DNA from: Paenibacillus sp. FSL H7-0331
GTDB lineage: Bacteria > Bacillota > Bacilli > Paenibacillales > NBRC-103111
Direction of reading: 5' to 3'
DNA length: 64,000 nucleotides
Assembly: GCF_001956045.1 (NCBI RefSeq)
Contig: NZ_MRTH01000034.1
Coordinates: 28,468 to 92,467, forward strand
Notes under the pieces: generated by a model
What the model saw: the letters and a program-made list of their open reading frames with translations, nothing else
The model's database searches: none
What the model was told of the DNA's origin: nothing
Shown: positions 1 to 64,000 of the stretch, piece by piece
Layout of the letters: the number at the start of each line of letters is the position of its first letter
How positions within the stretch are numbered: position 1 is the stretch's first letter
Translations under genes and position numbers: made by a program

Positions 1-2
1 AA

Positions 3-803
3 AAGGTGGAACAAAGGCTGCATAACCTGGTTCACGATGAACAGCCGGATCTTGTTCTCTTTGATGTGCTGGATGAGTCAAGGCTGGAGACAGCAGGCCG
101 ATTAATCTGGGCTGAAGCGGCCAAAGCAGATGACGGATTATTCGTAATCGGTTCCTCAGGTGTCGAATACGCACTTGGCGCCTGCTGGCAGGCAGATGGG
201 CTCATTGCTGCATCGATTGGAAAACATGAAGCTGCTGGAAAAGTTGAACAGCTGCTGGTCGTATCAGGCAGCTGTTCACCTGTAACTGAGAAACAGATCC
301 GTTTGGCTATGGAAGCGGGCTTTGTCGGCATACAGGTTCCGGTTCATGATCTGATCCAGCCAGATCGGGCAGCAGCAGCACTTGCAAAGCTGGAACATGA
401 AGCTCATAAGGCGATAACAGATAGGAAAAGCGTAATCTTGTATACCGCTGCAGGTCCGACTGATGACAGTATCGCTATGATCCGTGAAGCGCTTATGAAG
501 CAGGGGTTAAAAGCTGAGGACAGTGGCCGTATATTAGGAAGTGCACTTGGTGTACTAACCCGCAGGCTGGCTGCCGAGCTTGGGCTTTCCCGAATCCTGA
601 TTGCAGGTGGGGATACCTCCGGTTATATTACTCGTGAGCTTGGTATCTATGCATTGGAATGCAAGGCAGTGCTTGATCCGGGAGCTCCATTATGTATAGC
701 TTATTCCCATGATCCACAGTTTGACGGATTGGAGCTGGTGCTTAAAGGAGGCCAGGTCGGTGGTGAGCATTTCTTTGAGAAGGTCAGGCAAGGAAGCAGT
801 TAA
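3..803 (+). CDS. Four-carbon acid-sugar kinase (DUF1537/OtnK family), C-terminal part
   Basis: This is the 3' part of a gene that begins before the window; the frame is open to its first bases. The C-terminal half has the nucleotide-binding domain of the DUF1537 family, seen as AGGDTSGYI followed by a Gly-rich LKGGQVGG near the end. Family members phosphorylate four-carbon acid sugars such as erythronate or related 3-oxo acids using ATP in the cytosol. It ends about 30 bases before a terminator and precedes a sugar ABC transporter operon in the same direction, which fits acid-sugar breakdown. The exact substrate cannot be read from the sequence. The GTG at base 6 is an internal codon, not a supported start. 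Confidence 0.85.
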   Translation, partial: KVEQRLHNLVHDEQPDLVLFDVLDESRLETAGRLIWAEAAKADDGLFVIGSSGVEYALGACWQADGLIAASIGKHEAAGKVEQLLVVSGSCSPVTEKQIRLAMEAGFVGIQVPVHDLIQPDRAAAALAKLEHEAHKAITDRKSVILYTAAGPTDDSIAMIREALMKQGLKAEDSGRILGSALGVLTRRLAAELGLSRILIAGGDTSGYITRELGIYALECKAVLDPGAPLCIAYSHDPQFDGLELVLKGGQVGGEHFFEKVRQGSS

Positions 804-836
804 GAAGTAAGCAGCAACATAAGCGAATCCCAGAGA

Positions 837-861
837 GCTCCCGTGTATCGGGGGCTTTTTC
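837..861 (+). terminator. Rho-independent terminator after the DUF1537 kinase
   Basis: An 8-bp stem (AGCTCCCG pairing with CGGGGGCT, one G-T) closes a 5-base loop and is followed by TTTTT. It separates the kinase gene from the next transport operon. Confidence 0.75.
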
Positions 862-944
862 ATGCTTAAAAGTCTCATTAACATGCTTCAGTCCACTACT
901 GGGGCATGTTTAGTTTCCTTGGATTTGCTCGAATTTAAGCAATT

Positions 945-998
945 GTGGTATCACCTTAAAATTTTTGTATATATTCACCCGACCCTCAGATTTACAAT
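945..998 (+). promoter_or_regulatory. Conserved 27-bp block plus -10 box before the first ABC transporter operon
   Basis: Bases 945-971 (GTGGTATCACCTTAAAAT, then TTTTGTATA) recur with 24 of 27 identities at 8195-8221, before the 2-hydroxyacid dehydrogenase. In both places a -10-like hexamer (TACAAT at 993 here, TAAACT at 8243 there) lies exactly 48 bases after the start of the block, and no good -35 box is present. This looks like an activator site, by inference for the AraC-type response regulator encoded at 6530. Binding is not proven. Confidence 0.6.
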
Positions 999-1039
999 AA
1001 AAGTAAGCCAAATATTTGTACAGTAGGGGGAAGAATAAC

Positions 1040-2737
1040 ATGTTCATGTCACATAAAAATTATGTGCTCACGGGTACGGTATTAAGCATGGCGTTGGCGG
1101 TCGCAGGTTGTACGGATGGTAAAAGCGAAACGACAGGAGCAGCTGCCAAGGTAGTCAATGGAAAATATGATCCTGCAATTACAATTTCAACAGCGCGTGT
1201 GCTGGATCCGAATGTGAAGTTTAAACCGGGCGAAACGATTGAGGATAATGTGCACACCCGCTGGATGGCGGATAAAATGGGGATTCAAGTCAAACATACA
1301 TTTGTCGTGAATAATGATAAGGATTTCAATACCAAGCTGCGTCTGCTGCTGGCCGGAAGCGATCCGCTGCCTGATGTTTTTCAAGTGAGCGATCCGACGC
1401 TGATCAGCGAATTAATCCAGTCCGGCAAGGTGATGGCTGTAGATGAGGCAATTGCCAAATATGCTCCGCAAAATATCAAGGATTTGTATGCCAAATATCC
1501 AGATGGATTTAATATGTTTAAAAGCAGTGGCAAGACGTACGGAATCCCGATGTACGAGAGCCTGACCGGCGGCACCATATTTTGGGTACGGCAGGATTGG
1601 TTGAAAAAATTAAATCTGCCTGATCCCAAAACGATCGATGATATGGACAAAGTGTTTGACGCCTTTACGAATCAGGACCCGGATGGAAACGGCAAGAAGG
1701 ATACATTCGGTCTCGCGCTTTCCATGCTGGATCGGGTCAATGGAACGAGAGCAACAGTCGATTGGGTATTCGGCGCTTATGGTAACAACATGCCCTTTCA
1801 ATGGATCAAGGATAAGGACGGTAATTTGATGTATGGCTCTATTCAGCCGTCTGTTAAGCAAGCGCTTTCAAAGATTCGTGACTGGATGGCCAAGGGCTAT
1901 ATCGATCCGGAAGCGGGCATTAAAGACAAGAACAAAGCAACGGAAAGCTTCGTCAACGGCTCTGCCGGCTTGGTTGCCGGTGAGTATCATATGTATCCGA
2001 ATCCGCTGCTGGATACGACGAAAAACAATCCGCAGGCAGAATTCAAGCCGCTTTATCTTCCTGCAGGTCCAACGGGCAATATAGGAAGAGTCGAGACGCC
2101 GATGGTGAAGCGCGGAATTCTATTCAATAAGGACTTCAAGCATGTCGATGCGTGGTTTGCTTATTACCAGAAGATGTTCGAATACCAGTTTTTCGTCAAG
2201 GATTCGGAGTTCTATCTCGGTAATCACGAAGGCTATGATTATGTGATGAAGGATGGCAAGCCGGTTTACCAGCAGTTCGAGCAGGCAGGTATTCCTAAGG
2301 ACAAATGGCCGCTGCCCGATGGCAAAACACCGATTGAAGCCAAAGCCTATGCTTCGCTAATCGGCGGAACGAATTTAAATCGGCCCTATTCATATGATGA
2401 GGGTATCCTCAAATTTGCCAACGACCCGAAGGCGACACCTGCCAATCCTATCGAGGACAGCATCAAGGACCGCGTGCCTGTGCATCAATTAGCAGGGAAA
2501 ATCAGGGTAGAGCAGAACAAATTCGATCTGGCGAATGAATTTAAAGGCGCACCAACCAAAACGATGCGGACCAAGCTGGAGCTTCTCGAAAAAATGGAAA
2601 AGGAAACCTTTACCCAAATTATATATGGCAAGCTGCCGGTCGAAGCCTTCGATAAATTTGTATCGGACTGGAAAGCAAGCGGAGGCGATGAGATTACCAA
2701 AGAAGTCAACGAGTGGTACAAATCGCTAAAAAAATAG
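1040..2737 (+). CDS. Extracellular solute-binding lipoprotein of a sugar ABC transporter
   Basis: Captures a carbohydrate outside the membrane and delivers it to the permeases encoded immediately downstream. A lipoprotein signal peptide ends in the lipobox AVAGC, with Cys24 as the acylated residue. The 565-residue length and a calcium-loop-like DPDGNGKKDTFG near residue 220 are typical of Paenibacillus LipO-type binding proteins. Start chosen at ATG 1040, preceded by TAGGGGGA at 1024-1031; an upstream GTG in frame at 1016 has no better site. Stop lies 12 bases before the first permease ATG, so the genes are cotranscribed. No ATPase gene is present, which suggests a shared MsmX-type ATPase elsewhere, as known for this transporter class. 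Confidence 0.9.
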   Translation: MFMSHKNYVLTGTVLSMALAVAGCTDGKSETTGAAAKVVNGKYDPAITISTARVLDPNVKFKPGETIEDNVHTRWMADKMGIQVKHTFVVNNDKDFNTKLRLLLAGSDPLPDVFQVSDPTLISELIQSGKVMAVDEAIAKYAPQNIKDLYAKYPDGFNMFKSSGKTYGIPMYESLTGGTIFWVRQDWLKKLNLPDPKTIDDMDKVFDAFTNQDPDGNGKKDTFGLALSMLDRVNGTRATVDWVFGAYGNNMPFQWIKDKDGNLMYGSIQPSVKQALSKIRDWMAKGYIDPEAGIKDKNKATESFVNGSAGLVAGEYHMYPNPLLDTTKNNPQAEFKPLYLPAGPTGNIGRVETPMVKRGILFNKDFKHVDAWFAYYQKMFEYQFFVKDSEFYLGNHEGYDYVMKDGKPVYQQFEQAGIPKDKWPLPDGKTPIEAKAYASLIGGTNLNRPYSYDEGILKFANDPKATPANPIEDSIKDRVPVHQLAGKIRVEQNKFDLANEFKGAPTKTMRTKLELLEKMEKETFTQIIYGKLPVEAFDKFVSDWKASGGDEITKEVNEWYKSLKK

Positions 2738-2749
2738 GAGGGCAGGCAT

Positions 2750-3709
2750 ATGAGCGAGCTGATCCGTCCGATCACGGATACACAGACTGCTGCCGCCAGA
2801 AAAAACTCCAAATTCATCTCCTATTTCAAAAGAACCTGGAGCTTTCACCTGCTGCTGCTGCCTGCACTAATCGTGGTCATTATATATCAATATATCCCGA
2901 TGCTCGGCATCGTCATAGCTTTTAAAGAATACAAGCCTTGGTTGGGCATCATAAATTCCGAATGGGTGGGGCTGGATCATTTCAAATATTTATTCACCTA
3001 TCCCGACAGCGTACAGGTCATTATCAATACAATCGTGATTTCGACGCTGAAGATCAGTACCAATATCTTGATTCCCTTTATATTTGCTCTCCTGCTGAAT
3101 GAGGTCCGAAAGACGTATTTCAAGCGGGTGGTGCAAACACTCGTATATCTACCGCATTTTTTATCATGGGTTATTCTTGGAGGGATATTGATTGATGTAC
3201 TGTCGGTAAAGGACGGGATTGTGAACCATGTGGTGCAGCTGCTTGGATTTCAGCCGATTTTCTTTCTGGGAGACGGGGATTGGTTCCGGGTTACGGTTAT
3301 CGTCAGCGATGTATGGAAGGATTTTGGGTTCTCGGCGATCGTGTATTTGGCCGCATTAAGTGGAATCAACCCTGCCTTGTACGAGGCCGCTGAAGTGGAT
3401 GGAGCCAACCGCTGGGAGCAAACGATTCATATTACCGTGCCTTCCGTGCTGCCGATTGTCGCCGTTGTCACGACATTGGCGCTCGGCAAAATTCTCGACG
3501 GCGGATTTGATCAAATATTTAATCTCTATAATCCGTTGGTATATAACAAAGGCGATATTATTGACACCTTCGTCTATCGTGTCGGGCTTGTCGGTGGACA
3601 ATTCAGCTTTGCCTCGGCTGTCGGTTTGTTCAAATCGCTGATCGGTTTTATACTTGTTGTCGTTTCATACCGGTTGGCCTACAAATTTGCCAACTATCGA
3701 ATATTCTGA
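2750..3709 (+). CDS. Sugar ABC transporter permease, LplB type (COG4209)
   Basis: First integral membrane subunit of the importer. The 319-residue protein has an N-terminal cytosolic tail, about six membrane segments and the ATPase-contacting EAA loop seen as YEAAEVDGANRWEQ near residue 210. The LplB-type signature YQYIPMLGIVIAFK follows the first membrane segment. ATG 2750 is preceded by GGAGGG overlapping the stop codon of the binding protein gene. It pairs with the next gene to form the heterodimeric channel. Confidence 0.92.
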   Translation: MSELIRPITDTQTAAARKNSKFISYFKRTWSFHLLLLPALIVVIIYQYIPMLGIVIAFKEYKPWLGIINSEWVGLDHFKYLFTYPDSVQVIINTIVISTLKISTNILIPFIFALLLNEVRKTYFKRVVQTLVYLPHFLSWVILGGILIDVLSVKDGIVNHVVQLLGFQPIFFLGDGDWFRVTVIVSDVWKDFGFSAIVYLAALSGINPALYEAAEVDGANRWEQTIHITVPSVLPIVAVVTTLALGKILDGGFDQIFNLYNPLVYNKGDIIDTFVYRVGLVGGQFSFASAVGLFKSLIGFILVVVSYRLAYKFANYRIF

Positions 3710-3724
3710 AGCGGGTGAGCTGCC

Positions 3725-4600
3725 ATGTATCGATCGATGCCGTATAAAGTGTTTTCTTATTGCAACTACGCCTGCTTGTTCATCCTGAGCGCGCTTTGCG
3801 TTCTTCCGTTGATTCATGTATTGGCGATTTCGTTAAGCTCCAGCGCTGCTGCGACCGGTAATATTGTCACCTTTTGGCCGGTTCATTTTACGTTCGAAGC
3901 GTATACGGAGACGCTTGGCAACAGCAACTTCCTCCATGCGTTATGGATAGGCATCAAGCGGGTCGTACTGGGCACGTCGCTGTCCATGCTGCTGGTTGTG
4001 CTGGCGGCCTATCCGCTGTCCAAGGAAGAAACGCGGTTTCAAGGGCGTACGTTCTATGCTTGGCTGTTCGTCTTTACGATGCTGTTCCATGCAGGCTTGA
4101 TTCCGACTTATCTGGTAGTCAAGGGAACCGGCCTGATGAATACGATCTGGGCGCTGGTGCTGCCCGGAGCCGTGAGCATCTGGAATCTGATCCTGATGCT
4201 GAACTTCTTCCGTGCGATTCCCAAGGAGCTAGAGGAGGCGGCATTGATGGACGGCGCCAGCCATTTGCGGATTCTGTTCACGATATATTTGCCGATCTCG
4301 ATGCCGGCGGTGGCGACGCTCTCTTTATTTGCGATGGTGACCCATTGGAATGCCTGGTTTGACGGGATGATTTATTTGTCAAATGCCAGCGATTATCCGA
4401 TATCAACCTTTTTGCGATCGATTATTGTATCCGAGAATTTCTCGGTACTCGGTCTTACCGAGGATGAGATCAAAAACATATCGCCACGGACCGTGAAGGC
4501 GTCTCAGGTGTTTATCGGCGCGCTGCCTATACTACTGGTATATCCGTTTCTGCAGCGCTACTTTGTTAAGGGAGTTATTCTCGGGTCCGTCAAGGAATAA
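3725..4600 (+). CDS. Sugar ABC transporter permease, YtcP type (COG0395)
   Basis: Second membrane subunit of the same importer, 291 residues with about six membrane segments. The EAA loop is visible as LEEAALMDGASH near residue 170, and the C-terminal QRYFVKGVILGSVKE is characteristic of the YtcP branch. It begins 15 bases after the LplB-type gene with GGGTGAG as ribosome binding site. The strict gene order binding protein, LplB, YtcP, then a two-component system is a known Paenibacillus arrangement. Confidence 0.92.
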   Translation: MYRSMPYKVFSYCNYACLFILSALCVLPLIHVLAISLSSSAAATGNIVTFWPVHFTFEAYTETLGNSNFLHALWIGIKRVVLGTSLSMLLVVLAAYPLSKEETRFQGRTFYAWLFVFTMLFHAGLIPTYLVVKGTGLMNTIWALVLPGAVSIWNLILMLNFFRAIPKELEEAALMDGASHLRILFTIYLPISMPAVATLSLFAMVTHWNAWFDGMIYLSNASDYPISTFLRSIIVSENFSVLGLTEDEIKNISPRTVKASQVFIGALPILLVYPFLQRYFVKGVILGSVKE

Positions 4601-4687
4601 AATAGCGTGCATTGATGCCTGGCCTGGCACCTCATTCCGTTTCTAAATCCCTGTGTGCCTGTATCCTGACCTGCTGTGAAAAAAGGG

Positions 4688-4717
4688 TTGTGCATTGCGG
4701 GGACAGCTCTGTACAAT
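4688..4717 (+). promoter_or_regulatory. Putative sigma-A promoter for the two-component system
   Basis: TTGTGC and TACAAT are separated by 18 bases, about 40 bases before the histidine kinase start. It could give the regulators expression independent of the transporter operon. Support is sequence match only. Confidence 0.4.
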
Positions 4718-4758
4718 ATGGGTATCATTGGATAATAGGTGATGGGGTGCTTCATGTC

Positions 4759-6486
4759 ATGGTGAAAAACTTGAGTATTTTCAGCAAAATCATGATCATT
4801 GTATGCTTGCTGCTGATTCCACTGCTGCTGTTGTTCGCTTATTCGAATCAGGTGAGCACGAATGTCGTGAAATCGGAAATTGAGAAATCGAATGTGAACC
4901 GTCTTTCCTTTTTTTTGAATCAGATGGATACGAACGCAGATCAGCTGGCCAAGGTAGCTTTTACATTGGGTAGAGAACCGGAGGCCGTCAAGTTCCAGTC
5001 GATTCATTTGTCCTACGAGTTGTTCGATTCGATTCAGATTCGCCAAACGCTGCTGGAAAAAATCAATCTGCAAAGCGCCTCCTACAGCTGGACGAATAAG
5101 CTATCGATCTACTCACCGGCTTTGAAGCAGCTGGTTTCGACGAACGCCCTGGAAAATTATGATTTAAGCTATTTCCAGAAAAACATGTCACCCGACTGGG
5201 TTTATCGTCCCCATACGGGTGGCAGCGAGCAGCCAAACTATTTTTACCGATATTCGACCGATCCGTCGCTGCTGTTTGGCGACCTCAGTCAGGTGAATGT
5301 CATCATTGAGGTGGCTTTCGCAGCCCGGAATATCGAGCTGATGCTGGACCAATTCAAAGCTGGCAGCGTCGGGGAGCCGTTTTTCTTTCATGAGGGCTAT
5401 GATCCGATCATGAATTCCACGGCAAACCGGCAAACTGTCTCGGAACTGGCTGCTCTACTCAAAGGCGATAAGCTGCAGCGGTCGGGTAGCAGGACTGTGG
5501 AGATGAATGGAATCAAATATATGCTGAGTTATGCTAAATCCAGCTCCCTGGACTGGTATCTGGTTGACGTGGTTCCTCTGGAGAGCGTGCTGGCTCCGAT
5601 TACGACGAGCCGCAATTTGTTCTACACCACGATCTCTATGCTGCTGCTGACGAGTATTATGGCTTCCTACCTGTTATTTAAAAATGTTCAGGTTCCGATA
5701 ACCCGATTGATTGGAAGCGTAAACAATCTGAAGCGGGGAAACTTCTCGACACGGATAACGCTGAAGGCGAGCCGCGAATTCACGATTTTATTCAATCATT
5801 TCAACAGCATGGCCGAGCAAATTCAGGATTTGGTAGAAAAGGTGCTTCGGGAGAAAATCAGGGTGCGTGACGCGACGCTGAAGCAGCTGCAATCACAGAT
5901 TAATCCGCATTTTTTATATAACAGCCTCGCTTTTATCCAGAGTATGGCCCAGTTGGAAAACAAGCAGGCAATCATTGCCATGACACAGCATTTGAGTAAA
6001 TATTACCGTTATGCAACCCATATTGAGCATCAGGAGGTTACACTGGAGAATGAATTGATTTTAATTGTAAATTATTTGGAAATTCACAAGCTGCAAACCC
6101 GCAGATTGGAGTATGTGCTGGATGTTCCGGAGGAGATGAAGGCGAGTATTATTCCGAGGCTGCTTGTCCAGCCTATTGTAGAGAATGCCATCGTTCACGG
6201 AATTGAATGCAAGTCGGGTATCGGAACGATCCGAATTTCCGGTTATACTACCGAAACAGAGCACACTCTGATCATCGAAGATAGCGGAATCGGCAGCAGT
6301 CTGGAAGAAATTGCACAGATGAATGAAAGGTTTGGAAGAGGGCTGGATGAAGAGCTTGGACATGGCATGTGGAACGTGCATCAGCGGCTGAGGCATCAAT
6401 TCGGGGGAGGCTCCGGCCTGCACATTTCCGCTTCACTGCTGGGTGGCTGGAAGGTTGCGCTTACGATGAAAGTACGGATAAGCTGA
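4759..6486 (+). CDS. Sensor histidine kinase, YesM family
   Basis: Membrane sensor that autophosphorylates and passes phosphate to the adjacent response regulator. A first membrane segment (about residues 12-32) precedes an extracellular sensing region of roughly 260 residues, then a second membrane segment, a HAMP region, and a His-kinase domain of the YesM type. The phospho-acceptor is His384 in INPHFLYNS; the N-box is QPIVENAIVHG and the G-box region contains EDSGIGS. Start chosen at ATG 4759, behind GATGGGGTG; in-frame ATGs upstream would add a Cys-rich leader without a ribosome site. The sensor probably monitors the sugar imported by the preceding transporter. Confidence 0.9.
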   Translation: MVKNLSIFSKIMIIVCLLLIPLLLLFAYSNQVSTNVVKSEIEKSNVNRLSFFLNQMDTNADQLAKVAFTLGREPEAVKFQSIHLSYELFDSIQIRQTLLEKINLQSASYSWTNKLSIYSPALKQLVSTNALENYDLSYFQKNMSPDWVYRPHTGGSEQPNYFYRYSTDPSLLFGDLSQVNVIIEVAFAARNIELMLDQFKAGSVGEPFFFHEGYDPIMNSTANRQTVSELAALLKGDKLQRSGSRTVEMNGIKYMLSYAKSSSLDWYLVDVVPLESVLAPITTSRNLFYTTISMLLLTSIMASYLLFKNVQVPITRLIGSVNNLKRGNFSTRITLKASREFTILFNHFNSMAEQIQDLVEKVLREKIRVRDATLKQLQSQINPHFLYNSLAFIQSMAQLENKQAIIAMTQHLSKYYRYATHIEHQEVTLENELILIVNYLEIHKLQTRRLEYVLDVPEEMKASIIPRLLVQPIVENAIVHGIECKSGIGTIRISGYTTETEHTLIIEDSGIGSSLEEIAQMNERFGRGLDEELGHGMWNVHQRLRHQFGGGSGLHISASLLGGWKVALTMKVRIS

Positions 6487-6529
6487 TTCGTTTCCTTGTT
6501 AAGAACATACTCGCAGCGGAGGGTTGCTA

Positions 6530-8176
6530 ATGCAGTTGCTGATTGTTGACGATCATCCGGCCCAGGTCGATAGTATGGCTCAGACGATTCCTTGGTGTGA
6601 TTACGGAGTCAAAGCGGTCTATAAGGCTTATTCGGCTAAGGAAGCGCTGGAAACGATCCGAGCCCAATCCATTGATATCCTGATTACCGATATTCGCATG
6701 CCCGATATGAACGGTCTGGAGCTTATCCAAAGCGTAAGGTCTATATCTGAGAAAATCCGCTGTGTACTGATGTCCGGATATAGTGACTTTGAATATGCCA
6801 AGCAGGCTATTCAATTTAAGACGGCAGGTTATTTGATGAAGCCGGTTGATACCGGGGAATTGACAGCTCTCATCGAGCAAATCTGCAGCGAGCTGCGGGA
6901 GGAGTGGAATGTGAAGGAGGTATACCACAATGCGATGTATACCTTGCGTGAGAACATTCCTTTTCTGCGTTCCCAATTATTAATGGACCTGCTGCAGGGC
7001 AGGGAAATCGCGCGTCCCGTGTTATGCAAGAAGATGAGAGCGCTGGAGCTGCCTTTTGATTGCGAGGATTATGTGTGTATGATGGTCATCCGGATGGATG
7101 AGGAGAGCGCTGTGGAGGATGAAGTTAAGCTCTCCCTTTTGGAATATGCGATTACGAATATGGCTGAGGAGGTGTTTCGTGAAACCTTCCATCTCTGGCA
7201 CTGCAAGGACATCAATGGACATCTGGTTTTTCTGGTCAGCCTCAATCATGAGCAGCTGGAAAAACCACTTCATGAGCAGACGAATGAGCAGTACCGGCTG
7301 CAGCTGGCAGCGGATATCGGGGAGCTGCAGAAGAAAACGAGAACCTATCTGAAGCGTAAAATATCGGTCCTTTTAGTTAACCGCTGGGTGCGTCTGTCCG
7401 AGCAGATTGTCCCCCTATATCATTGCGCCATCACGGGAATCCGTAAGCATATCGGTAGTGAGCAGCAGTTTTTTGCTGTTGTTACTGATGATGCCGAGAC
7501 GATCCGTATAGGCTCGCTGCATTCCCTGTATGAGCCGCCAATGCTGCTGCATGTATTGGAAATAGGACGCTGGGATATGGCGGAGGAGCGGCTGGAGTTG
7601 GTTTTTAAGGAGCTGGATGCGAAGTGGAGGGAATCACCGGAGTATTTGAGCGAGGCCTTTTTCTTCATCGCCGGCACTTTTATGCACATCTCACATAAGA
7701 ACGGGCGGCAGCTGCAAAACATGATAGGTCATTACGGGAAGAAGCTGCAGCAGAACCGCACCTTTCGTCCTTTTCATTCGCTTGCGCAGTTACGCGAGTG
7801 GGTATTCGATGTGTTCGCGCTGCTTCAAAATGACCTGCAAAAGCAGCAGAAGGACCCAAAATTGACCGTTGTTGAACGGATTCAGGCCTATATTGAGCAG
7901 CATATGGATGGTGACGCCTCGCTGCAGGCGATTGCCGATCATGTCGCCCTGCATCCGGCGTATTTGTCCAAAATGTACAAGGTCGAGACCGGTATCGGGA
8001 TCAGCGATTACGTGATGAAGGTCAAGATGGAGAAGGCCGTCGAGCTGCTGCGTAACAAGCATGAGAAAATTTACAACATCGCAAGCCAATTGGGCTATCA
8101 GACACCACATTATTTTATCCGGGTGTTCAAGAAATATTATGGCGTTACACCTCAGGAGTTCAAGCTGAGCCAATAG
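6530..8176 (+). CDS. AraC-type response regulator, YesN family
   Basis: DNA-binding partner of the kinase just upstream. The receiver domain occupies residues 1-120, with phospho-acceptor Asp54 in ITDIRMPD and the conserved Lys in YLMKPVD. A long middle region links to two AraC helix-turn-helix motifs near the C-terminus (YLSKMYKVETG and ASQLGYQTPHYF). The start is ATG 6530 with GGAGGG at 6518-6523, rather than the TTG two codons earlier. The likely targets are the promoters at 945 and 8195, which share a near-identical block. Confidence 0.92.
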   Translation: MQLLIVDDHPAQVDSMAQTIPWCDYGVKAVYKAYSAKEALETIRAQSIDILITDIRMPDMNGLELIQSVRSISEKIRCVLMSGYSDFEYAKQAIQFKTAGYLMKPVDTGELTALIEQICSELREEWNVKEVYHNAMYTLRENIPFLRSQLLMDLLQGREIARPVLCKKMRALELPFDCEDYVCMMVIRMDEESAVEDEVKLSLLEYAITNMAEEVFRETFHLWHCKDINGHLVFLVSLNHEQLEKPLHEQTNEQYRLQLAADIGELQKKTRTYLKRKISVLLVNRWVRLSEQIVPLYHCAITGIRKHIGSEQQFFAVVTDDAETIRIGSLHSLYEPPMLLHVLEIGRWDMAEERLELVFKELDAKWRESPEYLSEAFFFIAGTFMHISHKNGRQLQNMIGHYGKKLQQNRTFRPFHSLAQLREWVFDVFALLQNDLQKQQKDPKLTVVERIQAYIEQHMDGDASLQAIADHVALHPAYLSKMYKVETGIGISDYVMKVKMEKAVELLRNKHEKIYNIASQLGYQTPHYFIRVFKKYYGVTPQEFKLSQ

Positions 8177-8194
8177 GAAGGCCGCACAAATAAA

Positions 8195-8248
8195 GTGGTA
8201 TCATCTTAAATCTTTTGTATAGGTATCTCATTGCAAACGCTTTAAACT
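8195..8248 (+). promoter_or_regulatory. Second copy of the 27-bp conserved block, with -10 box
   Basis: Bases 8195-8221 match 945-971 at 24 of 27 positions. The -10-like TAAACT at 8243 has the same 48-base offset as TACAAT in the first copy. The matching geometry suggests that one regulator controls both the transporter operon and the catabolic operon that starts here. Confidence 0.6.
8231..8245 (+). promoter_or_regulatory. Candidate cre site for CcpA
   Basis: TTGCAAACGCTTTAA has the central AARCGYTW of catabolite-responsive elements, with deviations in the outer positions. It lies between the conserved activator block and the -10, where CcpA binding would repress. Such control is expected for a sugar operon but the match is imperfect. 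Confidence 0.4.
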
Positions 8249-8286
8249 GAACTGGTAAGCTTAGCCAATTTTAAGGAGGAAGCCCT

Positions 8287-9252
8287 ATGAAATTAGTATC
8301 CACCTACCCGTTCGACTCTGGACAGGTTACCGAAATGAACAGTAAAGGAATCGAAGTCACACTGTTTAAAGGAGAACAGGAGCTAATCGATTCCGATGCC
8401 TATACGGACGCGGATATCATCATTGCCAATCACCGAACGCTGCAGCAGGACTTTCTGGAGAAATGCGACAGGGTGAAGTGGGTGCAGGTAGCCCATATCG
8501 GTATCGAGCGTCTGCCGATGGATTATTTAAAGGAGCGCGGTGTTATCGTAATCAATGCCCGTGGTTCGATGGGACTGCCGATTGCCGAGGATATTATGGC
8601 CAAGATGCTGATGCTGGCTAGAAACAGCGTCAAAGGCGTCAAAAACCAGCTCGAGCATACCTGGGGACGTATTGGCCCCTTTATGAATCTGTCCGGGAAA
8701 ACGGCCGGTATTATCGGAGCCGGGGATGTCGGAACGGAAACGGCGATTCGCGCCCGCGCCTTCGGTATGAAGGTAATCGGCGTCAATACGACCGGCAATC
8801 CACTACCTGAATTCGACCGGATGTACAAGCAAGAGCAGCTGAATGAGGTGATTGTGCAAAGCGACTTTATTATACTGACGCTCCCGTTGACTGACGCATC
8901 GCTTAGTCTGTTGGATGAGGAGCAGTTCAGGCTGATGAAGCCGAGTGCATTTATTATTAATATATCGCGTGGGGCGCTGATCAACGAAGAAATTTTATTC
9001 GATTATTTGAAAAACAACAAGATTGCCGGAGCCGGACTGGATGTGTTCGTTGAAGAATTCAAGCTCGGCAAGCTGCCGGCCGAAAGTCCGTTCTGGGAGC
9101 TGGACAACGTCATCATCACTCCGCACTGCGCAGGCGGCGGGGATCAATTCCACGACCGGTTCAGCCAGGGGTTCATGCATAATCTCGACTTGTTCCTTGC
9201 AGGCAGGACGGACGAGATGATCAATATCCGTCAATTCGGAAAAGGCTACTAA
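8287..9252 (+). CDS. D-isomer-specific 2-hydroxyacid dehydrogenase family protein
   Basis: NAD(P)-dependent reduction of a 2-keto acid or oxidation of a 2-hydroxyacid in the cytosol. The 321-residue protein has the Rossmann motif GIIGAGDVGTETA around residue 142, the conserved NISRGALINEE with the catalytic Arg near residue 229, and a C-terminal VIITPHCAGG that carries the His of the catalytic triad. AAGGAGG precedes ATG 8287. It heads an operon with a hydrolase-like gene and a sugar isomerase, so the substrate is probably a sugar-derived acid. Confidence 0.88.
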   Translation: MKLVSTYPFDSGQVTEMNSKGIEVTLFKGEQELIDSDAYTDADIIIANHRTLQQDFLEKCDRVKWVQVAHIGIERLPMDYLKERGVIVINARGSMGLPIAEDIMAKMLMLARNSVKGVKNQLEHTWGRIGPFMNLSGKTAGIIGAGDVGTETAIRARAFGMKVIGVNTTGNPLPEFDRMYKQEQLNEVIVQSDFIILTLPLTDASLSLLDEEQFRLMKPSAFIINISRGALINEEILFDYLKNNKIAGAGLDVFVEEFKLGKLPAESPFWELDNVIITPHCAGGGDQFHDRFSQGFMHNLDLFLAGRTDEMINIRQFGKGY

Positions 9253-9265
9253 GGAGGCTATGCCC

Positions 9266-11326
9266 ATGGCATCATGGTGGTCCGGCAATCAGCTGCGGCT
9301 TATCCAGAATAATCTTCGTGAAACCGATGCGAATCTTGATGTGGATCTGCTGATCAGCGACCTGAAGAAGCTATCAACCAATGTACTGATGATGAATGCA
9401 GGCGGTATTGTCGCCTTTTACCCGACCCGGCTGGAATATCATTACAGAGCCGCCAATCAGCAGAAGGATTTGCTCAAGGAAGCGATTGACAAGGCGCATG
9501 CGGCCGACATGAGGTTCATTGCCCGGTTTGATTTCAGCAAAGCGCACGAAAGCCTGTTCAATAAACGGCCGGAGTGGTTTTACCGTACCAAGGCAGGCAA
9601 GGAAGTCAACTACCACGGCATCGTCCATACGTGCATCAACGGATACTACCAGCGTGAATACTCACTTCAGTTGATCAACGAGGTTATTTCCCAATATGAA
9701 GTGGACGGTATCTTCTTCAATATGTTCGGCTATCAGACCCGCGATTACAGCGGTTATGATTACGGCATCTGCTTCTGCGACAGCTGCAGAACCCGCTTCC
9801 GCGAGTGGAGCGGCCTGGAACTTCCCGAAACGCAAAGCCTGGATGATCTCGTGTTCCGCAGGTACAAAGTGTTCCAGGATGTGACAACGAAGGAAATGTT
9901 GGAGCGGATTCATGAGTTGGTAACAAGCACCGGCAAAGAAATTGCAATATCGACCTATAACGAGCATAAGGTCGATATTGTTCGCAAGGAATCGAATACG
10001 GATAACAGGCGTCCGCACCCGTTATGGCTGTATTCAGCATCTGAAAATGTAAAATCGCTGGAGGATTCGTGGGAGGATAAGTTGATCAGCAACTGCTGTA
10101 TCAATGCGATTGATCTGGTACATAGATTCACAGCGGTTTCCAAGCATGAGATGAGCATCCGTTTAAGGGAATGCCTCGCCAGCGGCTCGGGTCTGGACTT
10201 TTGCATTATCGGGGTGTTCGAGGATTACCCGGACCGTGAGAATCTGCCGATCGTTGCCGAAATTTTCAAATACCATAAGGACCATGAGGCTTATTATGGC
10301 AGCTTTCTGTCCGCTGCGGATGTTGCGCTGATCAAGCCGGGCGGACCAGCACCCAAAAGCATGAAGGAATACTCAGGCCTGTTCAAGATGCTCAAGGAGC
10401 AGCATATCGTGTTTGATGTGATTCATCAAAATAATTTGCTGAATCAACGAGACAGTCTGCAGGGCTACAAGGCTGTGATCATCCCCGACATTGCCGAATT
10501 TTCCGAGGAGGGACTGCAGCTGCTGGAGACGCTTTATCAGGAAGGAGTGCAGCTCATCAGTACGGGATGTTCCTTTACCGAGGGGGCGGCCAATCTATCT
10601 TTTATGCAGCGTGTATTCGATCTAAAGCCCGGGCAGGTACAGGTGTACGAACGAGACGCCGCATATTTGAAAACTGCCGATAAAGGACTGTTTAAAAGCT
10701 TTCCGGAGCGGGACTGGATCTTTCTGAAGGGGACATTTCAGGAGCTGGAATTCGGGCAGCATACGCTGTCGCAGCTGCCTTTTGTCATCCCCTCAACCTT
10801 CGGCCCGCCGGAGCGTGCATCGGGACATCTGATTTCTGACAAAAGCTTTGGAGCCTCGATCCGTACGGATAATCCGGTCAGCGGAGGCAAGAACAGCTTG
10901 CGCAGAGCCGTTTACCTGCCATGGCAGGCCGGGGAGCTGTACTACAGGTATGGCTTTGCCGATCATAAGCACATTGTACTCGATATATTGGACGATATGC
11001 TGGACCAGCGCTGGAGGCTGACGACCAACGCTCCGTCCAATGTGGAGGTGTTCTTCAATAAGCTTGATGATCAAACCTATATCCTGCACGTGCTAAACCT
11101 GTCCGGCTTTAATGGGATGACGTATTCCGAGCCGCTTCCAGTCTATAGGCTGGAGATCACGCTACATGATATAGGGCATTGCAGCCAGCTGACAAGCTTA
11201 ACGGAGCAGGTTGAAGCCGCCTATGCCATGTCCAACGGAAAGATAGTGATTCAACTGCCGGAGCTGCAGGAGTTTGCCGCCATCGTTGTGAAGATTGAAG
11301 AAACGCCAAAGGAGATCGTGGTATGA
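9266..11326 (+). CDS. Putative glycoside hydrolase, GHL6-like with beta-galactosidase trimerisation-like domain
   Basis: A 686-residue cytosolic protein without signal peptide. The N-terminal 330 residues look like a TIM barrel of the hypothetical glycosyl hydrolase 6 group: FIARFDFSKAH, then VDGIFFNMFGYQ, then a Cys pair CFCDSC that may bind metal. The middle region resembles the beta-galactosidase trimerisation domain (YKAVIIPDIAEFSEEGLQ). Family function is not settled and no catalytic pair can be assigned with confidence. ATG 9266 is eight bases behind GGAGG (9253-9257), while ATG 9260 is too close. The gene overlaps the next by four bases (ATGA), so the products are coexpressed. Confidence 0.72.
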   Translation: MASWWSGNQLRLIQNNLRETDANLDVDLLISDLKKLSTNVLMMNAGGIVAFYPTRLEYHYRAANQQKDLLKEAIDKAHAADMRFIARFDFSKAHESLFNKRPEWFYRTKAGKEVNYHGIVHTCINGYYQREYSLQLINEVISQYEVDGIFFNMFGYQTRDYSGYDYGICFCDSCRTRFREWSGLELPETQSLDDLVFRRYKVFQDVTTKEMLERIHELVTSTGKEIAISTYNEHKVDIVRKESNTDNRRPHPLWLYSASENVKSLEDSWEDKLISNCCINAIDLVHRFTAVSKHEMSIRLRECLASGSGLDFCIIGVFEDYPDRENLPIVAEIFKYHKDHEAYYGSFLSAADVALIKPGGPAPKSMKEYSGLFKMLKEQHIVFDVIHQNNLLNQRDSLQGYKAVIIPDIAEFSEEGLQLLETLYQEGVQLISTGCSFTEGAANLSFMQRVFDLKPGQVQVYERDAAYLKTADKGLFKSFPERDWIFLKGTFQELEFGQHTLSQLPFVIPSTFGPPERASGHLISDKSFGASIRTDNPVSGGKNSLRRAVYLPWQAGELYYRYGFADHKHIVLDILDDMLDQRWRLTTNAPSNVEVFFNKLDDQTYILHVLNLSGFNGMTYSEPLPVYRLEITLHDIGHCSQLTSLTEQVEAAYAMSNGKIVIQLPELQEFAAIVVKIEETPKEIVV

Positions 11327-12393
11327 AAATCAATTTGGATCAATCCGATACGCTGCTTCAGCTCGATAAAACCCAATTGTTCGAGGCAACAGCCCATTAT
11401 TCCAGCTGGATAGCAGACGGGTATACCCAGGCCAAGGCACTGGAAGTCAAGGCGCTGTCCGGCAAGGTAGATGAAATCGTGATGTGCAGTGTCGGCGGAG
11501 GGCCGGTAGCGAGTCTCGTTCAGTTGAAGTCGCTGCTGTTCGATGAAATCAGGGTTCCGATTATTCTTTCGCAAGCGTATTCAATGCCTGCTTATGTCGA
11601 TGACGATTCGATTGTCTTCATCGTCAACTATTCCGGCGGTTCGGAGGAGGTTGTCAGCGCCTACCGACACGCGATCACAACCGGGGCGATGATTATTGTA
11701 CTGACTGCAGGCGGGAAGGCGAGGGAGCTTGCTGAGCAGAATGGACATTTGCTGTTCCAGCTGCCCGCGGGCAGACAGCCGCGAATGATCTCGACCAGCC
11801 ATGTTCTTGTTCCGATGCTCGTTATTCTGCATCGGCTGGGGCTGATCTCCGATCCCGATCAGGGGATTGCCGAAACGATCCGTTTGATCGAGCAATTGAC
11901 GCCGGCCTATGCGCCGCAGGCCGTACTGGCCGACAATGAAGCCAAACAGATTGCTACTGAAATGGATGGGCTGATTCCTGTGGTATATGGCACGCTGCCG
12001 TTTACGGATGCTTCTACGGTGCGCTTCAAGAACCAATTGGCTGAGGTCAGCAAGGTGATGGCTTTCAGCAACGCGATGTCGGGGCTTCATCACGATGAAG
12101 CTAATGGTTGGGATGCGGACAGCGCGATGCTGAGGCAGTTCCATTTTACCCTGATCCATGACCGGGAGGATACAGAGCCTATGGGAAGAAGGCTGCGGGC
12201 GACCCGGGAGGTACTGGCCTCCCGGGCGGGTGCTGTGCGCGTCATCACTTCCGTGGGTGAGAGCCGATTGGCGCGGATGTGCTCGCTGGTATATCTGATC
12301 GATCATGTCACGCTGTATCTCGCATTTATACGCGGGGTTCATCCGTCGCAAGGTGAGGCATTAAACGAGTTTAGAGCCAGGTTCAACAGCTAA
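11323..12393 (+). CDS. SIS-domain sugar isomerase, phosphoglucose/phosphomannose isomerase-like
   Basis: A 356-residue cytosolic protein with two sugar-isomerase (SIS) domains, probably acting on a phosphorylated or free sugar. Visible landmarks are MCSVGGGPVASL, FIVNYSGGSEEVVSAY, which is the phosphosugar-binding Ser/Thr loop, and LAFIRGVHPSQ near the C-terminus. The layout resembles bifunctional phosphoglucose/phosphomannose isomerases (COG0166, PF10432). Its start overlaps the stop of the hydrolase-like gene. A strong terminator follows about 120 bases downstream, closing the operon. The substrate is unknown. Confidence 0.78.
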   Translation: MKINLDQSDTLLQLDKTQLFEATAHYSSWIADGYTQAKALEVKALSGKVDEIVMCSVGGGPVASLVQLKSLLFDEIRVPIILSQAYSMPAYVDDDSIVFIVNYSGGSEEVVSAYRHAITTGAMIIVLTAGGKARELAEQNGHLLFQLPAGRQPRMISTSHVLVPMLVILHRLGLISDPDQGIAETIRLIEQLTPAYAPQAVLADNEAKQIATEMDGLIPVVYGTLPFTDASTVRFKNQLAEVSKVMAFSNAMSGLHHDEANGWDADSAMLRQFHFTLIHDREDTEPMGRRLRATREVLASRAGAVRVITSVGESRLARMCSLVYLIDHVTLYLAFIRGVHPSQGEALNEFRARFNS

Positions 12394-12515
12394 GCTGGTC
12401 GCGCCTGTACAGCATGGCAGTCCATCCGGTAAAGTCCCTGGATTTGTCGGCAGTTGGATTCATCAAAACAAATAATCCATCTACAGGAATCTTAAGGATA
12501 ACGCAAGTTCAATAT

Positions 12516-12569
12516 AGCAGCGGCAGTCTCGGACTTTTTCTCGTCCAAGACTGCCGCTGCTTCTTTTAT
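12516..12569 (+). terminator. Strong rho-independent terminator closing the first catabolic operon
   Basis: A perfect 14-bp stem (AGCAGCGGCAGTCT with AGACTGCCGCTGCT) encloses an 18-base loop and is followed by TCTTTTATTTT. It separates region 1 from the ECF41-controlled genes. Confidence 0.9.
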
Positions 12570-12640
12570 TTTAGTTAAAGCGGTTTATGTCACTTGACTG
12601 GAATTGAGAAAGTATTCCTTGCGGCAGTCGACCTGTCGTT

Positions 12641-12667
12641 TGTCACAAAACAAACAGGTAATTCGTC
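12641..12667 (+). promoter_or_regulatory. ECF41-type promoter of the SdhC-like operon
   Basis: TGTCACA at 12641-12647 and CGTC at 12664-12667 are separated by exactly 16 bases. This equals the consensus reported for ECF41 sigma factors. It is followed by TTAT, as are the two related promoters at 19384 and 20462. The operon ends with an ECF41 sigma gene, so autoregulation is likely. The leader before the first gene is about 85 bases. Confidence 0.8.
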
Positions 12668-12758
12668 TTATGAGCAAACCATAAAACTTTTTTTCCAATG
12701 TTTTAATGAAATACTTATGCGAGCCGGAAGTAATTCATCTAGAAAGGAGAAATATAAA

Positions 12759-13481
12759 ATGAAAAGAAACTCGTATTACTGGCGTAAACTGCACTCGCTG
12801 CTTGGGGTGATTCCGCTCGGGGGCTTTATTATTGTGCACGTATTGACCAACTATCAAGCGTTTGAGCGCGGACCAGAAGGGTTCGCAAACGGCGTGCAAT
12901 TCATCAATAGCCTGCCGCTGTTGCCGGTGCTTGAGATTTTTGGGATATATCTTCCGATTTTGTTTCACGGCATGTATGGCTTGTACATGGCCTATCAGTC
13001 CAATATAAACTCGGGTCAATACACGTACAGCCGCAACTGGGCGTTCACTCTGCAACGTATTACTGGCGTTCTGACGTTTATCTTCGTTTTCTGGCATTTA
13101 TACAATACTCGTTTTCAAGTTTATATGGGCAATATTACGCATGATGAACTTGGTTCGACGATGCATCAAATTGCCACTAATCCTGCGTTTTTCGTTGTTT
13201 ATGTTATTGGTGTATTGTCGGCGGTATTCCATTTTAGCAATGGTATCTGGGCTTTCCTTATCAGCTGGGGTATTACGATTTCCCCGCGTGCGCAAAAAAT
13301 CTCCTCTTATATTTGTATGATTGTGTTTGTGCTTGTCTCCGCGTTGTTCATTCTTGCGCTCGTAGCTTTTACTGGTGATGAATTCAAAGATACGACTGGT
13401 TTTGCTTTTACATGGGGTTCATACTTTTGCTACGAAGTAGTATGCTCTGTCACGTTTCCGATTCCTAAATCGTCTTATTAA
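12759..13481 (+). CDS. SdhC-like diheme cytochrome b558 membrane subunit (orphan)
   Basis: A 240-residue membrane protein with five predicted helices, matching succinate dehydrogenase cytochrome b558 of Firmicutes. Four axial histidines are visible at 27, 70, 113 and 158, close to the positions known in B. subtilis SdhC, so it should bind two hemes. The start is ATG 12759 behind AAAGGAG; the longer frame from 12594 covers the promoter and is not coding. No sdhA or sdhB follows, which is unusual since sdhCAB is normally one operon. The tail from about residue 205 (DEFKDTTG onward) is unlike usual SdhC ends. The next gene encodes a flavoprotein that could serve as electron donor or acceptor. 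Confidence 0.85.
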   Translation: MKRNSYYWRKLHSLLGVIPLGGFIIVHVLTNYQAFERGPEGFANGVQFINSLPLLPVLEIFGIYLPILFHGMYGLYMAYQSNINSGQYTYSRNWAFTLQRITGVLTFIFVFWHLYNTRFQVYMGNITHDELGSTMHQIATNPAFFVVYVIGVLSAVFHFSNGIWAFLISWGITISPRAQKISSYICMIVFVLVSALFILALVAFTGDEFKDTTGFAFTWGSYFCYEVVCSVTFPIPKSSY

Positions 13482-13510
13482 CATCCAACCGGAAAAGGAA
13501 GGTGCAGAAG

Positions 13511-14827
13511 ATGTCGAACATCAGCGAAATGAAATGGGACGTCGTCATCATTGGAGCTGGAATTGCAGGATTGACAGCTTCCGTTTATTTGGCAAGGGCT
13601 GGACGTAAAGTGCTACTGCTAGAGAGAGCGGAAGAGCCCGGCGGCAGAGCCGCATCGAAGAATATAGCGGATGCTTGGATTAATCTTGGCCCGCATGCGC
13701 TCTATAAGAGTGCGTGCGGGATTTTACAGGAAGTTGGCGTTACACCGACGGGCGCGACGCCGAAGCCGAACAGTTTGCTAGTTTACAAAAAAACGAAAGG
13801 CGGAGACGTCGCCTTGCCTTTGTTTCAATTTCTGTTGGGCTCGTTCCTTAAATGGTCCGAGAAAACCCAGTTGATACGATTCTACGCCCAGATGCAGAAG
13901 GAGGACACTTCCATCCTCCAGAACATCAATCTGCAGAAATATTTGGAAACCCGCCTCCCGAGTCCGCGCGTTCGCAATGCCGTACTTGCGCTCGTGCGCA
14001 CATCCACGTATTGTAGTGCCCCGGATTTACTCAGCGCCGGAGCGGCGATCGCACAGCTGCAAAACGGGCAAGTGCTGTACGTAGACGGAGGCTGGCGTAC
14101 CCTTGTGGACGCATTAAAGGAACAAGCTCTGGCTGCGGGAGTGACGATCCAATGCGGTTGTTCGGCACGGACCATCGCGGGAAGCGAACCGGAAATGATA
14201 GTCTCCCTGAAAGATGGAACAATATTGAAGACTCACTATGTCTTGTCTACCTTAGGACCGAAAGAATCGTTGGCACTCCTTGATCCTGCCCTGCAGCCGG
14301 AGGAAGCAGCGATGTTCGAGCGGCTTGTTCCCATTCGGGCGGCTTGCCTGGATTTGGTTATGGCTGAAATGCCAAAGCCTAAAACAACCTTCGCTATGGG
14401 TGCCGATTATCCCTGGTATTTCTCTAATCATTCGGCCATCGCTAAATTTAGTGATAACCCGAAACAAATGGTCGTGCATGTTATGAAATATTTGCGACCG
14501 GGAGCTGATTCGAACGCCAAGCAAGACGAACAGGAACTGGAACAGTTTCTCGACCTGATCCAGCCTGGCTGGCGCTTACATGTCATTCAGCGTCGTTTTT
14601 TGCCGCACTTGCTCGTATCGCATGCTGTTGTTGCCGCGGCAAGTGGAGGATACTCCGGAAGACCGGGCCCTGTCGTCAAAGGACGGAAAGGACTGTTCGT
14701 TGCAGGAGACTGGGTGGGCGCAGAGGGCATGCTGCTGGGCGCATCGCTGGCTAGCGCCAAGAGTGCCGCGCAATGTATATTAAAAGACAAAGATCACAAC
14801 AAGGTAGGGGATTCACTTGGAGCTTGA
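13511..14827 (+). CDS. FAD-dependent oxidoreductase, phytoene desaturase/amine oxidase-like
   Basis: A 438-residue flavoprotein. The FAD-binding GAGIAGL starts at residue 15 and is followed by LLERAEEPGGRA, the typical second motif of the NAD(P)-binding_8/CrtI group. A C-terminal VKGRKGLFVAGDWVG matches the family's conserved FAD-contacting end. No carotenoid genes surround it, so a desaturase role is not implied. ATG 13511 lies eight bases behind AAGGAAGG; the GTG at 13502 is less likely. It sits between an orphan SdhC-like cytochrome and an ECF41 sigma gene, which it overlaps by 11 bases, so the three are coexpressed. Confidence 0.85.
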   Translation: MSNISEMKWDVVIIGAGIAGLTASVYLARAGRKVLLLERAEEPGGRAASKNIADAWINLGPHALYKSACGILQEVGVTPTGATPKPNSLLVYKKTKGGDVALPLFQFLLGSFLKWSEKTQLIRFYAQMQKEDTSILQNINLQKYLETRLPSPRVRNAVLALVRTSTYCSAPDLLSAGAAIAQLQNGQVLYVDGGWRTLVDALKEQALAAGVTIQCGCSARTIAGSEPEMIVSLKDGTILKTHYVLSTLGPKESLALLDPALQPEEAAMFERLVPIRAACLDLVMAEMPKPKTTFAMGADYPWYFSNHSAIAKFSDNPKQMVVHVMKYLRPGADSNAKQDEQELEQFLDLIQPGWRLHVIQRRFLPHLLVSHAVVAAASGGYSGRPGPVVKGRKGLFVAGDWVGAEGMLLGASLASAKSAAQCILKDKDHNKVGDSLGA

Positions 14828-15707
14828 TTCAGCGTACTTGTGCCATCGGCCGCTGCTTCTGTCCATCGCATATCGGATGCTGGGTTCCGTGTCCGACGCA
14901 GAAGATTTGGTACAGGATGTATTTTTCATTGCCCGGAAGTGGGAAGAGAACGAAGAAGGCGATCACGTTCGCAATCTGAAAGCATATTTGTGCAAAGTCG
15001 TCACGAACCGCTGCCTTGACTTCCTGAAATCCGCTCGCAAGCAAAGAGAGGTATACGTCGGTCCGTGGTTGCCGGAACCGCTCGTTCAGTATGATACGAA
15101 CGAATCGGGACAAGATCCTCTACAGACGATCATTCTGGAGGATACAATCTCGTATGCATTTCTTATTCTGCTTGATCAGCTCACGCCAGTCGAACGCGCG
15201 GTCTTCATTCTCCGAGAAGCTTTCGATTACGATTACCGCGACATAGCGGATATGATTGGCAAGACAGAGCTGGGTTGCCGCAAAATTTACAGCCGCCTGA
15301 AGCGGAAAATTCAAGCTGAGCCAGATACTTCGCAGACTGACGAAGCGAAGTCCGAGGAACTCGTTCATCGGTTTCTTCATGCCGCCTCGACGGGAAATAT
15401 GCAGGCGCTTGTCGCGACGCTGACCGAAGATATCACTGTTTACACCGATGGGGGAGGTAAAGTGCACGCTGCGACCCATCCAATCAGAACGATACCGCGC
15501 GTCGCAGCGTTCGTGCTAGGTCTTTCTTCAAAGATGGACGGACAAACCCGAATTCGTTCTGCGCGGATCAATGGTACTATCGGCCTGATCATAGGCAGTA
15601 TCGGCGATCGTTATAACGCGGTCATCAGCTTCCAGATCGAAGCCGACGGCATCCGCAACATGTACATCTTGCGGAACCCCGACAAGCTTCGGCACCTTAA
15701 CCTATGA
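14817..15707 (+). CDS. ECF41-family RNA polymerase sigma factor (SigJ-like) with C-terminal SnoaL-type domain
   Basis: Sigma-70 regions 2 and 4 occupy residues 8-165, followed by a fused C-terminal extension related to SnoaL-like proteins. The three hallmark motifs of ECF41 are present: WLPEP at 84-88 between the sigma domains, DGGGK at 211-215 and NPDKL at 287-291. In this group the extension, rather than a separate anti-sigma, modulates activity. The start is TTG 14817 within the end of the flavoprotein gene, behind AGGTAGGGG. It probably drives its own operon from the promoter at 12641. Confidence 0.92.
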   Translation: MELDSAYLCHRPLLLSIAYRMLGSVSDAEDLVQDVFFIARKWEENEEGDHVRNLKAYLCKVVTNRCLDFLKSARKQREVYVGPWLPEPLVQYDTNESGQDPLQTIILEDTISYAFLILLDQLTPVERAVFILREAFDYDYRDIADMIGKTELGCRKIYSRLKRKIQAEPDTSQTDEAKSEELVHRFLHAASTGNMQALVATLTEDITVYTDGGGKVHAATHPIRTIPRVAAFVLGLSSKMDGQTRIRSARINGTIGLIIGSIGDRYNAVISFQIEADGIRNMYILRNPDKLRHLNL

Positions 15708-15709
15708 GC

Positions 15710-15738
15710 GACGAAGGCTGGCGATGCCCAGCTTCGTC
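15710..15738 (+). terminator. Hairpin after the first ECF41 gene
   Basis: GACGAAGGCTGG pairs with CCAGCTTCGTC (one bulge) around a short loop, starting three bases after the stop codon. The following bases are only moderately T-rich, so termination is likely but not certain. Confidence 0.5.
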
Positions 15739-15847
15739 AGACTGATTTGTCCTTGATCGAATGCACAAAAATCGTGCGAATCAGACTGTATTAGCGAAAT
15801 AAGCACAGAAATGGTATTTAGTCATCAAAGAAGTTCAGGAGGATATC

Positions 15848-16486
15848 ATGGCACAAATACTTTACATTACAGCTAATCCCAACTCATTCGAATACTCTAT
15901 AGGACATAGAATTGGACAGGGTTTTCTTAAGTCCTATCGTGAAACACATAAAGACGATGAAATTATCGAAATAGATTTATACAAAGAAGATTTTCAAACA
16001 GTTGATGAAGATGTACTCAATGCTTGGAGAAAAATGCGTAAGCATTATATGAATTTTGCTGAATTAAACCTTATCGAACAAGAAAAAATAAATGCTCTCA
16101 ACAAATTCGCAGATAGGGTGGTTCACGCTGATAAATATGTGTTTGTTTCCCCAATGTGGAACTGGGGAGTTCCCCCACGTTTAAAAGCGTTTATTGATAG
16201 TTTTGTAGTGGTTGGAAAAACCTTTTATTATACAGAGAAAGGTCCAGTTGGATACTTGAATAATAAAAAAGCCATTCATATTCAAATAAGTGGTGGAATT
16301 TACTCTCATGGTCCCGCAGCGATAATGGATCACAGTCATCCTTATTTGAAAATGGTTCTAAGTATCGTAGGTATAAGTGACTTAGAAGCGCTTTATGTGG
16401 AAGGCCACGAAATTAACCCAGAGAAAGCGGAAGAAATTATCAGTGAGGCGATGACAAAGGCAGTAAATCTTGCTATAGGATGGTAG
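15848..16486 (+). CDS. azoR: FMN-dependent NADH-azoreductase (AzoR family)
   Basis: Flavodoxin-fold enzyme of 212 residues that reduces quinones or azo compounds with NADH. The FMN site is seen in the N-terminal ITANPNSFEYSIG and in VSPMWNWGVPPRLKAFID near residue 100, with the flavodoxin-like HIQISGG later. AGGAGG precedes the ATG. Its base composition is more AT-rich than the upstream ECF41 operon. An NDH-2-like gene overlaps downstream only in an unsupported upstream extension. A paralogue lies at 39154. Confidence 0.9.
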   Translation: MAQILYITANPNSFEYSIGHRIGQGFLKSYRETHKDDEIIEIDLYKEDFQTVDEDVLNAWRKMRKHYMNFAELNLIEQEKINALNKFADRVVHADKYVFVSPMWNWGVPPRLKAFIDSFVVVGKTFYYTEKGPVGYLNNKKAIHIQISGGIYSHGPAAIMDHSHPYLKMVLSIVGISDLEALYVEGHEINPEKAEEIISEAMTKAVNLAIGW

Positions 16487-16536
16487 TGATTATAGCAGAG
16501 AGGTTTAATTTGGAGCGCAATACAAGGAGGATTCAA

Positions 16537-17757
16537 ATGAAACGAATTGTTATTATTGGTGGAGGTTTTGCTGGATTGTGGAGCGCTATAGGTGCAGCAC
16601 GAAAATTACATGAATTAAGAGTCGAAGGAAACGAAGTTGAAGTTGTTTTAATTAACCGTGATTCTTTTTTTGGTGTGCGTCCTCGCTTTTATGAAAAAGA
16701 TCCACACAATTATCGTATCCCTCTTATTCAAGTACTTGAACCGGTTGGGGTTCGCTTGATTGAAGGAGAAGTAGGACGAATAGATACCCAATCTCAAAAA
16801 ATAATTATTAATCAAACAGAAAAGCAGATTGAATTAAACTATGATCGGCTAGTCATTGCTGCCGGTAGTCAATTGTTACTTCCCGAGATCACTGGACTAA
16901 AGGAGTATGCATTTACTGTTGATACCATAAAAGATGCAATTCATCTTGACAAGCATATTAATGGTCTACCTGATTTGCCTGAAGTTGAGGGTAAATATAC
17001 TACGATTGTAGTTGGGGCTGGTTTTACCGGGCTTGAAATAGCAACTGAAATGACTTCTCGCTTAAAAGAGATTGCTAAGAAGGAAAATAAAGAATCAGAA
17101 GTAAAAGTTATCTTAATTGATAGAAATCCTACCATAGGCCAAGATTTGGGAGTACACCCAGGACCCATTATTGAACAGGCTTTAATTGATATGGATATTG
17201 AAATTCATACTAATGAAACAGTTATTTCTATTGATTCAAAAGGAGTAATTTTAGATTCTGGGGAACGTCTTGTTGCACTTACAACAATTTGGACAGGAGG
17301 AGTAAAGGCGAGTCCTTTGGCGGCAGATTTACCAGTGGAAAAAGATGTATTGGGGCGTTTACTCGTCGATTCGTGTTTGAAAGTAGAGGGTTTGCCGTCT
17401 GTTTTTGCGGCTGGAGATACCGCTCGAGCAAAAACAGATGATAATCATGTAGCACTAATGACTTGTCAGCATGCAATACCTCAGGGGAAATTTGCCGGAC
17501 ATAACGTTGTGAGCGATTTACTTGGATTGGAAGGAATTCCATACAAACAAGAAATTTATAATACCTGCCTTGATTTAGGTCCTTGGGGAGCACTTGTTAC
17601 TAATGGTTGGGATCGAGTTCCCCAGTCTCAAGGAGAAGACGGCAAAAAAATCAAACAGTACATTAACCAAAAACTAATTTATCCACCCTTATCAGGAAAT
17701 CGTGAAGAATTATTCAAAGAAGCTGCACCTACCGAGTTAAAAATTAGATTATCATAG
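16537..17757 (+). CDS. NAD(P)/FAD-dependent oxidoreductase, NDH-2-like
   Basis: A 406-residue two-dinucleotide-binding flavoprotein. The FAD motif GGGFAGLW begins at residue 8, a second Rossmann motif VVGAGFTGLEIA lies near residue 157, and VFAAGDTARAK is the conserved late FAD contact. The fold matches type II NADH dehydrogenases and related disulfide oxidoreductases, without a CxxC redox pair. ATG 16537 follows AAGGAGG at 16524-16530. It is 50 bases after the azoreductase and probably cotranscribed, suggesting a quinone redox pair. Electron acceptor is inferred. Confidence 0.87.
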   Translation: MKRIVIIGGGFAGLWSAIGAARKLHELRVEGNEVEVVLINRDSFFGVRPRFYEKDPHNYRIPLIQVLEPVGVRLIEGEVGRIDTQSQKIIINQTEKQIELNYDRLVIAAGSQLLLPEITGLKEYAFTVDTIKDAIHLDKHINGLPDLPEVEGKYTTIVVGAGFTGLEIATEMTSRLKEIAKKENKESEVKVILIDRNPTIGQDLGVHPGPIIEQALIDMDIEIHTNETVISIDSKGVILDSGERLVALTTIWTGGVKASPLAADLPVEKDVLGRLLVDSCLKVEGLPSVFAAGDTARAKTDDNHVALMTCQHAIPQGKFAGHNVVSDLLGLEGIPYKQEIYNTCLDLGPWGALVTNGWDRVPQSQGEDGKKIKQYINQKLIYPPLSGNREELFKEAAPTELKIRLS

Positions 17758-17968
17758 AAAAAATGTACTCTTTTTCGCTTTCTCTATAAAGCAGAGGAAT
17801 TCCATTGAAAAATTTGAATAAAACTATTGGGCAAATAAAAGTATGCTATACTCTTGTATCAATAAACATCTGATGATATAATGATTTTTTTGCCCATATA
17901 ATATTTCTAGTCTAATGAAGGAAAGTGCTCACAACGTGTTATACGGAGATTAAACTGGGGAATTTAAA

Positions 17969-18190
17969 ATGAGCAATCAGATGATTTTCGTATTTGATAC
18001 AATACTTCGTGATGGAACACAAAGAGAAGGTGTCAGTTTCACTGCAGAGGATAAATTAAAAATCGTGTGTAAGCTTGATGCACTTGGCGTTCATTATATT
18101 GAGTGTGGCAACCCCGGGAGCAATAATAACGAATACTACAACAACAAATTTAAGGGTGAGCATGTTTCATCCTTATTTTTGTTGTTGTAA
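17969..18190 (+). pseudogene. N-terminal fragment of citramalate synthase (cimA remnant)
   Basis: The first 55 or so residues match the start of citramalate/isopropylmalate synthases: [16 protein letters not shown] and [17 protein letters not shown]. The frame then diverges into an unrelated short tail and stops after 73 codons, whereas the intact enzyme is about 530 residues. No continuation was recognised in other frames in the next 270 bases. It is most likely the residue of a deleted gene. Confidence 0.75.
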
Positions 18191-18459
18191 AACCTATGGG
18201 GGAATTCCCTAATGTTCTTGTCAACCGCTATGTTGATAAAAGATGTCGGAAGTAAAAAACTATGTTAGCATTAAATGGTGCATAAATCGGCGTTTGTTTG
18301 CAGGCGGTACTAAGACCCAATCCCACAATAAATACGAAAAAATAAAGCGCTTGACTTTTAGTTGTGATCATACAGGTACTTGACAGCCGTGTGCTATACT
18401 AAAAAAAGTATATCTGACATTGACGAAGCAGCTTAATAACCATACATAGGGGGCATCTA

Positions 18460-19065
18460 ATGTTTCAGCATAGTAATCAAAAATATGAAGGAGTAAACTT
18501 TGGCACACAAGATTTAAGGTACGGCGAGCTACTAAGTTGTACATTTAATCGTTGCTTCTTTTCTAATGGATCACTAGAGGAGATTACATCCAGTAACTGC
18601 CGTTTCATCGAGTGTGATTTTCGTGGAGCATCGTTAAATGGCTCTATTCATAAAGAATCCGCGTTTGAGAATTGCAATTTTAACGGAGCAAATCTGTTTG
18701 TTTCTAAATTTGAAATATGTAAAATGACAGGTTCGGATTTTTCTGGCTCTAATTTGGATGGGATCACTATTTTTCAAGGCGATTGGTCATATACCAATTT
18801 GAGACATACCCGATTAGTTAAACAGGACTTGCGTGGGGTTAAATTTCATGAAGCAGACTTGTCAGCAGCAAATTTAGAAAAAGCCGATTTAAGAGATTGT
18901 GATCTGACTATGGCGATACTGGCAAAAGCGAAGTTACAAGGTACTGATGTAAGAGGGGCAAAAATGGAAGGCGTGGATTTTAAAACATTCACCATTACAG
19001 GTATGAGAATGGATAGAGAGCAATCTGTATTGTTTTCGCTTTCTCATGGTGCCAAGGTAGGTTAA
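18460..19065 (+). CDS. Pentapeptide-repeat protein (Qnr/MfpA-like)
   Basis: A 201-residue cytosolic protein built almost wholly of A(D/N)LXX-type repeats, for example FRGASLNG, FNGANLF, FSGSNLDG, ADLSAANLEKADLRD. Such right-handed beta-helices include DNA-mimic proteins that protect gyrase from quinolones, but many have no known role. The size suits the Qnr/MfpA class. ATG 18460 follows AGGGGG. It stands alone between decayed sequence and a terminator. Resistance function is only a possibility. Confidence 0.85.
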   Translation: MFQHSNQKYEGVNFGTQDLRYGELLSCTFNRCFFSNGSLEEITSSNCRFIECDFRGASLNGSIHKESAFENCNFNGANLFVSKFEICKMTGSDFSGSNLDGITIFQGDWSYTNLRHTRLVKQDLRGVKFHEADLSAANLEKADLRDCDLTMAILAKAKLQGTDVRGAKMEGVDFKTFTITGMRMDREQSVLFSLSHGAKVG

Positions 19066-19155
19066 TAAAATTCGTATGCCAACAATATGAATGCTTAACT
19101 GTCTGGCTGCAAGCCTGGCAATACCGCAAGAGCTCACCACGTGTTTGACTGTCAG

Positions 19156-19193
19156 AAGTCCTTTCGCACTCCTACGGCGGAAGGACTTTTTAT
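19156..19193 (+). terminator. Terminator after the pentapeptide-repeat gene
   Basis: AAGTCCTTTCGC pairs with GCGGAAGGACTT and is followed by TTTTTA. Between here and the next gene lie two more A/T-rich hairpins (about 19255-19282 and 19287-19310) of unknown role. Confidence 0.75.
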
Positions 19194-19383
19194 ATTTACC
19201 TTAAAAATTCCCCAGTCTAAACTATAAAAGCCCAATTGAGCGATTGTTTCCACTCTAAACCTCCACATCTATAGAGGTTTATTTATCATTACTAAAATAG
19301 TGATAAAAATTTTATAGATAGCTGGAGGTATGATAATAATATCCCTAGGAATTCAGAGTTCTTGTAAAAAATACTTTGATTTA

Positions 19384-19410
19384 TGTCACACAATGACCTC
19401 GCCAATTGTC
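19384..19410 (+). promoter_or_regulatory. ECF41-type promoter of the second ECF41 gene
   Basis: TGTCACA (19384-19390), 16 bases, then TGTC (19407-19410) and TTAT. It differs from the ECF41 consensus only in the first base of CGTC. It lies 30 bases before the start codon of an ECF41 gene, so autoregulation is expected. The sequence around it is closely similar to the promoter at 20462. Confidence 0.75.
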
Positions 19411-19439
19411 TTATCAGTGTCACAATAAGGGGGTATACT

Positions 19440-20345
19440 ATGCAAAGTCATACAAACAATCCACCAATTGCTAACATCGAAGATTTGTATAAAACCTACA
19501 AGCCTCATTTATTTTCTATTGCTTACCGTATGCTTGGTTCTAGATCAGATGCAGAGGATATGGTTCAAGATTTGTTTATAAGCGTTCATGGATATCTAAA
19601 TGATAATATTATTAATATCAAATCGTACTTAAGCAAAATGATGATCAATCGATGTCTGAACGAATTAAAATCTGTGCGAAAAAAAAGAATAAGCTACGTA
19701 GGTAATTGGCTTCCAGAACCAACCGTGCAATTCATCGAACATAGTCCCTTTGAGAGCGTCGAGCGTCATGATACGATTTCTTATGCCTTTCTTATTCTTA
19801 TGGAAAAACTTACGCCTTTGGAAAGAGCTGTGTTTATTTTAAGGGAAGTCTTTGCATATGAGCATAGTGAAATTGGCGAAATGTTTAACAAAACAGAAGT
19901 CAATTGCCGTAAAATATTCAGTCGTGTCAAGAAAAAAGTAGAGTTGTCCTCCGAAAAAAATGAATGGTTATTAACCCATCCCATTGAAGAAAAGGAACTG
20001 GTGAATCGCTTCATCTCTGCACTGGCGAATGGCAACATTCAATCACTTGTGGACTTGTTAACAGAGGATGTAATATTGATTGCCGACGGTGGAGGAAAGG
20101 TGTCCGCCGCTACCAATCCAATATATAGCAAAGAACGTGTGCTTGACTTATTGAATGTACTTTCGTTAAATCGATTTCCAGAATCACAAGCCCAGCTAGT
20201 CGAGGTCAATGATCAAAAAGGGATATTGTTAACGAAAGATGGCCTACCAACGGGGGTTATTTGTTTTGAATGGGACGCTGAATCAATGACGATTCAGCGG
20301 ATTTACATTATAGTGAATCCAGATAAATTACAACACTTAAACTGA
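19440..20345 (+). CDS. Second ECF41-family sigma factor (SigJ-like)
   Basis: A 301-residue paralogue of the sigma factor at 14817, with regions 2 and 4 in the N-terminal 175 residues and the SnoaL-type extension after them. WLPEP is at 90-94, DGGGK near residue 216 and NPDKL at the C-terminus, all ECF41 hallmarks. ATG 19440 is preceded by AAGGGGG; the frame from 19383 includes the promoter and is not the start. It is followed by a carboxymuconolactone decarboxylase-family gene carrying the same promoter type. This is the genomic pairing described for ECF41. Confidence 0.92.
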   Translation: MQSHTNNPPIANIEDLYKTYKPHLFSIAYRMLGSRSDAEDMVQDLFISVHGYLNDNIINIKSYLSKMMINRCLNELKSVRKKRISYVGNWLPEPTVQFIEHSPFESVERHDTISYAFLILMEKLTPLERAVFILREVFAYEHSEIGEMFNKTEVNCRKIFSRVKKKVELSSEKNEWLLTHPIEEKELVNRFISALANGNIQSLVDLLTEDVILIADGGGKVSAATNPIYSKERVLDLLNVLSLNRFPESQAQLVEVNDQKGILLTKDGLPTGVICFEWDAESMTIQRIYIIVNPDKLQHLN

Positions 20346-20461
20346 ATTCAAAATACATCTCTTTGAGCTCTTTTCTTCAAAGGGAAATTTGTGCGCCAGA
20401 TAGGTTATTTTGATGTTTGATGGGGAGGAGGCATTTATCCATAAAATAGAAATCTGTTGGA

Positions 20462-20488
20462 TGTCACACATTGAACTCGTCAGTTGTC
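20462..20488 (+). promoter_or_regulatory. ECF41-type promoter of the CMD-family gene
   Basis: TGTCACA (20462-20468), 16 bases, TGTC (20485-20488), then TTAT. The arrangement is the same as before the second ECF41 gene, and much of the spacer is identical. It marks the adjacent gene as a direct sigma target. Confidence 0.75.
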
Positions 20489-20524
20489 TTATTAGTGTCA
20501 AAAAAATACACAGGAGGTACTGTT

Positions 20525-21004
20525 ATGGCACAACGTGTAAATTATATGCAGCAATCACCAGAACTTTTTAAAAAATTAATGGAATTCAGCAACGCCGAGA
20601 AAGACAGCGTAATTGAAGAGAAGATCCTCGATCTTGTTCACATCAGGGCCTCGCAAATCAATGGGTGCGGTTTCTGCCTGGATATGCACGTCAAGCAGGC
20701 CAAAATCCACGGCGAGAGCGAACTTCGCCTTTACCACATCTCAATTTGGCGGGAATCGACGCTGTTTATTCCACGCGAGCGGGCTGCACTGGCATGGACC
20801 GAGATTCTGACCAAACTACCTGAACAAGGTGTGCCCGACGACGTTTATGATCGCGTTCGCGGGCAATTGTCTGAAAAAGAAATCTCGGATCTGACCTTCT
20901 CGATTATGGCGATCAATGCTTGGAACCGTATAAACGTCGGCTTCAAAACTGTACCGGGCTCGGCTGATGCAGCTTTTGGATTGTCTAAAGCAGGTCTGAG
21001 CTGA
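20525..21004 (+). CDS. Carboxymuconolactone decarboxylase-family (AhpD-like) protein
   Basis: A 159-residue all-helical protein with the peroxidase-type CxxC motif: Cys48 and Cys51 in NGCGFCLDMH, and His55. AhpD-like members act as thiol reductants or peroxidases, and this family is the most frequent partner of ECF41 sigma factors. ATG 20525 is behind CAGGAGGT. The frame upstream to 20471 covers the promoter and is not coding. Its codon use is more GC-rich than the sigma gene before it. The exact substrate is unknown. Confidence 0.9.
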   Translation: MAQRVNYMQQSPELFKKLMEFSNAEKDSVIEEKILDLVHIRASQINGCGFCLDMHVKQAKIHGESELRLYHISIWRESTLFIPRERAALAWTEILTKLPEQGVPDDVYDRVRGQLSEKEISDLTFSIMAINAWNRINVGFKTVPGSADAAFGLSKAGLS

Positions 21005-21191
21005 CCAATTACCAATGCAAATCACACTTCGCGCGACTTACTGCATGGCTTATGAGCCGGATCTTCGGCGAATCTTTGCTAAGTGGTCAGTGTTTTGGCG
21101 GCACATCCTATGACAATGTCACAGAAAAACAGTACAAGGCTTTAGACATCTCTAGCCAGTATACTACGGGCTAAAAACTGGGAGGATCAAC

Positions 21192-21947
21192 ATGAAAATA
21201 GTAGTTATTGGTGGTAGTGGGCTCATTGGAACAAAACTCGCTAACAACCTTCGTAATCTTGGCCACGAGGTAGTGGCAGCATCACCATCCTTAGGCGTCA
21301 ATACCATTACTACTGAGGGGCTGACTGAAGCGCTTAGTGGTGCTCAGGTTGTCGTCGACGTGGCGAACTCGCCTTCGTTTGATGACAAAGCAGTATTGGA
21401 GTTCTTCGAGACATCGGGTCGAAATCTTCTTGCCGCTGAAGCGGCTGCTGGAGTGAAACATCACGTTGCGCTGTCGGTTGTTGGCACTGAACGCCTTCTC
21501 CAGAGTGGTTATTTCCGTGCGAAGATGGCCCAAGAAAACCTGATCAGAGCTTCCAAGATTCCCTATACCATCGTTCGTGCAACGCAGTTCTTCGAGTTCG
21601 TCAACGGCATTGCCTATACGGCCACCGAAGGACAAACCGTTCGATTGCCGTCTGTTTTTGTGCAGCCTATCGTTTCGGATGATGTTGCTACGGCGATGGT
21701 CGACTTCACACTCGAGGCACCAGTGAATGGTATTGTCGAGTTAGCTGGTCCCGAAAGGCTACATCTCGACGAACTCGTCCGACAATACTTGAGCGCAATA
21801 CAGGATACACGTCAGGTGGTTGCAGATGTCAACGCGCGCTACTTCGGCGCAGAGCTAGACGATCAATCTCTCGTCCCGAGCGACAATGCGCGCATCACTA
21901 CGACGCGGTTCAGTGATTGGCTCAGCCGTTCCACGACTTTAGTATAA
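21192..21947 (+). CDS. NmrA-like NAD(P)-binding protein (atypical SDR)
   Basis: A 251-residue protein with an N-terminal GGSGLIGTKLANNL dinucleotide-binding motif and later YTIVRATQFFEFV, typical of the NmrA/SDR_a5 group that binds NAD(P) and acts as reductase or redox sensor. It lacks a clear YxxxK pair. GGGAGGATCAAC precedes the ATG. Upstream, a TGTCACA occurs at 21117 without a good -10 at the ECF41 spacing, so membership in the sigma regulon is uncertain. Epimerase or reductase genes often accompany ECF41. Confidence 0.85.
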   Translation: MKIVVIGGSGLIGTKLANNLRNLGHEVVAASPSLGVNTITTEGLTEALSGAQVVVDVANSPSFDDKAVLEFFETSGRNLLAAEAAAGVKHHVALSVVGTERLLQSGYFRAKMAQENLIRASKIPYTIVRATQFFEFVNGIAYTATEGQTVRLPSVFVQPIVSDDVATAMVDFTLEAPVNGIVELAGPERLHLDELVRQYLSAIQDTRQVVADVNARYFGAELDDQSLVPSDNARITTTRFSDWLSRSTTLV

Positions 21948-22045
21948 TTCAGCGAGTTAAACTGAAGAATATCAGCTTACCTGCCTTTCTGGCAGTTTCG
22001 GTCATCATATTAATTAAATGATTTAGGATGTTTTGAGAAAATGGA

Positions 22046-22078
22046 AAAAGGAGATCCGGTGGTTACGGGTCTCCTTTC
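22046..22078 (+). terminator. Terminator in the gap after the NmrA-like gene
   Basis: AAAGGAGATCCG pairs imperfectly with GGGTCTCCTTT. It is the only clear signal in the first part of the 500-base gene-free stretch 21948-22456. Confidence 0.6.
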
Positions 22079-22149
22079 ATTTGTTCCCAATTTGAATCGA
22101 TAGGTTCAAAATGCCTCCGGAAGGGCGAAAGCATGGGAGGAGCAAAGCC

Positions 22150-22263
22150 CTATCTCTCTTCGACGTTTCCGGTTTCCCGGTCTGCACCACGCAGCCGACG
22201 TAAGACCACTGGCTCGATAGTTCGCAATGCGTTCCTTGCACCTTGATAAGTTACAGCCTTCAT
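22150..22263 (-). pseudogene. Start of a zinc-dependent alcohol dehydrogenase, fragment
   Basis: On the minus strand a 37-codon frame begins MKAVTYQGARNALR. The first eleven residues are those typical of glutathione-independent formaldehyde/alcohol dehydrogenase starts (MKAVTYQG), with AGGAAG as a ribosome site. The rest is unrelated and stops quickly. It is probably the 5' end of a deleted gene rather than a functional peptide. Confidence 0.5.
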
Positions 22264-22456
22264 AATCATCTTCCTAAGTTTGTATGCCAGACGTAACGGA
22301 CAGTTATTTTTGGATGAAAAATTCTTTTTAATTAAACATCACATGGCGCTGACAGTGGAGAAACAAGTATAATTAAATGACCGACTAATTAGACCAATAT
22401 TAAAACACACTTACATCGAATACATATGATTAAAATAAATCGTAGGAGGCCGTGAA

Positions 22457-23056
22457 ATGACCACTGATTTCTACCTTGTCAGACATGCTAAAAAAGAAAA
22501 GGGGATTGGAGATGTCGCTATATCGTCCGAAGGCATATTGGAAGCTCAAGCGACTGCACACCATTTTCGTGAAATAGCGATTAATAAAATCGTGAGTAGT
22601 CCCCTTAAAAGGGCTAAGCAGACAGCCATGTTCATCGCAAAAGAAACAAAGACAACAATTGCAGAGGATATTCGTTTGCGAGAGCGTGCCAACTGGGGAG
22701 ATGTACCTGGACAAACATTTGAGGAGTTTGTTGAGATGTGGGAACGATGCGTACAGGATAGAGACTTTTCACCACCAGCAGGCGATTCTGCAAGGAAAGC
22801 AGGTGAGCGTTTAGCTTTGTGCTTATTGGAATTGTCAGTTGAACATTCACAGGATAGCATCATCGTTGTTACACACGGTGGTCTGATAACAGATTTCTTG
22901 GTAAATGTAATCACCGAGGAGGAATTGCGAAAGAGACACCCTAATTTTCTTGCAGAGCAAAGCTATTTGGTCTCCGAGTGTTCAATAACAAAAGTAAGTT
23001 GTCAGGATGGGATTTTTAAATTAGATGACTTTGCAACTGTCGATCATTTGCTGTAG
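22457..23056 (+). CDS. Histidine phosphatase family protein (phosphoglycerate mutase-like)
   Basis: A 199-residue cytosolic phosphatase-fold protein. The catalytic motif is LVRHAKKE with His10 as phospho-acceptor; most relatives have RHG, so Ala is slightly unusual. Supporting residues are SSPLKRAKQTA, the acid region ERANWGDVPGQ and the second His in VVTHGGL. AGGAGG precedes ATG 22457. The substrate is unknown. It overlaps the end of a decayed MerR gene on the other strand. Confidence 0.88.
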   Translation: MTTDFYLVRHAKKEKGIGDVAISSEGILEAQATAHHFREIAINKIVSSPLKRAKQTAMFIAKETKTTIAEDIRLRERANWGDVPGQTFEEFVEMWERCVQDRDFSPPAGDSARKAGERLALCLLELSVEHSQDSIIVVTHGGLITDFLVNVITEEELRKRHPNFLAEQSYLVSECSITKVSCQDGIFKLDDFATVDHLL

Positions 23057-23178
23057 GTGGTCCATTGTTCCTGAATGGTAGAAAAACTCTCCAAACACAG
23101 GTCTATATAGGTTTTGATGTCTTCCACGGACATACCACATTGTTTCAGATGTTTTACACCTGTAAGTCCTCCTCGAAA
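23044..23178 (-). pseudogene. Fragment of a MerR-family regulator
   Basis: On the minus strand the residues LTGVKHLKQCGMSVEDIK and YIDLCLESFSTIQEQW match the middle of MerR regulators, after the helix-turn-helix. The frame ends at a stop at 23044-23046 and the N-terminal DNA-binding part is missing. MerR genes commonly lie divergent to aldo/keto reductase genes, as here, so this is probably the lost local regulator. Confidence 0.7.
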
Positions 23179-23289
23179 AAAAACTACAATATTTTTGACT
23201 TTGAATTAAACCAAGAGGATGATGGAGAGTAGGGAGAATTGTATCCTTATGAAGGAAACAATATCTAGTAGAAAGTGAGGAACAATCAA

Positions 23290-24270
23290 ATGGAATATGT
23301 GAAACTTGGAAATACTGGATTGGATGTATCTCGGATTTGTCTTGGCTGTATGAGCTTTGGCGTAGCAGAACGGTGGGTTCATCCTTGGGTACTAGATGAG
23401 GAGCGCAGTCGTCCTATTATAAAAAAAGCTTTGGAGCTTGGTATCAATTTTTTTGATACAGCGAATGTGTATGCAGACGGAACAAGCGAGGAAATTGTTG
23501 GCCGGGTTCTAAAGGATTATGCCAATCGTGATGAAATTGTCCTCGCGACAAAGGTACATTTCCGTATGCATCAAGGTCCAAATGGTGCTGGTCTTTCCCG
23601 AAAGGCAATCATGAGTGAAATAGATAAGAGTCTTAGGAGATTGGGAACAGATTATGTAGACCTGTATCAAATCCATCGCTGGGATTACAATACTCCTATT
23701 GAAGAAACGATGGAAGCCTTGCATGATGTTGTGAAGGCTGGTAAGGCAAGATACATTGGTGCTTCTGCCATGTACGCATGGCAGTTCCTGAAGGCATTAC
23801 ATGTAGCTGAAAAAAATGGGTGGACCCGGTTTGTGTCGATGCAGAATCATTTAAACCTCATATACCGTGAAGAGGAGAGGGAGATGCTGCCTCTTTGTAA
23901 GGAAGAAAAAATCGGTGTGATTCCATATAGCCCGCTCGCATCAGGAAGATTGACTCGTGATTGGTCGGAAACAACCTATCGTTCCGAAACCGATCAAGTT
24001 CAGAAATCTAAATACGATGCGACGGCAAATACGGATCGATTGATTGTGGAGCGTGTGGCAGCAATCGCAGAAAAACGTGGCGTTCCTCGCGCTCAAATCG
24101 CACTTGCCTGGTTGTTGCAGAAAGAACCAATAACAGCTCCCATTATCGGAGCTACCCAAATATCTAATCTCGAAGATGCAGTAGCCGCTGTTTCGATTAT
24201 GTTAACACCTGAAGAAATTGCATCGCTGGAAGAGCCGTATGTTCCCCATCCGGTAATTGGTGCAGTGTGA
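23290..24270 (+). CDS. Aldo/keto reductase
   Basis: A 326-residue NADPH-dependent oxidoreductase with TIM-barrel fold. The catalytic tetrad is visible: Asp in FFDTANVYADG, the Tyr of that motif, Lys in VLATKVHF and His in LYQIHRWD. The C-terminal cofactor region is PIIGATQISNLEDA. ATG 23290 is nine bases after GTGAGG; the GTG at 23275 is less likely. The substrate is unknown. A MerR fragment lies immediately upstream on the opposite strand. Confidence 0.92.
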   Translation: MEYVKLGNTGLDVSRICLGCMSFGVAERWVHPWVLDEERSRPIIKKALELGINFFDTANVYADGTSEEIVGRVLKDYANRDEIVLATKVHFRMHQGPNGAGLSRKAIMSEIDKSLRRLGTDYVDLYQIHRWDYNTPIEETMEALHDVVKAGKARYIGASAMYAWQFLKALHVAEKNGWTRFVSMQNHLNLIYREEEREMLPLCKEEKIGVIPYSPLASGRLTRDWSETTYRSETDQVQKSKYDATANTDRLIVERVAAIAEKRGVPRAQIALAWLLQKEPITAPIIGATQISNLEDAVAAVSIMLTPEEIASLEEPYVPHPVIGAV

Positions 24271-24386
24271 TACAATGCGAGGCGTAGGTCTGCCATTTGA
24301 AATTTTGATTGAGTATGGTACAAACGAACGTATATTCGTTAATATTTAAATGGATATATTTTACATATGAGGGAGAGGAGATTAAA

Positions 24387-24854
24387 ATGAAAACTTATCA
24401 TGTCGATACTGTGGAAAAAGAAGAGATCAAGTTGGTTGGTTTTTCAATAACTGAAAGTCTAAACAATGTTTTAGAAACGAAGATTGTAAGAACATTACGC
24501 GAGGACTTGACGAATCGAATGATTGAAATAGAAAACAGAAAAGGTCCAGGAGTTTTTTTAATTCAAATTTATCCTCATGACGGTCAATGGACTCCCCATG
24601 TGCCATTTCAACATGTGGTCGCCTTCGAAGTGAAATCTTATGGTGAGATTCCTACTGGTATGATAACTCATACTGTGTCTCCGGGGCGGTTTATCAAAAT
24701 TATACATAAAGGTGCAGAATCACAGATCGGTACTACTTATGATTTTATAAACAAAACGTATGGTGTTAGACCCATTGATATTGAATATTGGAATGATATT
24801 CATACATTAGAAAGTCAAGATGGTGAAATTGATATTTATATACCAGTAAAATAA
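24387..24854 (+). CDS. GyrI-like/AraC effector-binding domain protein
   Basis: A 155-residue stand-alone small-molecule-binding domain of the GyrI-like superfamily. Related domains bind hydrophobic cations or drugs as part of transcription factors such as BmrR. Here no DNA-binding region is attached. Landmarks are VGFSITESLNN and the C-terminal acidic EIDIYIPVK. GGGAGAGGAG precedes ATG 24387, while the longer frame from 24309 lacks a site. Role unknown. Confidence 0.75.
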   Translation: MKTYHVDTVEKEEIKLVGFSITESLNNVLETKIVRTLREDLTNRMIEIENRKGPGVFLIQIYPHDGQWTPHVPFQHVVAFEVKSYGEIPTGMITHTVSPGRFIKIIHKGAESQIGTTYDFINKTYGVRPIDIEYWNDIHTLESQDGEIDIYIPVK

Positions 24855-24975
24855 AAATTCTTTATTACAGTGTAGTCGAATGGAAATCAAAATCAAATTT
24901 TTCTACATATACATATGAAGAGGCCAGCCAGAAACTTCGGGTTACTTAAAACAATGTGAAGCGCATTTCAATATG

Positions 24976-25009
24976 CCGCTAAACCTGACCCGAGGATCTG
25001 GTTTAGCGG
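24976..25009. repeat. 10-bp perfect inverted repeat in the gap before the aldolase-family gene
   Basis: CCGCTAAACC (24976-24985) and GGTTTAGCGG (25000-25009) form a perfect stem with a 14-base loop. There is no T-run on either strand, so it is not a typical terminator. It lies between two converging genes. Confidence 0.5.
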
Positions 25010-25104
25010 AAACGGTACATGCGACAAGCCGATGGTTACGGAATAAAGCTAACTCAGTAGAATGCCTTAGAGCTTATAAAAAGGAGACAAGTCTTACATG
25101 CACT

Positions 25105-26037
25105 CTAACGCGCCGCCTTCACCTCATGCCAGCGCAGCGCCAGAAGGTCGAGATCTTTCAGTGTATCCAAGGCTTCCTGACGGATACGTTCGTCGATTGG
25201 TGCATTTGGATTGCGGACATAGGCAGACTCGATTACGCCACCTGTCCGGAGTATTTCCTTATGGACAGCCATCGCAAAACCAGGGAGCGTACCGATTCGC
25301 ATGAACGGCAAATACTGATAAAAAGTTTGGCGTGCGGTGTCCAGATCACCGGATCTGAAGGCCTGATAAATCCGCACACAAACCTCCGGAAATTCGCAGG
25401 CAGGCATCGTACCTACAGCGCCACGACCCAGCTCCTCATAAAAATAAAGTCCGTTCATTCCTCCGAATACCGTCAGCCGGCCTTCGGACTGCTCCAGCAC
25501 CTCGGTAACCTTCAAAGTTGTTGGCGGGGCCTCAACCTTCACGTAAGCGATGTTCTCGAATTCCTTGGACAAACGGGCGAGCAGGACAGCAGGCATATTC
25601 ACACCGCTTGCGAGCGGTGCGTCCTGGATCATGATCGGGATCGTCACGGCTTTGGCAATGGCGGCAAAATAATCGTACAGCCGCTTGCCGTCCGGCTTGG
25701 CCATGTAAGGGGGGAGTACCATGAGCGCATCGGCCCCCTGTTTCTCCGCACGTTTGCTTAGTTGAACGGCAACTTCTAGCCCCGTATGACCGCTGCCGAA
25801 GACGAGCGGAACTTGGCCTTTGACTTCATCGACGACAATTTCAGCGATTCTCGCCTTTTCTTCATCGAGCAGCGTATACATTTCGCTGGCCATGCCGAAC
25901 AGAGCAATACCGTCGACTTTGGCATGAAGCTGAAAGCGTACAAGCTCACGCAGACTATTCTCGTCCACCTCCCCTTGTTCAGTAAAGGGTGTTGCCAGAA
26001 TTGGATAAACGCCTTCTAATTTCACTTGTTGACTCAT
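25105..26037 (-). CDS. Dihydrodipicolinate synthase/N-acetylneuraminate lyase superfamily aldolase
   Basis: A 310-residue TIM-barrel class I aldolase or dehydratase. The Schiff-base lysine is Lys167 in YVKVEAP. The position of the usual catalytic Tyr in DapA proteins (YNVP) is replaced by MIQDAP, so lysine synthesis is unlikely and a keto-deoxy sugar acid is a better guess. ATG 26037 lies seven bases behind GGAGGT; two upstream ATGs overlap that site. It is 52 bases downstream of the enolase-superfamily gene on the same strand. A dehydratase followed by an aldolase suggests acid-sugar breakdown. Confidence 0.87.
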   Translation of the reverse strand: MSQQVKLEGVYPILATPFTEQGEVDENSLRELVRFQLHAKVDGIALFGMASEMYTLLDEEKARIAEIVVDEVKGQVPLVFGSGHTGLEVAVQLSKRAEKQGADALMVLPPYMAKPDGKRLYDYFAAIAKAVTIPIMIQDAPLASGVNMPAVLLARLSKEFENIAYVKVEAPPTTLKVTEVLEQSEGRLTVFGGMNGLYFYEELGRGAVGTMPACEFPEVCVRIYQAFRSGDLDTARQTFYQYLPFMRIGTLPGFAMAVHKEILRTGGVIESAYVRNPNAPIDERIRQEALDTLKDLDLLALRWHEVKAAR

Positions 26038-26089
26038 AGTCATAACCTCCATATGTTTCATTTAGTCAGAAAGTTCTGCTTGCAGGCTT

Positions 26090-27247
26090 CTATGCGCTCA
26101 TATGCTTTCTCAGCTGTTCCTCGTCAATATCCACGCCAAGCCCTGGGCCTTCCGGCAGCAGATAACGTCCCTGCTCACATATGAGCGGTCGGACAAGCAG
26201 AGAGTTGGCCGCTGTCATCACCGTAGGTTGATACTCCACAATGAGCAGATTGGAGATCGCGGCACTGAGATGCAAAGTCGCAGCAATACAGATGCCTTGA
26301 CCGACACTCAGATGAGGAGCGATAGGAATATTGAACGCATCGGCCAAGTTGGCGATTTTCCGCGCTTCGGTAATGCCCGTGCGCCCGATGTCGGGTTGAT
26401 AGATGTCAGCTGCCCGCTTCAGCAAGCGGTCCTTGAATTGATAGCGTGTGCGTTTGGCCTCCCCGATGGCAATAGCTATGTCCAAAGCTCTTGTAATTTC
26501 AGCCGTTCCTTCGATATCCTCTGGTGCGGTCGGCGCCTCCAAAAATTCAATGTTTAATCGCTCCAGCGCCCGGCCTAACCGGATCGCTTCGGGAACAGAA
26601 TATTGCCAGTGTGCATCAACCATCAGACGAAATCGAGGTCCGAGCGCTTCACGCATGTAAGCGGCAATTTCGGCATCCTCATGTACCCCGAACCCAAGAT
26701 GCAGCTTGATTGCCGTAAACCCCTTCGACTTCCATTCGAGTGCCAGTTCAATACGTTCTTCCTGCGTCTGCTTCGGAATGCCGGATACATAAGCTGGTAT
26801 TTCCCGACGGTAAGCGCCGCCCAGCAGCTGATACACGGGCAGTTGTACGGACTTGCCGAGAATATCCCACAGTGCCACATCGACGGCGGTCAGGGCGTCG
26901 ACCATGAACCCGGTGAAGTAGCCCCTCTCCCGCATGGAATCGTAGAGCCTGCTCCAGATCACATCGATGTCCCGCGGGTCCTGCCCGATCAGGAAATTCT
27001 TAAACAGCCGTTCGATAATTTCCCCGGCAATCTCCGGCCCAACGGGGGCCAGTGCTTCTCCCCAGCCATATATGCCGCTGTCTGTTGTAATCTTGACCAG
27101 CAGCGTTTCCAGATTGCGTGAATAGATGGAGCGGTATTCAGGACGGATGTAGTAATCGCTTTCATCGGATTGGCCGATGGAGGTTCCCAAATACACCGGA
27201 CCATTCTTGATTTTTAAAGGGAATACGTCTACACTCGTAATTTTCAT
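26090..27247 (-). CDS. Enolase-superfamily sugar-acid dehydratase (mandelate racemase/MLE family)
   Basis: A 385-residue protein with an N-terminal capping domain and a C-terminal barrel. Likely metal ligands are Asp211, Glu237 and Glu263; the base pair positions are Lys181-x-His183 and Asp286/His312 of the mandelate racemase subgroup. These enzymes dehydrate acid sugars to 2-keto-3-deoxy products. ATG 27247 is supported by homology with the paralogue at 29814, which starts with the same MKIT. The upstream 25 codons are A/T-rich and not coding. It is divergent from an IclR regulator, 113 bases away, and leads into the aldolase gene. Confidence 0.88.
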   Translation of the reverse strand: MKITSVDVFPLKIKNGPVYLGTSIGQSDESDYYIRPEYRSIYSRNLETLLVKITTDSGIYGWGEALAPVGPEIAGEIIERLFKNFLIGQDPRDIDVIWSRLYDSMRERGYFTGFMVDALTAVDVALWDILGKSVQLPVYQLLGGAYRREIPAYVSGIPKQTQEERIELALEWKSKGFTAIKLHLGFGVHEDAEIAAYMREALGPRFRLMVDAHWQYSVPEAIRLGRALERLNIEFLEAPTAPEDIEGTAEITRALDIAIAIGEAKRTRYQFKDRLLKRAADIYQPDIGRTGITEARKIANLADAFNIPIAPHLSVGQGICIAATLHLSAAISNLLIVEYQPTVMTAANSLLVRPLICEQGRYLLPEGPGLGVDIDEEQLRKHMSA

Positions 27248-27294
27248 GAAACACCTACTTAATTTGATTTTTAATATCATAATATGCAAATAGA

Positions 27295-27361
27295 TTGTAT
27301 AATAAGAAATTATATATTTCAATAGTCAATTTATTGATGTTGTGAATCAAAGATTATACAA
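27295..27361. promoter_or_regulatory. Divergent promoter region with separated inverted repeat
   Basis: The A/T-rich space between the dehydratase and iclR genes contains TTGTATAAT (27295-27303) and its exact inverse ATTATACAA (27353-27361), each preceded by AGA or followed by TG. Both half-sites could serve as IclR operators, and both hold -10-like sequence for one strand. Assignment is by position only. Confidence 0.4.
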
Positions 27362-28191
27362 TGAATTCAAATGAAAGGGTGGTTGTATTGAAGCAGGAGC
27401 AAACCGCAGCAGCGTTAACGCAAAGCGTCACAAGGGCTTTGGCGATTTTATCGTGTTTTTCCGATGAACAGCCGGAGCTGCGGGTAATCGATTTTGCCAA
27501 AAAGCTGAATCTGACGCAAAGTAACGTTTCCAGACTGCTGACAACGATGGTATCGCTCGGGTATACGGAGAAGGATGAACTTACAGGCTTTTACCGCTTG
27601 GGAACATCGATTATTTCGCTTGGTGGGATCGCTTTGAATCATTATGAAATCCGCAAGCAGGCGCTACCCGAGCTTCATGACTTGGAGACTCGGCTTGGGC
27701 TGGGAGCTAACCTGGCAATATTGAACGGGCCTCATATGTTTTATCTGGCTCATGTGGACAGCCACAAGTCGCCTCGCATGTACACGCTGATCGGACGGAA
27801 AAACCCGCTGCATTGCACAGGCATTGGCAAGGTTCTGCTCGCTTTTCTGGATAAGGAAGAGGCGGAGTCATTATTGAAAGAGGAAGGGATGACTGCCTAT
27901 ACCGATAAAACGATCACGGAATTTTCAGCGCTGGAGTCGCAGTTGGAATCAACCCGAAAGAAAGGTTATGCGATAGAGAATGAAGAGCTGGCGCTGGGCA
28001 GAGCTTGCATCGCCGCGCCGGTCAGAGGCCGCAGCGGCAAGGTAATAGGCGGAATCAGCTTATCCGGGCCGTTATCCGAAATCAATCTCTCCAGACGGGA
28101 GGCTGAGCTGTCGGCCATTCTGATCGAGGCCACAGATAAAATTTCCATGAAGATGGGATATATTACAGCTAATTATTATACAGGTATTTGA
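27361..28191 (+). CDS. IclR-family transcriptional regulator
   Basis: A 276-residue regulator with an N-terminal winged helix (LNLTQSNVSRLLTTMVSLGY, about residues 50-69) and a C-terminal effector-binding IclR domain (GRACIAAPVRGRSGKV). IclR proteins control acid-sugar and aromatic catabolism and are often divergent to their targets, as here. The start may be ATG 27361 or TTG 27388; the latter is better placed behind AAAGGGTGG, but both are possible. It probably represses or activates the divergent dehydratase-aldolase operon. Confidence 0.9.
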   Translation: MNSNERVVVLKQEQTAAALTQSVTRALAILSCFSDEQPELRVIDFAKKLNLTQSNVSRLLTTMVSLGYTEKDELTGFYRLGTSIISLGGIALNHYEIRKQALPELHDLETRLGLGANLAILNGPHMFYLAHVDSHKSPRMYTLIGRKNPLHCTGIGKVLLAFLDKEEAESLLKEEGMTAYTDKTITEFSALESQLESTRKKGYAIENEELALGRACIAAPVRGRSGKVIGGISLSGPLSEINLSRREAELSAILIEATDKISMKMGYITANYYTGI

Positions 28192-28231
28192 GTTGGAATG
28201 GAGTTGCCTCACTCATAACGATGTATACGAC

Positions 28232-28264
28232 AAAGGAACTGCGAATTTGCGCAGTTCCTTTTTA
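28232..28264 (+). terminator. Terminator after the IclR gene
   Basis: AAAGGAACTGCG pairs perfectly with CGCAGTTCCTTT around AATTTG, followed by TTTT. Confidence 0.85.
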
Positions 28265-28387
28265 TTCGCTGTTAAGCTGCAGTCGACGCCACTTAACAAC
28301 TCTGGATCGGCTCGTAACCCAAACCTTCCTCGTTCATCTCCTTCTTAGTTTTTACATCCTGTGAGCCGACATAAAAGAAAAACAGCG

Positions 28388-28762
28388 GGCATAACCAAAA
28401 CAGGCACCTGGACTTCAAGCGCAAGCATAGCGGGATACAAGGGCACTGACTTCTTGTTTTCAAACGGGGGGTTCCGCGAATACGATCAAATACACGCCTA
28501 CGATCCCGACCAGCGGAAGCTATGATGTTATGTCTGGTATGAGTCTCACCCGAACCGCTCGAATGCCGTTCCTCTTGAGATTGGTTACAATGGCGGCTCC
28601 AGCACGGATACGAGCAAAACACTGAATGACAAAGTTAACGGCACAAAATGGGTGCTCGTGGGTACGTATAACTTCAATGCAGGCACAGGCAATTATTTGA
28701 AAATAGTAGGTGCCGCCAGCGACTACACGACAGCGGACTCGGCCATGTTCGTTCCGCATTGA
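28388..28762 (+). pseudogene. Golvesin C-terminal-like domain remnant with two single-base frameshifts
   Basis: Read with two corrections, about 124 codons encode a golvesin C-terminal-like domain of secreted polysaccharide-degrading proteins: TKTGTWTSSASIAGYKGTDF, then TIKYTPTIPTSGSYDV, then VWYESHPNRSNAVPLEIGYN and VLVGTYNFNAGTGNYLKIVG. The first shift is an extra G in a run of six near 28466-28471. The second is a missing T before ATGTCTGG near 28525. The N-terminal catalytic part is absent and nothing upstream matches. The rest of the gap 28192-28986 holds the terminators and the operator described separately. Confidence 0.75.
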
Positions 28763-28792
28763 TAAACCGAATAGCTCAATTCTCATTATCAA

Positions 28793-28834
28793 CAACTATT
28801 CTCCGTGAAGTTATTACGCGGGAGTAGTCTTTTT
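28793..28834 (+). terminator. Terminator after the golvesin-like remnant
   Basis: ACTATTCTCCG pairs with GCGGGAGTAGT using G-T pairs, followed by CTTTTT. It fits the former 3' end of the decayed gene. Confidence 0.55.
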
Positions 28835-28863
28835 GCTGAAATGATTTCCGTTCACCAGACAAT

Positions 28864-28922
28864 AAATATTGAAACAACTTCAATAAATATTGAACTTTTT
28901 GCGATTTTGTTTAAGGTATACT
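28864..28922 (+). promoter_or_regulatory. Twin AAATATTG sites, 21 bp apart, and -10 box before the SDR-dehydratase operon
   Basis: AAATATTGAA begins at 28864 and again at 28885, exactly 21 bases apart. Each lies in CAATAAATATTGAA, whose TTCAAT/ATTGAA ends are complementary in the second copy. The -10 box TATACT starts at 28917, 32 bases after the second copy, and no good -35 box is present. The promoter at 31038 has the same geometry. Two-turn direct repeats reaching the -35 region suit an AraC-type activator. Confidence 0.65.
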
Positions 28923-28986
28923 GAAGCCATTCCAGGCAGGAGCATGATTAAGGGAGACAGCTCCCGCATACCAATGAGGCGATTAT

Positions 28987-29814
28987 ATGCGATTGCAAGG
29001 GAAAACAGCGGTAATTACTGGCGGGGCCAAAGGAATTGGAAAAGGGATTGCTATGCGGTTCGCCGAAGAGGGGGCCGAAGTACTGATCGTGGATCTCGAT
29101 AAATCGAACGGCTTGGAAACTGTTCGGGAAATTGGGCGAAATGACGGCAGCGCGAGCTTTACGGAGCTTGATGTATGCAATGAAGTCCAAATCGCCAGCT
29201 GGCTGGGGTCAATAAGCAGGCTCGATATCCTCGTCAATAACGTAGGCTGGACGGGGAAAAGAACGCCAGTCGATCAGATGGAGCTGGACGATTGGCGACG
29301 TGTGATGGATATTAATCTGACATCGCTGTTCCTGATGTGCAAGCACGCAGTGCCGCTGCTGAAGCAGTCGAGCCCGGCGAGTATTGTGAATCTGTCGTCC
29401 GTCAACGCGTATACGATGGTTCCAGCGTTGGCGGCTTACAGTGCGTCCAAAGGTGCGGTTCTGGCCATCACCAAGCAGCTTGCCGTTGAGCTGGCTCCGG
29501 TGGGAATCCGCGTTAACAGCGTATCTCCGAGCATCACTTTCAAGGAGGGCGTGGAGAAGCCGCTTGCCTCAACATCGGAAATATCGCTCGATTGCTACCC
29601 GCTGGGGCGGTTCAGCACGGCGCGGGACGTAGCCAACGCGGTATTATTCCTGGCCTCAGGTGAAGCTGCCTTTATTACAGGGCAGGATTTACTGATCGAT
29701 GGAGGCATGACAGCCCAGTCCGTATCGGCTGTTCTCAGGGACGACTTACGCGCAGGCTGGAAATCAGGAACGTACAAGCTACTACCGAATTCGGACACTT
29801 ATGGAGGCAGTTAA
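28987..29814 (+). CDS. SDR-family NAD(P)-dependent oxidoreductase
   Basis: A 275-residue classical short-chain dehydrogenase. The cofactor motif is TGGAKGIGKG near residue 11, NNVGW follows, the catalytic Ser lies in NLSSVNAYT and the YxxxK motif is YSASK. The C-terminal GQDLLIDGG is typical. Its TAA shares a base with the ATG of the next dehydratase gene (TAATG), so both are translated from one message. A sugar or sugar-lactone dehydrogenase role is inferred from that pairing. Confidence 0.9.
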   Translation: MRLQGKTAVITGGAKGIGKGIAMRFAEEGAEVLIVDLDKSNGLETVREIGRNDGSASFTELDVCNEVQIASWLGSISRLDILVNNVGWTGKRTPVDQMELDDWRRVMDINLTSLFLMCKHAVPLLKQSSPASIVNLSSVNAYTMVPALAAYSASKGAVLAITKQLAVELAPVGIRVNSVSPSITFKEGVEKPLASTSEISLDCYPLGRFSTARDVANAVLFLASGEAAFITGQDLLIDGGMTAQSVSAVLRDDLRAGWKSGTYKLLPNSDTYGGS

Positions 29815-30998
29815 TGAAAATTACGAAGGTTGAAGTCTTTGTCGTCAAAATCCCGTCGATTCCAACCGCATCGCCGAATACGAAGCGCTACATCACGGAT
29901 GATTATTTCATTAATGAAGGAAGACGCTCCTGCATTTACTCGGATAAACTGGAAACGATCTTCGTCAAGGTATGTACCGACGAAGGCATTGAAGGCTGGG
30001 GCGAGCTGCTAGCTCCGACCAACCCGGAGGTTGCTGCGGCAGTTATTAAAGGTCATCTGGCTCCGCTTGTAATCGGTGAAAACCCGATGGAAACTCAATT
30101 TCTGTGGGATAAAATGCTCGATACGCTCCGCGAGCGCGGTTACACCGGTGGCTACCTGGTTGACGCGATGGCCGGGCTTGATGTTGCCTTCTGGGATATT
30201 AAGGGCAAGGCGTTCAATCTGCCGGTTTATATGCTGCTGGGCGGACAATACCGTGACCAGCTGCGCTGCTACTGCTCCAGTGTGCCAGGCAGGACGCTGG
30301 AGGAACGGCTGGAGAGTGTGGACCGAATCGTCGAGCAGGGCTATGATGCGATCAAGATTCATACGTTCGGTAAAGGAAAAACAGCTGATCGGGATATGCT
30401 GAGCGCGATCCGTAAGCGATATACTGCTGACAAGCTTGATCTGATGCTGGACGGGCACGGCAAATATACCCATTCGGAGGCGTTCTCTCTGGGGCGGGCG
30501 CTTGGCGATCTGGACCTGCTGTTTTTTGAGACACCGCTCACCTTTGAGGATATACAGGGTCACCGCAAGCTGGCTGATGCAATCGATACGGCTGTCGCTG
30601 TCGGCGAGCCGCTGCGCACGATCTATACGTTCCGCGATTGGATAACCGCAGGGGCGCTTGAGGTTGCACAGCCGGATCTGGGCCGCAACGGGATCACGGA
30701 AATGATGCGTATCGCGCATTTGGCGGAGGCCCACCATCTGGCCTTTGCACCGCATTTGAGCGTGCATCAGGCTGTTGGCGTTGCCGCAACAGTCCATATT
30801 TCGGCGGCGATCTCGAACTTTCTTATTTTCGAATATCAGCCGAACGCACTCAAAGCTTCCGAGCAGTATTCCACGGCATCCTTCACAATGAACAAAGGAA
30901 CCATCCAGGTTCCGACGGACCCTGGCCTCGGCGTTACGATTGACGAGCTGGAGCTGCGCAAATTTGTTACGGACTATGCGGTCATCCAGGCAGTCTAA
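29814..30998 (+). CDS. Enolase-superfamily sugar-acid dehydratase, second paralogue
   Basis: A 394-residue mandelate racemase/MLE-family enzyme, clearly related to the gene at 26090. Lys181-x-His183, Asp213, Glu239, Glu265, Asp288 and His314 supply the expected metal and acid-base positions; LDGHGKYT replaces VDAHWQYS of the paralogue. GGAGG lies ten bases before the ATG. With the upstream SDR it would convert a sugar to an acid and then dehydrate it, as in fuconate- or galactonate-type pathways, but the sugar is not identifiable from sequence. Confidence 0.88.
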   Translation: MKITKVEVFVVKIPSIPTASPNTKRYITDDYFINEGRRSCIYSDKLETIFVKVCTDEGIEGWGELLAPTNPEVAAAVIKGHLAPLVIGENPMETQFLWDKMLDTLRERGYTGGYLVDAMAGLDVAFWDIKGKAFNLPVYMLLGGQYRDQLRCYCSSVPGRTLEERLESVDRIVEQGYDAIKIHTFGKGKTADRDMLSAIRKRYTADKLDLMLDGHGKYTHSEAFSLGRALGDLDLLFFETPLTFEDIQGHRKLADAIDTAVAVGEPLRTIYTFRDWITAGALEVAQPDLGRNGITEMMRIAHLAEAHHLAFAPHLSVHQAVGVAATVHISAAISNFLIFEYQPNALKASEQYSTASFTMNKGTIQVPTDPGLGVTIDELELRKFVTDYAVIQAV

Positions 30999-31037
30999 TA
31001 GCGGTAAACGATATTACGTTACAATTTCAACTTCTAG

Positions 31038-31096
31038 AAATATTGGAGTAATTGGTTAAAATATTGGAGGTTGCCGGAGCCATTACCGTTTATGAT
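31038..31096 (+). promoter_or_regulatory. Twin AAATATTG sites, 21 bp apart, and -10 box before the second ABC transporter
   Basis: AAATATTGGAG starts at 31038 and 31059, again 21 bases apart. The -10-like TATGAT starts at 31091, 32 bases after the second copy, just as in the SDR promoter. The likely binder is the AraC-type regulator at 37096 in the same gene cluster. Confidence 0.65.
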
Positions 31097-31134
31097 AAGA
31101 ACATCAAGAAAATATAGATGCATAGGTGATGACA

Positions 31135-32091
31135 ATGAACTCAACTGCTGCGGCTTCCGCAAGCAACAAGACCCATGTCCGTACTAAATGGCAAAGCAGC
31201 TGGAAACGTATCATGCGATTCAAAATTTTATATTTGCTGCTGCTGCCGGAGCTGATCTATTTTGTCATCTTCAAGTATGTTCCGATGTTTGGCATTATAA
31301 TCGCCTTCAAAAACTACAATATCGGGCTTGGCTTTTGGGACAGCCCGTGGGTAGGCCTGAACAACTTTCGAAATTTTATTAGTGGCGTTTACTTTTGGGA
31401 TATTATGAGCAATACAATCGCGATTTCCATTTACAAATTGCTGTTCGGATTTATTGCACCGATTGTATTGGCACTTCTGATTAATGAGGTGACGGTCGGG
31501 TGGTTCAAGAAAACGGTGCAAACCGTGACGTACCTGCCGCATTTTATCTCATGGGTTATCGCTTATGGATTGATGGTGGCGCTCTTGTCTCCGGGGGACG
31601 GCTTTGTGAATCTGATTATGAAGCAGTACGGACTGCAGCCTATCTCTTTTCTCACCGAGTCTTCATGGATTCGCTCACTGATCATTGGCTCCGATATTTG
31701 GAAGGAAGTTGGTTGGGGCGCGATTCTGTATTTGGCGGCATTGGCGGGTATTGATCCCAGTCTGTATGAAGCGGCTCGTATAGATGGAGCTTCGAAATGG
31801 AGACAGCTGTGGCATATAACGCTGCCGGGTATCCGCAATGTAATCATTATTTTGTTGATTATTCGGTTGAGCAGTATTCTCGATGCGGGCTTCGATCAAA
31901 TTTTTATGATGTCGAACACGTTTAATGCCGACAAATCAGACATTATCGACACATGGGTGTACAGACAGGGAATTGAACAAATGCAGATTAGTCTGGCGAC
32001 AGCTGTCGGGGTGTTCAAATCGGTCATTGCCTTTATTCTGGTCGTTGGAGCCAACAAGCTGGCTAAAAAATTCGATGGACAAATATGGTGA
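31135..32091 (+). CDS. Sugar ABC transporter permease, LplB type
   Basis: Membrane subunit of the second importer, 318 residues with about six membrane segments. The branch signature FKYVPMFGIIIAFKNYN follows the first segment and the EAA loop is YEAARIDGASKWRQ near residue 220. Starts at 31129 and 31135 are both ATG; 31135 is better spaced from AGGTG. It is separated from its partner permease by an unusual array of palindromic repeats. A solute-binding protein gene follows after the second permease, the reverse of the order in region 1. Confidence 0.9.
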   Translation: MNSTAAASASNKTHVRTKWQSSWKRIMRFKILYLLLLPELIYFVIFKYVPMFGIIIAFKNYNIGLGFWDSPWVGLNNFRNFISGVYFWDIMSNTIAISIYKLLFGFIAPIVLALLINEVTVGWFKKTVQTVTYLPHFISWVIAYGLMVALLSPGDGFVNLIMKQYGLQPISFLTESSWIRSLIIGSDIWKEVGWGAILYLAALAGIDPSLYEAARIDGASKWRQLWHITLPGIRNVIIILLIIRLSSILDAGFDQIFMMSNTFNADKSDIIDTWVYRQGIEQMQISLATAVGVFKSVIAFILVVGANKLAKKFDGQIW

Positions 32092-32110
32092 AAAATAGAT
32101 TTGTGAAGCC

Positions 32111-32249
32111 AACGTTCCTTGGAACGCTTGAAGAAGTTGCTTAGCAAGAAAGCGTTCCAAGGATCGCTCGATGATTATGCTTACGAAGAAAGCGTTCTAA
32201 GGAACGCTTAGAGATTATGCTTACGTAGTAAGCGTTCTATAGAACGCTT
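32111..32249. repeat. Four 40-bp tandem repeats with palindromic cores between permease genes
   Basis: Cores centred at 32119.5, 32159.5, 32199.5 and 32239.5 are exactly 40 bases apart. The last is a perfect 20-bp palindrome, AAGCGTTCTATAGAACGCTT; the others are near-perfect. The linkers carry a second smaller palindrome, best in GCTTACGTAGTAAGC at 32219-32233. In RNA each unit could form one or two hairpins. The array ends at the ribosome binding site of the next permease, so it may affect mRNA stability, attenuation or the ratio of the two permeases. No coding frame spans it. Confidence 0.85.
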
Positions 32250-32264
32250 TAAGGAGGCTCGCCA

Positions 32265-33134
32265 ATGACTAAATTGACTTTATCTGAAAAAGTGGGCCGC
32301 ACTGCCATTTACTCGATTTTGACCGTGATTGCGCTTTTGACGCTGTTTCCCTTTCTGTATGTCGTGGTGATCTCGATTACACCTGAGTCCGAGGTTATCC
32401 GTCGGGGGCTTGTGCTCATTCCCGAGAGTGTTACGTTTAACGCGTATAAAACGGTTTTTGGCAGCGGTTCAGGCATTTTGCCCGCCTATCAGATTACGCT
32501 GTTTCGTACCATAGTCGGTACGGCGCTGAACCTATTGTTTACACTACTGGGCGCTTATGTGCTTTCGAAGAAAGCGCTGCCCGGTCGAAGCGGCTTGCTG
32601 CTGTTCGTCATTTTCACGATGCTGTTCAGCGGCGGTTTGATTCCTACTTACATTGTCGTCCGTTCTCTGGAGCTGACGAATACGGTGTGGGCCTTAATTG
32701 TTCCTGGTCTGATCAGTGTGTTCAATCTGGTTGTCGTCAAAGGGTTTTTCGAGCAGCTTCCCGTTGAACTCGAGGAATCGGCCAAGGTCGATGGGGCCGG
32801 GGAACTGAAGGTGCTGTTTACGATCATACTGCCTTTGTCCCTGCCATCGATTGCGACGATAGGACTGTTTTATGCGGTCGGCCATTGGAACAGCTACTTT
32901 GACGCCGTTATTTATTTAAATAAAGCAAACCTGATGCCTTTGCAGGTGATTCTGCGGAACATTCTCCTCAGCTCGCAAAATCAAAATATGGAACAGGTCA
33001 ACGATGCAACCGTCAGCTCGCTGGCGATTCAAATGGCGTCAGTAATCGTATCGACGGTGCCGATCCTGTGTGTGTATCCGTTTATTCAAAATCATTTTGC
33101 CAAGGGTGTGATGATTGGGGCGGTTAAAGGGTGA
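32265..33134 (+). CDS. Sugar ABC transporter permease, YtcP type
   Basis: Second membrane subunit, 289 residues, about six membrane segments. The EAA loop reads LEESAKVDGAGELK near residue 170 and the end, FAKGVMIGAVKG, is typical of the branch. AAGGAGG at 32250-32256 overlaps the end of the tandem repeat array, so folding of the array could affect initiation. Works with the LplB-type protein encoded upstream. Confidence 0.92.
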   Translation: MTKLTLSEKVGRTAIYSILTVIALLTLFPFLYVVVISITPESEVIRRGLVLIPESVTFNAYKTVFGSGSGILPAYQITLFRTIVGTALNLLFTLLGAYVLSKKALPGRSGLLLFVIFTMLFSGGLIPTYIVVRSLELTNTVWALIVPGLISVFNLVVVKGFFEQLPVELEESAKVDGAGELKVLFTIILPLSLPSIATIGLFYAVGHWNSYFDAVIYLNKANLMPLQVILRNILLSSQNQNMEQVNDATVSSLAIQMASVIVSTVPILCVYPFIQNHFAKGVMIGAVKG

Positions 33135-33527
33135 GAGTTTGATTGGCGGTGGCTCTTGGAAGGGGGGCGCTGCGTGGCCGAAGTGTTCCTGCGATTGCTG
33201 TTGTTCCCCGATTTCTTCTATTATATAAGAGCGTTATCGGTTGAAATCCGGGAACAAAGGCACCGCTCCGCTATCTCCAGAACACCACGGCCACTCCGCT
33301 CCGTGCATGCGCGCAATGCCTTAAACCATACTCTAACCCTTTAGCTAGGGTTAGAGGGAGAAGAAGGGCGAAGGGCAAGGGCGAAGGGCAAAAGCGAAGA
33401 ACCAAAGAGTAAGAACAAAGAGGCAGAGATAAGAGCAAGAGTGAAAAACAATAAATATGGTATCATCCGGCTTGCCGGTTTAATAAAAAACAGGAATAAT
33501 AAGGATGAACATAAAGGAGAGGTCAAA
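33135..33527. other. Gene-free leader with hairpin and purine-only tract
   Basis: No gene is supported here. CTCTAACCC (33331-33339) and GGGTTAGAG (33348-33356) form a perfect 9-bp stem. It is followed by about 100 bases that are almost wholly purine, with repeats of GGGCRA/GAAGGGC (33356-33455). A small CCGGCTTGCCGG palindrome lies just after. The stretch sits before the solute-binding protein gene and may separate its expression from the permeases. Confidence 0.6.
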
Positions 33528-35150
33528 ATGAAAAAGAAAAACAAAATCGGCACAACCGTTTCGTTAATGCTAGCCTCTGCGATGATACTGTCGGCATGTG
33601 GAGGCAACACTCCGGCTGCCACGGGTACCAGCACACCTGCGGCACCGTCTGGGGACAAGGGTGGGGCTACTAATTTTGATAAGAAAATGACGATTACGAT
33701 GTATAATGCAGGCGGATTTTCACCAAACAACCAGCCGCCAACCAATCGTGAGGATGATCCACTTCGCCTAATGCTGGAGAAAGCCGTCAATATCGATCTG
33801 CAGATGACCGTGCCTCCGGCCGACCAGATCAAACCGAAGCTGAACACGATGGTGGCGTCGGGCGACATTCCCGATTTGATTTTTATGACAGACCGTTTGA
33901 CAGCTGTTCAATACTATGATCAAGGGATCGTCGCCGACCTGGATGATATCATCAAAGGCTATCCAGAGCTTTATAACCGTTTTGACAAGGATTCATGGAA
34001 CTCCATGCTCTATAAAGGTAAAACGATCGGAACGCCCGGTTACGAATTGGTTAATGGCATTAATGGATGGTGGATTCGCAACGATTGGTTAAAAAAGCTG
34101 AACCTGCAGGTTCCAACAACACCCGATGAGCTGCTGACGGTAATGAAAGCCTTTACAGAACAAGATCCGGACGGCAATGGCAAGAACGATACGTACGGAT
34201 TTGCATCGGGGATTCTCAAGGACGGGAATTTCAACAATCCGGGAAATAGCGGATACGGATGGGATGCCATCATGATGATGTTCGGCGTGGTGCCCAATAT
34301 GGTTGACAGCATCGACGGTAAAATCACATTCGACAACACTGATCCCCGAATGAAGGAAGCTTTGACGTTTATGAATAAAGTGGTGATCTCCAATGTGGTA
34401 GATCCGGATTGGGTAACGACGAACGACGGTACCGCTCTGGAAAAGAAAATGCAGACCGGCAAGTACGGTATCGTGTACAGAGACTGGAGAGCGATGGAAC
34501 TTTCTGGCCAGCAAAAGATGAAGGACGTATCTGGGGAAGTTCCCGACTGGATTACTATTGCTCCGCCAAAGGGACCTCATGGTGATCAATGGGCCGGGTT
34601 TGCCCAGTTCCAGAGTAATTCATGGACCATTTCCAAAAAAGCGGCTAAGGACCCGGAAAAGCTCAAGCGCATTATGTCCCTGCTGCAGTACTGGTATACA
34701 GATAAAGAGGCTCAACCGTACTTCTCATATGGACAAAAAGGCATCATGTGGGATATGGTGGACGGCAAACCGGTACGCCTGAAGGACAATATGGCCAATA
34801 AGGATATGGTGCAAAAATGGCAGTGGCAAAGCAACTACTTCCTGCCCCGCCGAGGCAACGATGCTGTTTACTTCAATTTCACCTATGATAAAACGGACAG
34901 CTTCCATCAGACGAATCTGAAATATATTAAACCGAATAAAATAAATCCGTTCGTCCTGATCGATGCCAACGACACACAATATAATGACCGCATTAAATAT
35001 GTAAACGAAACGCTGCTTAAATTTATTCTCGGCAAAGAACCGCTCGCGAATTGGGATACTTACGTCAGTACGCTGGATGCCAAATTCAACTATAAAAAAT
35101 ACAAGGAAGATGTGTTGAAGCAGTTAAGCGACGCTGGTATCAAGCCGTAA
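33528..35150 (+). CDS. Extracellular solute-binding lipoprotein of the second ABC transporter
   Basis: A 540-residue LipO-type binding protein. The signal peptide ends in ILSACGG with Cys24 as lipid-modified residue. DPDGNGKNDTYG near residue 215 is the same EF-hand-like loop as in the region 1 binding protein. ATG 33528 follows AAAGGAGAGG; the frame upstream is a purine-rich leader and not coding. The ligand is unknown but should be the acid sugar or oligosaccharide handled by the adjacent dehydratase genes. Confidence 0.92.
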   Translation: MKKKNKIGTTVSLMLASAMILSACGGNTPAATGTSTPAAPSGDKGGATNFDKKMTITMYNAGGFSPNNQPPTNREDDPLRLMLEKAVNIDLQMTVPPADQIKPKLNTMVASGDIPDLIFMTDRLTAVQYYDQGIVADLDDIIKGYPELYNRFDKDSWNSMLYKGKTIGTPGYELVNGINGWWIRNDWLKKLNLQVPTTPDELLTVMKAFTEQDPDGNGKNDTYGFASGILKDGNFNNPGNSGYGWDAIMMMFGVVPNMVDSIDGKITFDNTDPRMKEALTFMNKVVISNVVDPDWVTTNDGTALEKKMQTGKYGIVYRDWRAMELSGQQKMKDVSGEVPDWITIAPPKGPHGDQWAGFAQFQSNSWTISKKAAKDPEKLKRIMSLLQYWYTDKEAQPYFSYGQKGIMWDMVDGKPVRLKDNMANKDMVQKWQWQSNYFLPRRGNDAVYFNFTYDKTDSFHQTNLKYIKPNKINPFVLIDANDTQYNDRIKYVNETLLKFILGKEPLANWDTYVSTLDAKFNYKKYKEDVLKQLSDAGIKP

Positions 35151-35210
35151 TTTGCTTACGCGCTCGATGTGTAGCTGATAGAGGTGCAGAAGGCTTTAAT
35201 TAAAGCGGGC

Positions 35211-35244
35211 AACCGCGGGGGAGCTTGCCGCTCCTCCGCGGTTT
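35211..35244 (+). terminator. Terminator after the second solute-binding protein gene
   Basis: AACCGCGGGGGAGC pairs with GCTCCTCCGCGGTT (one mismatch), followed by TTTTGCG. It isolates the transporter from the two-component genes that follow. Confidence 0.85.
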
Positions 35245-35356
35245 TGCGTCCATACAAGAAAAGCTGGCGAAAGCTTCTACGCTAATCTAATATAATAGAA
35301 GAGTGCCTACATGTTCAGCATGGCTGAACGAACCAAGAACAGGAGGGAGCCTCATC

Positions 35357-37099
35357 ATGAGCTTTCGTTTCAGCAGTATGCCGTTTAAAATGTTCCTCCT
35401 GTGTTTCCTGTTCATGTTCGGGACGGTAACTTTTGTCAGCCAGCTTTCCTACAGCTTTATTCAAAATGAAATGAGAGCCAACAACGATTTTTTCATCAGT
35501 CAGATTTTGTCCAAGGTGGATCAGTACGTAACACTCAGCTTTTCCTCCCTGCAGACGATTTTATCTGCTGTCGATTCATCGTACACGCCGGGCATGCAGA
35601 GCCTGGAAATGATGAAGCCGCAGCTGCAGCAGCTGTATGAGTTGAATTTGAATCTGGTAACGAATGTTTATGTTATTAAAGATGATACGAGCATTATTGG
35701 GGGCAGTCCGTTGTCAGCCGCTTTTGATAGTCCGAACTTGGAGCGAAGCGTTTTTTTGCAAAAAACGGCCAACGACCGGTACGGCATTATGGTCAGCCAG
35801 CCCTATGTCTCCAAGCAATCAGGATTGACGGTTACCTTTACACGTTATCTACATGGTTCCCAGCCGATGGCGGCGGCTGCACTTGATATGGATCTGAAGG
35901 CCATGGAAAAGACACTGCTGCAAATTAACCGCGACGACTTGGTCAGCATCGTCATTATGGATGAGCATGGTACGATGATCGCGGGCAATCTGGGCGATGC
36001 CGGGCATATGAACGAAGTGGACAATACGTTTCAACTGGGAGGTCTGTCCTCCAAAGAATTGCTCAGCCACAGCGGCAATGTGATGCAATTTCGGTCAAGT
36101 CAGAATCAGAACTGGACGGTGCGCAAATATCCGGCATCACACTTTAATTGGACGATATTATCCTTATATAACGATTCCTTAAACAAACGCTCCCTCAAGC
36201 ATATCGAGCCCTATTATTTCGGACTGCTTGCCATCGGACTTGTGCTCAGTGCGATAGCGGCAGGCATACTGGCGCGATTTATCCGCAAGCCGCTTGGCAA
36301 TCTGATGACCAAAATGAAGCTGGTCAAACAGGGCTTTCTGGATATCCCGCTCGTGATTAACCGTAAGGATGAGTTCGGTGAGCTTTCACGGACGTTCGAC
36401 CAAATGATCAAGCAAATCAATGAACTGGTAGAGAATCTGCGCAGCAACAAGGAACTGAAACGGGAACTGGAAATTCAAGTGCTGCAATCACAGATCAATC
36501 CGCATTTTCTGTACAATACGCTTGGCTCCATCGGCAACGTGGTCAGACTGGGTGAGGTTCAGCATGTCGATCCGATCATTAAATCTTTAATTAAAATATT
36601 GGAGTACGGCATCGGTGATGTGGCCGAGAAAGTAACGCTGCGTGATGAGTTGATGAATGTCCGAGATTATATTTTCATTCAAAATATTCGTTATAACTGC
36701 GAATTTACAGTGATCGAGGATATTGCTGAGGAGCTGTACGATTTCCCTGTGTTTCGCATGCTGCTGCAGCCGATTGTCGAGAACAGCATGTTTCACGGCT
36801 ACAGCGGGGGGAGGGTGCCCGGACAAATAAGAATTAGAGCCGCTTATTCAGACAGGCGCGTCGAGGTCGAAGTGCAGGATTACGGCATCGGGATGAGTGA
36901 GCGCCAGCGCGAGCTGCTGCTTATTCCGGGCCACCAGGTGAAACCGGATAAACGCAAACGAATCGGACTGATCAATATTCATCAACGCATTCAGCTGAAT
37001 TATGGAGAAGCTTACGGTCTGGATATCACAAGCGAGCCGGGCGGGGGAACCTGCGTGAAAGCCATATTTCCCTGGAACGGAGAGGAGAATCTGCTATGA
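35357..37099 (+). CDS. Sensor histidine kinase, YesM family
   Basis: A 580-residue membrane kinase. The first membrane segment lies at residues 10-32, then an extracellular dCache-like region to about residue 285, a second segment, HAMP, and the kinase core. The phospho-acceptor is His383 in INPHFLYNT, the N-box is QPIVENSMFHGYSGG and VQDYGIGMS is part of the ATP lid. ATG 35357 follows AGGAGGG. The stop overlaps the start of the response regulator (ATGA). A -10-like TATAAT is at 35291. Confidence 0.92.
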   Translation: MSFRFSSMPFKMFLLCFLFMFGTVTFVSQLSYSFIQNEMRANNDFFISQILSKVDQYVTLSFSSLQTILSAVDSSYTPGMQSLEMMKPQLQQLYELNLNLVTNVYVIKDDTSIIGGSPLSAAFDSPNLERSVFLQKTANDRYGIMVSQPYVSKQSGLTVTFTRYLHGSQPMAAAALDMDLKAMEKTLLQINRDDLVSIVIMDEHGTMIAGNLGDAGHMNEVDNTFQLGGLSSKELLSHSGNVMQFRSSQNQNWTVRKYPASHFNWTILSLYNDSLNKRSLKHIEPYYFGLLAIGLVLSAIAAGILARFIRKPLGNLMTKMKLVKQGFLDIPLVINRKDEFGELSRTFDQMIKQINELVENLRSNKELKRELEIQVLQSQINPHFLYNTLGSIGNVVRLGEVQHVDPIIKSLIKILEYGIGDVAEKVTLRDELMNVRDYIFIQNIRYNCEFTVIEDIAEELYDFPVFRMLLQPIVENSMFHGYSGGRVPGQIRIRAAYSDRRVEVEVQDYGIGMSERQRELLLIPGHQVKPDKRKRIGLINIHQRIQLNYGEAYGLDITSEPGGGTCVKAIFPWNGEENLL

Positions 37100-38694
37100 A
37101 CAAATACCGCTGCCTGATTGTTGATGACGAGGATTTGATCATTCGCAGCCTGGAGCAGTTTTTCGAAGGTCACAAGGAGCAGTATGAGCTGATCGGCAAA
37201 GCTTATTCAGGTCAGGAAGCCATCGATCTGGCTATGGAGTTAAAGCCTGACATCGTATTGACGGACATTGTGATGCCCGGTCTGAATGGGATCGAGCTGA
37301 TTGATATTCTCAAGGAACGGCTGCCACGAACCATTTTCATCATTTTGACCGCTTATTCCGATTTTGAATATGCCAAGCAGGCGATCCGGATGAATGTGAA
37401 GGACTATATCGTAAAGGTACCACTGTCCGAGACGGATATTTTTCAGGCATTGGACCGTGCGGCGCAGACGATTCACGAGTTGCAGACGAAGGAAGCGGAG
37501 CTGCGCAAGCTTAACACCTCCCGTCTGGACAATCTGTACCGGCTCCGCAGACAGATTGTATCCGAGCTGCTGCAGGGAGATATTCATCCGAACCATTTTC
37601 CACGTTATTGCGACGAGCTGAAAGTGAATCCGGTATTGAACGATTATTGCTGCCTCGTTATCCAGTTTGACGACGAGGCTCTCTTCAAGAAGCAATACGG
37701 TCAAGCGGATCAGATGATCATTCGGTACGGGATGCTCAATGTGGCGGAAGAAACGCTGCAGGCCAAGGCTCAAGGCTTCGTAAGCGAGGTTCGGGACCAT
37801 CGGATTATCGGTTTCGTTACATGGGACTCGATGGATAATGCGGCCGACGTCTATAAGCGCTGCAGGGAATTCGGCAGTGAGCTGATTGAAAATATTCAGA
37901 GATACATGAAACAGGTGGTTCATGTCGGCTTCAGCTCGAGGCGCAACGGCTGGGCGACGGCTGCCGATTCTTTCGGGCAGGCCTCCGAGCTGCTTCGGGA
38001 TGCATACTACTCTGTAGGATCAGGGCAGGTATATGCCAAGCAGCCCTCACATTCTGCACAGCCAGGTGACGAGGACACGATCCGGATGTGGTTTCAGGAA
38101 ATCAGCCGTAAGCTCGCCCCGGAAACCAAGTTTGATGAATTGAAAGGGAAGCTCAGTCGCATTGCCCATTATGCCCGTGAGCACCATATACCCGAGCCAC
38201 GTATGAGTGCGCTGCTCCGGAAGTTCATGGACGATGTCAGACAAAAGATCGTCGTCTGGAAGCTGGTTGCCGATCCTGCTCCTTATGTGCTGGAGGAGGG
38301 GATGAAGTTCGAGCAGCAGTGGAGCCGGGTGCTGGCTTACATTAATGACTGCCTGTCCCAGAGGCATGCTCCGGTTCGGTCGGAGATTTCCAAAGCAAAG
38401 CAGTATATCGAGGACAATATTGCAGAGAGATTGACACTGGACGAGGTAGCAGAATACGTCAATCTTGTTCCTTCCTACTTCAGCACCTTATTCAAAAAGC
38501 TGGAGAACGAAAATTTCGTCGATTATGTCAATCGCCGCAAGATTGAGAAGGCGCTGGCACTCCTGAAGGAAAAGGACTATTCCAATCTGCAGCTGAGCAA
38601 GCTGGTCGGTATTCATAATGAAAGGTATTTCTGCACGCTGTTCAAGCACCTGTACGGACTGCCACCGCAAAAGTTCAGAAAGACATATTTGTAG
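37096..38694 (+). CDS. AraC-type response regulator, YesN family
   Basis: Cognate regulator of the kinase it overlaps by four bases. The receiver domain has Asp57 in LTDIVMPG and a Lys in DYIVKVP, which differs slightly from the usual KP. The C-terminal 100 residues hold two AraC helix-turn-helix units (YFSTLFKKLENENF and LVGIHNERYFCTLFK). It is the best candidate to bind the twin AAATATTG sites at 28864 and 31038. Confidence 0.92.
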   Translation: MNKYRCLIVDDEDLIIRSLEQFFEGHKEQYELIGKAYSGQEAIDLAMELKPDIVLTDIVMPGLNGIELIDILKERLPRTIFIILTAYSDFEYAKQAIRMNVKDYIVKVPLSETDIFQALDRAAQTIHELQTKEAELRKLNTSRLDNLYRLRRQIVSELLQGDIHPNHFPRYCDELKVNPVLNDYCCLVIQFDDEALFKKQYGQADQMIIRYGMLNVAEETLQAKAQGFVSEVRDHRIIGFVTWDSMDNAADVYKRCREFGSELIENIQRYMKQVVHVGFSSRRNGWATAADSFGQASELLRDAYYSVGSGQVYAKQPSHSAQPGDEDTIRMWFQEISRKLAPETKFDELKGKLSRIAHYAREHHIPEPRMSALLRKFMDDVRQKIVVWKLVADPAPYVLEEGMKFEQQWSRVLAYINDCLSQRHAPVRSEISKAKQYIEDNIAERLTLDEVAEYVNLVPSYFSTLFKKLENENFVDYVNRRKIEKALALLKEKDYSNLQLSKLVGIHNERYFCTLFKHLYGLPPQKFRKTYL

Positions 38695-38772
38695 AAACGG
38701 GATTGTTATTTGTTTCACCAAATCACGGTGCGAATCCGTGAACAGTTAAGTTGAATTTTGTCTAGAAGCTGA

Positions 38773-38811
38773 AAAGAGCCGTCTCAACACGAGAAGGCTC
38801 TTTATTTTTTT
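38773..38811 (+). terminator. Terminator after the second two-component system
   Basis: AAAGAGCCGTCTC pairs with GAGAAGGCTCTTT (one mismatch) around AACAC, followed by ATTTTTTT. Confidence 0.85.
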
Positions 38812-38899
38812 ATGTCTATATGGTTGTTAGAATGGTCACAAATATTTCTGTAAATGATATAGCTTAGCGCACTTGAGTAATACAAGGAGGTGAAGACAT

Positions 38900-39073
38900 A
38901 TGCAGAAGCGTGAAAATGATGTTCCCCATTATTTCGACGGCTCCGACCTTACCGAGTTTGCGGACGAAATCGCAGAGGGTGTGCAGGCTGGCCTCCAAGA
39001 AAAAACGGTTAATCAGGAAGAATGGCGCGGTTTCATCAGCGCGAATCCTTTCGGGGATCATCGTAATGCCTGA
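38900..39073 (+). CDS. Small acidic hypothetical protein, 57 residues
   Basis: A short frame starting ATG 38900 with an ideal AAGGAGGTGA site eight bases before it. The product begins MQKRENDVPHYFDG and ends FISANPFGDHRNA; it is acidic in the middle (LTEFADEIAEGVQ) and has no membrane segment. I do not recognise the family. It stands alone between a terminator and the azoreductase, so it may be an independent small gene. Confidence 0.55.
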   Translation: MQKRENDVPHYFDGSDLTEFADEIAEGVQAGLQEKTVNQEEWRGFISANPFGDHRNA

Positions 39074-39153
39074 AGCGTAGGGTTGTTTGTTCATTTCGAA
39101 AAACTTGATAAATAGAATAAACATCATGAATACAGAAGGGAAGTTACCGCCGA

Positions 39154-39789
39154 ATGGCTACTGTACTTTATATCACGGCACATCCTCATGATCATCAAAC
39201 CTCGTTTAGTATGGCAGTAGGAAAACAATTCATTGAATCTTATCGTGATGCTCATCCACAGGATGAAGTCATTACGCTGGATTTGTACAAGCAGGATATT
39301 CCGCATATTGATGCTGACGTTTTTAGCGGATGGGGGAAACTGAGATCGGGTTCTTCGTTTGATCAGCTTTCGGCGTCGGAGAAATCCAAAACCGGAAGAC
39401 TCAATGAGATTGTGGAACAATACGTGGCAGCAGATAAATATGTTTACGTTTCTCCCATGTGGAATTTTTCGTTTCCACCGATTCTAAAAGCCTACATTGA
39501 CGCGATCTGCATTGCCGGTAAAACGTTCAAATATACGGAAAGCGGGCCCGTCGGTTTACTTACGGATAAAAAGGCTATTCATATTCAAGCCAGCGGCGGA
39601 GTTTACTCCGAGGGACCTGCTGCCAGTTTTGAAAGTGGTCACAGCTACCTGAAAAAAATTATGCAATTCCATGGTGTTTCTTCCTTTGAAGGCATCTTTG
39701 TTGAAGGCATGGCGGCTACGCCGGACCAAGCGGAATCCATTAAAGATAAAGCCATCGCAAAAGCGAAAGAGGCGGCAAAGAGTTTCTAA
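39154..39789 (+). CDS. azoR: FMN-dependent NADH-azoreductase (AzoR family), second copy
   Basis: A 211-residue flavodoxin-fold reductase similar in length and motifs to the gene at 15848 ([20 protein letters not shown] and [14 protein letters not shown]). It reduces quinones or azo and nitro compounds. The ribosome site GAAGGGA is somewhat distant. A terminator follows. Lineage differs from the first copy by base composition, so the two probably did not arise by a recent local duplication. Confidence 0.9.
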
Positions 39790-39851
39790 TTGTGGAACAG
39801 GTAGTCACCAATGACTGATCTTTTATAAGAACAAATAATAGTGCTGCACTG

Positions 39852-39877
39852 CTGGAGCTTACAAGCTCCAGTTTTTT
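39852..39877 (+). terminator. Terminator after the second azoreductase
   Basis: CTGGAGCTT pairs perfectly with AAGCTCCAG across AC, followed by TTTTTT. Confidence 0.9.
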
Positions 39878-39903
39878 GCGTCCGGATTTGCGTTTGAAGT
39901 TGA

Positions 39904-40038
39904 AAACAGCTTGAGTATTCGCTCGCCGCTATTGATGTGAACATGACTCCAGAGTTGCGTAATGAAATATCTTCACTCTCTGTGACTCCTGCACCTGCAA
40001 CGGATCGTGGAGAAACGCTGCTACCAATATGGACATGA
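39904..40038 (+). pseudogene. C-terminal fragment of an aldo/keto reductase-like protein
   Basis: The frame reads LEYSLAAIDVNMTPELRNEI and SSLSVTPAPATDRGETL before a stop. This resembles the C-terminal tail of aldo/keto reductases of the type divergent to AraC regulators. Everything upstream is missing. It lies tail to tail with the AraC-family gene. Confidence 0.55.
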
Positions 40039-40057
40039 TTTCACAATCTGGGAACAA

Positions 40058-40975
40058 TCATCTTACGTTTCTTTGGTCATATTTTTCCTTCAGACGCTTT
40101 ATGTCTGCTCTGGGAGGAGAACCAAACATACGAGAATATTCGCGGCTGAATTGGGATGCACTTTCATAGCCTACCCGGAATGCGACATCAGCAGCATCCG
40201 CTGACTCAGATAATAACAGGCGCCGAGCTTCCTGCAATCGCAGCTGTTTTTGAAACTGAATAGGGCTCATTGCAGTTACTTCTTTAAAGTGTCTGTGAAA
40301 CGAAGAAATACTCATACTGGCTAGTTCTGCAAGCTCTTCAATTCGCAAGGGCTTATCACAGTCATTGATAATCTGTTCAATAGCATCGCTGATTCGATAG
40401 GTGCTGCTTCCTTCCATAGCGATTTGTGCCAGCGCAACTCCGTATTGCCCTTGCAGAAGCCTGTATAGAATTTCCCTTGTGTAGACAGGAGCAAGGAAAG
40501 GAATGTCTTGGGGATTATCCAGCAGACGAGCTAACCTGAGTATCGCATCCAGTATAGGTAACTCTATCTGCCCGACAAACATAGCTCGCTTAGCATTTTC
40601 TTTCGGGGTGATTTGAATTTCAGATTCATTTAAAACCTCTAAAATTTGCCTCTCTGTAAATTCAAGTTTGAAACTCACGTACGGCGCATCGGATGAAGCC
40701 TTGATGACCCGGCCAATTACCGGCAAGTTCATGGACGAAATAAGGTAGTCGGCAGGACCATACTCATAACGCTCCTGTGCGAGCAATATCTCTTTCGAAC
40801 CTTGAGCTATGAAGCATAAGCAAGGCTTGTAAACTCTATAGACGGGCTCGGTCACATTAGAGCGGTGAATAATAAATAAAGATGGGATAGCGGTCTTGTA
40901 AACTCCGTCCTGATCCGAATGACGCTCAATCAGTTTGGCGATTTCATTCTGCCGTTGTAGTATTTCTTCAGACAT
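40058..40975 (-). CDS. AraC-family transcriptional regulator with AraC_N domain
   Basis: A 305-residue regulator. The N-terminal cupin-like AraC_N domain (PF06719) contains YRVYKPCLCFIAQGSKEILL, typical of regulators beside reductase genes. The C-terminal helix-turn-helix pair includes ISSFHRHFKEVTAMSPIQFQ and FRVGYESASQFSREYSRMFG. ATG 40975 follows AAGGAGG. A reductase fragment lies at its 3' side, so its original target may be lost. Confidence 0.92.
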   Translation of the reverse strand: MSEEILQRQNEIAKLIERHSDQDGVYKTAIPSLFIIHRSNVTEPVYRVYKPCLCFIAQGSKEILLAQERYEYGPADYLISSMNLPVIGRVIKASSDAPYVSFKLEFTERQILEVLNESEIQITPKENAKRAMFVGQIELPILDAILRLARLLDNPQDIPFLAPVYTREILYRLLQGQYGVALAQIAMEGSSTYRISDAIEQIINDCDKPLRIEELAELASMSISSFHRHFKEVTAMSPIQFQKQLRLQEARRLLLSESADAADVAFRVGYESASQFSREYSRMFGSPPRADIKRLKEKYDQRNVR

Positions 40976-41123
40976 AGGCGCCTCCTTAGTGTTTTATCCA
41001 TTTTTCAATTATAAGCCATATACGTATGTAACGTAAGTGGTAGTGAGAGAATTAGGCAATCATTTAAGACAATTAAGATACCAGAGTGTTTTTCTTTTAT
41101 TGCATAATAAGGTTACGTACCGC

Positions 41124-41669
41124 TTACAGATTTCTCTCTAGCAATGTCCCCAGTTGTTCTGCCAAGACATGGTGGGGGACAGGTTTTTCATTAGTAAACC
41201 ACCATTCTACTACCCCTACGAAAGCAGATGCAGCAAACCTAACGAGAAGATCTTCATTTAACCCCTTGTTCTTTCCGTTGGTTACATTGGCCTCGTTGGC
41301 CAATTCTTCGATAAGTAAGTCAAGAAACCGACCACGAAAATAAGGAGCGCCTTTACTCGCTAACATCATCGAAAAGAATGAATAATTACGTTCAAAGTAT
41401 TCGGTCCAGATCAGAGTCGATTCGGTAAAACTCAATTCAGATGCTTCTCTGCACGTTTCCCTCAAAACGTCTATATGTTCTTCAACGAGTTTATCCAGCA
41501 GATCAAATTTATCTAAATAATGAAGATAGATGGTCCCGCGGCTCACATTCGCCCTGTCGGAAAGATCCTGTATCGTAATGTCATCAAAATTCTTTTCTGA
41601 CATCAGATCAATAACAGCTTTTTTTAACGCTACCTGCGTTTTGAGTATTCGTCGATCCACTTTAGCCAA
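41124..41669 (-). CDS. TetR/AcrR-family transcriptional regulator
   Basis: A 181-residue repressor with N-terminal helix-turn-helix (ITIQDLSDRANVSRGTIYLH) and a C-terminal ligand domain of the TetR_C_7 type. The likely start is TTG 41669 behind TTGGTGA. It is divergent from an MFS transporter gene 247 bases away, the usual layout of a repressor and its drug efflux target. Confidence 0.88.
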   Translation of the reverse strand: MAKVDRRILKTQVALKKAVIDLMSEKNFDDITIQDLSDRANVSRGTIYLHYLDKFDLLDKLVEEHIDVLRETCREASELSFTESTLIWTEYFERNYSFFSMMLASKGAPYFRGRFLDLLIEELANEANVTNGKNKGLNEDLLVRFAASAFVGVVEWWFTNEKPVPHHVLAEQLGTLLERNL

Positions 41670-41698
41670 TTGGCGGTCACCAAGCTTTCATAAATAAT

Positions 41699-41721
41699 TA
41701 ACAATTAGTAAGCAGTTGTTC
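41699..41721. promoter_or_regulatory. Candidate TetR operator between the repressor and MFS genes
   Basis: AACAATT (41700-41706) and AGTTGTT (41714-41720) form an inverted repeat with one mismatch and a 7-base spacer. Position and symmetry fit a TetR-type site just upstream of the repressor start. Confidence 0.4.
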
Positions 41722-41916
41722 ATTACTTTACAAATCACGCTCATTTAACAATTGCAGATGTTCTGTATCTGTTTATAATTATAGACGTAAGTTCATTAAT
41801 GTATCAAGATCTATTATAAATTCGATGTCTTTAATTTGAACGAAAACAAATGAGAAGGGGGTATCTCACCGAATAATTGGTTTTCGATAATGCCTGATCT
41901 TGAGGAGGAAAGAATA

Positions 41917-43092
41917 GTGGAACGCCTATGGACCAAACCATTTATTCTAATGACTATAGGAAATCTATTCCTATTTAACGCATTTTATATGCTGTACCCG
42001 ACATTGCCGCTGTTCATTAAACAGATGGGAGGCAACGAATCGCAGGTTGGTCTGGCGATGGGCGCGTTTATGTTGTCCGCCGTGATTTTCCGGCCACTCG
42101 TCGGCGGGCTGCTAGATCGGTTCGGCAGGCGTCCGTTTATCGTCTGGGGATTGCTTCTTTTCACCTTGGCGATGTATATGTATAACTGGGTGGGGGGAAT
42201 TGTCGTTCTGATGGGGCTCCGAATTTTGCACGGGATGAGTTGGGCCGTTTCCACAACCGCCACAATCACGGCGATTACGGATATGATCCCATCCACCCGC
42301 CGAGGCGAGGGAATGGGTTGGTTTAGCACGTCCATGACCCTAGCCATGGCAATCGGCCCGTTGTTCGGCATCTGGGTTACACAGAACCTATCGTATAGCG
42401 CATTGTTTGTGTTCGCTGTCGTACTCTCTGCTGCAGCGCTGCTCCTGACGCTTGGTGCCAAAATGCCTTTCCGGCCGCAAACTGGCGCAAGAAGAATCGA
42501 ATTGTTCGAAAAATCGGTCTTGCCCGTTGCCGCATCGGTCTTTTTTCTGTTTATCGCTTACGGCGGCATTACCACCTTTGTTCCGCTGTTCGCTGACTCC
42601 ATCCATGTCAATTCCGGCGCGTTCTTTCTGGCCTTCGCTGCATCACTTGCGCTCAGCCGTCCCATTTCGGGAAAACTTTCTGATCGATATGGAGAGATGT
42701 TTGTCATTGTACCGGCACTTGTGATTACGATTTGTGCTTTGATTGTCTTGAGCCTCTCGACCGGTTTGATTGGCGTGCTAGTATCGGCGATTATATATGG
42801 CATCGGATTTGGTTCCGCGCAGCCTGCTCTTCAAGCGGCAACGATACGTCTGGCCCGTTCGGACCGTAAAGGCGTTGCCAACGCCTCTATAGCGACTGCT
42901 AATGATCTTGGCATCGGGTTAGGTGCGATCATCCTGGGCTGGGTCTCACAGTACACAAGCTACCAAATATTGTTCGCGGTCAGTGCCGTGTCCGTTGCGT
43001 TTTCATTAATATTTTTCATTTTTTTTGTGAAACGTTTGTTGAAAAACAAACAGTCTCTGGATGCCGATTCTCTTCCATTAGAATCAAGTTGA
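41917..43092 (+). CDS. MFS transporter, probable drug or metabolite exporter
   Basis: A 391-residue membrane protein with about twelve helices. The conserved loop 2-3 motif is LLDRFGRRPF and the loop 8-9 repeat is KLSDRYGEMF. GTG 41917 lies eight bases behind GAGGAGG and is preferred over the ATG at 41890, which has no site. The divergent TetR gene suggests induction by the exported compound. Confidence 0.88.
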   Translation: MERLWTKPFILMTIGNLFLFNAFYMLYPTLPLFIKQMGGNESQVGLAMGAFMLSAVIFRPLVGGLLDRFGRRPFIVWGLLLFTLAMYMYNWVGGIVVLMGLRILHGMSWAVSTTATITAITDMIPSTRRGEGMGWFSTSMTLAMAIGPLFGIWVTQNLSYSALFVFAVVLSAAALLLTLGAKMPFRPQTGARRIELFEKSVLPVAASVFFLFIAYGGITTFVPLFADSIHVNSGAFFLAFAASLALSRPISGKLSDRYGEMFVIVPALVITICALIVLSLSTGLIGVLVSAIIYGIGFGSAQPALQAATIRLARSDRKGVANASIATANDLGIGLGAIILGWVSQYTSYQILFAVSAVSVAFSLIFFIFFVKRLLKNKQSLDADSLPLESS

Positions 43093-43130
43093 CACTGAAA
43101 CATACTAATTTATACGATATTTTCAAAAAA

Positions 43131-43164
43131 AGGATCAACCAGCGAGTTCTGGTTGATCTCCTAT
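43131..43164 (+). terminator. Terminator after the first MFS gene
   Basis: GATCAACCAG pairs perfectly with CTGGTTGATC around CGAGTT. An A-run before it and CTCCTATT after make it possibly bidirectional. Confidence 0.65.
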
Positions 43165-43298
43165 TATGAACGTGCAGGATAACGCAATGACAAAGCTGAT
43201 TGGATACTGGGGCAATGAGCGATGTTCGGAATAAATGCTTGCCTTTTAGAGATATTGGAGTTATTATGGGTTCGTAAAGTCTTTAATGGAGGTGCTGA

Positions 43299-43697
43299 AT
43301 GAAATATTCTCAGGCGACCGATTATGCGCTTCATGCGATGCTTTATATGGTAACAGCGGCGCACGATAAGCCTGTTGGCGTGCAATTGCTCGCTGAGAAG
43401 CTGGGTGTTTCGCAAACCTATCTGTCGAAGATGATGACCAAGCTTGTTAAGGCAGGATTGATTCAGTCCGCGCCCGGCGCAAATGGTGGATACCGCCTCA
43501 GACGGAAGCAGGAAGATATTTCTTTTCTCGATATCATCCATGCGATCGAAGGAACCGCTTCTTTATTCGAATGCAGCCTGAGTCACGGAAGCGAATGTCT
43601 GATCCAGCAGGTTGTTATTGACGCCGAACGTCAGATGGAGCAGTTTCTGGAGAACAAGAAAATAGCCGATTTGGCCAAATTAATGATGACGGAGTAA
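43299..43697 (+). CDS. Rrf2-family transcriptional regulator
   Basis: A 132-residue regulator with an N-terminal winged helix (LAEKLGVSQTYLSKMMTKLV) and the GANGGYRL wing. Cys92 and Cys100 in ECSLSHGSEC sit where Rrf2 proteins bind an iron-sulfur cluster, but the usual third Cys is not obvious, so cluster binding is uncertain. ATGGAGGTG precedes ATG 43299. It may control the methyltransferase gene that follows. Confidence 0.9.
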   Translation: MKYSQATDYALHAMLYMVTAAHDKPVGVQLLAEKLGVSQTYLSKMMTKLVKAGLIQSAPGANGGYRLRRKQEDISFLDIIHAIEGTASLFECSLSHGSECLIQQVVIDAERQMEQFLENKKIADLAKLMMTE

Positions 43698-43718
43698 AGA
43701 TCCGTTCTTTTTTGAAGT

Positions 43719-43752
43719 ATTAAGGATATCATTAGTCTGTTATATCTTTAAT
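43719..43752. promoter_or_regulatory. Candidate operator before the methyltransferase gene
   Basis: ATTAAGGATAT (43719-43729) and ATATCTTTAAT (43742-43752) form an inverted repeat with 10 of 11 positions complementary and a 12-base spacer. It is a plausible Rrf2-type site. Confidence 0.45.
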
Positions 43753-43809
43753 ATGTAATGAAAACATTGAAAAGCGGAAGATTGATTTAAGACGATGGGG
43801 GGCATAACA

Positions 43810-44508
43810 ATGACTGAAGATCTTACATTCAATTCAAACATGGCGGCTGCATACGAGAAAAATACTCGAATCTCGATTCCCACATATGACTCGTTATTCG
43901 CGATGATTCAATCTTATTATCGAGTACAATTGGGCGAAAATGCGGCATCCTTGCTCCTGATCGGCGCGGGCGGTGGCAATGAACTTTCTGCTTGGGGACC
44001 ATCTAACCCAGGATGGACATTTACTGGAGTCGATCCTTCGGAAGAGATGCTTAAGATTGCTAGACATAAAGTAGTTGAACTAGGCTTAGAAAGCCGCGTC
44101 AGTCTCATCCAAGGGACGACTGATGACCTTCCTAAGACATATTTAAAGTTCGACGCAGCAAGCTGTATTTTGGTTCTTCACTTCATTGATGATGTTCAAG
44201 AAAAGTTGAAGCTGCTTGGATCCATTAAGGCTAAACTAAAGTCGGGAGCCCCTTTTGTACTCGTAAGCGCGTATGGAAACCATGACGGTTCTGAACTTCA
44301 AGCGAGATTAAATGTTTGGAAAAGCTTCTGGATCCATGCCGGCCGCGAATCATCCGAAGTTGACGAGATGGTGAGAAGCGCACTTGCGAGGCTTTCATTA
44401 CTTCCTGAAAAACAAATCGAAGAATTATTGGCAGAATCCGGCTTTATAAAAATAACTCGTTTTTACTCTACTGGACTTTTTGCGGGATGGATTTGCCATG
44501 CGGAATGA
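43810..44508 (+). CDS. Class I SAM-dependent methyltransferase
   Basis: A 232-residue cytosolic protein with the SAM-binding motif LLIGAGGGNELSAW around residue 43, the acidic end of strand two in FTGVDPSEEM and later SCILVLHFIDDV. GGGGGG lies seven bases before ATG 43810. Rrf2 and methyltransferase genes are adjacent and separated by an inverted repeat. The substrate is unknown. Confidence 0.88.
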   Translation: MTEDLTFNSNMAAAYEKNTRISIPTYDSLFAMIQSYYRVQLGENAASLLLIGAGGGNELSAWGPSNPGWTFTGVDPSEEMLKIARHKVVELGLESRVSLIQGTTDDLPKTYLKFDAASCILVLHFIDDVQEKLKLLGSIKAKLKSGAPFVLVSAYGNHDGSELQARLNVWKSFWIHAGRESSEVDEMVRSALARLSLLPEKQIEELLAESGFIKITRFYSTGLFAGWICHAE

Positions 44509-44616
44509 TTTAATGTTAATATTTTATCCGGTTGGTTGATTTCATAATTCATTTGGTATTTTTTCAGAACAATAAGACTAATTTCTTTTATTTACAATTA
44601 AAATATGCTCCGGGTA

Positions 44617-44653
44617 TTGACATGAGTAACTGTTACTATTATTCTAACAGTTA
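44617..44653 (+). promoter_or_regulatory. Sigma-A promoter with overlapping 9-bp inverted operator
   Basis: TTGACA (44617-44622) and TATTCT (44640-44645) have a 17-base spacing. TAACTGTTA (44627-44635) and TAACAGTTA (44645-44653) form a perfect inverted repeat centred on the -10 box. A repressor bound here would block RNA polymerase. No cognate repressor gene lies directly adjacent; the TetR at 41124 is 3 kb away. Confidence 0.7.
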
Positions 44654-44714
44654 GTGAGCGAACAGAATCGCTTTCAAATTAGAGATTTTTCTGGAGAGGA
44701 AAGTGGAATCGATA

Positions 44715-46148
44715 ATGAAGCAATACAATACGCGAGCCATCATGGCGTCGCTGCTCATCTGTGGCTTCGTCGGCATGTTCAGCGAGACGGCACTCAACAT
44801 CGCGATCAGTAATTTAATGGACGTGTTCCAAATTTCAGCCGCGACCGCTCAGTGGTTAACGACGGGGTTCCTGCTGACGTTAGGTATTTTGATGCCGATG
44901 ACGGGGCTGCTGCTGCAATGGTTTACAACAAGACAATTGTTCATCGCCTCACTCGCGAGTTCAATCATAGGCACGTTGATTGCGGCGATAGCCTTCAATT
45001 TCGAAATGTTAATGGTAGCTCGCGTTCTGCAAGCGGTTGGTATGGGCTTGTTAATTCCGCTCATGTTCAATACGATCCTTATCGTCTATCCGCCGGAGAA
45101 GCGTGGGGCTGCCATGGGCTTTGTCGGTCTCGTCATCATGTTCGCTCCAGCGACCGGCCCCACTGTGGCGGGTATCCTGATCGAATATTTAACATGGCAC
45201 TACATCTTCTGGCTCTCACTGCCGTTTTTGGTCATAGGTCTGTTGGTAGGGTTAAAGTATTTGGAAAATGTTACAGAACTTACGAAGCCCCGCATCGATC
45301 TATTATCCATCGTATTGTCCACGATCGGCTTTGGTGGCGTCGTGTTCGGTTTCAGTAAGGCAGGTGAAGGTGAGCAAGGCTGGACCAGCACAGTTGTGGT
45401 CGCATCGATTGTCATCGGGTTAGTCGCGCTCGCGTTGTTCGCGCTGCGGCAAATATTCATGCGCGAGCCGATGATGAACTTGCGTGTTTTCAAGTACCCG
45501 ATGTTCATCGTGGGGCTACTTATGGTATTGTCATGTATGATGATCATTTTGTCTACCATGATTATTCTGCCGATGTATCTGCAGAATGGCATGAAACTGT
45601 CCGCGTTCGCTGCTGGGCTCATGTTGCTGCCCGGCAGTGCGCTGAACGGAATCCTGTCACCACAAATGGGACGCTTGTTCGACAAGTATGGACCAAAGTG
45701 GCTCGTCATTCCTGGACTTTTCATCGTCGCAGCTATGTTGTGGTTTTTCTCCAGTATTACCTTGGCTTCTTCGATCACCTTGATCGTCGCCTTGCATATC
45801 GGTCTAATGGTCGGTATTTCCATGGTTTGGATGCCAGCGCAGACCAACGGCCTGAACCAGTTGCCACCAGAGTTGTATCCGCACGGCACAGCGGTCATGA
45901 ACACGCTGCAGCAGGTCGCAGGTGCGATCGGCACGGCGGTAGCAATAAGCATCCTTACAAAAGGTATGGAAAAGTACTTGCACAACTCCCCCGCGCCGAA
46001 AGAGCTGACCGAAATGGCGAATGCGATGACATTCGGCTCGCAGAATGTGTTCTTTTTCGCGATGATCGTGACGATTATCGGTCTGGCCATAGCGTTCTCT
46101 ATCCGCCGCGTCGTTGTCAACCGTGCGGCGATGAGTCCTATGCATTAA
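44715..46148 (+). CDS. MFS transporter, DHA2 family (EmrB/QacA type) drug exporter
   Basis: A 477-residue protein with about fourteen helices. The branch is shown by TALNIAISNLMDVFQISAAT in the first loop region and by FAPATGPTVAGILIEYLTWH, the motif C antiporter sequence. ATG 44715 is assumed; a GTG at 44703 is closer to GGAGAGG and equally possible. A strong promoter with an operator lies upstream and a terminator downstream, so it is a single-gene unit. Substrate unknown. Confidence 0.9.
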   Translation: MKQYNTRAIMASLLICGFVGMFSETALNIAISNLMDVFQISAATAQWLTTGFLLTLGILMPMTGLLLQWFTTRQLFIASLASSIIGTLIAAIAFNFEMLMVARVLQAVGMGLLIPLMFNTILIVYPPEKRGAAMGFVGLVIMFAPATGPTVAGILIEYLTWHYIFWLSLPFLVIGLLVGLKYLENVTELTKPRIDLLSIVLSTIGFGGVVFGFSKAGEGEQGWTSTVVVASIVIGLVALALFALRQIFMREPMMNLRVFKYPMFIVGLLMVLSCMMIILSTMIILPMYLQNGMKLSAFAAGLMLLPGSALNGILSPQMGRLFDKYGPKWLVIPGLFIVAAMLWFFSSITLASSITLIVALHIGLMVGISMVWMPAQTNGLNQLPPELYPHGTAVMNTLQQVAGAIGTAVAISILTKGMEKYLHNSPAPKELTEMANAMTFGSQNVFFFAMIVTIIGLAIAFSIRRVVVNRAAMSPMH

Positions 46149-46154
46149 TTTTCC

Positions 46155-46182
46155 AAAAGGGAGCCCGCGGGCTCCTTTTTTT
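46155..46182 (+). terminator. Terminator after the DHA2 exporter
   Basis: AAGGGAGCCC pairs with GGGCTCCTTT across CG, followed by TTTT. Confidence 0.9.
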
Positions 46183-46193
46183 GCGTGCGTAAG

Positions 46194-46352
46194 GTTCAGG
46201 CTCTAATTTCTCGCATTGAGAATGAACTGGGAAGACTGGACATCCTGGTCAACGATGTGTGGAGGGCTGAATATTTGGCACATTGGAACGTACCTGTTAT
46301 GGTTTTTGTGATCTTGACAGCTCACAGCCTGACTGCTGGCGGTATCTCGTAA
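46194..46352 (+). pseudogene. Internal fragment of an SDR-family oxidoreductase
   Basis: The frame reads VQALISRIENELGRLDILVN, DVWRAEYLAHWNVP and stops soon after. This matches the middle of SDR proteins (GRLDILVND). No start, cofactor motif or YxxxK follows, so it is a remnant. Confidence 0.65.
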
Positions 46353-46462
46353 GTGCAGGATGCAGGCAAACCTGCGAATGCTTCTGGGTACCGATAATAT
46401 TCAAAAAAATCGAATTCAGAGGTAGGCTCAAGGCAACGCCGTTGTACCATAAACTCTTCAGA

Positions 46463-46498
46463 AGACAAAAAATAAAGCTTGAATACTCAAGCTTTATT
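46463..46498 (-). terminator. Terminator of the minus-strand GH88/GH105 gene
   Basis: AATAAAGCTTGA and TCAAGCTTTATT form a perfect 12-bp stem. On the minus strand it is followed by TTTTTTG, 13 bases after the gene's stop. Confidence 0.85.
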
Positions 46499-46510
46499 GA
46501 AAATTCACTC

Positions 46511-47617
46511 TTACAGTTCAGTATGATACAGAGCTTCGGCCAACAGCACGATCACTAAAGCTTGTCCGTAGGCAGTCGGCGCGAAGACGATCTTTTTATA
46601 GTCTTCCTTATGCTGACAGACCGGAGTTCCCCCTGAGACGTGTAACACTGTACCGTCTTCGGAGATGTTCTCCAGCACCGCGGCAATCGCTTTACGGCAT
46701 GTTGCTAGGTAGCTGGAATCCAATAAGCCAAGGCGGATCCCCTTGAGGATGCCTGCAGTAATCGCAGCAGAGCCCGATACCTCTGTATAGCTGTCCTTAT
46801 CGTCAAGCAGAGTGTGCCAAAGTCCGTTCGCATGCTGCAATTCAACCAATTTATCTACTTGGGCCTTATACGTGCCGAATATAAGGTCACGGGACTCCTC
46901 CGTTATGGACTCCTGCATAATTTCCAAAAACTCAGGGGCGGCCAATGTAAACCAACTATTTCCCCGGCACCAATGCGCTGCGCTGAAATTGTTTTGATGA
47001 TTGAAATCGTAGCCATGGAAGAACAAAGAATTCCCGGGATTAAAGATATGTTTGATATGAGTTGCAAATTGGTAGGTCGCCTCGTTCATCCAACCCGGAT
47101 TATTATATTTTTTGCCCATTTTGGCGGTGAACAACACAACCATAAACAAAGTGTCGATCCAAATTTCTTGATCGTGCAGGTTTAGCTCGAACTTCGAAGT
47201 ATTTCCGGAGGTTACATGCTGAATCCCATTCTCCTTCGTCCGCGGACACTCATTTTCAACCCATTGCATCCATTCCAAAGCAAGCTTCTCCACGCTGGGC
47301 AGGTCCATCAGGGTAAGTAAAGGTGCTGTTGTATTAACATTTTTGAGGGGCAGCCCACGCTCGATCTGTTCGTTGGACCACTTCACAAAGAAGTCCTGAT
47401 ACCCGTCAAAGCCCTCTTGATTCGTGAGTTTATTTAAGCCGTACAAGCCGATGCCCTGCGGCCAGTCCCATTCGTCCATTCCAAAATCGCGGGGAAAGTA
47501 CCCCAAGGCTTTACCATCGGCAGCCAATTCCTTTAAATGGCTTTCGTTGTCGGGTCTTTTTAAATGTAACAGCTGATTAATGACTTTTTTTAATTCGTGT
47601 TGGATGGTATCCTGCAT
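46511..47617 (-). CDS. Glycoside hydrolase family 88/105-like unsaturated uronyl hydrolase
   Basis: A 368-residue alpha/alpha-barrel protein. Landmarks are EWDWPQGIGLYGL, EIWIDTLFM with the putative catalytic Asp155, AAHWCRGNSWF and DSYTEVSGSAAITAGILKG. The family removes unsaturated rhamnogalacturonyl or glucuronyl residues from oligosaccharides made by polysaccharide lyases. There is no signal peptide, so it works on imported products. AAGGAGC precedes the ATG. It is a single gene far from a transporter, unlike the paralogue at 60972. The divergence from canonical WLDGLFM may mean another substrate. Confidence 0.87.
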   Translation of the reverse strand: MQDTIQHELKKVINQLLHLKRPDNESHLKELAADGKALGYFPRDFGMDEWDWPQGIGLYGLNKLTNQEGFDGYQDFFVKWSNEQIERGLPLKNVNTTAPLLTLMDLPSVEKLALEWMQWVENECPRTKENGIQHVTSGNTSKFELNLHDQEIWIDTLFMVVLFTAKMGKKYNNPGWMNEATYQFATHIKHIFNPGNSLFFHGYDFNHQNNFSAAHWCRGNSWFTLAAPEFLEIMQESITEESRDLIFGTYKAQVDKLVELQHANGLWHTLLDDKDSYTEVSGSAAITAGILKGIRLGLLDSSYLATCRKAIAAVLENISEDGTVLHVSGGTPVCQHKEDYKKIVFAPTAYGQALVIVLLAEALYHTEL

Positions 47618-48214
47618 GGCAGTTGCTCCTTTTTGTTTATGTTTGTTTCATGGTGAATCATGAATCTAGAAAAGCGCTTAACCAAATATAAAACAATATA
47701 AAGACAGAACTTACTTGCCATTGTACCTTCTTTTCTCTTTCTGAGCAACGAAAAAAGAAAAAAGTAATCGGATTCATGATTTTATCGGGTTCTGATGCTG
47801 AACATGGAACAGGGGATATACATATTTCATACACCAACCGATGTGCGGTGCGATCCCAGCGATGACAAGGCAATGGAAGATTTTTTTGCATGAACAGATG
47901 CGGACCGCTCGCATCGTTGGGAGTTTTGCCAAATAGTTAGCAATGACGCGGACGACGATAATCTAGTATACTAAGTCTCGTAGCAAGCGACACAACAGAC
48001 GGCGGCGCGAATGAGCGCCTAGCAAGCAGACGATTCGTTCTGAAAGAATGATATTGTGTGTTTTGGATAAACCGACTGGTGTATCGCTATTTTGCGTGCA
48101 CTGGCGGTTTTATACGACAGGAAGCAACGGGCTCATACACTCAACCACACAAACACTTTTCGAAGACGACCCAGTTCACACAGGGGACCAAAAACCTAGG
48201 AGGTCATTCAACAT
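47618..48214. other. Gene-free region between the GH88/GH105 gene and the S-layer-like gene
   Basis: No gene is supported. An extended -10-like TAGTATACT lies at 47964-47972 and could start a leader of about 240 bases for the S-layer-like gene. AATCATGAATC (47656-47666) and its inverse GATTCATGATT (47771-47781) lie 105 bases apart. Confidence 0.4.
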
Positions 48215-51200
48215 ATGAAAAAAACTTTGTCAACGATTCTTTCTTTGGCCATAGCGTTCTCGATGTTCTCCTCCTCTGCATTAGCAGCGACAACGACAAC
48301 AAAGGCAAAATCATCCAAAGATTTTACGGACCTCATGAACCTGGACAACGTAACGAAAGAGAAATATGATGAATTGATCGCCACTAGCGTGTTTGACGGT
48401 ATTGCAGAAGGCACATTTGGCTTGAAAGAAAACATGAACCGCGCTCAATTCGCGAAGGTGGCTGCGCTCATCTTCGGCTTGCCGGTCGATATGACATTGA
48501 CGACCTCAAGCTTCTCCGATGTGAGTGGCGGTGACCCGGCCAATGGCTACGCAATGCCTTATATAGAAGCGATCGTCAAAGCGGGCATTACCGACGGAGT
48601 CGCTGAAGGCAAATACGATCCAACCGGGCAAGTAACAAAAGAACAACTGGCAGCTTTCCTGCTTCGCGGTCTTGGTCTTGAGGAAAATGCGCAGAATATA
48701 ACAGCCATACAGGATGCTTCCGTCTCCGATTGGGCGAAAGGCTACGTGGCACTTGCGCTAGACCGCGGATTGATGAGCAATAGCATCAACGGCACGTTCG
48801 GCGGTACGACAGCAGCAAGCCGCGAGTTGCTCGCGATGGCTTCCTATGAATCGAAATATCAGATTAAATCGGTATTTAGTGGTAAATACGCGATTGCTTC
48901 GATGAAAGCTACCGATGCGAACGTACTGTCCATTCGGCTTAACGGCGTAGTCGCTGATACCTCTGCCGTTACCTTTGCGCTGACGAAAAACGGCTTGCCG
49001 GTAGCCGATGGCTACACGACATCCTGGAGCGCGGATAAGTCTACCGCAATGCTAACCTTTGATACTAAATTTGATGATGCTTCCTGGACCGCGACACTCG
49101 GCGGATTGAGCAGTATCGACGAAGCTGGCCAAACGGCGAAGGCGACAACAGTGAAAGAGAAAATAGCGAAGATCGAACTGGTGACCACATCTGATACCTT
49201 GCCTAATAACCCATCGGCGAAGCTGCGTATTGACTTCAAGGCAACAAACCAATACGGTAAGCAATCGTCGGTATCAGCTAGCGAATTTGACCTGCATGCC
49301 AGCCTCGGATCAGTAACGCCAATTGGCGGCGAGCAGGCGTTCTACCTGACCCTGCCGTCTACGCTGAACCGCGATGACCGCTTGTCACTGACCGTCATTC
49401 ACCAGGACAGCGGCACACAAGCGAACAAAGTGTTCACCATTGGCGATGCGCGTATCGTGTCCAAGGTTGAGCTGGGTGACCTTCTTGGCACGTCCGGTAG
49501 TGTAATAAGCTCCATCGAATCGAACAGCTACGCTTATCTTGACCTGAAAGTCTACGATCAATACGGTCTGCGCGTGGATGCGTTGGACGAGTTGAACAAG
49601 GGCGTCACCGTTACCTTCTCTGACTCCGATTTGGACAAAGGTAACGAGGGAGAATCCGGTGCGTTCGTCGACAACGCTGTGGGTGATGATGCGGCTGACC
49701 TGAAGCTGCGTGCGATTAGCGACAAAGTGAAGGACGTAGTCGTGACCGTATTCGCGAATGGGTCCGGCGAATCCGTCACAAAAACCGTTCCCATCATAGC
49801 GACGAACGTACCTAGCTCCGTTCAATTTGGAACATACTCTTACACACTGGCTAAAGGTGACGCGCCAAGTGGCGATGAGAGCCTTGATGCCAAGTTATAC
49901 TTGCCACTGATCGTAAAGGACGACCAAGGCAACACGCTATCGGCGCAGGACATTTATGACAATCGTGATAAATTTACGATATATTCCAGCGGTGGCGTAA
50001 CACTTGCTGATCAGCCGATCTCGAACTCCGGCAGCAATAAGGGCAAGATTGCAATCGCTGGTGTCAACACAAAAGGCAGCTCGATCATTACGGTGCAGTT
50101 GAAGGACAACCCGCAGGTTCAAACGCAATTGAAGGTGAATGTGAATGACGAGCGCAAAGCCGATACAATTATGTTTTCCCAAGCACCGGCAAAATATATG
50201 ACTGCCGGCACTGACAATGAAATGAAAATAAAGTTGTACGACCAATACGGCAGTGAGCTGAAATACGATGCGAACGGTCAATATCTTGTGCGTTACTCGC
50301 TGACGGCGAGTGGTGGAGATGAAGCCAGCCTGGCTGCAACCAGCTTGTCTAGTGCGCAGCGTGTGGACGAAAGCGACGCGACATCCGCTCGTAAGTATGT
50401 GCTGCAGCCGACGAAGATCGGACAAGCGGTTACGCGGGATTTCCATTTGGCAGCTGACAGCTCAGACACATCGAATGACTCCATCTACGACAAATCGTTC
50501 AAATTTTACACGGCAGCAGATGCGAAAGCGGCCAACTACACGTACAAAGCGACGCTGTACAAGCAGGACAGCACGGGTACGGTGACGATTAATGGCAACT
50601 CTTATGTTGAAGTGAACAACTTGTCCACGACGATGGAAGTGCTCGATCCTTCGAATGTGAACACGAACCTGACGTACGAAGCGTACCTGGATAAATCGAT
50701 AGATAACACCATGCTGGCCGCGGACGACTTCATGTCGGTCGGAACCGGTGCGCAAGGGGCAAGCACTATGTACGATACGTACAAGCCATTCACCAAAGAA
50801 GTGAAAATTCGTGCGACCAAAGACAAAGGTGACGAAGTCAAAGTCTCATCCAATATCGTGTCACTGACATCGAGTGATCCGCAAGTAGCGGACGTTGCAA
50901 GCAAATCGAAGGATAAAGACAGCACTCACTACATTGCAGGCGGCAAGGAAGGCCAAGCAGCCGTGACCGTTATGTTCTATGATGGCAAGAAAAATATGCA
51001 AACTTCATCATTGAAAGTAAGTACGAAGAAAGAAGCGCCAGCCGTAAGCAGCTTGAAGCTGAAGAAAACAGGCAAATCCGTGTCCATGGCCGATCTGCAA
51101 GCCGGCTTGTATCTGTGGGACGCGAAGCTCGGTGAGAAACTGACGGCACTTGATCAATATGGTGACGAAATCGTCGGCGAGAACGCACCGGGAACGATGA

Positions 51201-51448
51201 ATGAAGAAGGCCAAGCGAACGACAATATGCTTGTACGATCAAAAGGGGTCGGCTACAACGGCAACGAATTGCTTAAACTTAGCTTCTACGTATCCGATAT
51301 TAGCGGCGCCAACCCAGATGCAGTAAGCGTGGATGAAAACACTGGCTTCATCCAATATACAGGCGCGGCTGACGATGTGACGAGCTTCAAAGTCAACGTC
51401 ATTGCACCAAGTGGCGAACAAGCATCTTTTGATGTTGATGTGAAGTAA
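48215..51448 (+). CDS. SLH-domain S-layer-like protein
   Basis: A 1077-residue secreted protein. The signal peptide is residues 1-24 (cleavage at ALA-ATT). Residues 45-215 form three SLH modules (RAQFAKVAALIFGLP and TKEQLAAFLLRGLGL are typical), which anchor to pyruvylated secondary cell-wall polymer. The rest is a series of bacterial Ig-like modules, each marked by DQYG or NQYG (for example KVYDQYGLRVD, KLYDQYGSELK). An excellent CTAGGAGGT site precedes ATG 48215. The composition (Lys, Asp, Ser, Thr, Ala rich) suits a major surface protein. Confidence 0.92.
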   Translation: MKKTLSTILSLAIAFSMFSSSALAATTTTKAKSSKDFTDLMNLDNVTKEKYDELIATSVFDGIAEGTFGLKENMNRAQFAKVAALIFGLPVDMTLTTSSFSDVSGGDPANGYAMPYIEAIVKAGITDGVAEGKYDPTGQVTKEQLAAFLLRGLGLEENAQNITAIQDASVSDWAKGYVALALDRGLMSNSINGTFGGTTAASRELLAMASYESKYQIKSVFSGKYAIASMKATDANVLSIRLNGVVADTSAVTFALTKNGLPVADGYTTSWSADKSTAMLTFDTKFDDASWTATLGGLSSIDEAGQTAKATTVKEKIAKIELVTTSDTLPNNPSAKLRIDFKATNQYGKQSSVSASEFDLHASLGSVTPIGGEQAFYLTLPSTLNRDDRLSLTVIHQDSGTQANKVFTIGDARIVSKVELGDLLGTSGSVISSIESNSYAYLDLKVYDQYGLRVDALDELNKGVTVTFSDSDLDKGNEGESGAFVDNAVGDDAADLKLRAISDKVKDVVVTVFANGSGESVTKTVPIIATNVPSSVQFGTYSYTLAKGDAPSGDESLDAKLYLPLIVKDDQGNTLSAQDIYDNRDKFTIYSSGGVTLADQPISNSGSNKGKIAIAGVNTKGSSIITVQLKDNPQVQTQLKVNVNDERKADTIMFSQAPAKYMTAGTDNEMKIKLYDQYGSELKYDANGQYLVRYSLTASGGDEASLAATSLSSAQRVDESDATSARKYVLQPTKIGQAVTRDFHLAADSSDTSNDSIYDKSFKFYTAADAKAANYTYKATLYKQDSTGTVTINGNSYVEVNNLSTTMEVLDPSNVNTNLTYEAYLDKSIDNTMLAADDFMSVGTGAQGASTMYDTYKPFTKEVKIRATKDKGDEVKVSSNIVSLTSSDPQVADVASKSKDKDSTHYIAGGKEGQAAVTVMFYDGKKNMQTSSLKVSTKKEAPAVSSLKLKKTGKSVSMADLQAGLYLWDAKLGEKLTALDQYGDEIVGENAPGTMNEEGQANDNMLVRSKGVGYNGNELLKLSFYVSDISGANPDAVSVDENTGFIQYTGAADDVTSFKVNVIAPSGEQASFDVDVK

Positions 51449-51487
51449 GCAGCTATCACTTCGCTATAAACAAGCTAGGCGTTCAAG

Positions 51488-51525
51488 GAAAACCCTTGGT
51501 TGGCAAATGCCGATCGGGGGTTTTC
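51488..51525 (+). terminator. Terminator after the S-layer-like gene
   Basis: GAAAACCC pairs with GGGTTTTC; the 22-base loop contains a smaller TTGGC/GCCGA stem. Confidence 0.6.
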
Positions 51526-51627
51526 GCCATATAATTTTGATTCCTCCATATTATTTAGGTTACAATCCATACATTCTGGACGGACAATGCATATCATTAC
51601 ATTGTAAGCAAAAAGGAGGGATAATCG

Positions 51628-51726
51628 ATGAGCTGTGTTGGTATTGGAAACAGAACTTCCACTGCAGAAATTTTGGTTCTTTACATTTTGTTGGTGATCG
51701 TGTTGTCGGTTGGTTTCTTTATTTAA
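51628..51726 (+). CDS. YjcZ-type small membrane protein, 32 residues
   Basis: ATG 51628 lies seven bases after AAGGAGGG. The peptide starts MSCVGIGNRTSTAEIL and continues VLYILLVIVLSVGFFI to the stop, which is one hydrophobic helix after a short polar head. This is the pattern of the YjcZ family of tiny sporulation-associated membrane proteins (SGVGYG head, FVLLFILLVI tail). It is a single-gene unit with its own terminator. Confidence 0.7.
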   Translation: MSCVGIGNRTSTAEILVLYILLVIVLSVGFFI

Positions 51727-51745
51727 TTGAAAAGTGAGAATAAAT

Positions 51746-51784
51746 AAAGAACAATAGCCTAATTCTTCTAGGCTATTGTTCTTT
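51746..51784. terminator. Bidirectional terminator between the YjcZ-type gene and the methyltransferase
   Basis: AAAGAACAATAGCCTA pairs with TAGGCTATTGTTCTTT around ATTCTTC, with T-runs on both strands. It serves the two converging genes. Confidence 0.88.
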
Positions 51785-51792
51785 ATTTTAAT

Positions 51793-52512
51793 TTATTTAG
51801 TTCCAATAATAAGAATAAATCCGATGTATTCTCGAAATCTGTCCATTATATCGTTGTACTTACTTGTTACTTCCCAAATTTGGATGTCAAGAAACGAACT
51901 AACATCAATTTGTTGATATGGGTCTGGGTGCTCAAAAAGATCCTCACTGGTTTCAGGAAACAAGAATGGTCCCTCTATCTGTGATCGATTAAATCCTATT
52001 GTTTTTACTAATGTTGACCAAACATTAATGTCCCATAGCTTCTCAATGTGATAAAAGGTTGTAATTTCTTCGCTGACTTCCATAGGCATTGGATTGCGTA
52101 ACATCATTTCTCTGTCAAAAAGTTTGCCTCCAGAACGCAAAACCCTATAATATTCCGATAATGCCTTATCAGTATCCGTGAATATGGATACAGATTCAAC
52201 AAGAATCACATCAAATGATTCGTTAGGAAAAGGAAGTGAGCTTGCGTCTCCTTCCATAAATTGAATGGAAAGATTCTCTTTTTCTGCCCGTATTTTTGCT
52301 TTTGCGATCATATCTGGGCGAATATCTATACCTATTACATCATGACCCTTAGCAGCTACATAACAAGATGTTCTGCCTGTGCCACAACCAACTTCAAGGA
52401 TTCGAGAATTAGTTGGTAGAGGATATTGTTCAAGTTGCTTTAAAGTTGCTGCAAACCCTCCTGGATGAGCATTGCCAATACCTAATTTAGCCAGCATATC
52501 AAAATATTCCAT
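51793..52512 (-). CDS. Class I SAM-dependent methyltransferase
   Basis: A 239-residue protein with the SAM motif ILEVGCGTGRTSCYVA near residue 38, VIGIDIRPDM and then SFDVILVESVSIF. AAAGGA precedes the ATG at 52512. No neighbour explains the substrate; a nitroreductase remnant lies upstream on the other strand. Confidence 0.87.
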   Translation of the reverse strand: MEYFDMLAKLGIGNAHPGGFAATLKQLEQYPLPTNSRILEVGCGTGRTSCYVAAKGHDVIGIDIRPDMIAKAKIRAEKENLSIQFMEGDASSLPFPNESFDVILVESVSIFTDTDKALSEYYRVLRSGGKLFDREMMLRNPMPMEVSEEITTFYHIEKLWDINVWSTLVKTIGFNRSQIEGPFLFPETSEDLFEHPDPYQQIDVSSFLDIQIWEVTSKYNDIMDRFREYIGFILIIGTK

Positions 52513-52604
52513 GAGTATGAATTCCTTTCATTGCAGGTTTTATCTCATCATATGAAAGAAAACTAATTTTGCACCTTTGATCCAATTGACATACCTTAAT
52601 TTAA

Positions 52605-52885
52605 TGAAAGTTTTCTAAAGGAAATTCTTACGGAAGCTGCGCTCGCCCCGTCATCTCGAAGCGAAGAAGGAATCTGTTTTTATCGACAGTGGTCTCGTAT
52701 CCATGTAACTGGTGCTGTCTGCCCGTGCACATGGATACGAGACAATCCAGGGCCGGATTGCCGAAGCTTTTGGTCTAGAAGCTGATCGTTTCATAACTGT
52801 TATGTTGATCTCAATAGGCAAAGGAGCCAATGCTGGACAAGGATCAGTTCGACTACCGATCGATAAAGTTGCACAGTGGAAGTAA
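52605..52885 (+). pseudogene. Nitroreductase-family pseudogene with internal deletion and stop codon
   Basis: The start FLKEILTEAALAPSSRSE matches the N-terminal nitroreductase motif. Then the frame shifts, and about 100 residues are missing, to VFIDSGLVSM-stop-LVLSARAHGY and finally AEAFGLEADRFITVMLISIG with VRLPIDKVAQWK at the end, all nitroreductase C-terminal motifs. The in-frame TAA sits where most relatives have Gln. A perfect 15-bp inverted repeat (52692-52706 with 52729-52743) lies inside. Confidence 0.72.
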
Positions 52886-53135
52886 GGTTGTACGGGATTC
52901 ATGCAAAGATCCAGGTGGATTTCTCTTAGTCCAAGTTGGTCGGAGATAAAGAGGGACGTGTACCGGGCAATATGTATATAGAATGGGGCTCAATTCAAAT
53001 GGCTATCTGGAAACGTTAGTTATTGAGAAGTTTCGTTACTATCTTAAAAAGATCATGCCTCTGGATGGCTTCTTTATGCTTTATAATTAATCCTATACTT
53101 GATAGCTGAAAGGCAACAGAGAGGGTGTAGGAAAA
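52886..53135. promoter_or_regulatory. Putative promoter region of the third ABC transporter operon
   Basis: TATAAT lies at 53082-53087 without a good -35 box, so an activator is likely. CGTTAGT (53014) and CGTTACT (53034) are 20 bases apart upstream. This is not the same motif as in regions 1 and 3. No gene is seen in this stretch. Confidence 0.3.
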
Positions 53136-53201
53136 ATGGCTTTACCGGACAATGTATATTTCGAAAACCTGAAAAAGACCAAATTAAGCGAGGTGAATTA
53201 G
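53136..53201 (+). CDS. Possible 21-codon leader peptide before the permease gene
   Basis: ATG 53136 follows GAGGGTGTAGG and a 21-codon frame ends three bases before the permease ATG. The peptide starts MALPDNVYFENLKK. Translation could couple to the permease gene, whose ribosome site lies inside this frame. It could also be chance. Confidence 0.3.
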   Translation: MALPDNVYFENLKKTKLSEVN

Positions 53202-53204
53202 CAC

Positions 53205-54119
53205 ATGACAAAATTTGCAGCAGCGAACAAACAAAAGCAATGGCAGTCTTATTTACAAGGGTATCTGTTTATTTCACCATGGTTGCTGGGATTTTTTTTA
53301 CTTACGTTTTGGCCCATGCTGCAATCCCTCTATTTTTCGTTTACCGACTATTCCTTGCTGGAAGCTGAGAAATGGATCGGGACGGACAACTATCACAAAA
53401 TCCTGTTTGATGACTCGTCGTTTATTAACTCGATTAAAGCTACATTTATTTTCGTTCTGCTGGCCGTACCGATTAAGCTGGCAGGAGCTCTACTCATTGC
53501 CGTTGTTCTCAATATGAAGCTCAAAGGCATGTTCATTTACCGTACGGTCATTTATTTTCCTTCCTTGATCGGGTCAAGTGTCGCGGTTGCGATTCTGTGG
53601 AGTAACTTATTTGGTCGTGATGGCTTGATCAACCAGCTGCTGCTGACAGTTGGAATTGAAGGCATGAATTGGATCGGGATTCCCCAAACGGCGCTGTTGA
53701 CGCTGATCATTCTGGCGGTTTGGCAGTTCGGTTCCTCAATGGTTATTTTCCTGGCCGGCTTAAAGCAAATTCCTCATGAGCTTTATGAAGCGGCTGCTGT
53801 GGATGGCGCAGGCAAGGTTAGAAGCTTCTTCGCCGTCACACTGCCGATGTTGTCCCCGATTATTTTGTTTAATCTGGTCCTCCAGACGATTGGAGCTTTT
53901 CAAATGTTCACTCAGGCTTTTATTATTACACGCGGTGGACCATTGGAATCTACATATATGTACGCACTTTATTTATTCGAAAAGGCGTTTACCCGCTACC
54001 AAATGGGCTATGCTTCTGCTTTAGCCTGGATTTTGTTGTTAATTATTGGCGTAGTGACGGCTTTGATCTTCTTTTCATCCAAGCGCTGGGTTCATTACGA
54101 AACTGAAGGAGGGAAATAG
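53205..54119 (+). CDS. Sugar ABC transporter permease, MalF/UgpA type (COG1175)
   Basis: A 304-residue membrane subunit with about six segments. The branch is shown by YLFISPWLLGFFLLTFWPML at the N-terminus, and the EAA loop is YEAAAVDGAGKVRS near residue 195. GAGGTG precedes ATG 53205. It is a different transporter branch from the LplB-type importers in regions 1 and 3. It pairs with the next gene; the binding protein of the same system is encoded downstream of the two-component genes. Confidence 0.92.
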   Translation: MTKFAAANKQKQWQSYLQGYLFISPWLLGFFLLTFWPMLQSLYFSFTDYSLLEAEKWIGTDNYHKILFDDSSFINSIKATFIFVLLAVPIKLAGALLIAVVLNMKLKGMFIYRTVIYFPSLIGSSVAVAILWSNLFGRDGLINQLLLTVGIEGMNWIGIPQTALLTLIILAVWQFGSSMVIFLAGLKQIPHELYEAAAVDGAGKVRSFFAVTLPMLSPIILFNLVLQTIGAFQMFTQAFIITRGGPLESTYMYALYLFEKAFTRYQMGYASALAWILLLIIGVVTALIFFSSKRWVHYETEGGK

Positions 54120-54120
54120 G

Positions 54121-54963
54121 ATGACTTGGGGTCGCAGTCGAATTCTTTCACATCTGTTCCTGATTGTGTTATGTTTAATTCTCTTCTATCCAATATTTTG
54201 GTGGCTGGGAGCTGTTTTCAAAACAAATGCGGAGCTGGCTTCACCGGGCTTCTGGCCGCAGCATCCGACCCTGGATAATTTCGTGAAGGGCTGGACCGCG
54301 ATTACAGGCTACACATTCGGTCATTTCTACCTGAATTCGTTCCGGTTGATCTTGAGTGTGCTGTTCACATCGCTCTTTTCCTGCAGCCTGGTTGCTTTTG
54401 GGTTCGCACGATTGAATTTTCCTTTAAAAAGCTTTTGGTTTTCCATCGTACTGGTCACTCTGATGCTTCCAAATCAGGTTACTATTGTGCCGCAGTATGT
54501 GATGTTCAGCAAATTCGGCTGGATAGATACGTACCTGCCTTTTATCGTACCGCATTCGCTTGCTGGCGGCGTGGGCGGCTCATTCTTTATTTTTATGCTC
54601 GTACAGTTTATTCGCGGTATTCCTCACGAGCTGGATGAGGCTGCCAAGATCGACGGATGCTCGCCGTTCGGAATTTACTGGCGTATTATATTACCACTAC
54701 TTGTCCCTGCCTTAATTACGATGTCTATTTTCTGCTTCTTGTGGAATTGGGATGACTTTTTGGGACATATGATTTATATTCAATCCATAGACAAGTACAC
54801 CGTCGGCTTGGCGCTTAAAGTATTTGTCGACGCTCAATCGAGCACGCCATGGGGCCAACTATTCGCTATGTCATTCTTGTCGATCATGCCGGGAACGTTG
54901 ATCTTCTTCCTGGCTCAGAGATATATCGTGGAAGGTATGGCAACTTCCGGTTTAAAAGGCTAA
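54121..54963 (+). CDS. Sugar ABC transporter permease, MalG/UgpE type (COG0395)
   Basis: A 280-residue membrane subunit starting one base after the stop of its partner. The EAA loop reads LDEAAKIDGCSPFG near residue 180 and the C-terminus ends RYIVEGMATSGLKG. GGAGGG overlaps the previous stop region. Together these two proteins form the channel for the third importer. No ATPase gene is present. Confidence 0.92.
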   Translation: MTWGRSRILSHLFLIVLCLILFYPIFWWLGAVFKTNAELASPGFWPQHPTLDNFVKGWTAITGYTFGHFYLNSFRLILSVLFTSLFSCSLVAFGFARLNFPLKSFWFSIVLVTLMLPNQVTIVPQYVMFSKFGWIDTYLPFIVPHSLAGGVGGSFFIFMLVQFIRGIPHELDEAAKIDGCSPFGIYWRIILPLLVPALITMSIFCFLWNWDDFLGHMIYIQSIDKYTVGLALKVFVDAQSSTPWGQLFAMSFLSIMPGTLIFFLAQRYIVEGMATSGLKG

Positions 54964-54984
54964 GTTCAAGTTCAGTTGCATCCC

Positions 54985-55022
54985 AGTCCGAAATGTGCCG
55001 GTTTACGGCATTTTTCGGACTT
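54985..55022 (+). terminator. Terminator or attenuator between permease and kinase genes
   Basis: AGTCCGAAATGTGCCG pairs with CGGCATTTTTCGGACT around GTTTA, followed by TTGCGTTTT. It probably lowers read-through into the two-component genes. Confidence 0.75.
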
Positions 55023-55066
55023 TGCGTTTTGGGCGGACACTAATTTATAGAATAGAGGCGAAGAGC

Positions 55067-56803
55067 TTGGAGTCGTTATTCAAAAAGCTTCCTATACGTT
55101 ATCTATATTTCGGATCTTTTGCGGTGTTCGCCCTTTGCCTGTTCACCGTGATTTTTTGGATCAGCTATCACTACTCGGTTAAGGCTATCGTGAAGACAGC
55201 TTCGGGTTACCAGGAGAAAATGCTTGTTGAATTAAACGGGCGGCTTAAGGAGAAGTTGGACTTTATAGAGTCCATTTCCTTAGCGGTATCCAGAAATCCC
55301 GATGTGATTAATCTACTGGGCAATCAAAACGAGGCTTATGAGCAGCACGCTCTGACGGAGCGGGTTTCATCGGCGCTGCTCGGGCTTACCTTCTCATCAC
55401 CGATGATTGACAGCATCCATGTTTATATGAATATGCCCCCAGCCCCCGTGCCTCCAGTGGCCTATCTTCCGCTTCAGGAGCTGGACAAGGAAGCTTGGTA
55501 TCCGTTATTGGAAAAAAACGATTTTCTATGGGTTGGCGAGCATTTGATCGATTCCCCAAATGGTAAAAAGTCGGTCGTTAGCTTTGCGCGTAAGCTGACT
55601 TCGTTGTCGGGTGATTTTGCCGGAGTCGTGCTAATTCATATGAAAGCGACCACGCTGCAAGCGGTGCTCGGAGATCATCATTTGCTATCACAGCGGCTTT
55701 TGGTTGATTCCACCGGACACAAGATTGTCCAGATCGGTAATCCGTCCATTGTGCTGACCGACGATGAATACAAGAAAATGCTCGGCAGCGCACCACCGTT
55801 GACGGCTCAGGAAATAACGAGTGTCGAGAAGCTTGTATTTTCATCCTCGACAGCTCTGGTCGTTTCCTCCAAGATGGCTGGTTCCGGCTGGGTGGTTGCG
55901 GAAATTACGCCGTGGGAGCTGCTTGCAGAGGACAGTCTGTTTATGCTGAAGGTGCTCGGAATGATCGGTTTGCTATCCATTATTGCCGTAATGCTGATTA
56001 GTGTCTATTTGAACCGACAGTTTACAAAGCCAATCTATCTGCTGCTCCGAAGCATGAACCAATACCCTGATATGAATAAGGGTCAGCTGCCCCCAGATTA
56101 CCGCAACGAGTTCGGACAGCTGTTTCTGGGCTACAACCGGCTGCTGACACGGATTGAGGAGCTCTACCAGTCGCTCGAAGAGCAGTATAAACGCAAAAAG
56201 GAAACCGAGGTTAAAGCGCTGCAGGCGATGATGAACCCGCATTTTCTATATAATACACTGGACCAGCTAAATTGGATGGCTATTAAAGATGGAAATACAC
56301 GGATGAGCGTCGTGCTGGAGATGACGGGGGCGATGCTGCGGATCGGGTTATCAGACGGAGAAGCTTTGATAACCGTCGAGCAGGAGCTGGACTTTGTAAA
56401 AAATTATATGCAAATCCAACAAATCCGCCTCGGAGAGAAGAAAATTAATTACCAGATCAATGTCAGTGAGGAGCTGCTTCCCTTGTTTATTCCTAAGATG
56501 ACCCTGCAGCCTTTCGCTGAAAACAGTATCAAGCATGGATTTCACGGCAGGGAGCACGGCAATCTGGATATCCAGGTCAGCGCGACGGAAACGAAGCTTG
56601 TAATCACGATCACCGATGATGGGAAGGGGCTTCATAACACGAAGCAGATTGGGAAAAAAACGGCTGGCGGCTACGGTATTGGTAATGTACGAGCGAGGCT
56701 GAATGAGTTTTTTGATTCGGATTACAGTATTGAATTAAGCGCCCTGGAGCATGAGGGAACCCGGGTGACCATTCAAATTCCAAAACTGGAAACGAAGCTA
56801 TAG
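55067..56803 (+). CDS. Sensor histidine kinase, YesM family
   Basis: A 578-residue kinase with a membrane segment at residues 14-36, an extracellular region to about residue 300, a second segment, HAMP and kinase core. The phospho-acceptor is His392 in MNPHFLYNT, the N-box is QPFAENSIKHGFHG and ITDDGKGL is the G1 box. TTG 55067 is chosen since it follows AGAGGCGAAG; the upstream frame overlaps the terminator hairpin. It pairs with the response regulator 26 bases downstream. Confidence 0.88.
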   Translation: MESLFKKLPIRYLYFGSFAVFALCLFTVIFWISYHYSVKAIVKTASGYQEKMLVELNGRLKEKLDFIESISLAVSRNPDVINLLGNQNEAYEQHALTERVSSALLGLTFSSPMIDSIHVYMNMPPAPVPPVAYLPLQELDKEAWYPLLEKNDFLWVGEHLIDSPNGKKSVVSFARKLTSLSGDFAGVVLIHMKATTLQAVLGDHHLLSQRLLVDSTGHKIVQIGNPSIVLTDDEYKKMLGSAPPLTAQEITSVEKLVFSSSTALVVSSKMAGSGWVVAEITPWELLAEDSLFMLKVLGMIGLLSIIAVMLISVYLNRQFTKPIYLLLRSMNQYPDMNKGQLPPDYRNEFGQLFLGYNRLLTRIEELYQSLEEQYKRKKETEVKALQAMMNPHFLYNTLDQLNWMAIKDGNTRMSVVLEMTGAMLRIGLSDGEALITVEQELDFVKNYMQIQQIRLGEKKINYQINVSEELLPLFIPKMTLQPFAENSIKHGFHGREHGNLDIQVSATETKLVITITDDGKGLHNTKQIGKKTAGGYGIGNVRARLNEFFDSDYSIELSALEHEGTRVTIQIPKLETKL

Positions 56804-56829
56804 ACCAGAACCGGGAGGGAGGCTAAGTC

Positions 56830-58413
56830 ATGTGGAAGGTTGCGATTATTGATGATGACCCCAATTTACTGGAGGGGATGCGATATGCAATTCCGTGGAA
56901 GGAGCTGCAGGCAGAGTGGGTAGGCGAGGCTATTGACGGCAAGGAGGGTTTGAAGCTGATTCTGCAGGCAGAGCCCGATATTGTGATCAGCGATATTGAC
57001 ATGCCCGTGATGAATGGGTTGGAAATGTTCGAAGCGCTGCGTCGTGAGCAGTACGAAGGAAAATTTATTATTTTGAGCGGATATTCCGACTTTGAATATG
57101 CAAGGCAGGCGCTGCGCTTGTCGGTTGATGATTATTTGAGCAAGCCGATTTCGATTGAAAGCCTGAAAAAGGTATTGGAGCGGGTTATCGGGAATTTGGA
57201 GCAGGAACGGTTGAAGGAACAGGAAGCTCAGGAGCACGAGCAGAGGCTACAGGATTTTGAGCCTTATGTAATGAAGGAATGGCTGAAATCACTGCTGATC
57301 GGCGATGCCGGCAAACAGGTCATCCGGTCCGAGCTGGTTCAAGTCAAGGTGGAGCAATGGGAAAAACAGGTGCATGTCGTACTCTGCATGGAGCTGGAAA
57401 TGTCGGATGGATTGAAGAATTGGTATGCTTTCGACCGCAGTCTGATGCGATTCGCGATCCAGAATGTGGTCCGGGAAATACTCGATGACTACGAAGTCGA
57501 GTATGAATATATGGAAATGAACAGCCGATTGTACGCGCTGTTGATCCATCTGGATGCGAATGAACAAAGTGAGCAGCAGCTGCAAACGATCACCCGCCAG
57601 AGCAGCCGTCAGATCGAGCTCGCTCTGCGGGATCATGTAAAGCTGACGATGGCAACCGGGGTCGGCAGCTTCCAGAAGGACTGGGGACAGCTGGGCGAAT
57701 CGTTCGAACAGGCATGCCACAGCCTTAAGGGCGAGACGCTTGGAGAGGATAAGCCTATTCAGGGGCAGGAAATCAGCTCCGTACGCTTTTTCCATCAATT
57801 GGCTGAAGCCGTTCGCAATGTTCAAGAGGAGCACGGCAACCAGCTCATAGCTGAATATATAGCCGGGCTGAAGGCTGACGAACCGTTTCATAAGCAGGAT
57901 GTGAAGCAGTTTGTGAGTGAGCTTTGGATTATTATGAACTATTCGCTGTATGATATCGGAATCGAGCTGAAGAATATGTATCCGGCTTTTGAGCCCGTGC
58001 CGGAGCCAGGCGGGGAGCATACTACAGACAGCCTGCAGCGCTGGCTCAAAGAGATGGTGCGGACCATCATTCACAGCACATATATGAATGAAAATGTACG
58101 CCATCAGAAAATTGTTGAATTCATCACCCAGTTTACCCATGAGCATTACATGGAAGATATTACACTCGGTATGATTGCGGAGAAGGTTCAGGTGTCCAAA
58201 AACTATTTGGGCCAAATTTTCAAAAATGTAATGAACGAGACCTTCAATAACTACATCACCCGAATTCGTATGGAGCGGGCCAAAGGAATGCTGCTTGAAG
58301 GGAATTTATACATTTATGAAGTGGCTGAAAAGGTTGGATATAACAGTATTTCCTATTTTAGTACGCAATTCAAAAAATATACCGGCTATAATCCGACGGA
58401 TTTAATTAAATAA
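56830..58413 (+). CDS. AraC-type response regulator, YesN family
   Basis: A 527-residue regulator. The receiver has Asp55 in ISDIDMPV and Lys in YLSKPIS. The C-terminal helix-turn-helix pair is KVQVSKNYLGQIFKN and VGYNSISYFSTQFKKYTG. GGAGGGAGG precedes ATG 56830. It probably controls the permease operon and the downstream solute-binding protein operon, but a shared operator was not found. Confidence 0.92.
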   Translation: MWKVAIIDDDPNLLEGMRYAIPWKELQAEWVGEAIDGKEGLKLILQAEPDIVISDIDMPVMNGLEMFEALRREQYEGKFIILSGYSDFEYARQALRLSVDDYLSKPISIESLKKVLERVIGNLEQERLKEQEAQEHEQRLQDFEPYVMKEWLKSLLIGDAGKQVIRSELVQVKVEQWEKQVHVVLCMELEMSDGLKNWYAFDRSLMRFAIQNVVREILDDYEVEYEYMEMNSRLYALLIHLDANEQSEQQLQTITRQSSRQIELALRDHVKLTMATGVGSFQKDWGQLGESFEQACHSLKGETLGEDKPIQGQEISSVRFFHQLAEAVRNVQEEHGNQLIAEYIAGLKADEPFHKQDVKQFVSELWIIMNYSLYDIGIELKNMYPAFEPVPEPGGEHTTDSLQRWLKEMVRTIIHSTYMNENVRHQKIVEFITQFTHEHYMEDITLGMIAEKVQVSKNYLGQIFKNVMNETFNNYITRIRMERAKGMLLEGNLYIYEVAEKVGYNSISYFSTQFKKYTGYNPTDLIK

Positions 58414-58482
58414 CAATCGGTTTTTGTTGTTTTGTAGAAACAATTGTAACTTTGTGTTATAGGATTCAATCTGCCGTTAAAT

Positions 58483-58488
58483 TATAAT
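58483..58488 (+). promoter_or_regulatory. -10 box before the third solute-binding protein gene
   Basis: TATAAT with no good -35 box 17 bases upstream. It places the transcript start near 58495, just before the AAAGGG site, supporting the GTG start at 58530. Confidence 0.4.
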
Positions 58489-58529
58489 ATGAAGGGTCAA
58501 AGGTGAAAACAAAGAAAAGGGTGATTACA

Positions 58530-59840
58530 GTGGGATTTGGACGTAAAAAGACGGCTGCTATGCTGTCGGTACTTGGCTTAAGCTTAACCATATCAGCGTG
58601 CGGTTCGGGCAGTCCGACAGCCCAGCCTGCCCAAGGTGGGGATAAAAAATCGGAAGTCAAATTGCGAATTACATGGGCCGGTTCGCAAGTTAGACATGAT
58701 GCTACGCTTAAAGCTCTGGATGCTTATACCAAGCTGCATCCTGAAGTGAAATTCGAGCCTGAGTATATGGGATTCGATACGTATTGGACCAAGATGGGTA
58801 CGCTCTCCGCAGCCAGAAATTTGCCCGATATTTTGCAAATCGATACGAATAACTTGATGGATTACGCGCAGCGCGGTCAATTATTAGACATTGGAAGCGG
58901 TATCAGCGCATCCGATATTGATCCTTCCCTGATTAAAGCTGGCAATGTGGATGGCAAGCAGTACGCGATTCCGATCGGTGCCAACGCCATAGCTTTGCAT
59001 TACGATAAGGTGATGTTAGAGAAGCTGGGTATTCAGGTTCCCGATCAAGGCTTCACATGGGATGAGCTGATCAAGCTGGCGCGCGAGGTGAAACCGAAGC
59101 TGGACAAAGGAAAGTATTTGCTTCAGGATTTATCGGTTTCCATCGCCGGGAATGAAACGGACAAATATGAGATTTACCAGCTGGCCCAAGGCAAAGGCCT
59201 TCTGCACACTCCAGATGGTAAATTCAATATCGATAAAGACACCTTCGTGAAATTCAATCAGCTATTTGCGGAGCTGCGCAAGGATGGTATCGTACCTCCG
59301 ATTGATGTAACGGTAGCGAATAAGGAAAATGATCCGAAGCTAGACAATTTATTGAATGGTACCATCATGATCCAGCGTGGATATGCGGCAAGCATCGGTG
59401 CTATTGATGGTGTGAAGCCAGGCCAATTCGGATTAATGGTTACACCTAAAGCTGTGAAATCAGGCTCCTTCCTGCTGCCTGCCCAATTTTTTGCAGTATC
59501 CAAGGAATCCAAATATCCGGAGGAAGCAAAGAAATTCATCGACTGGTTAGTGAATGATGTAGAAGCGGGCAAAATCTTAGGATTGTCACGTGGACCGCAG
59601 GTTTCTAAAAAAGTTTCGGAGGCTCTCACTTCTACATATACGGATGTGGAGAAGCAGCAGATTGATCTGATCCAAAAGACGGCTCCTATTGCAAATGAAT
59701 TTAACAGCAGACCCAAAGGCTATGGCAGCTTTGCTGGCGAATACAACAAGATCTCTCAGCAAATCGGATTTGGCAAGATCACTCCAGAGCAGGGCTTCGA
59801 TGAGCTGAAGAAAAAATGGCAGGAAACTGTCGGTAAATAA
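58530..59840 (+). CDS. Extracellular solute-binding lipoprotein of the third ABC transporter
   Basis: A 436-residue family 1 binding protein, shorter than the LipO-type proteins and without the EF-hand-like loop. The lipobox is TISACGS with Cys24 when GTG 58530 is the start; the earlier GTG 58503 would lengthen the signal peptide by nine residues and cannot be excluded. It belongs with the MalF/MalG-type permeases at 53205-54963. Two downstream genes for a dehydrogenase and a GH105-type hydrolase follow closely, so all are probably one operon. Confidence 0.9.
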   Translation: MGFGRKKTAAMLSVLGLSLTISACGSGSPTAQPAQGGDKKSEVKLRITWAGSQVRHDATLKALDAYTKLHPEVKFEPEYMGFDTYWTKMGTLSAARNLPDILQIDTNNLMDYAQRGQLLDIGSGISASDIDPSLIKAGNVDGKQYAIPIGANAIALHYDKVMLEKLGIQVPDQGFTWDELIKLAREVKPKLDKGKYLLQDLSVSIAGNETDKYEIYQLAQGKGLLHTPDGKFNIDKDTFVKFNQLFAELRKDGIVPPIDVTVANKENDPKLDNLLNGTIMIQRGYAASIGAIDGVKPGQFGLMVTPKAVKSGSFLLPAQFFAVSKESKYPEEAKKFIDWLVNDVEAGKILGLSRGPQVSKKVSEALTSTYTDVEKQQIDLIQKTAPIANEFNSRPKGYGSFAGEYNKISQQIGFGKITPEQGFDELKKKWQETVGK

Positions 59841-59868
59841 GAGAAATTAAGCAGGGGAGACAGGCTGA

Positions 59869-60882
59869 ATGAGAAGCATTGTTTGTCAACAAATCAATGA
59901 ATTCATAATGACTGAAGCGGAAATTCCCGTGCCGCAGCCCGGCGAGTCGCTTGTCCGCATTAAAAGGATCGGTATTTGTGGAACGGATCTTCATGCTTAT
60001 AAAGGCAATCAGCCTTTCTTCAGCTATCCCCGCATACTGGGTCATGAGCTGTCAGGCATTGTTGAGCAGATTGAAGGCGAAGCAAAGGGGATTTCCGTCG
60101 GTGATCAAGTTGCATTCATTCCTTATCTGGAATGCGGCGAATGTATTGCTTGCATGAATGGCAAGACGAACTGCTGCACGAAGATGCGTGTGCTGGGCGT
60201 TCATACAGATGGCGGTATGAGAGAATTTATTGCTGTACCTACTGATCACCTGATCACAGTCAATCAGCTTACGCTGGATCAGGCAGCTGTATTGGAGCCA
60301 CTGAGCATCGGCGCCCACGCTGTACGACGTGCCGATCCACAGTCGGGAGAGAAGGTGCTTGTCATTGGAGCGGGTCCGATCGGACTCGGGGTTATGGCCT
60401 TTGCCAAGCAGCGCGGTGCCGTTGTCATTGCGATGGATATGAACGATCAGCGTCTGCAGTTTTGTCGCGAATGGATCGGTGTCGACTATATCGTGAACGC
60501 ATCCGATAATCCGAAGGAGCAGCTGGAGGCTATCACAGATGGTGACTATCCGACGATTGTGTGGGATGCCACGGGCAACCGGCATTCGATGACTGGTGCT
60601 TTTCAATGGGCAGCCCATGGCGGCAAGCTGGTATATGTCGGCTTGGTCAGTGCGGATATCACTTTCAACGATCCGGAGTTTCATAAAAAAGAGCTGACCC
60701 TAATGGGCAGCCGCAATGCCATCAAGGCGGATTTTGAGGTTGTCATTGAAGCCCTAAGCAGTGGCAAGATGGATATGAATGCTTATATTACAAATAAAAC
60801 AAGCTTTGATAGCATGATCGCGGAATTTGAAGGATGGTTGGATCCGGCGAACGGTGTCATAAAAGCGATGGTTGAGATTTAA
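59869..60882 (+). CDS. Zinc-dependent alcohol dehydrogenase family protein (MDR)
   Basis: A 337-residue NAD(P)-dependent dehydrogenase. Catalytic zinc ligands are Cys37, His59 and Glu60 in GHELSG. The structural zinc site is Cys89, Cys92, Cys95 and Cys102 or 103. GAGPIGLGVM is the cofactor motif. Relatives oxidise L-galactonate, L-threonine, sorbitol or similar polyols. Context between a sugar-binding protein and a GH105-type hydrolase suggests a sugar acid. GGGGAG precedes the ATG. Confidence 0.9.
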   Translation: MRSIVCQQINEFIMTEAEIPVPQPGESLVRIKRIGICGTDLHAYKGNQPFFSYPRILGHELSGIVEQIEGEAKGISVGDQVAFIPYLECGECIACMNGKTNCCTKMRVLGVHTDGGMREFIAVPTDHLITVNQLTLDQAAVLEPLSIGAHAVRRADPQSGEKVLVIGAGPIGLGVMAFAKQRGAVVIAMDMNDQRLQFCREWIGVDYIVNASDNPKEQLEAITDGDYPTIVWDATGNRHSMTGAFQWAAHGGKLVYVGLVSADITFNDPEFHKKELTLMGSRNAIKADFEVVIEALSSGKMDMNAYITNKTSFDSMIAEFEGWLDPANGVIKAMVEI

Positions 60883-60971
60883 GAGCATACGGCAAGCAGT
60901 GCGTGTTCACCAAGAGCCTTGGGCAATCTTGGGGGAACGCGCATTTTCATGAATTTAGGAGGTAGTTGACA

Positions 60972-62072
60972 ATGACTTATGCACAAATTGATTTACTTAA
61001 GGAGCAGTATCGAACAGAAGTGAAGTGGTATTCGCTGCGCTGGCATTATATTGAAAGCTGCATTCTGAAGGCTTATCAGGACAGCTACGAGCAGACAGGA
61101 GACCAAGCCGAGTACGATTTTGCCAAAAGCTTTATCGATCGTCAATTTAATGAAGCGGGTATTATTGAATTCATTGATGTGAATTATTACAGCATAGACC
61201 AGATCCGAATGGCCTCTAACCTGTTCGCGCTTTATAAACAGGAGAAGGATAAGAGATACAAAGACGTGCTGGACCTGATTTATAGGCAGCTGGATTCGTA
61301 TCCGCGTACGAAATCGGGAAGCTTCTGGCACAAGGAGAATTATCCGAATCAGGTTTGGCTTGACGGTTTATTTATGGGGCAGCCGTTTTATGTGCAGTAT
61401 GTGAAGGAGTTCGGCGAAACCAAGGATTATTCCGATACTCTGCGCCAATTCGCGAATGCGCGCCAATTTATATATGATGACAGTAAAAAGCTATACGCGC
61501 ATGCTTATGATGAGAGCCGTGAAATTTTCTGGTGCGACCCTGTTACGGGGCAGTCTCCCCATGTATGGGGGCGTGCTGTGGGCTGGCTGGTCATGGCACT
61601 GGTCGATGTGCTGGAGCTGCTTGAGAACGAGCCTGCCGATTCGGAGCCATTAAAGGCCATGCTGCTGGAAACGATCAATGACATGCTGCCTCATCAGCAT
61701 GAAAGTGGCATGTGGTTCCAGGTCGTAGATCATGAGGACAGTGCAGGCAATTACCTGGAGTCGAGTGGAACGTTGATGCTGGCTTATGCCATCTTAAAAG
61801 GGGTGCGGCTTGGATATCTACCCAAGGAATATGCAGTGCACGGTAAAAAAGCTTTTGATGGTACCGTAAAGGAATACATTCATGAGGTAGACGGAGAAAT
61901 TCGACTGGGTGGTATTTGTAAAAGCGCAGGACTTGGCAGAAATCCGGACACGGGCATTGTGCGCGACGGCAGCTATGCGTACTATATTACCGGTGAGCAG
62001 GTTGTGGAGAACAATGGACACGGGGTTGCACCGCTGTTGCTGGCTTACAATGAGATTAAGCTGTTGAAATAA
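60972..62072 (+). CDS. Glycoside hydrolase family 105-type unsaturated rhamnogalacturonyl hydrolase
   Basis: A 366-residue cytosolic alpha/alpha-barrel enzyme close to B. subtilis YteR/YesR. Asp131 in QVWLDGLFMGQPF is the expected catalytic acid. VWGRAVGWLVMALVD, then YLESSGTLMLAYAILKGVRL are further conserved segments. ATG 60972 is eight bases behind AGGAGGT. It removes the unsaturated uronyl end from imported disaccharides or oligosaccharides. This points to a pectin-derived substrate for the module. Confidence 0.9.
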   Translation: MTYAQIDLLKEQYRTEVKWYSLRWHYIESCILKAYQDSYEQTGDQAEYDFAKSFIDRQFNEAGIIEFIDVNYYSIDQIRMASNLFALYKQEKDKRYKDVLDLIYRQLDSYPRTKSGSFWHKENYPNQVWLDGLFMGQPFYVQYVKEFGETKDYSDTLRQFANARQFIYDDSKKLYAHAYDESREIFWCDPVTGQSPHVWGRAVGWLVMALVDVLELLENEPADSEPLKAMLLETINDMLPHQHESGMWFQVVDHEDSAGNYLESSGTLMLAYAILKGVRLGYLPKEYAVHGKKAFDGTVKEYIHEVDGEIRLGGICKSAGLGRNPDTGIVRDGSYAYYITGEQVVENNGHGVAPLLLAYNEIKLLK

Positions 62073-62086
62073 TTTGAATGGATGAG

Positions 62087-62130
62087 ATCCAATTTGTTGT
62101 CATTACCACTGACAATAAATTGGATTTTTT
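62087..62130 (+). terminator. Terminator after the GH105-type gene
   Basis: ATCCAATTTGTTGTCA pairs with TGACAATAAATTGGAT (two mismatches), followed by TTTTTT. Confidence 0.85.
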
Positions 62131-62768
62131 ATCATATTTAGTAATTTTTGTCATCTAACTCAACGTACTGGCTACTATGATCGCTTAGTCATCTTTGTAG
62201 TAATATCGGGTAGATTTAATACAGACCTACAGGATCATGGCAGACCAGATGTGACGGCAATATTTACGAATTCCATAAGTATTTTTCTATTCATTTTTCA
62301 GTGAGCTTTTAAGAGAAAAGCGTTTCACTATAGAGGGAGTATAGATCAATGCAGAAAAACGTATCACAAATAAACGGATAAATTTTTCGTAGGGAATAAT
62401 TCGATAAAGCAGCGGTGTAATGCGTTTTTTTCTATGAAATGGCCGAATCTTTCATTATTCTTTTATTTGGTTGTTGTAGACTTACATTATGAAAGTTATT
62501 ATTCTGTCCACGAGTTGAAGTCTCCAGAAGAAATCGAAGTGTCACCATCCCCGTACTAAGCGAGGATAGGATAAAGAATCACGTTAGGAAAGCATAGATC
62601 AACAGCAATCAGATACCATACAGACATTCTTCCATCTCGGATGAAATAATGAATTCTCACCATAAATCTAACATCAGATGACAGATATATATATATTTGA
62701 AGTTACGATTTAGAATTACATAGATTTCGTTATGGGTTCAAAATTAGGTTTTGGAGGTTAGAGGCATT
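62131..62768. other. Gene-free A/T-rich region before the fibronectin-III repeat gene
   Basis: No coding frame, RNA gene or known riboswitch was recognised. GAAAAGCGTTTCAC at about 62317-62330 has the core of a cre but fails in its outer positions. The region probably holds the promoter and a long leader. Confidence 0.4.
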
Positions 62769-64000
62769 ATGCGAAAATATTTTAAGAAATTCAGCCTGTT
62801 GTTATTCATTTTGTTCTTTTTTGTAACTGTATTTGTTGTAAATCCTTCAAATGTATTTGCAGCATCCAGTGGTACAGCCAGCGGAACCTATGATTTCAGC
62901 GGTCCATTGAAGGTGAACAATAGTGGAGGCGCCGGTTATGCAATCTTTGCTGATAAGTTCGTTGTGAGCAATGGTTTTGCTATTGCAGGTTCGCAATTAT
63001 GGTCTGAGAATCAGCAAACTGCTAACACAGCTGGAACCCTTGTTATCAAGGCTGAAGGCACGGCAACGTGCAGGACATTTACCTTTAAGGATTTGGGTAT
63101 TAGTTCTTATGAAGCATCAGGTCAGAATCTTACCTCTCTTTCTGTAGTCTTAAAAGATACGGTGGGCGCTACAATTGCTACTCTCTCCAACTCAGGGAGT
63201 GTCATCCTTACAAGTAATACCGCTCAATTGAGCAGCTTGCTTGGAGGGTCACCTTATAGTTACGACAATGTTGCCTCTATTACGATAACGTGGAAATTTG
63301 CAAATAACTTGGCACCCTCGAATTTAAACTTTGATAATATTACGATTGCCAATGTGGTCGGAGCGGACGTCATGCCACCGACGGTGTCTGACGGTACTCT
63401 TAGTGCTTCAGGTATCACGGCAACTGGCGTTACGCTGAGCTGGACAAAGGCCACGGATGCGGTGAGTGCGCCAAGCGCGCTGCAGTATCAAGTATATCGC
63501 TCCAGCAGCAATAACCTCAACACGGTCACTAATATCGAAACGAATGGCACGGCACTTGGCAGCTATACGGCGGATGTCGGCACGTATAGTGTGGCGGGAC
63601 TAGCGGAAGGCGCAAGCTATTACTTTAATGTCATTGTGAAGGATGAGGGGGGCAATAAGACGGCCTATACAATGAAGCAGGTTGTGACGCCAGACATCAC
63701 GTCACCGGTTGTGTCCGTTGGGACAATAAGCACGTCAGGCCTCACCGGGATAGGAGTAATGCTGAACTGGACGAAGGCCACGGATGCGGTAAGTGCGGCA
63801 AGCGCGCTGCAGTATCAACTATACCGTTCCAGCAGCAACAACCTCAACACAGTGGCGAATATGGAAGCCAATGGGACGGCAGTAGGCAGCTATACGGCGA
63901 ATATCGGCACGTATAATGTGGCGGGCCTAACGGAAAGCACAACCTATTACTTCAACGTAATCGTGAAGGATGAGGCGGGCAATAAGACCGCCTACACAAC
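62769..64000 (+). CDS. Secreted fibronectin type III repeat protein, 3' end outside window
   Basis: A signal peptide (residues 1-32, cleavage after VFAAS region) follows ATG 62769, with GGAGGT ten bases upstream. A region of about 170 residues (YDFSGPLKVNNSGGAGYAIF onward) resembles no family I can name. Two fibronectin type III-like modules start at 63375 and 63702, with 109-residue period and very similar DNA. Each has LSWTKATD or LNWTKATD, LQYQ(V/L)YRSSSNNLNT and YYFNVIVKDE. Such proteins often end in SLH domains or carry catalytic domains, but the end is not in the window. Confidence 0.82.
   Translation, partial: MRKYFKKFSLLLFILFFFVTVFVVNPSNVFAASSGTASGTYDFSGPLKVNNSGGAGYAIFADKFVVSNGFAIAGSQLWSENQQTANTAGTLVIKAEGTATCRTFTFKDLGISSYEASGQNLTSLSVVLKDTVGATIATLSNSGSVILTSNTAQLSSLLGGSPYSYDNVASITITWKFANNLAPSNLNFDNITIANVVGADVMPPTVSDGTLSASGITATGVTLSWTKATDAVSAPSALQYQVYRSSSNNLNTVTNIETNGTALGSYTADVGTYSVAGLAEGASYYFNVIVKDEGGNKTAYTMKQVVTPDITSPVVSVGTISTSGLTGIGVMLNWTKATDAVSAASALQYQLYRSSSNNLNTVANMEANGTAVGSYTANIGTYNVAGLTESTTYYFNVIVKDEAGNKTAYT
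63375..64000 (+). repeat. Tandem 327-bp coding repeats of the FN3 protein
   Basis: The first copy spans 63375-63701; the second begins at 63702 and is cut by the window end. Long stretches are identical, for example GGACGAAGGCCACGGATGCG-type segments versus GGACAAAGGCCACGGATGCG. The similarity suggests recent duplication or gene conversion. Confidence 0.8.

Follow-up and report, generated by a model that had tools for sequence, protein, structure and literature searches.

A putatively ECF41-regulated clade of SdhC-like dihaem cytochromes without SdhA and SdhB in Paenibacillus

A stretch of 64,000 nucleotides from Paenibacillus sp. FSL H7-0331, here called the window, encodes an SdhC-like cytochrome that raises the question of what such a protein works with when SdhA and SdhB are not encoded beside it. 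A preliminary description made from the sequence proposed a two-part membrane redox enzyme, in which a neighboring CrtI-like flavoprotein replaces SdhA/SdhB under the control of an ECF41 sigma factor. The features of the region are as follows.

12641..12671, + strand, ECF41-type promoter of the orphan sdhC, TGTCACA-N16-CGTC followed by TTAT, after the published consensus (PMC3426412, available text)
12759..13481, + strand, orphan SdhC of the dihaem b558 family, 240 residues, ATG at 12759 and stop codon at 13479-13481
13448..13478, + strand, ECF41-type promoter of crtI-ECF41a, TGTCACG-N16-CGTC-TTAT, within the last sdhC codons
13511..14827, + strand, FAD oxidoreductase of the amine oxidase fold (CrtI-like), the "O" of the ECF41 COE context, ATG start
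14817..15707, + strand, ECF41 sigma factor a, TIGR02957 337.9 bits versus 323.25, WLPEP at residue 84
15848..16486, + strand, azoreductase-like FMN quinone/azo reductase (Flavodoxin_2), just below the NCBIfam cutoff
16480..17757, + strand, NDH-2-like pyridine nucleotide-disulphide oxidoreductase, from profile matches
19384..19414, + strand, ECF41-type promoter of ECF41b, TGTCACA-N16-TGTC-TTAT
19440..20345, + strand, ECF41 sigma factor b, reading frame listed from 19383, likely start at 19440 behind the promoter
20462..20492, + strand, ECF41-type promoter of the CMD gene, TGTCACA-N16-TGTC-TTAT
20525..21004, + strand, carboxymuconolactone decarboxylase/AhpD-like protein (CMD), reading frame listed from 20471
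21192..21947, + strand, NmrA-like SDR, the "E" of COE, from Pfam

The cytochrome resembles the SdhC b558 of the Bacillus and Paenibacillus succinate:menaquinone reductase in its family scores (NCBIfam TIGR02046 sdhC_b558_fam, 123.9 bits against a cutoff of 96; Pfam Sdh_cyt PF01127, 42.4 against 25.8), in the five long helices of its predicted structure and in four histidines. His-27, His-70, His-113 and His-158, which we take from B. subtilis SdhC to be the haem ligands, are present as first described, and they are kept in all 13 orphans compared (window copy counted) and in 14/14 sdhCAB-type SdhCs, a count that leaves out orphans L012, L018, L020, L032 and L149 and sdhCAB-type L002, L030 and L031. 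A sequence search of solved structures gave a single match, 6lum_C. The best structural matches of the model are 9lay_C, the SdhC of Chloroflexus aurantiacus (E 5.6e-4), and FrdC of the dihaem quinol:fumarate reductase of Wolinella succinogenes (E 6.3e-3 to 1.7e-2); both were solved together with their A and B subunits, and they are 15-17% identical to the window SdhC. Unlike the SdhC of an sdhCAB operon, the window gene has no sdhA and sdhB behind it, it has an ECF41-type promoter instead, and the C terminus of the orphan type is cut or runs on. The absence of a partner, stated at the outset, extends to the whole window, where tblastn with the L021 SdhA and SdhB found neither.

The linkage of the next two genes is as tight as had been reported. 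The cytochrome stop codon and the flavoprotein ATG are separated by 29 nucleotides, and the flavoprotein and sigma factor reading frames overlap by 11. The sigma factor is an ECF41 protein by its TIGR02957 score and by WLPEP, the ECF41 linker motif (PMC3426412, available text), and the FAD oxidoreductase lies directly upstream of it, as a COE gene adjoining its sigma factor. The flavoprotein passes the Pfam Amino_oxidase profile (73.7 versus 19.8), but the name CrtI is a loose one, as the protein falls below both crtI_fam TIGR02734 (48.9 versus 238.1) and HpnE (86.9 versus 283.05).

Docking of this flavoprotein on the orphan SdhC as its electron donor would suit the short gap and the ECF41-type promoter in front of each gene. 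In L013 and L019, moreover, an NDH-2-like flavoprotein gene, ECF41 and sdhC follow one another on one strand, and the first gene of the trio stands behind an ECF41-type promoter (exact in L013, with one mismatch in L019), so the grouping of flavoprotein, ECF41 and SdhC recurs with another flavoprotein family. Against this, a crtI homologue was found in 0/16 orphan loci with flanks of up to 8 kb. ECF41 adjoins 20 of 23 crtI loci, and in G018, G019 and G020, which carry crtI-ECF41 loci, a cytochrome search gave one SdhC only, that of sdhCAB. Judged from these gene arrangements, crtI-ECF41 is a widespread pair independent of the orphan sdhC. In the window crtI also owns a promoter inside the sdhC reading frame. 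The replacement of SdhA/SdhB by the flavoprotein is therefore rejected, a two-part enzyme of this kind being very improbable, and the CrtI-like gene looks like a chance neighbor rather than a partner. A Pfam scan of ten proteins from the orphan loci, of which eight matched, revealed no common electron partner; the matches included adh_short SDRs in L005, L016, L032 and L009.

The C-terminal tail of the window SdhC had been suggested as the docking part. It has no counterpart among the relatives, and in the predicted structure the pLDDT is below 50 from residue 214 on. Most orphans are shortened to about 210 residues, whereas the window copy has run-on sequence, and the last 11 codons of its reading frame are the crtI promoter. 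The odd tail is translation running on through that promoter, and a docking role is rejected on these grounds. The tail would in any case face outward, if the topology that we take B. subtilis SdhC to have holds here.

The promoter upstream of the orphan was compared with the published ECF41 consensus, TGTCACA-n16-CGTC (PMC3426412, available text), which is present at 12641-12667, 118 nucleotides upstream of sdhC. In the window alone such a match is not rare, since at least one occurs in 13 of 100 shuffles. Across the orphans, TGTCACA-N16-[CT]GT[CT] is found before 10/18 copies, with the site starting 49-124 nucleotides upstream, versus 0/32 sdhCAB-type sdhC genes (Fisher 4.3e-6). The pattern was widened to [CT]GT[CT] from the published CGTC after the orphans were seen; strict CGTC finds the window orphan only, and CGT[CT] finds 6/18. 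The 32 sdhCAB-type genes are 31 distinct ones, because L027 and L035 are one gene, and when this pair and L017/L018 are both collapsed the comparison becomes 9/17 versus 0/31 (1.4e-5). A first-order Markov model predicts 0.003 copies of the site per set of 18 orphans. An ECF41-type promoter or an ECF41 gene stands directly before 12/18 orphans, and the six copies with no ECF41 link are L003, L008, L011, L012, L032 and L149. Homologues of SDR, CMD or ECF41 occur in the flanks of 13/16 orphan loci versus 0/17 sdhCAB loci. Genome-wide, ECF41-type sites precede orphan sdhC, ECF41, CMD, SDR and azoreductase-like genes, the last in other genomes than that of the window, and one genome can hold several such sites; the site count is 29/39, with L088, where an unidentified reading frame stands first, not counted. 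The recurrence of the promoter supports the proposed ECF41 control, and the window SdhC is very probably a member of an ECF41-regulated orphan clade.

This SdhAB-less SdhC paralogue clade comprises 17 copies in 16 Paenibacillus genomes, in addition to the window copy. It is nested among the SdhCs of true sdhCAB operons, with support of 82/93 and 84/93 in two trees for the clade including the window and 100/98 for the enclosing SdhC group. The forks around the clade are not starred (bootstrap 82-84), and the grouping of the window with L004 is weak (84/54 and 89/48). The window SdhC is 86-88% identical to the SdhC of the P. radicis and P. gorillae sdhCAB operons. No SdhA/SdhB pair lies near the orphans, either within the flanks of the 16 orphan loci or at L149.

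An intact second sdhCAB operon had been put forward as a sign that the cytochrome only recently lost its partners. Such a separate operon, intact or near-intact with SdhA and SdhB, is indeed present in 15/15 orphan genomes examined (L034-L048), but its SdhC is only 54-66% identical to the window SdhC. Because of this, the orphan clade is, on the trees and identities, old and separate and not a fresh remnant of partner loss, and the gene has probably moved laterally among Paenibacillus. Recent loss is rejected. Occurrence is scattered, with orphans in 9/104 genomes of one family and at least 7/394 of another, in which 20 of 63 match rows were left unchecked for SdhA.

The scattered presence would also suit a mobile or decaying gene that travels in the company of ECF41 accessory clusters and itself does little. 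Three or four of the 18 copies are damaged: L012, L149 and L032 have an in-frame stop or have lost the N terminus, and the promoter-linked L020 has no ATG, GTG or TTG at its start, so the gene is dispensable in places. In contrast, the median dN/dS among the 13 intact copies is 0.082 (61 of 78 pairs usable), which indicates purifying selection, and the orphans' own ECF41-type promoters are kept in those 10/18 copies despite rearranged settings. Damage is also commoner without an ECF41 link, at 3/6 versus 0/12 (p 0.025), or 1/12 if L020 is counted (p 0.083). We consider a mere passenger improbable.

The main rival is a stress-induced alternative anchor, in which the orphan replaces the housekeeping SdhC on the host SdhAB and thereby gives complex II another quinone site, another direction or another sensitivity to inhibitors. 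The retained fold and histidines favor it, and the orphans have kept most of the cytoplasmic-face residues on which sdhCAB-type SdhCs agree, which is what an SdhAB anchor would need. Arg-9, His-12, Ser-13, Arg-92, Asn-93, Arg-100, Trp-170, Pro-176 and Gln-179 are invariant among 13 orphans and 13 sdhCAB-type SdhCs (alignment A1). The relative divergence of this face depends on the comparison set: the ratio of ratios is 0.97, not relaxed, against the closest sdhCAB relatives, but 1.98 (random-site p 0.0004) and 2.32 (p 0.0062), relaxed-looking, against two wider sets. Counts of broken invariant sites in the orphans did not differ in any of the three sets (1.98, p 0.28; 0.97, p 0.84; 2.32, p 0.14). 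Orphans of hosts with very different SdhC cytoplasmic loops showed no shift to host residues (10/194 versus 88/2328 for orphans of other hosts), which is weak evidence against adaptation to the host and in favor of a cytochrome that works by itself. In favor of the anchor, host SdhA is 85-93% and host SdhB 80-90% identical to the L021 proteins; the SdhB search gave one match of 80-90% in each of 20/20 genomes, the remaining nine matches being 27-34% identical. If docking needs a matched surface, however, lateral spread into hosts whose SdhB is only 80-84% like that of L021 speaks against the anchor. The complex II isoforms of Ascaris are mitochondrial and developmental, and they are not ECF-controlled. 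As stage-specific forms they are a precedent for alternative versions of complex II within one organism (reference titles in PMC4519900). Taken together, an alternative anchor is rather unlikely.

The best explanation as a whole is, by a judgment just short of even, an ECF41-induced dihaem quinone-pool cytochrome that probably stands alone; the stand-alone mechanism taken by itself is held tentatively. An SdhC paralogue clade would have parted from the SdhAB partnership at the gene level, come under ECF41 sigma factors and apparently spread laterally among Paenibacillus. Because azoreductase-like, CMD/AhpD-like and SDR genes also stand behind this type of promoter, the inducing signal is probably toxic quinones or peroxides. 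Once ECF41 is active, the five-helix SdhC would be added to the membrane and take up two haems b, held between the four histidines. On its own it would trade electrons with menaquinone and so carry them from the quinone pool to small redox partners or back, with no succinate chemistry. The CrtI-like flavoprotein would be a separate target of the same sigma type that is next door in this genome by chance.

ECF41 factors are widespread and their physiological purpose is obscure. The available text of Wecke et al. (2012) (PMC3426412) concludes that ECF41 has no targets that can be detected other than COE genes. The window likewise has an oxidoreductase, a CMD and an epimerase-like SDR nearby and the same promoter type; in contrast to that text, the promoter type here also precedes the orphan sdhC and azoreductase-like genes, with several sites in one genome. 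It is possible, with the balance against it, that the orphans represent a class of stand-alone dihaem b cytochrome that is new. Such an SdhC, without SdhA/SdhB and ECF41-controlled, would spread laterally and act on the menaquinone pool, in a regulon against quinone and peroxide stress that goes beyond the one COE target known for ECF41. No description of an ECF41-linked orphan SdhC was found in the literature searched, many subscription papers lying outside its reach. The orphan would show that the anchor of complex II can become a protein in its own right, one that is regulated and moves laterally, and a quinone-reactive membrane cytochrome behind the same promoter type as azoreductase-like, CMD and SDR genes suggests a testable theme of quinone or peroxide stress.

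P. periandrae (G005), a near relative, was used in place of the window's genome. Its crtI homologue is on the same contig as the orphan, 13.2 kb off.

Three adjoining genes of the window are considered here:

12759-13481, SdhC gene, 240 residues, assigned by its TIGR02046 score
13511-14827, gene of a CrtI-like FAD oxidoreductase (crtI)
14817-15707, ECF41 sigma gene (ECF41a)

The SdhC protein scores 123.9 bits with TIGR02046 against a cutoff of 96, and its four histidines, H27, H70, H113 and H158, are retained in all SdhC sequences compared (13 orphans, which lack SdhA and SdhB beside them, and 14 sdhCAB-type, from operons in which SdhA and SdhB follow). Neither SdhA nor SdhB was found in the window by tblastn, in agreement with the preliminary description of a cytochrome with all four histidines and no such partner. 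The structure model (26-row alignment as input; mean pLDDT 81.1) consists of five long helices and one short helix; Foldseek ranks Chloroflexus aurantiacus SdhC and Wolinella FrdC highest against it. The helix drawn in the tail (residues 214-240) is untrustworthy, with pLDDT below 50.

A scan of genome contigs with the window SdhC protein yielded 33 loci, of which 17 are followed by SdhA and SdhB and 16 are not. These 16 orphans and the window copy form one clade (82/93; 84/93 once the hosts' own SdhCs are included), whose fork is moderately supported, being present in 83% of 200 bootstrap trees. A seventeenth orphan copy, L149 in genome G418, lies outside the trees. The clade is nested in a group of sdhCAB-type SdhCs (100/98), the nearest being those of P. 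gorillae and P. radicis. Orphan SdhC is thus like the SdhC found in the P. radicis group and unlike the one native to its hosts, a tree pattern that would be explained most simply by lateral spread among hosts.

Fifteen genomes (G003-G017) carry a second SdhC, in every case adjoined by SdhA and SdhB (L034-L048); that of L048, in G010, reads in two broken frames. Intact or near-intact sdhCAB operons thus accompany the orphan, a situation that had been named as a sign that the cytochrome only recently lost its partners. Recent loss itself does not fit, since the window protein shares 73-83% identity with the orphans of these genomes and 54-66% with the second copies. An SdhB search of 20 genomes gave one match each at 80-90% identity; the remaining nine matches are partial (27-34%). 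G010 also holds an orphan SdhC with an in-frame stop, and both defects of this genome may be sequencing error or real damage. In G014 the orphan region occurs twice on two contigs with identical SdhC (L017, L018), by duplication or assembly artefact.

At E <= 1e-95, matches were obtained in 8 of the 104 genomes that make up the family of P. periandrae (G005); G017, with a truncated copy, is one further orphan genome. For the family of G002, a threshold of E <= 1e-104 gives matches in 62 of 394 genomes, most with sdhCAB-type SdhC. Among the 63 matches of that family, 30 examined as loci (L119-L148) comprise 27 with SdhA and 3 orphans, 8 examined as regions comprise 7 with SdhA and SdhB and one orphan (G418), and 5 already known comprise 4 orphans (G007, G014, G015) and one sdhCAB (G019). 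Orphans therefore occur in at least 16 of 498 genomes, 20 of the 63 matches lying outside the SdhA check.

The ECF41 promoter is given as TGTCACA-n16-CGTC, with a TGTT variant at the validated target ydfG, in Wecke et al. 2012 (PMC3426412). The window has a single match, at 12641, 118 nt upstream of the sdhC ATG; shuffled windows average 0.15 matches, with at least one in 13 of 100, so the site alone is no proof. When [CT]GT[CT] is allowed, a site starts 49-124 nt before the ATG in 10 of 18 orphans (window, L004, L005, L006, L009, L014, L016, L017, L018 and L020, the last without ATG and counted to residue 4) and in 0 of 32 sdhCAB-type genes (Fisher, 4.3e-6). After collapsing duplicates (L027 and L035 are one gene, L017 and L018 near copies), the counts are 9/17 and 0/31 (p 1.4e-5); these p-values are guides only, as the sequences are related and the pattern was widened after inspection. 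Strict CGTC occurs only at the window among the 18 orphans, and CGT[CT] at 6. At L013 and L019 an NDH-like gene, an ECF41 gene and the orphan stand in this order, all in one orientation, and the first of them is preceded by an ECF41-type promoter (exact at L013, one mismatch at L019). The proposed ECF41 control is thereby supported; no ECF41 link was seen at L003, L008, L011, L012, L032 or L149.

Across 20 genomes, TGTCAC-N17-YGTCTTAT occurs 24 times (reversed control, 0). The nearest downstream gene is ECF41 (4), carboxymuconolactone decarboxylase/AhpD-like (CMD; 6, one at 39% identity), azoreductase-like (4; 34-42%), orphan sdhC (3), SDR (1) or crtI (1), and at five sites (L088, L093, L095, L096, L100) it is unidentified or unrelated, although L088 and L095 lie in such gene clusters. 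TGTCACA-N16-CGTTTNA occurs 15 times (control, 2), before orphan sdhC (5), ECF41 (2), CMD (1), SDR (1), NDH-like then ECF41 (1) and unrelated genes (5). Pooled, genes of these classes lie behind 29 of the 39 sites, 8 of these 29 being orphan sdhC. Because the two patterns were modelled on sites first seen at orphans and at ECF41 genes, those 8 matches are partly by construction, and the independent result is the other gene classes. One target per factor is the published view, whereas G010 has six ECF41-type sites. Azoreductase-like genes stand behind such promoters in G001 (L089) and G002 (L090), both without an orphan. The window has two azoreductase-like genes of one family (15848-16486 and 39154-39789); a pattern scan of the window found no ECF41-type site for the latter.

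The pairing of the cytochrome with the flavoprotein is not borne out by gene order. At E <= 1e-40, crtI homologues (33-41% identity) were detected in 18 of 20 genomes, and they adjoin an ECF41 gene in 20 of 23 loci (not L059 or L062; L064 is cut short). Within flanks of up to 8 kb, crtI was seen near none of 16 orphans; in G005 it lies 13.2 kb away. The crtI-ECF41 pair is also present in G018, G019 and G020, where the sole SdhC found is the sdhCAB one. A separate ECF41-type promoter for the window crtI lies at 13448, within the sdhC reading frame. Since translation of this promoter gives SdhC residues 230-240, and nothing beyond about residue 220 has a counterpart in relatives, the tail, once suggested as a docking part, is the product of a lost stop codon and run-on.

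Orphan SdhC is under purifying selection (median dN/dS 0.082, 61 of 78 pairs usable; sdhCAB-type 0.093, 62 of 91), which argues against the orphan being a passenger, the least probable of three readings and an unlikely one. Damaged copies speak for it: L012, L149 and L032, none ECF41-linked, have an in-frame stop or lack the N terminus, and the ECF41-linked L020 lacks the usual start codon. Damage affects 3 of 6 unlinked versus 0 of 12 linked copies (p 0.025), or 1 of 12 with L020 (p 0.083). That the orphan is an alternative anchor for SdhAB seems somewhat doubtful. Relative divergence of the docking face varies with the sdhCAB set compared, being not raised against the closest one (0.97) and raised against two others (1.98 and 2.32). 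Orphan residues show no shift towards those of the host SdhC (10/194 vs 88/2328 for orphans from other hosts). We tentatively favor a stand-alone dihaem cytochrome that would act on the quinone pool and belong to a quinone/peroxide stress regulon, a theme suggested by the co-regulated gene families. Azoreductases reduce quinones in Bacillus relatives. The arrangement was not found described in literature on ECF41 in Paenibacillus, orphan SdhC with a sigma factor, ECF41 regulons or the gene combination; the accessible parts of the ECF41/Paenibacillus literature found concern other groups.

Window positions 1-12419 are colinear with P. periandrae contig C185 at 95-96% identity. The match stops abruptly at 12419, 340 nt upstream of the sdhC ATG and just before the orphan promoter. 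For 13500 to about 18300 (crtI, ECF41a, the azoreductase-like gene and the NDH-like gene), scoring 40 of 234 candidates in G005 gave no match. On another contig, G005 has its own orphan grouped with ECF41b (the second ECF41 gene), CMD and SDR; DNA identity there is 81-87%, below the 95% background. Because of this break and the divergent module elsewhere, the orphan/ECF41 module is taken to be accessory and recombining. A full sdhCAB operon in G005 (L047) makes one likely in the window's own organism. A pentapeptide-like repeat protein, recognized by eye, lies between the two ECF41 clusters (18460-19065; about 82% identity to G005 contig C206), and window positions 33401-53300 match G005 only as scattered blocks on several contigs.
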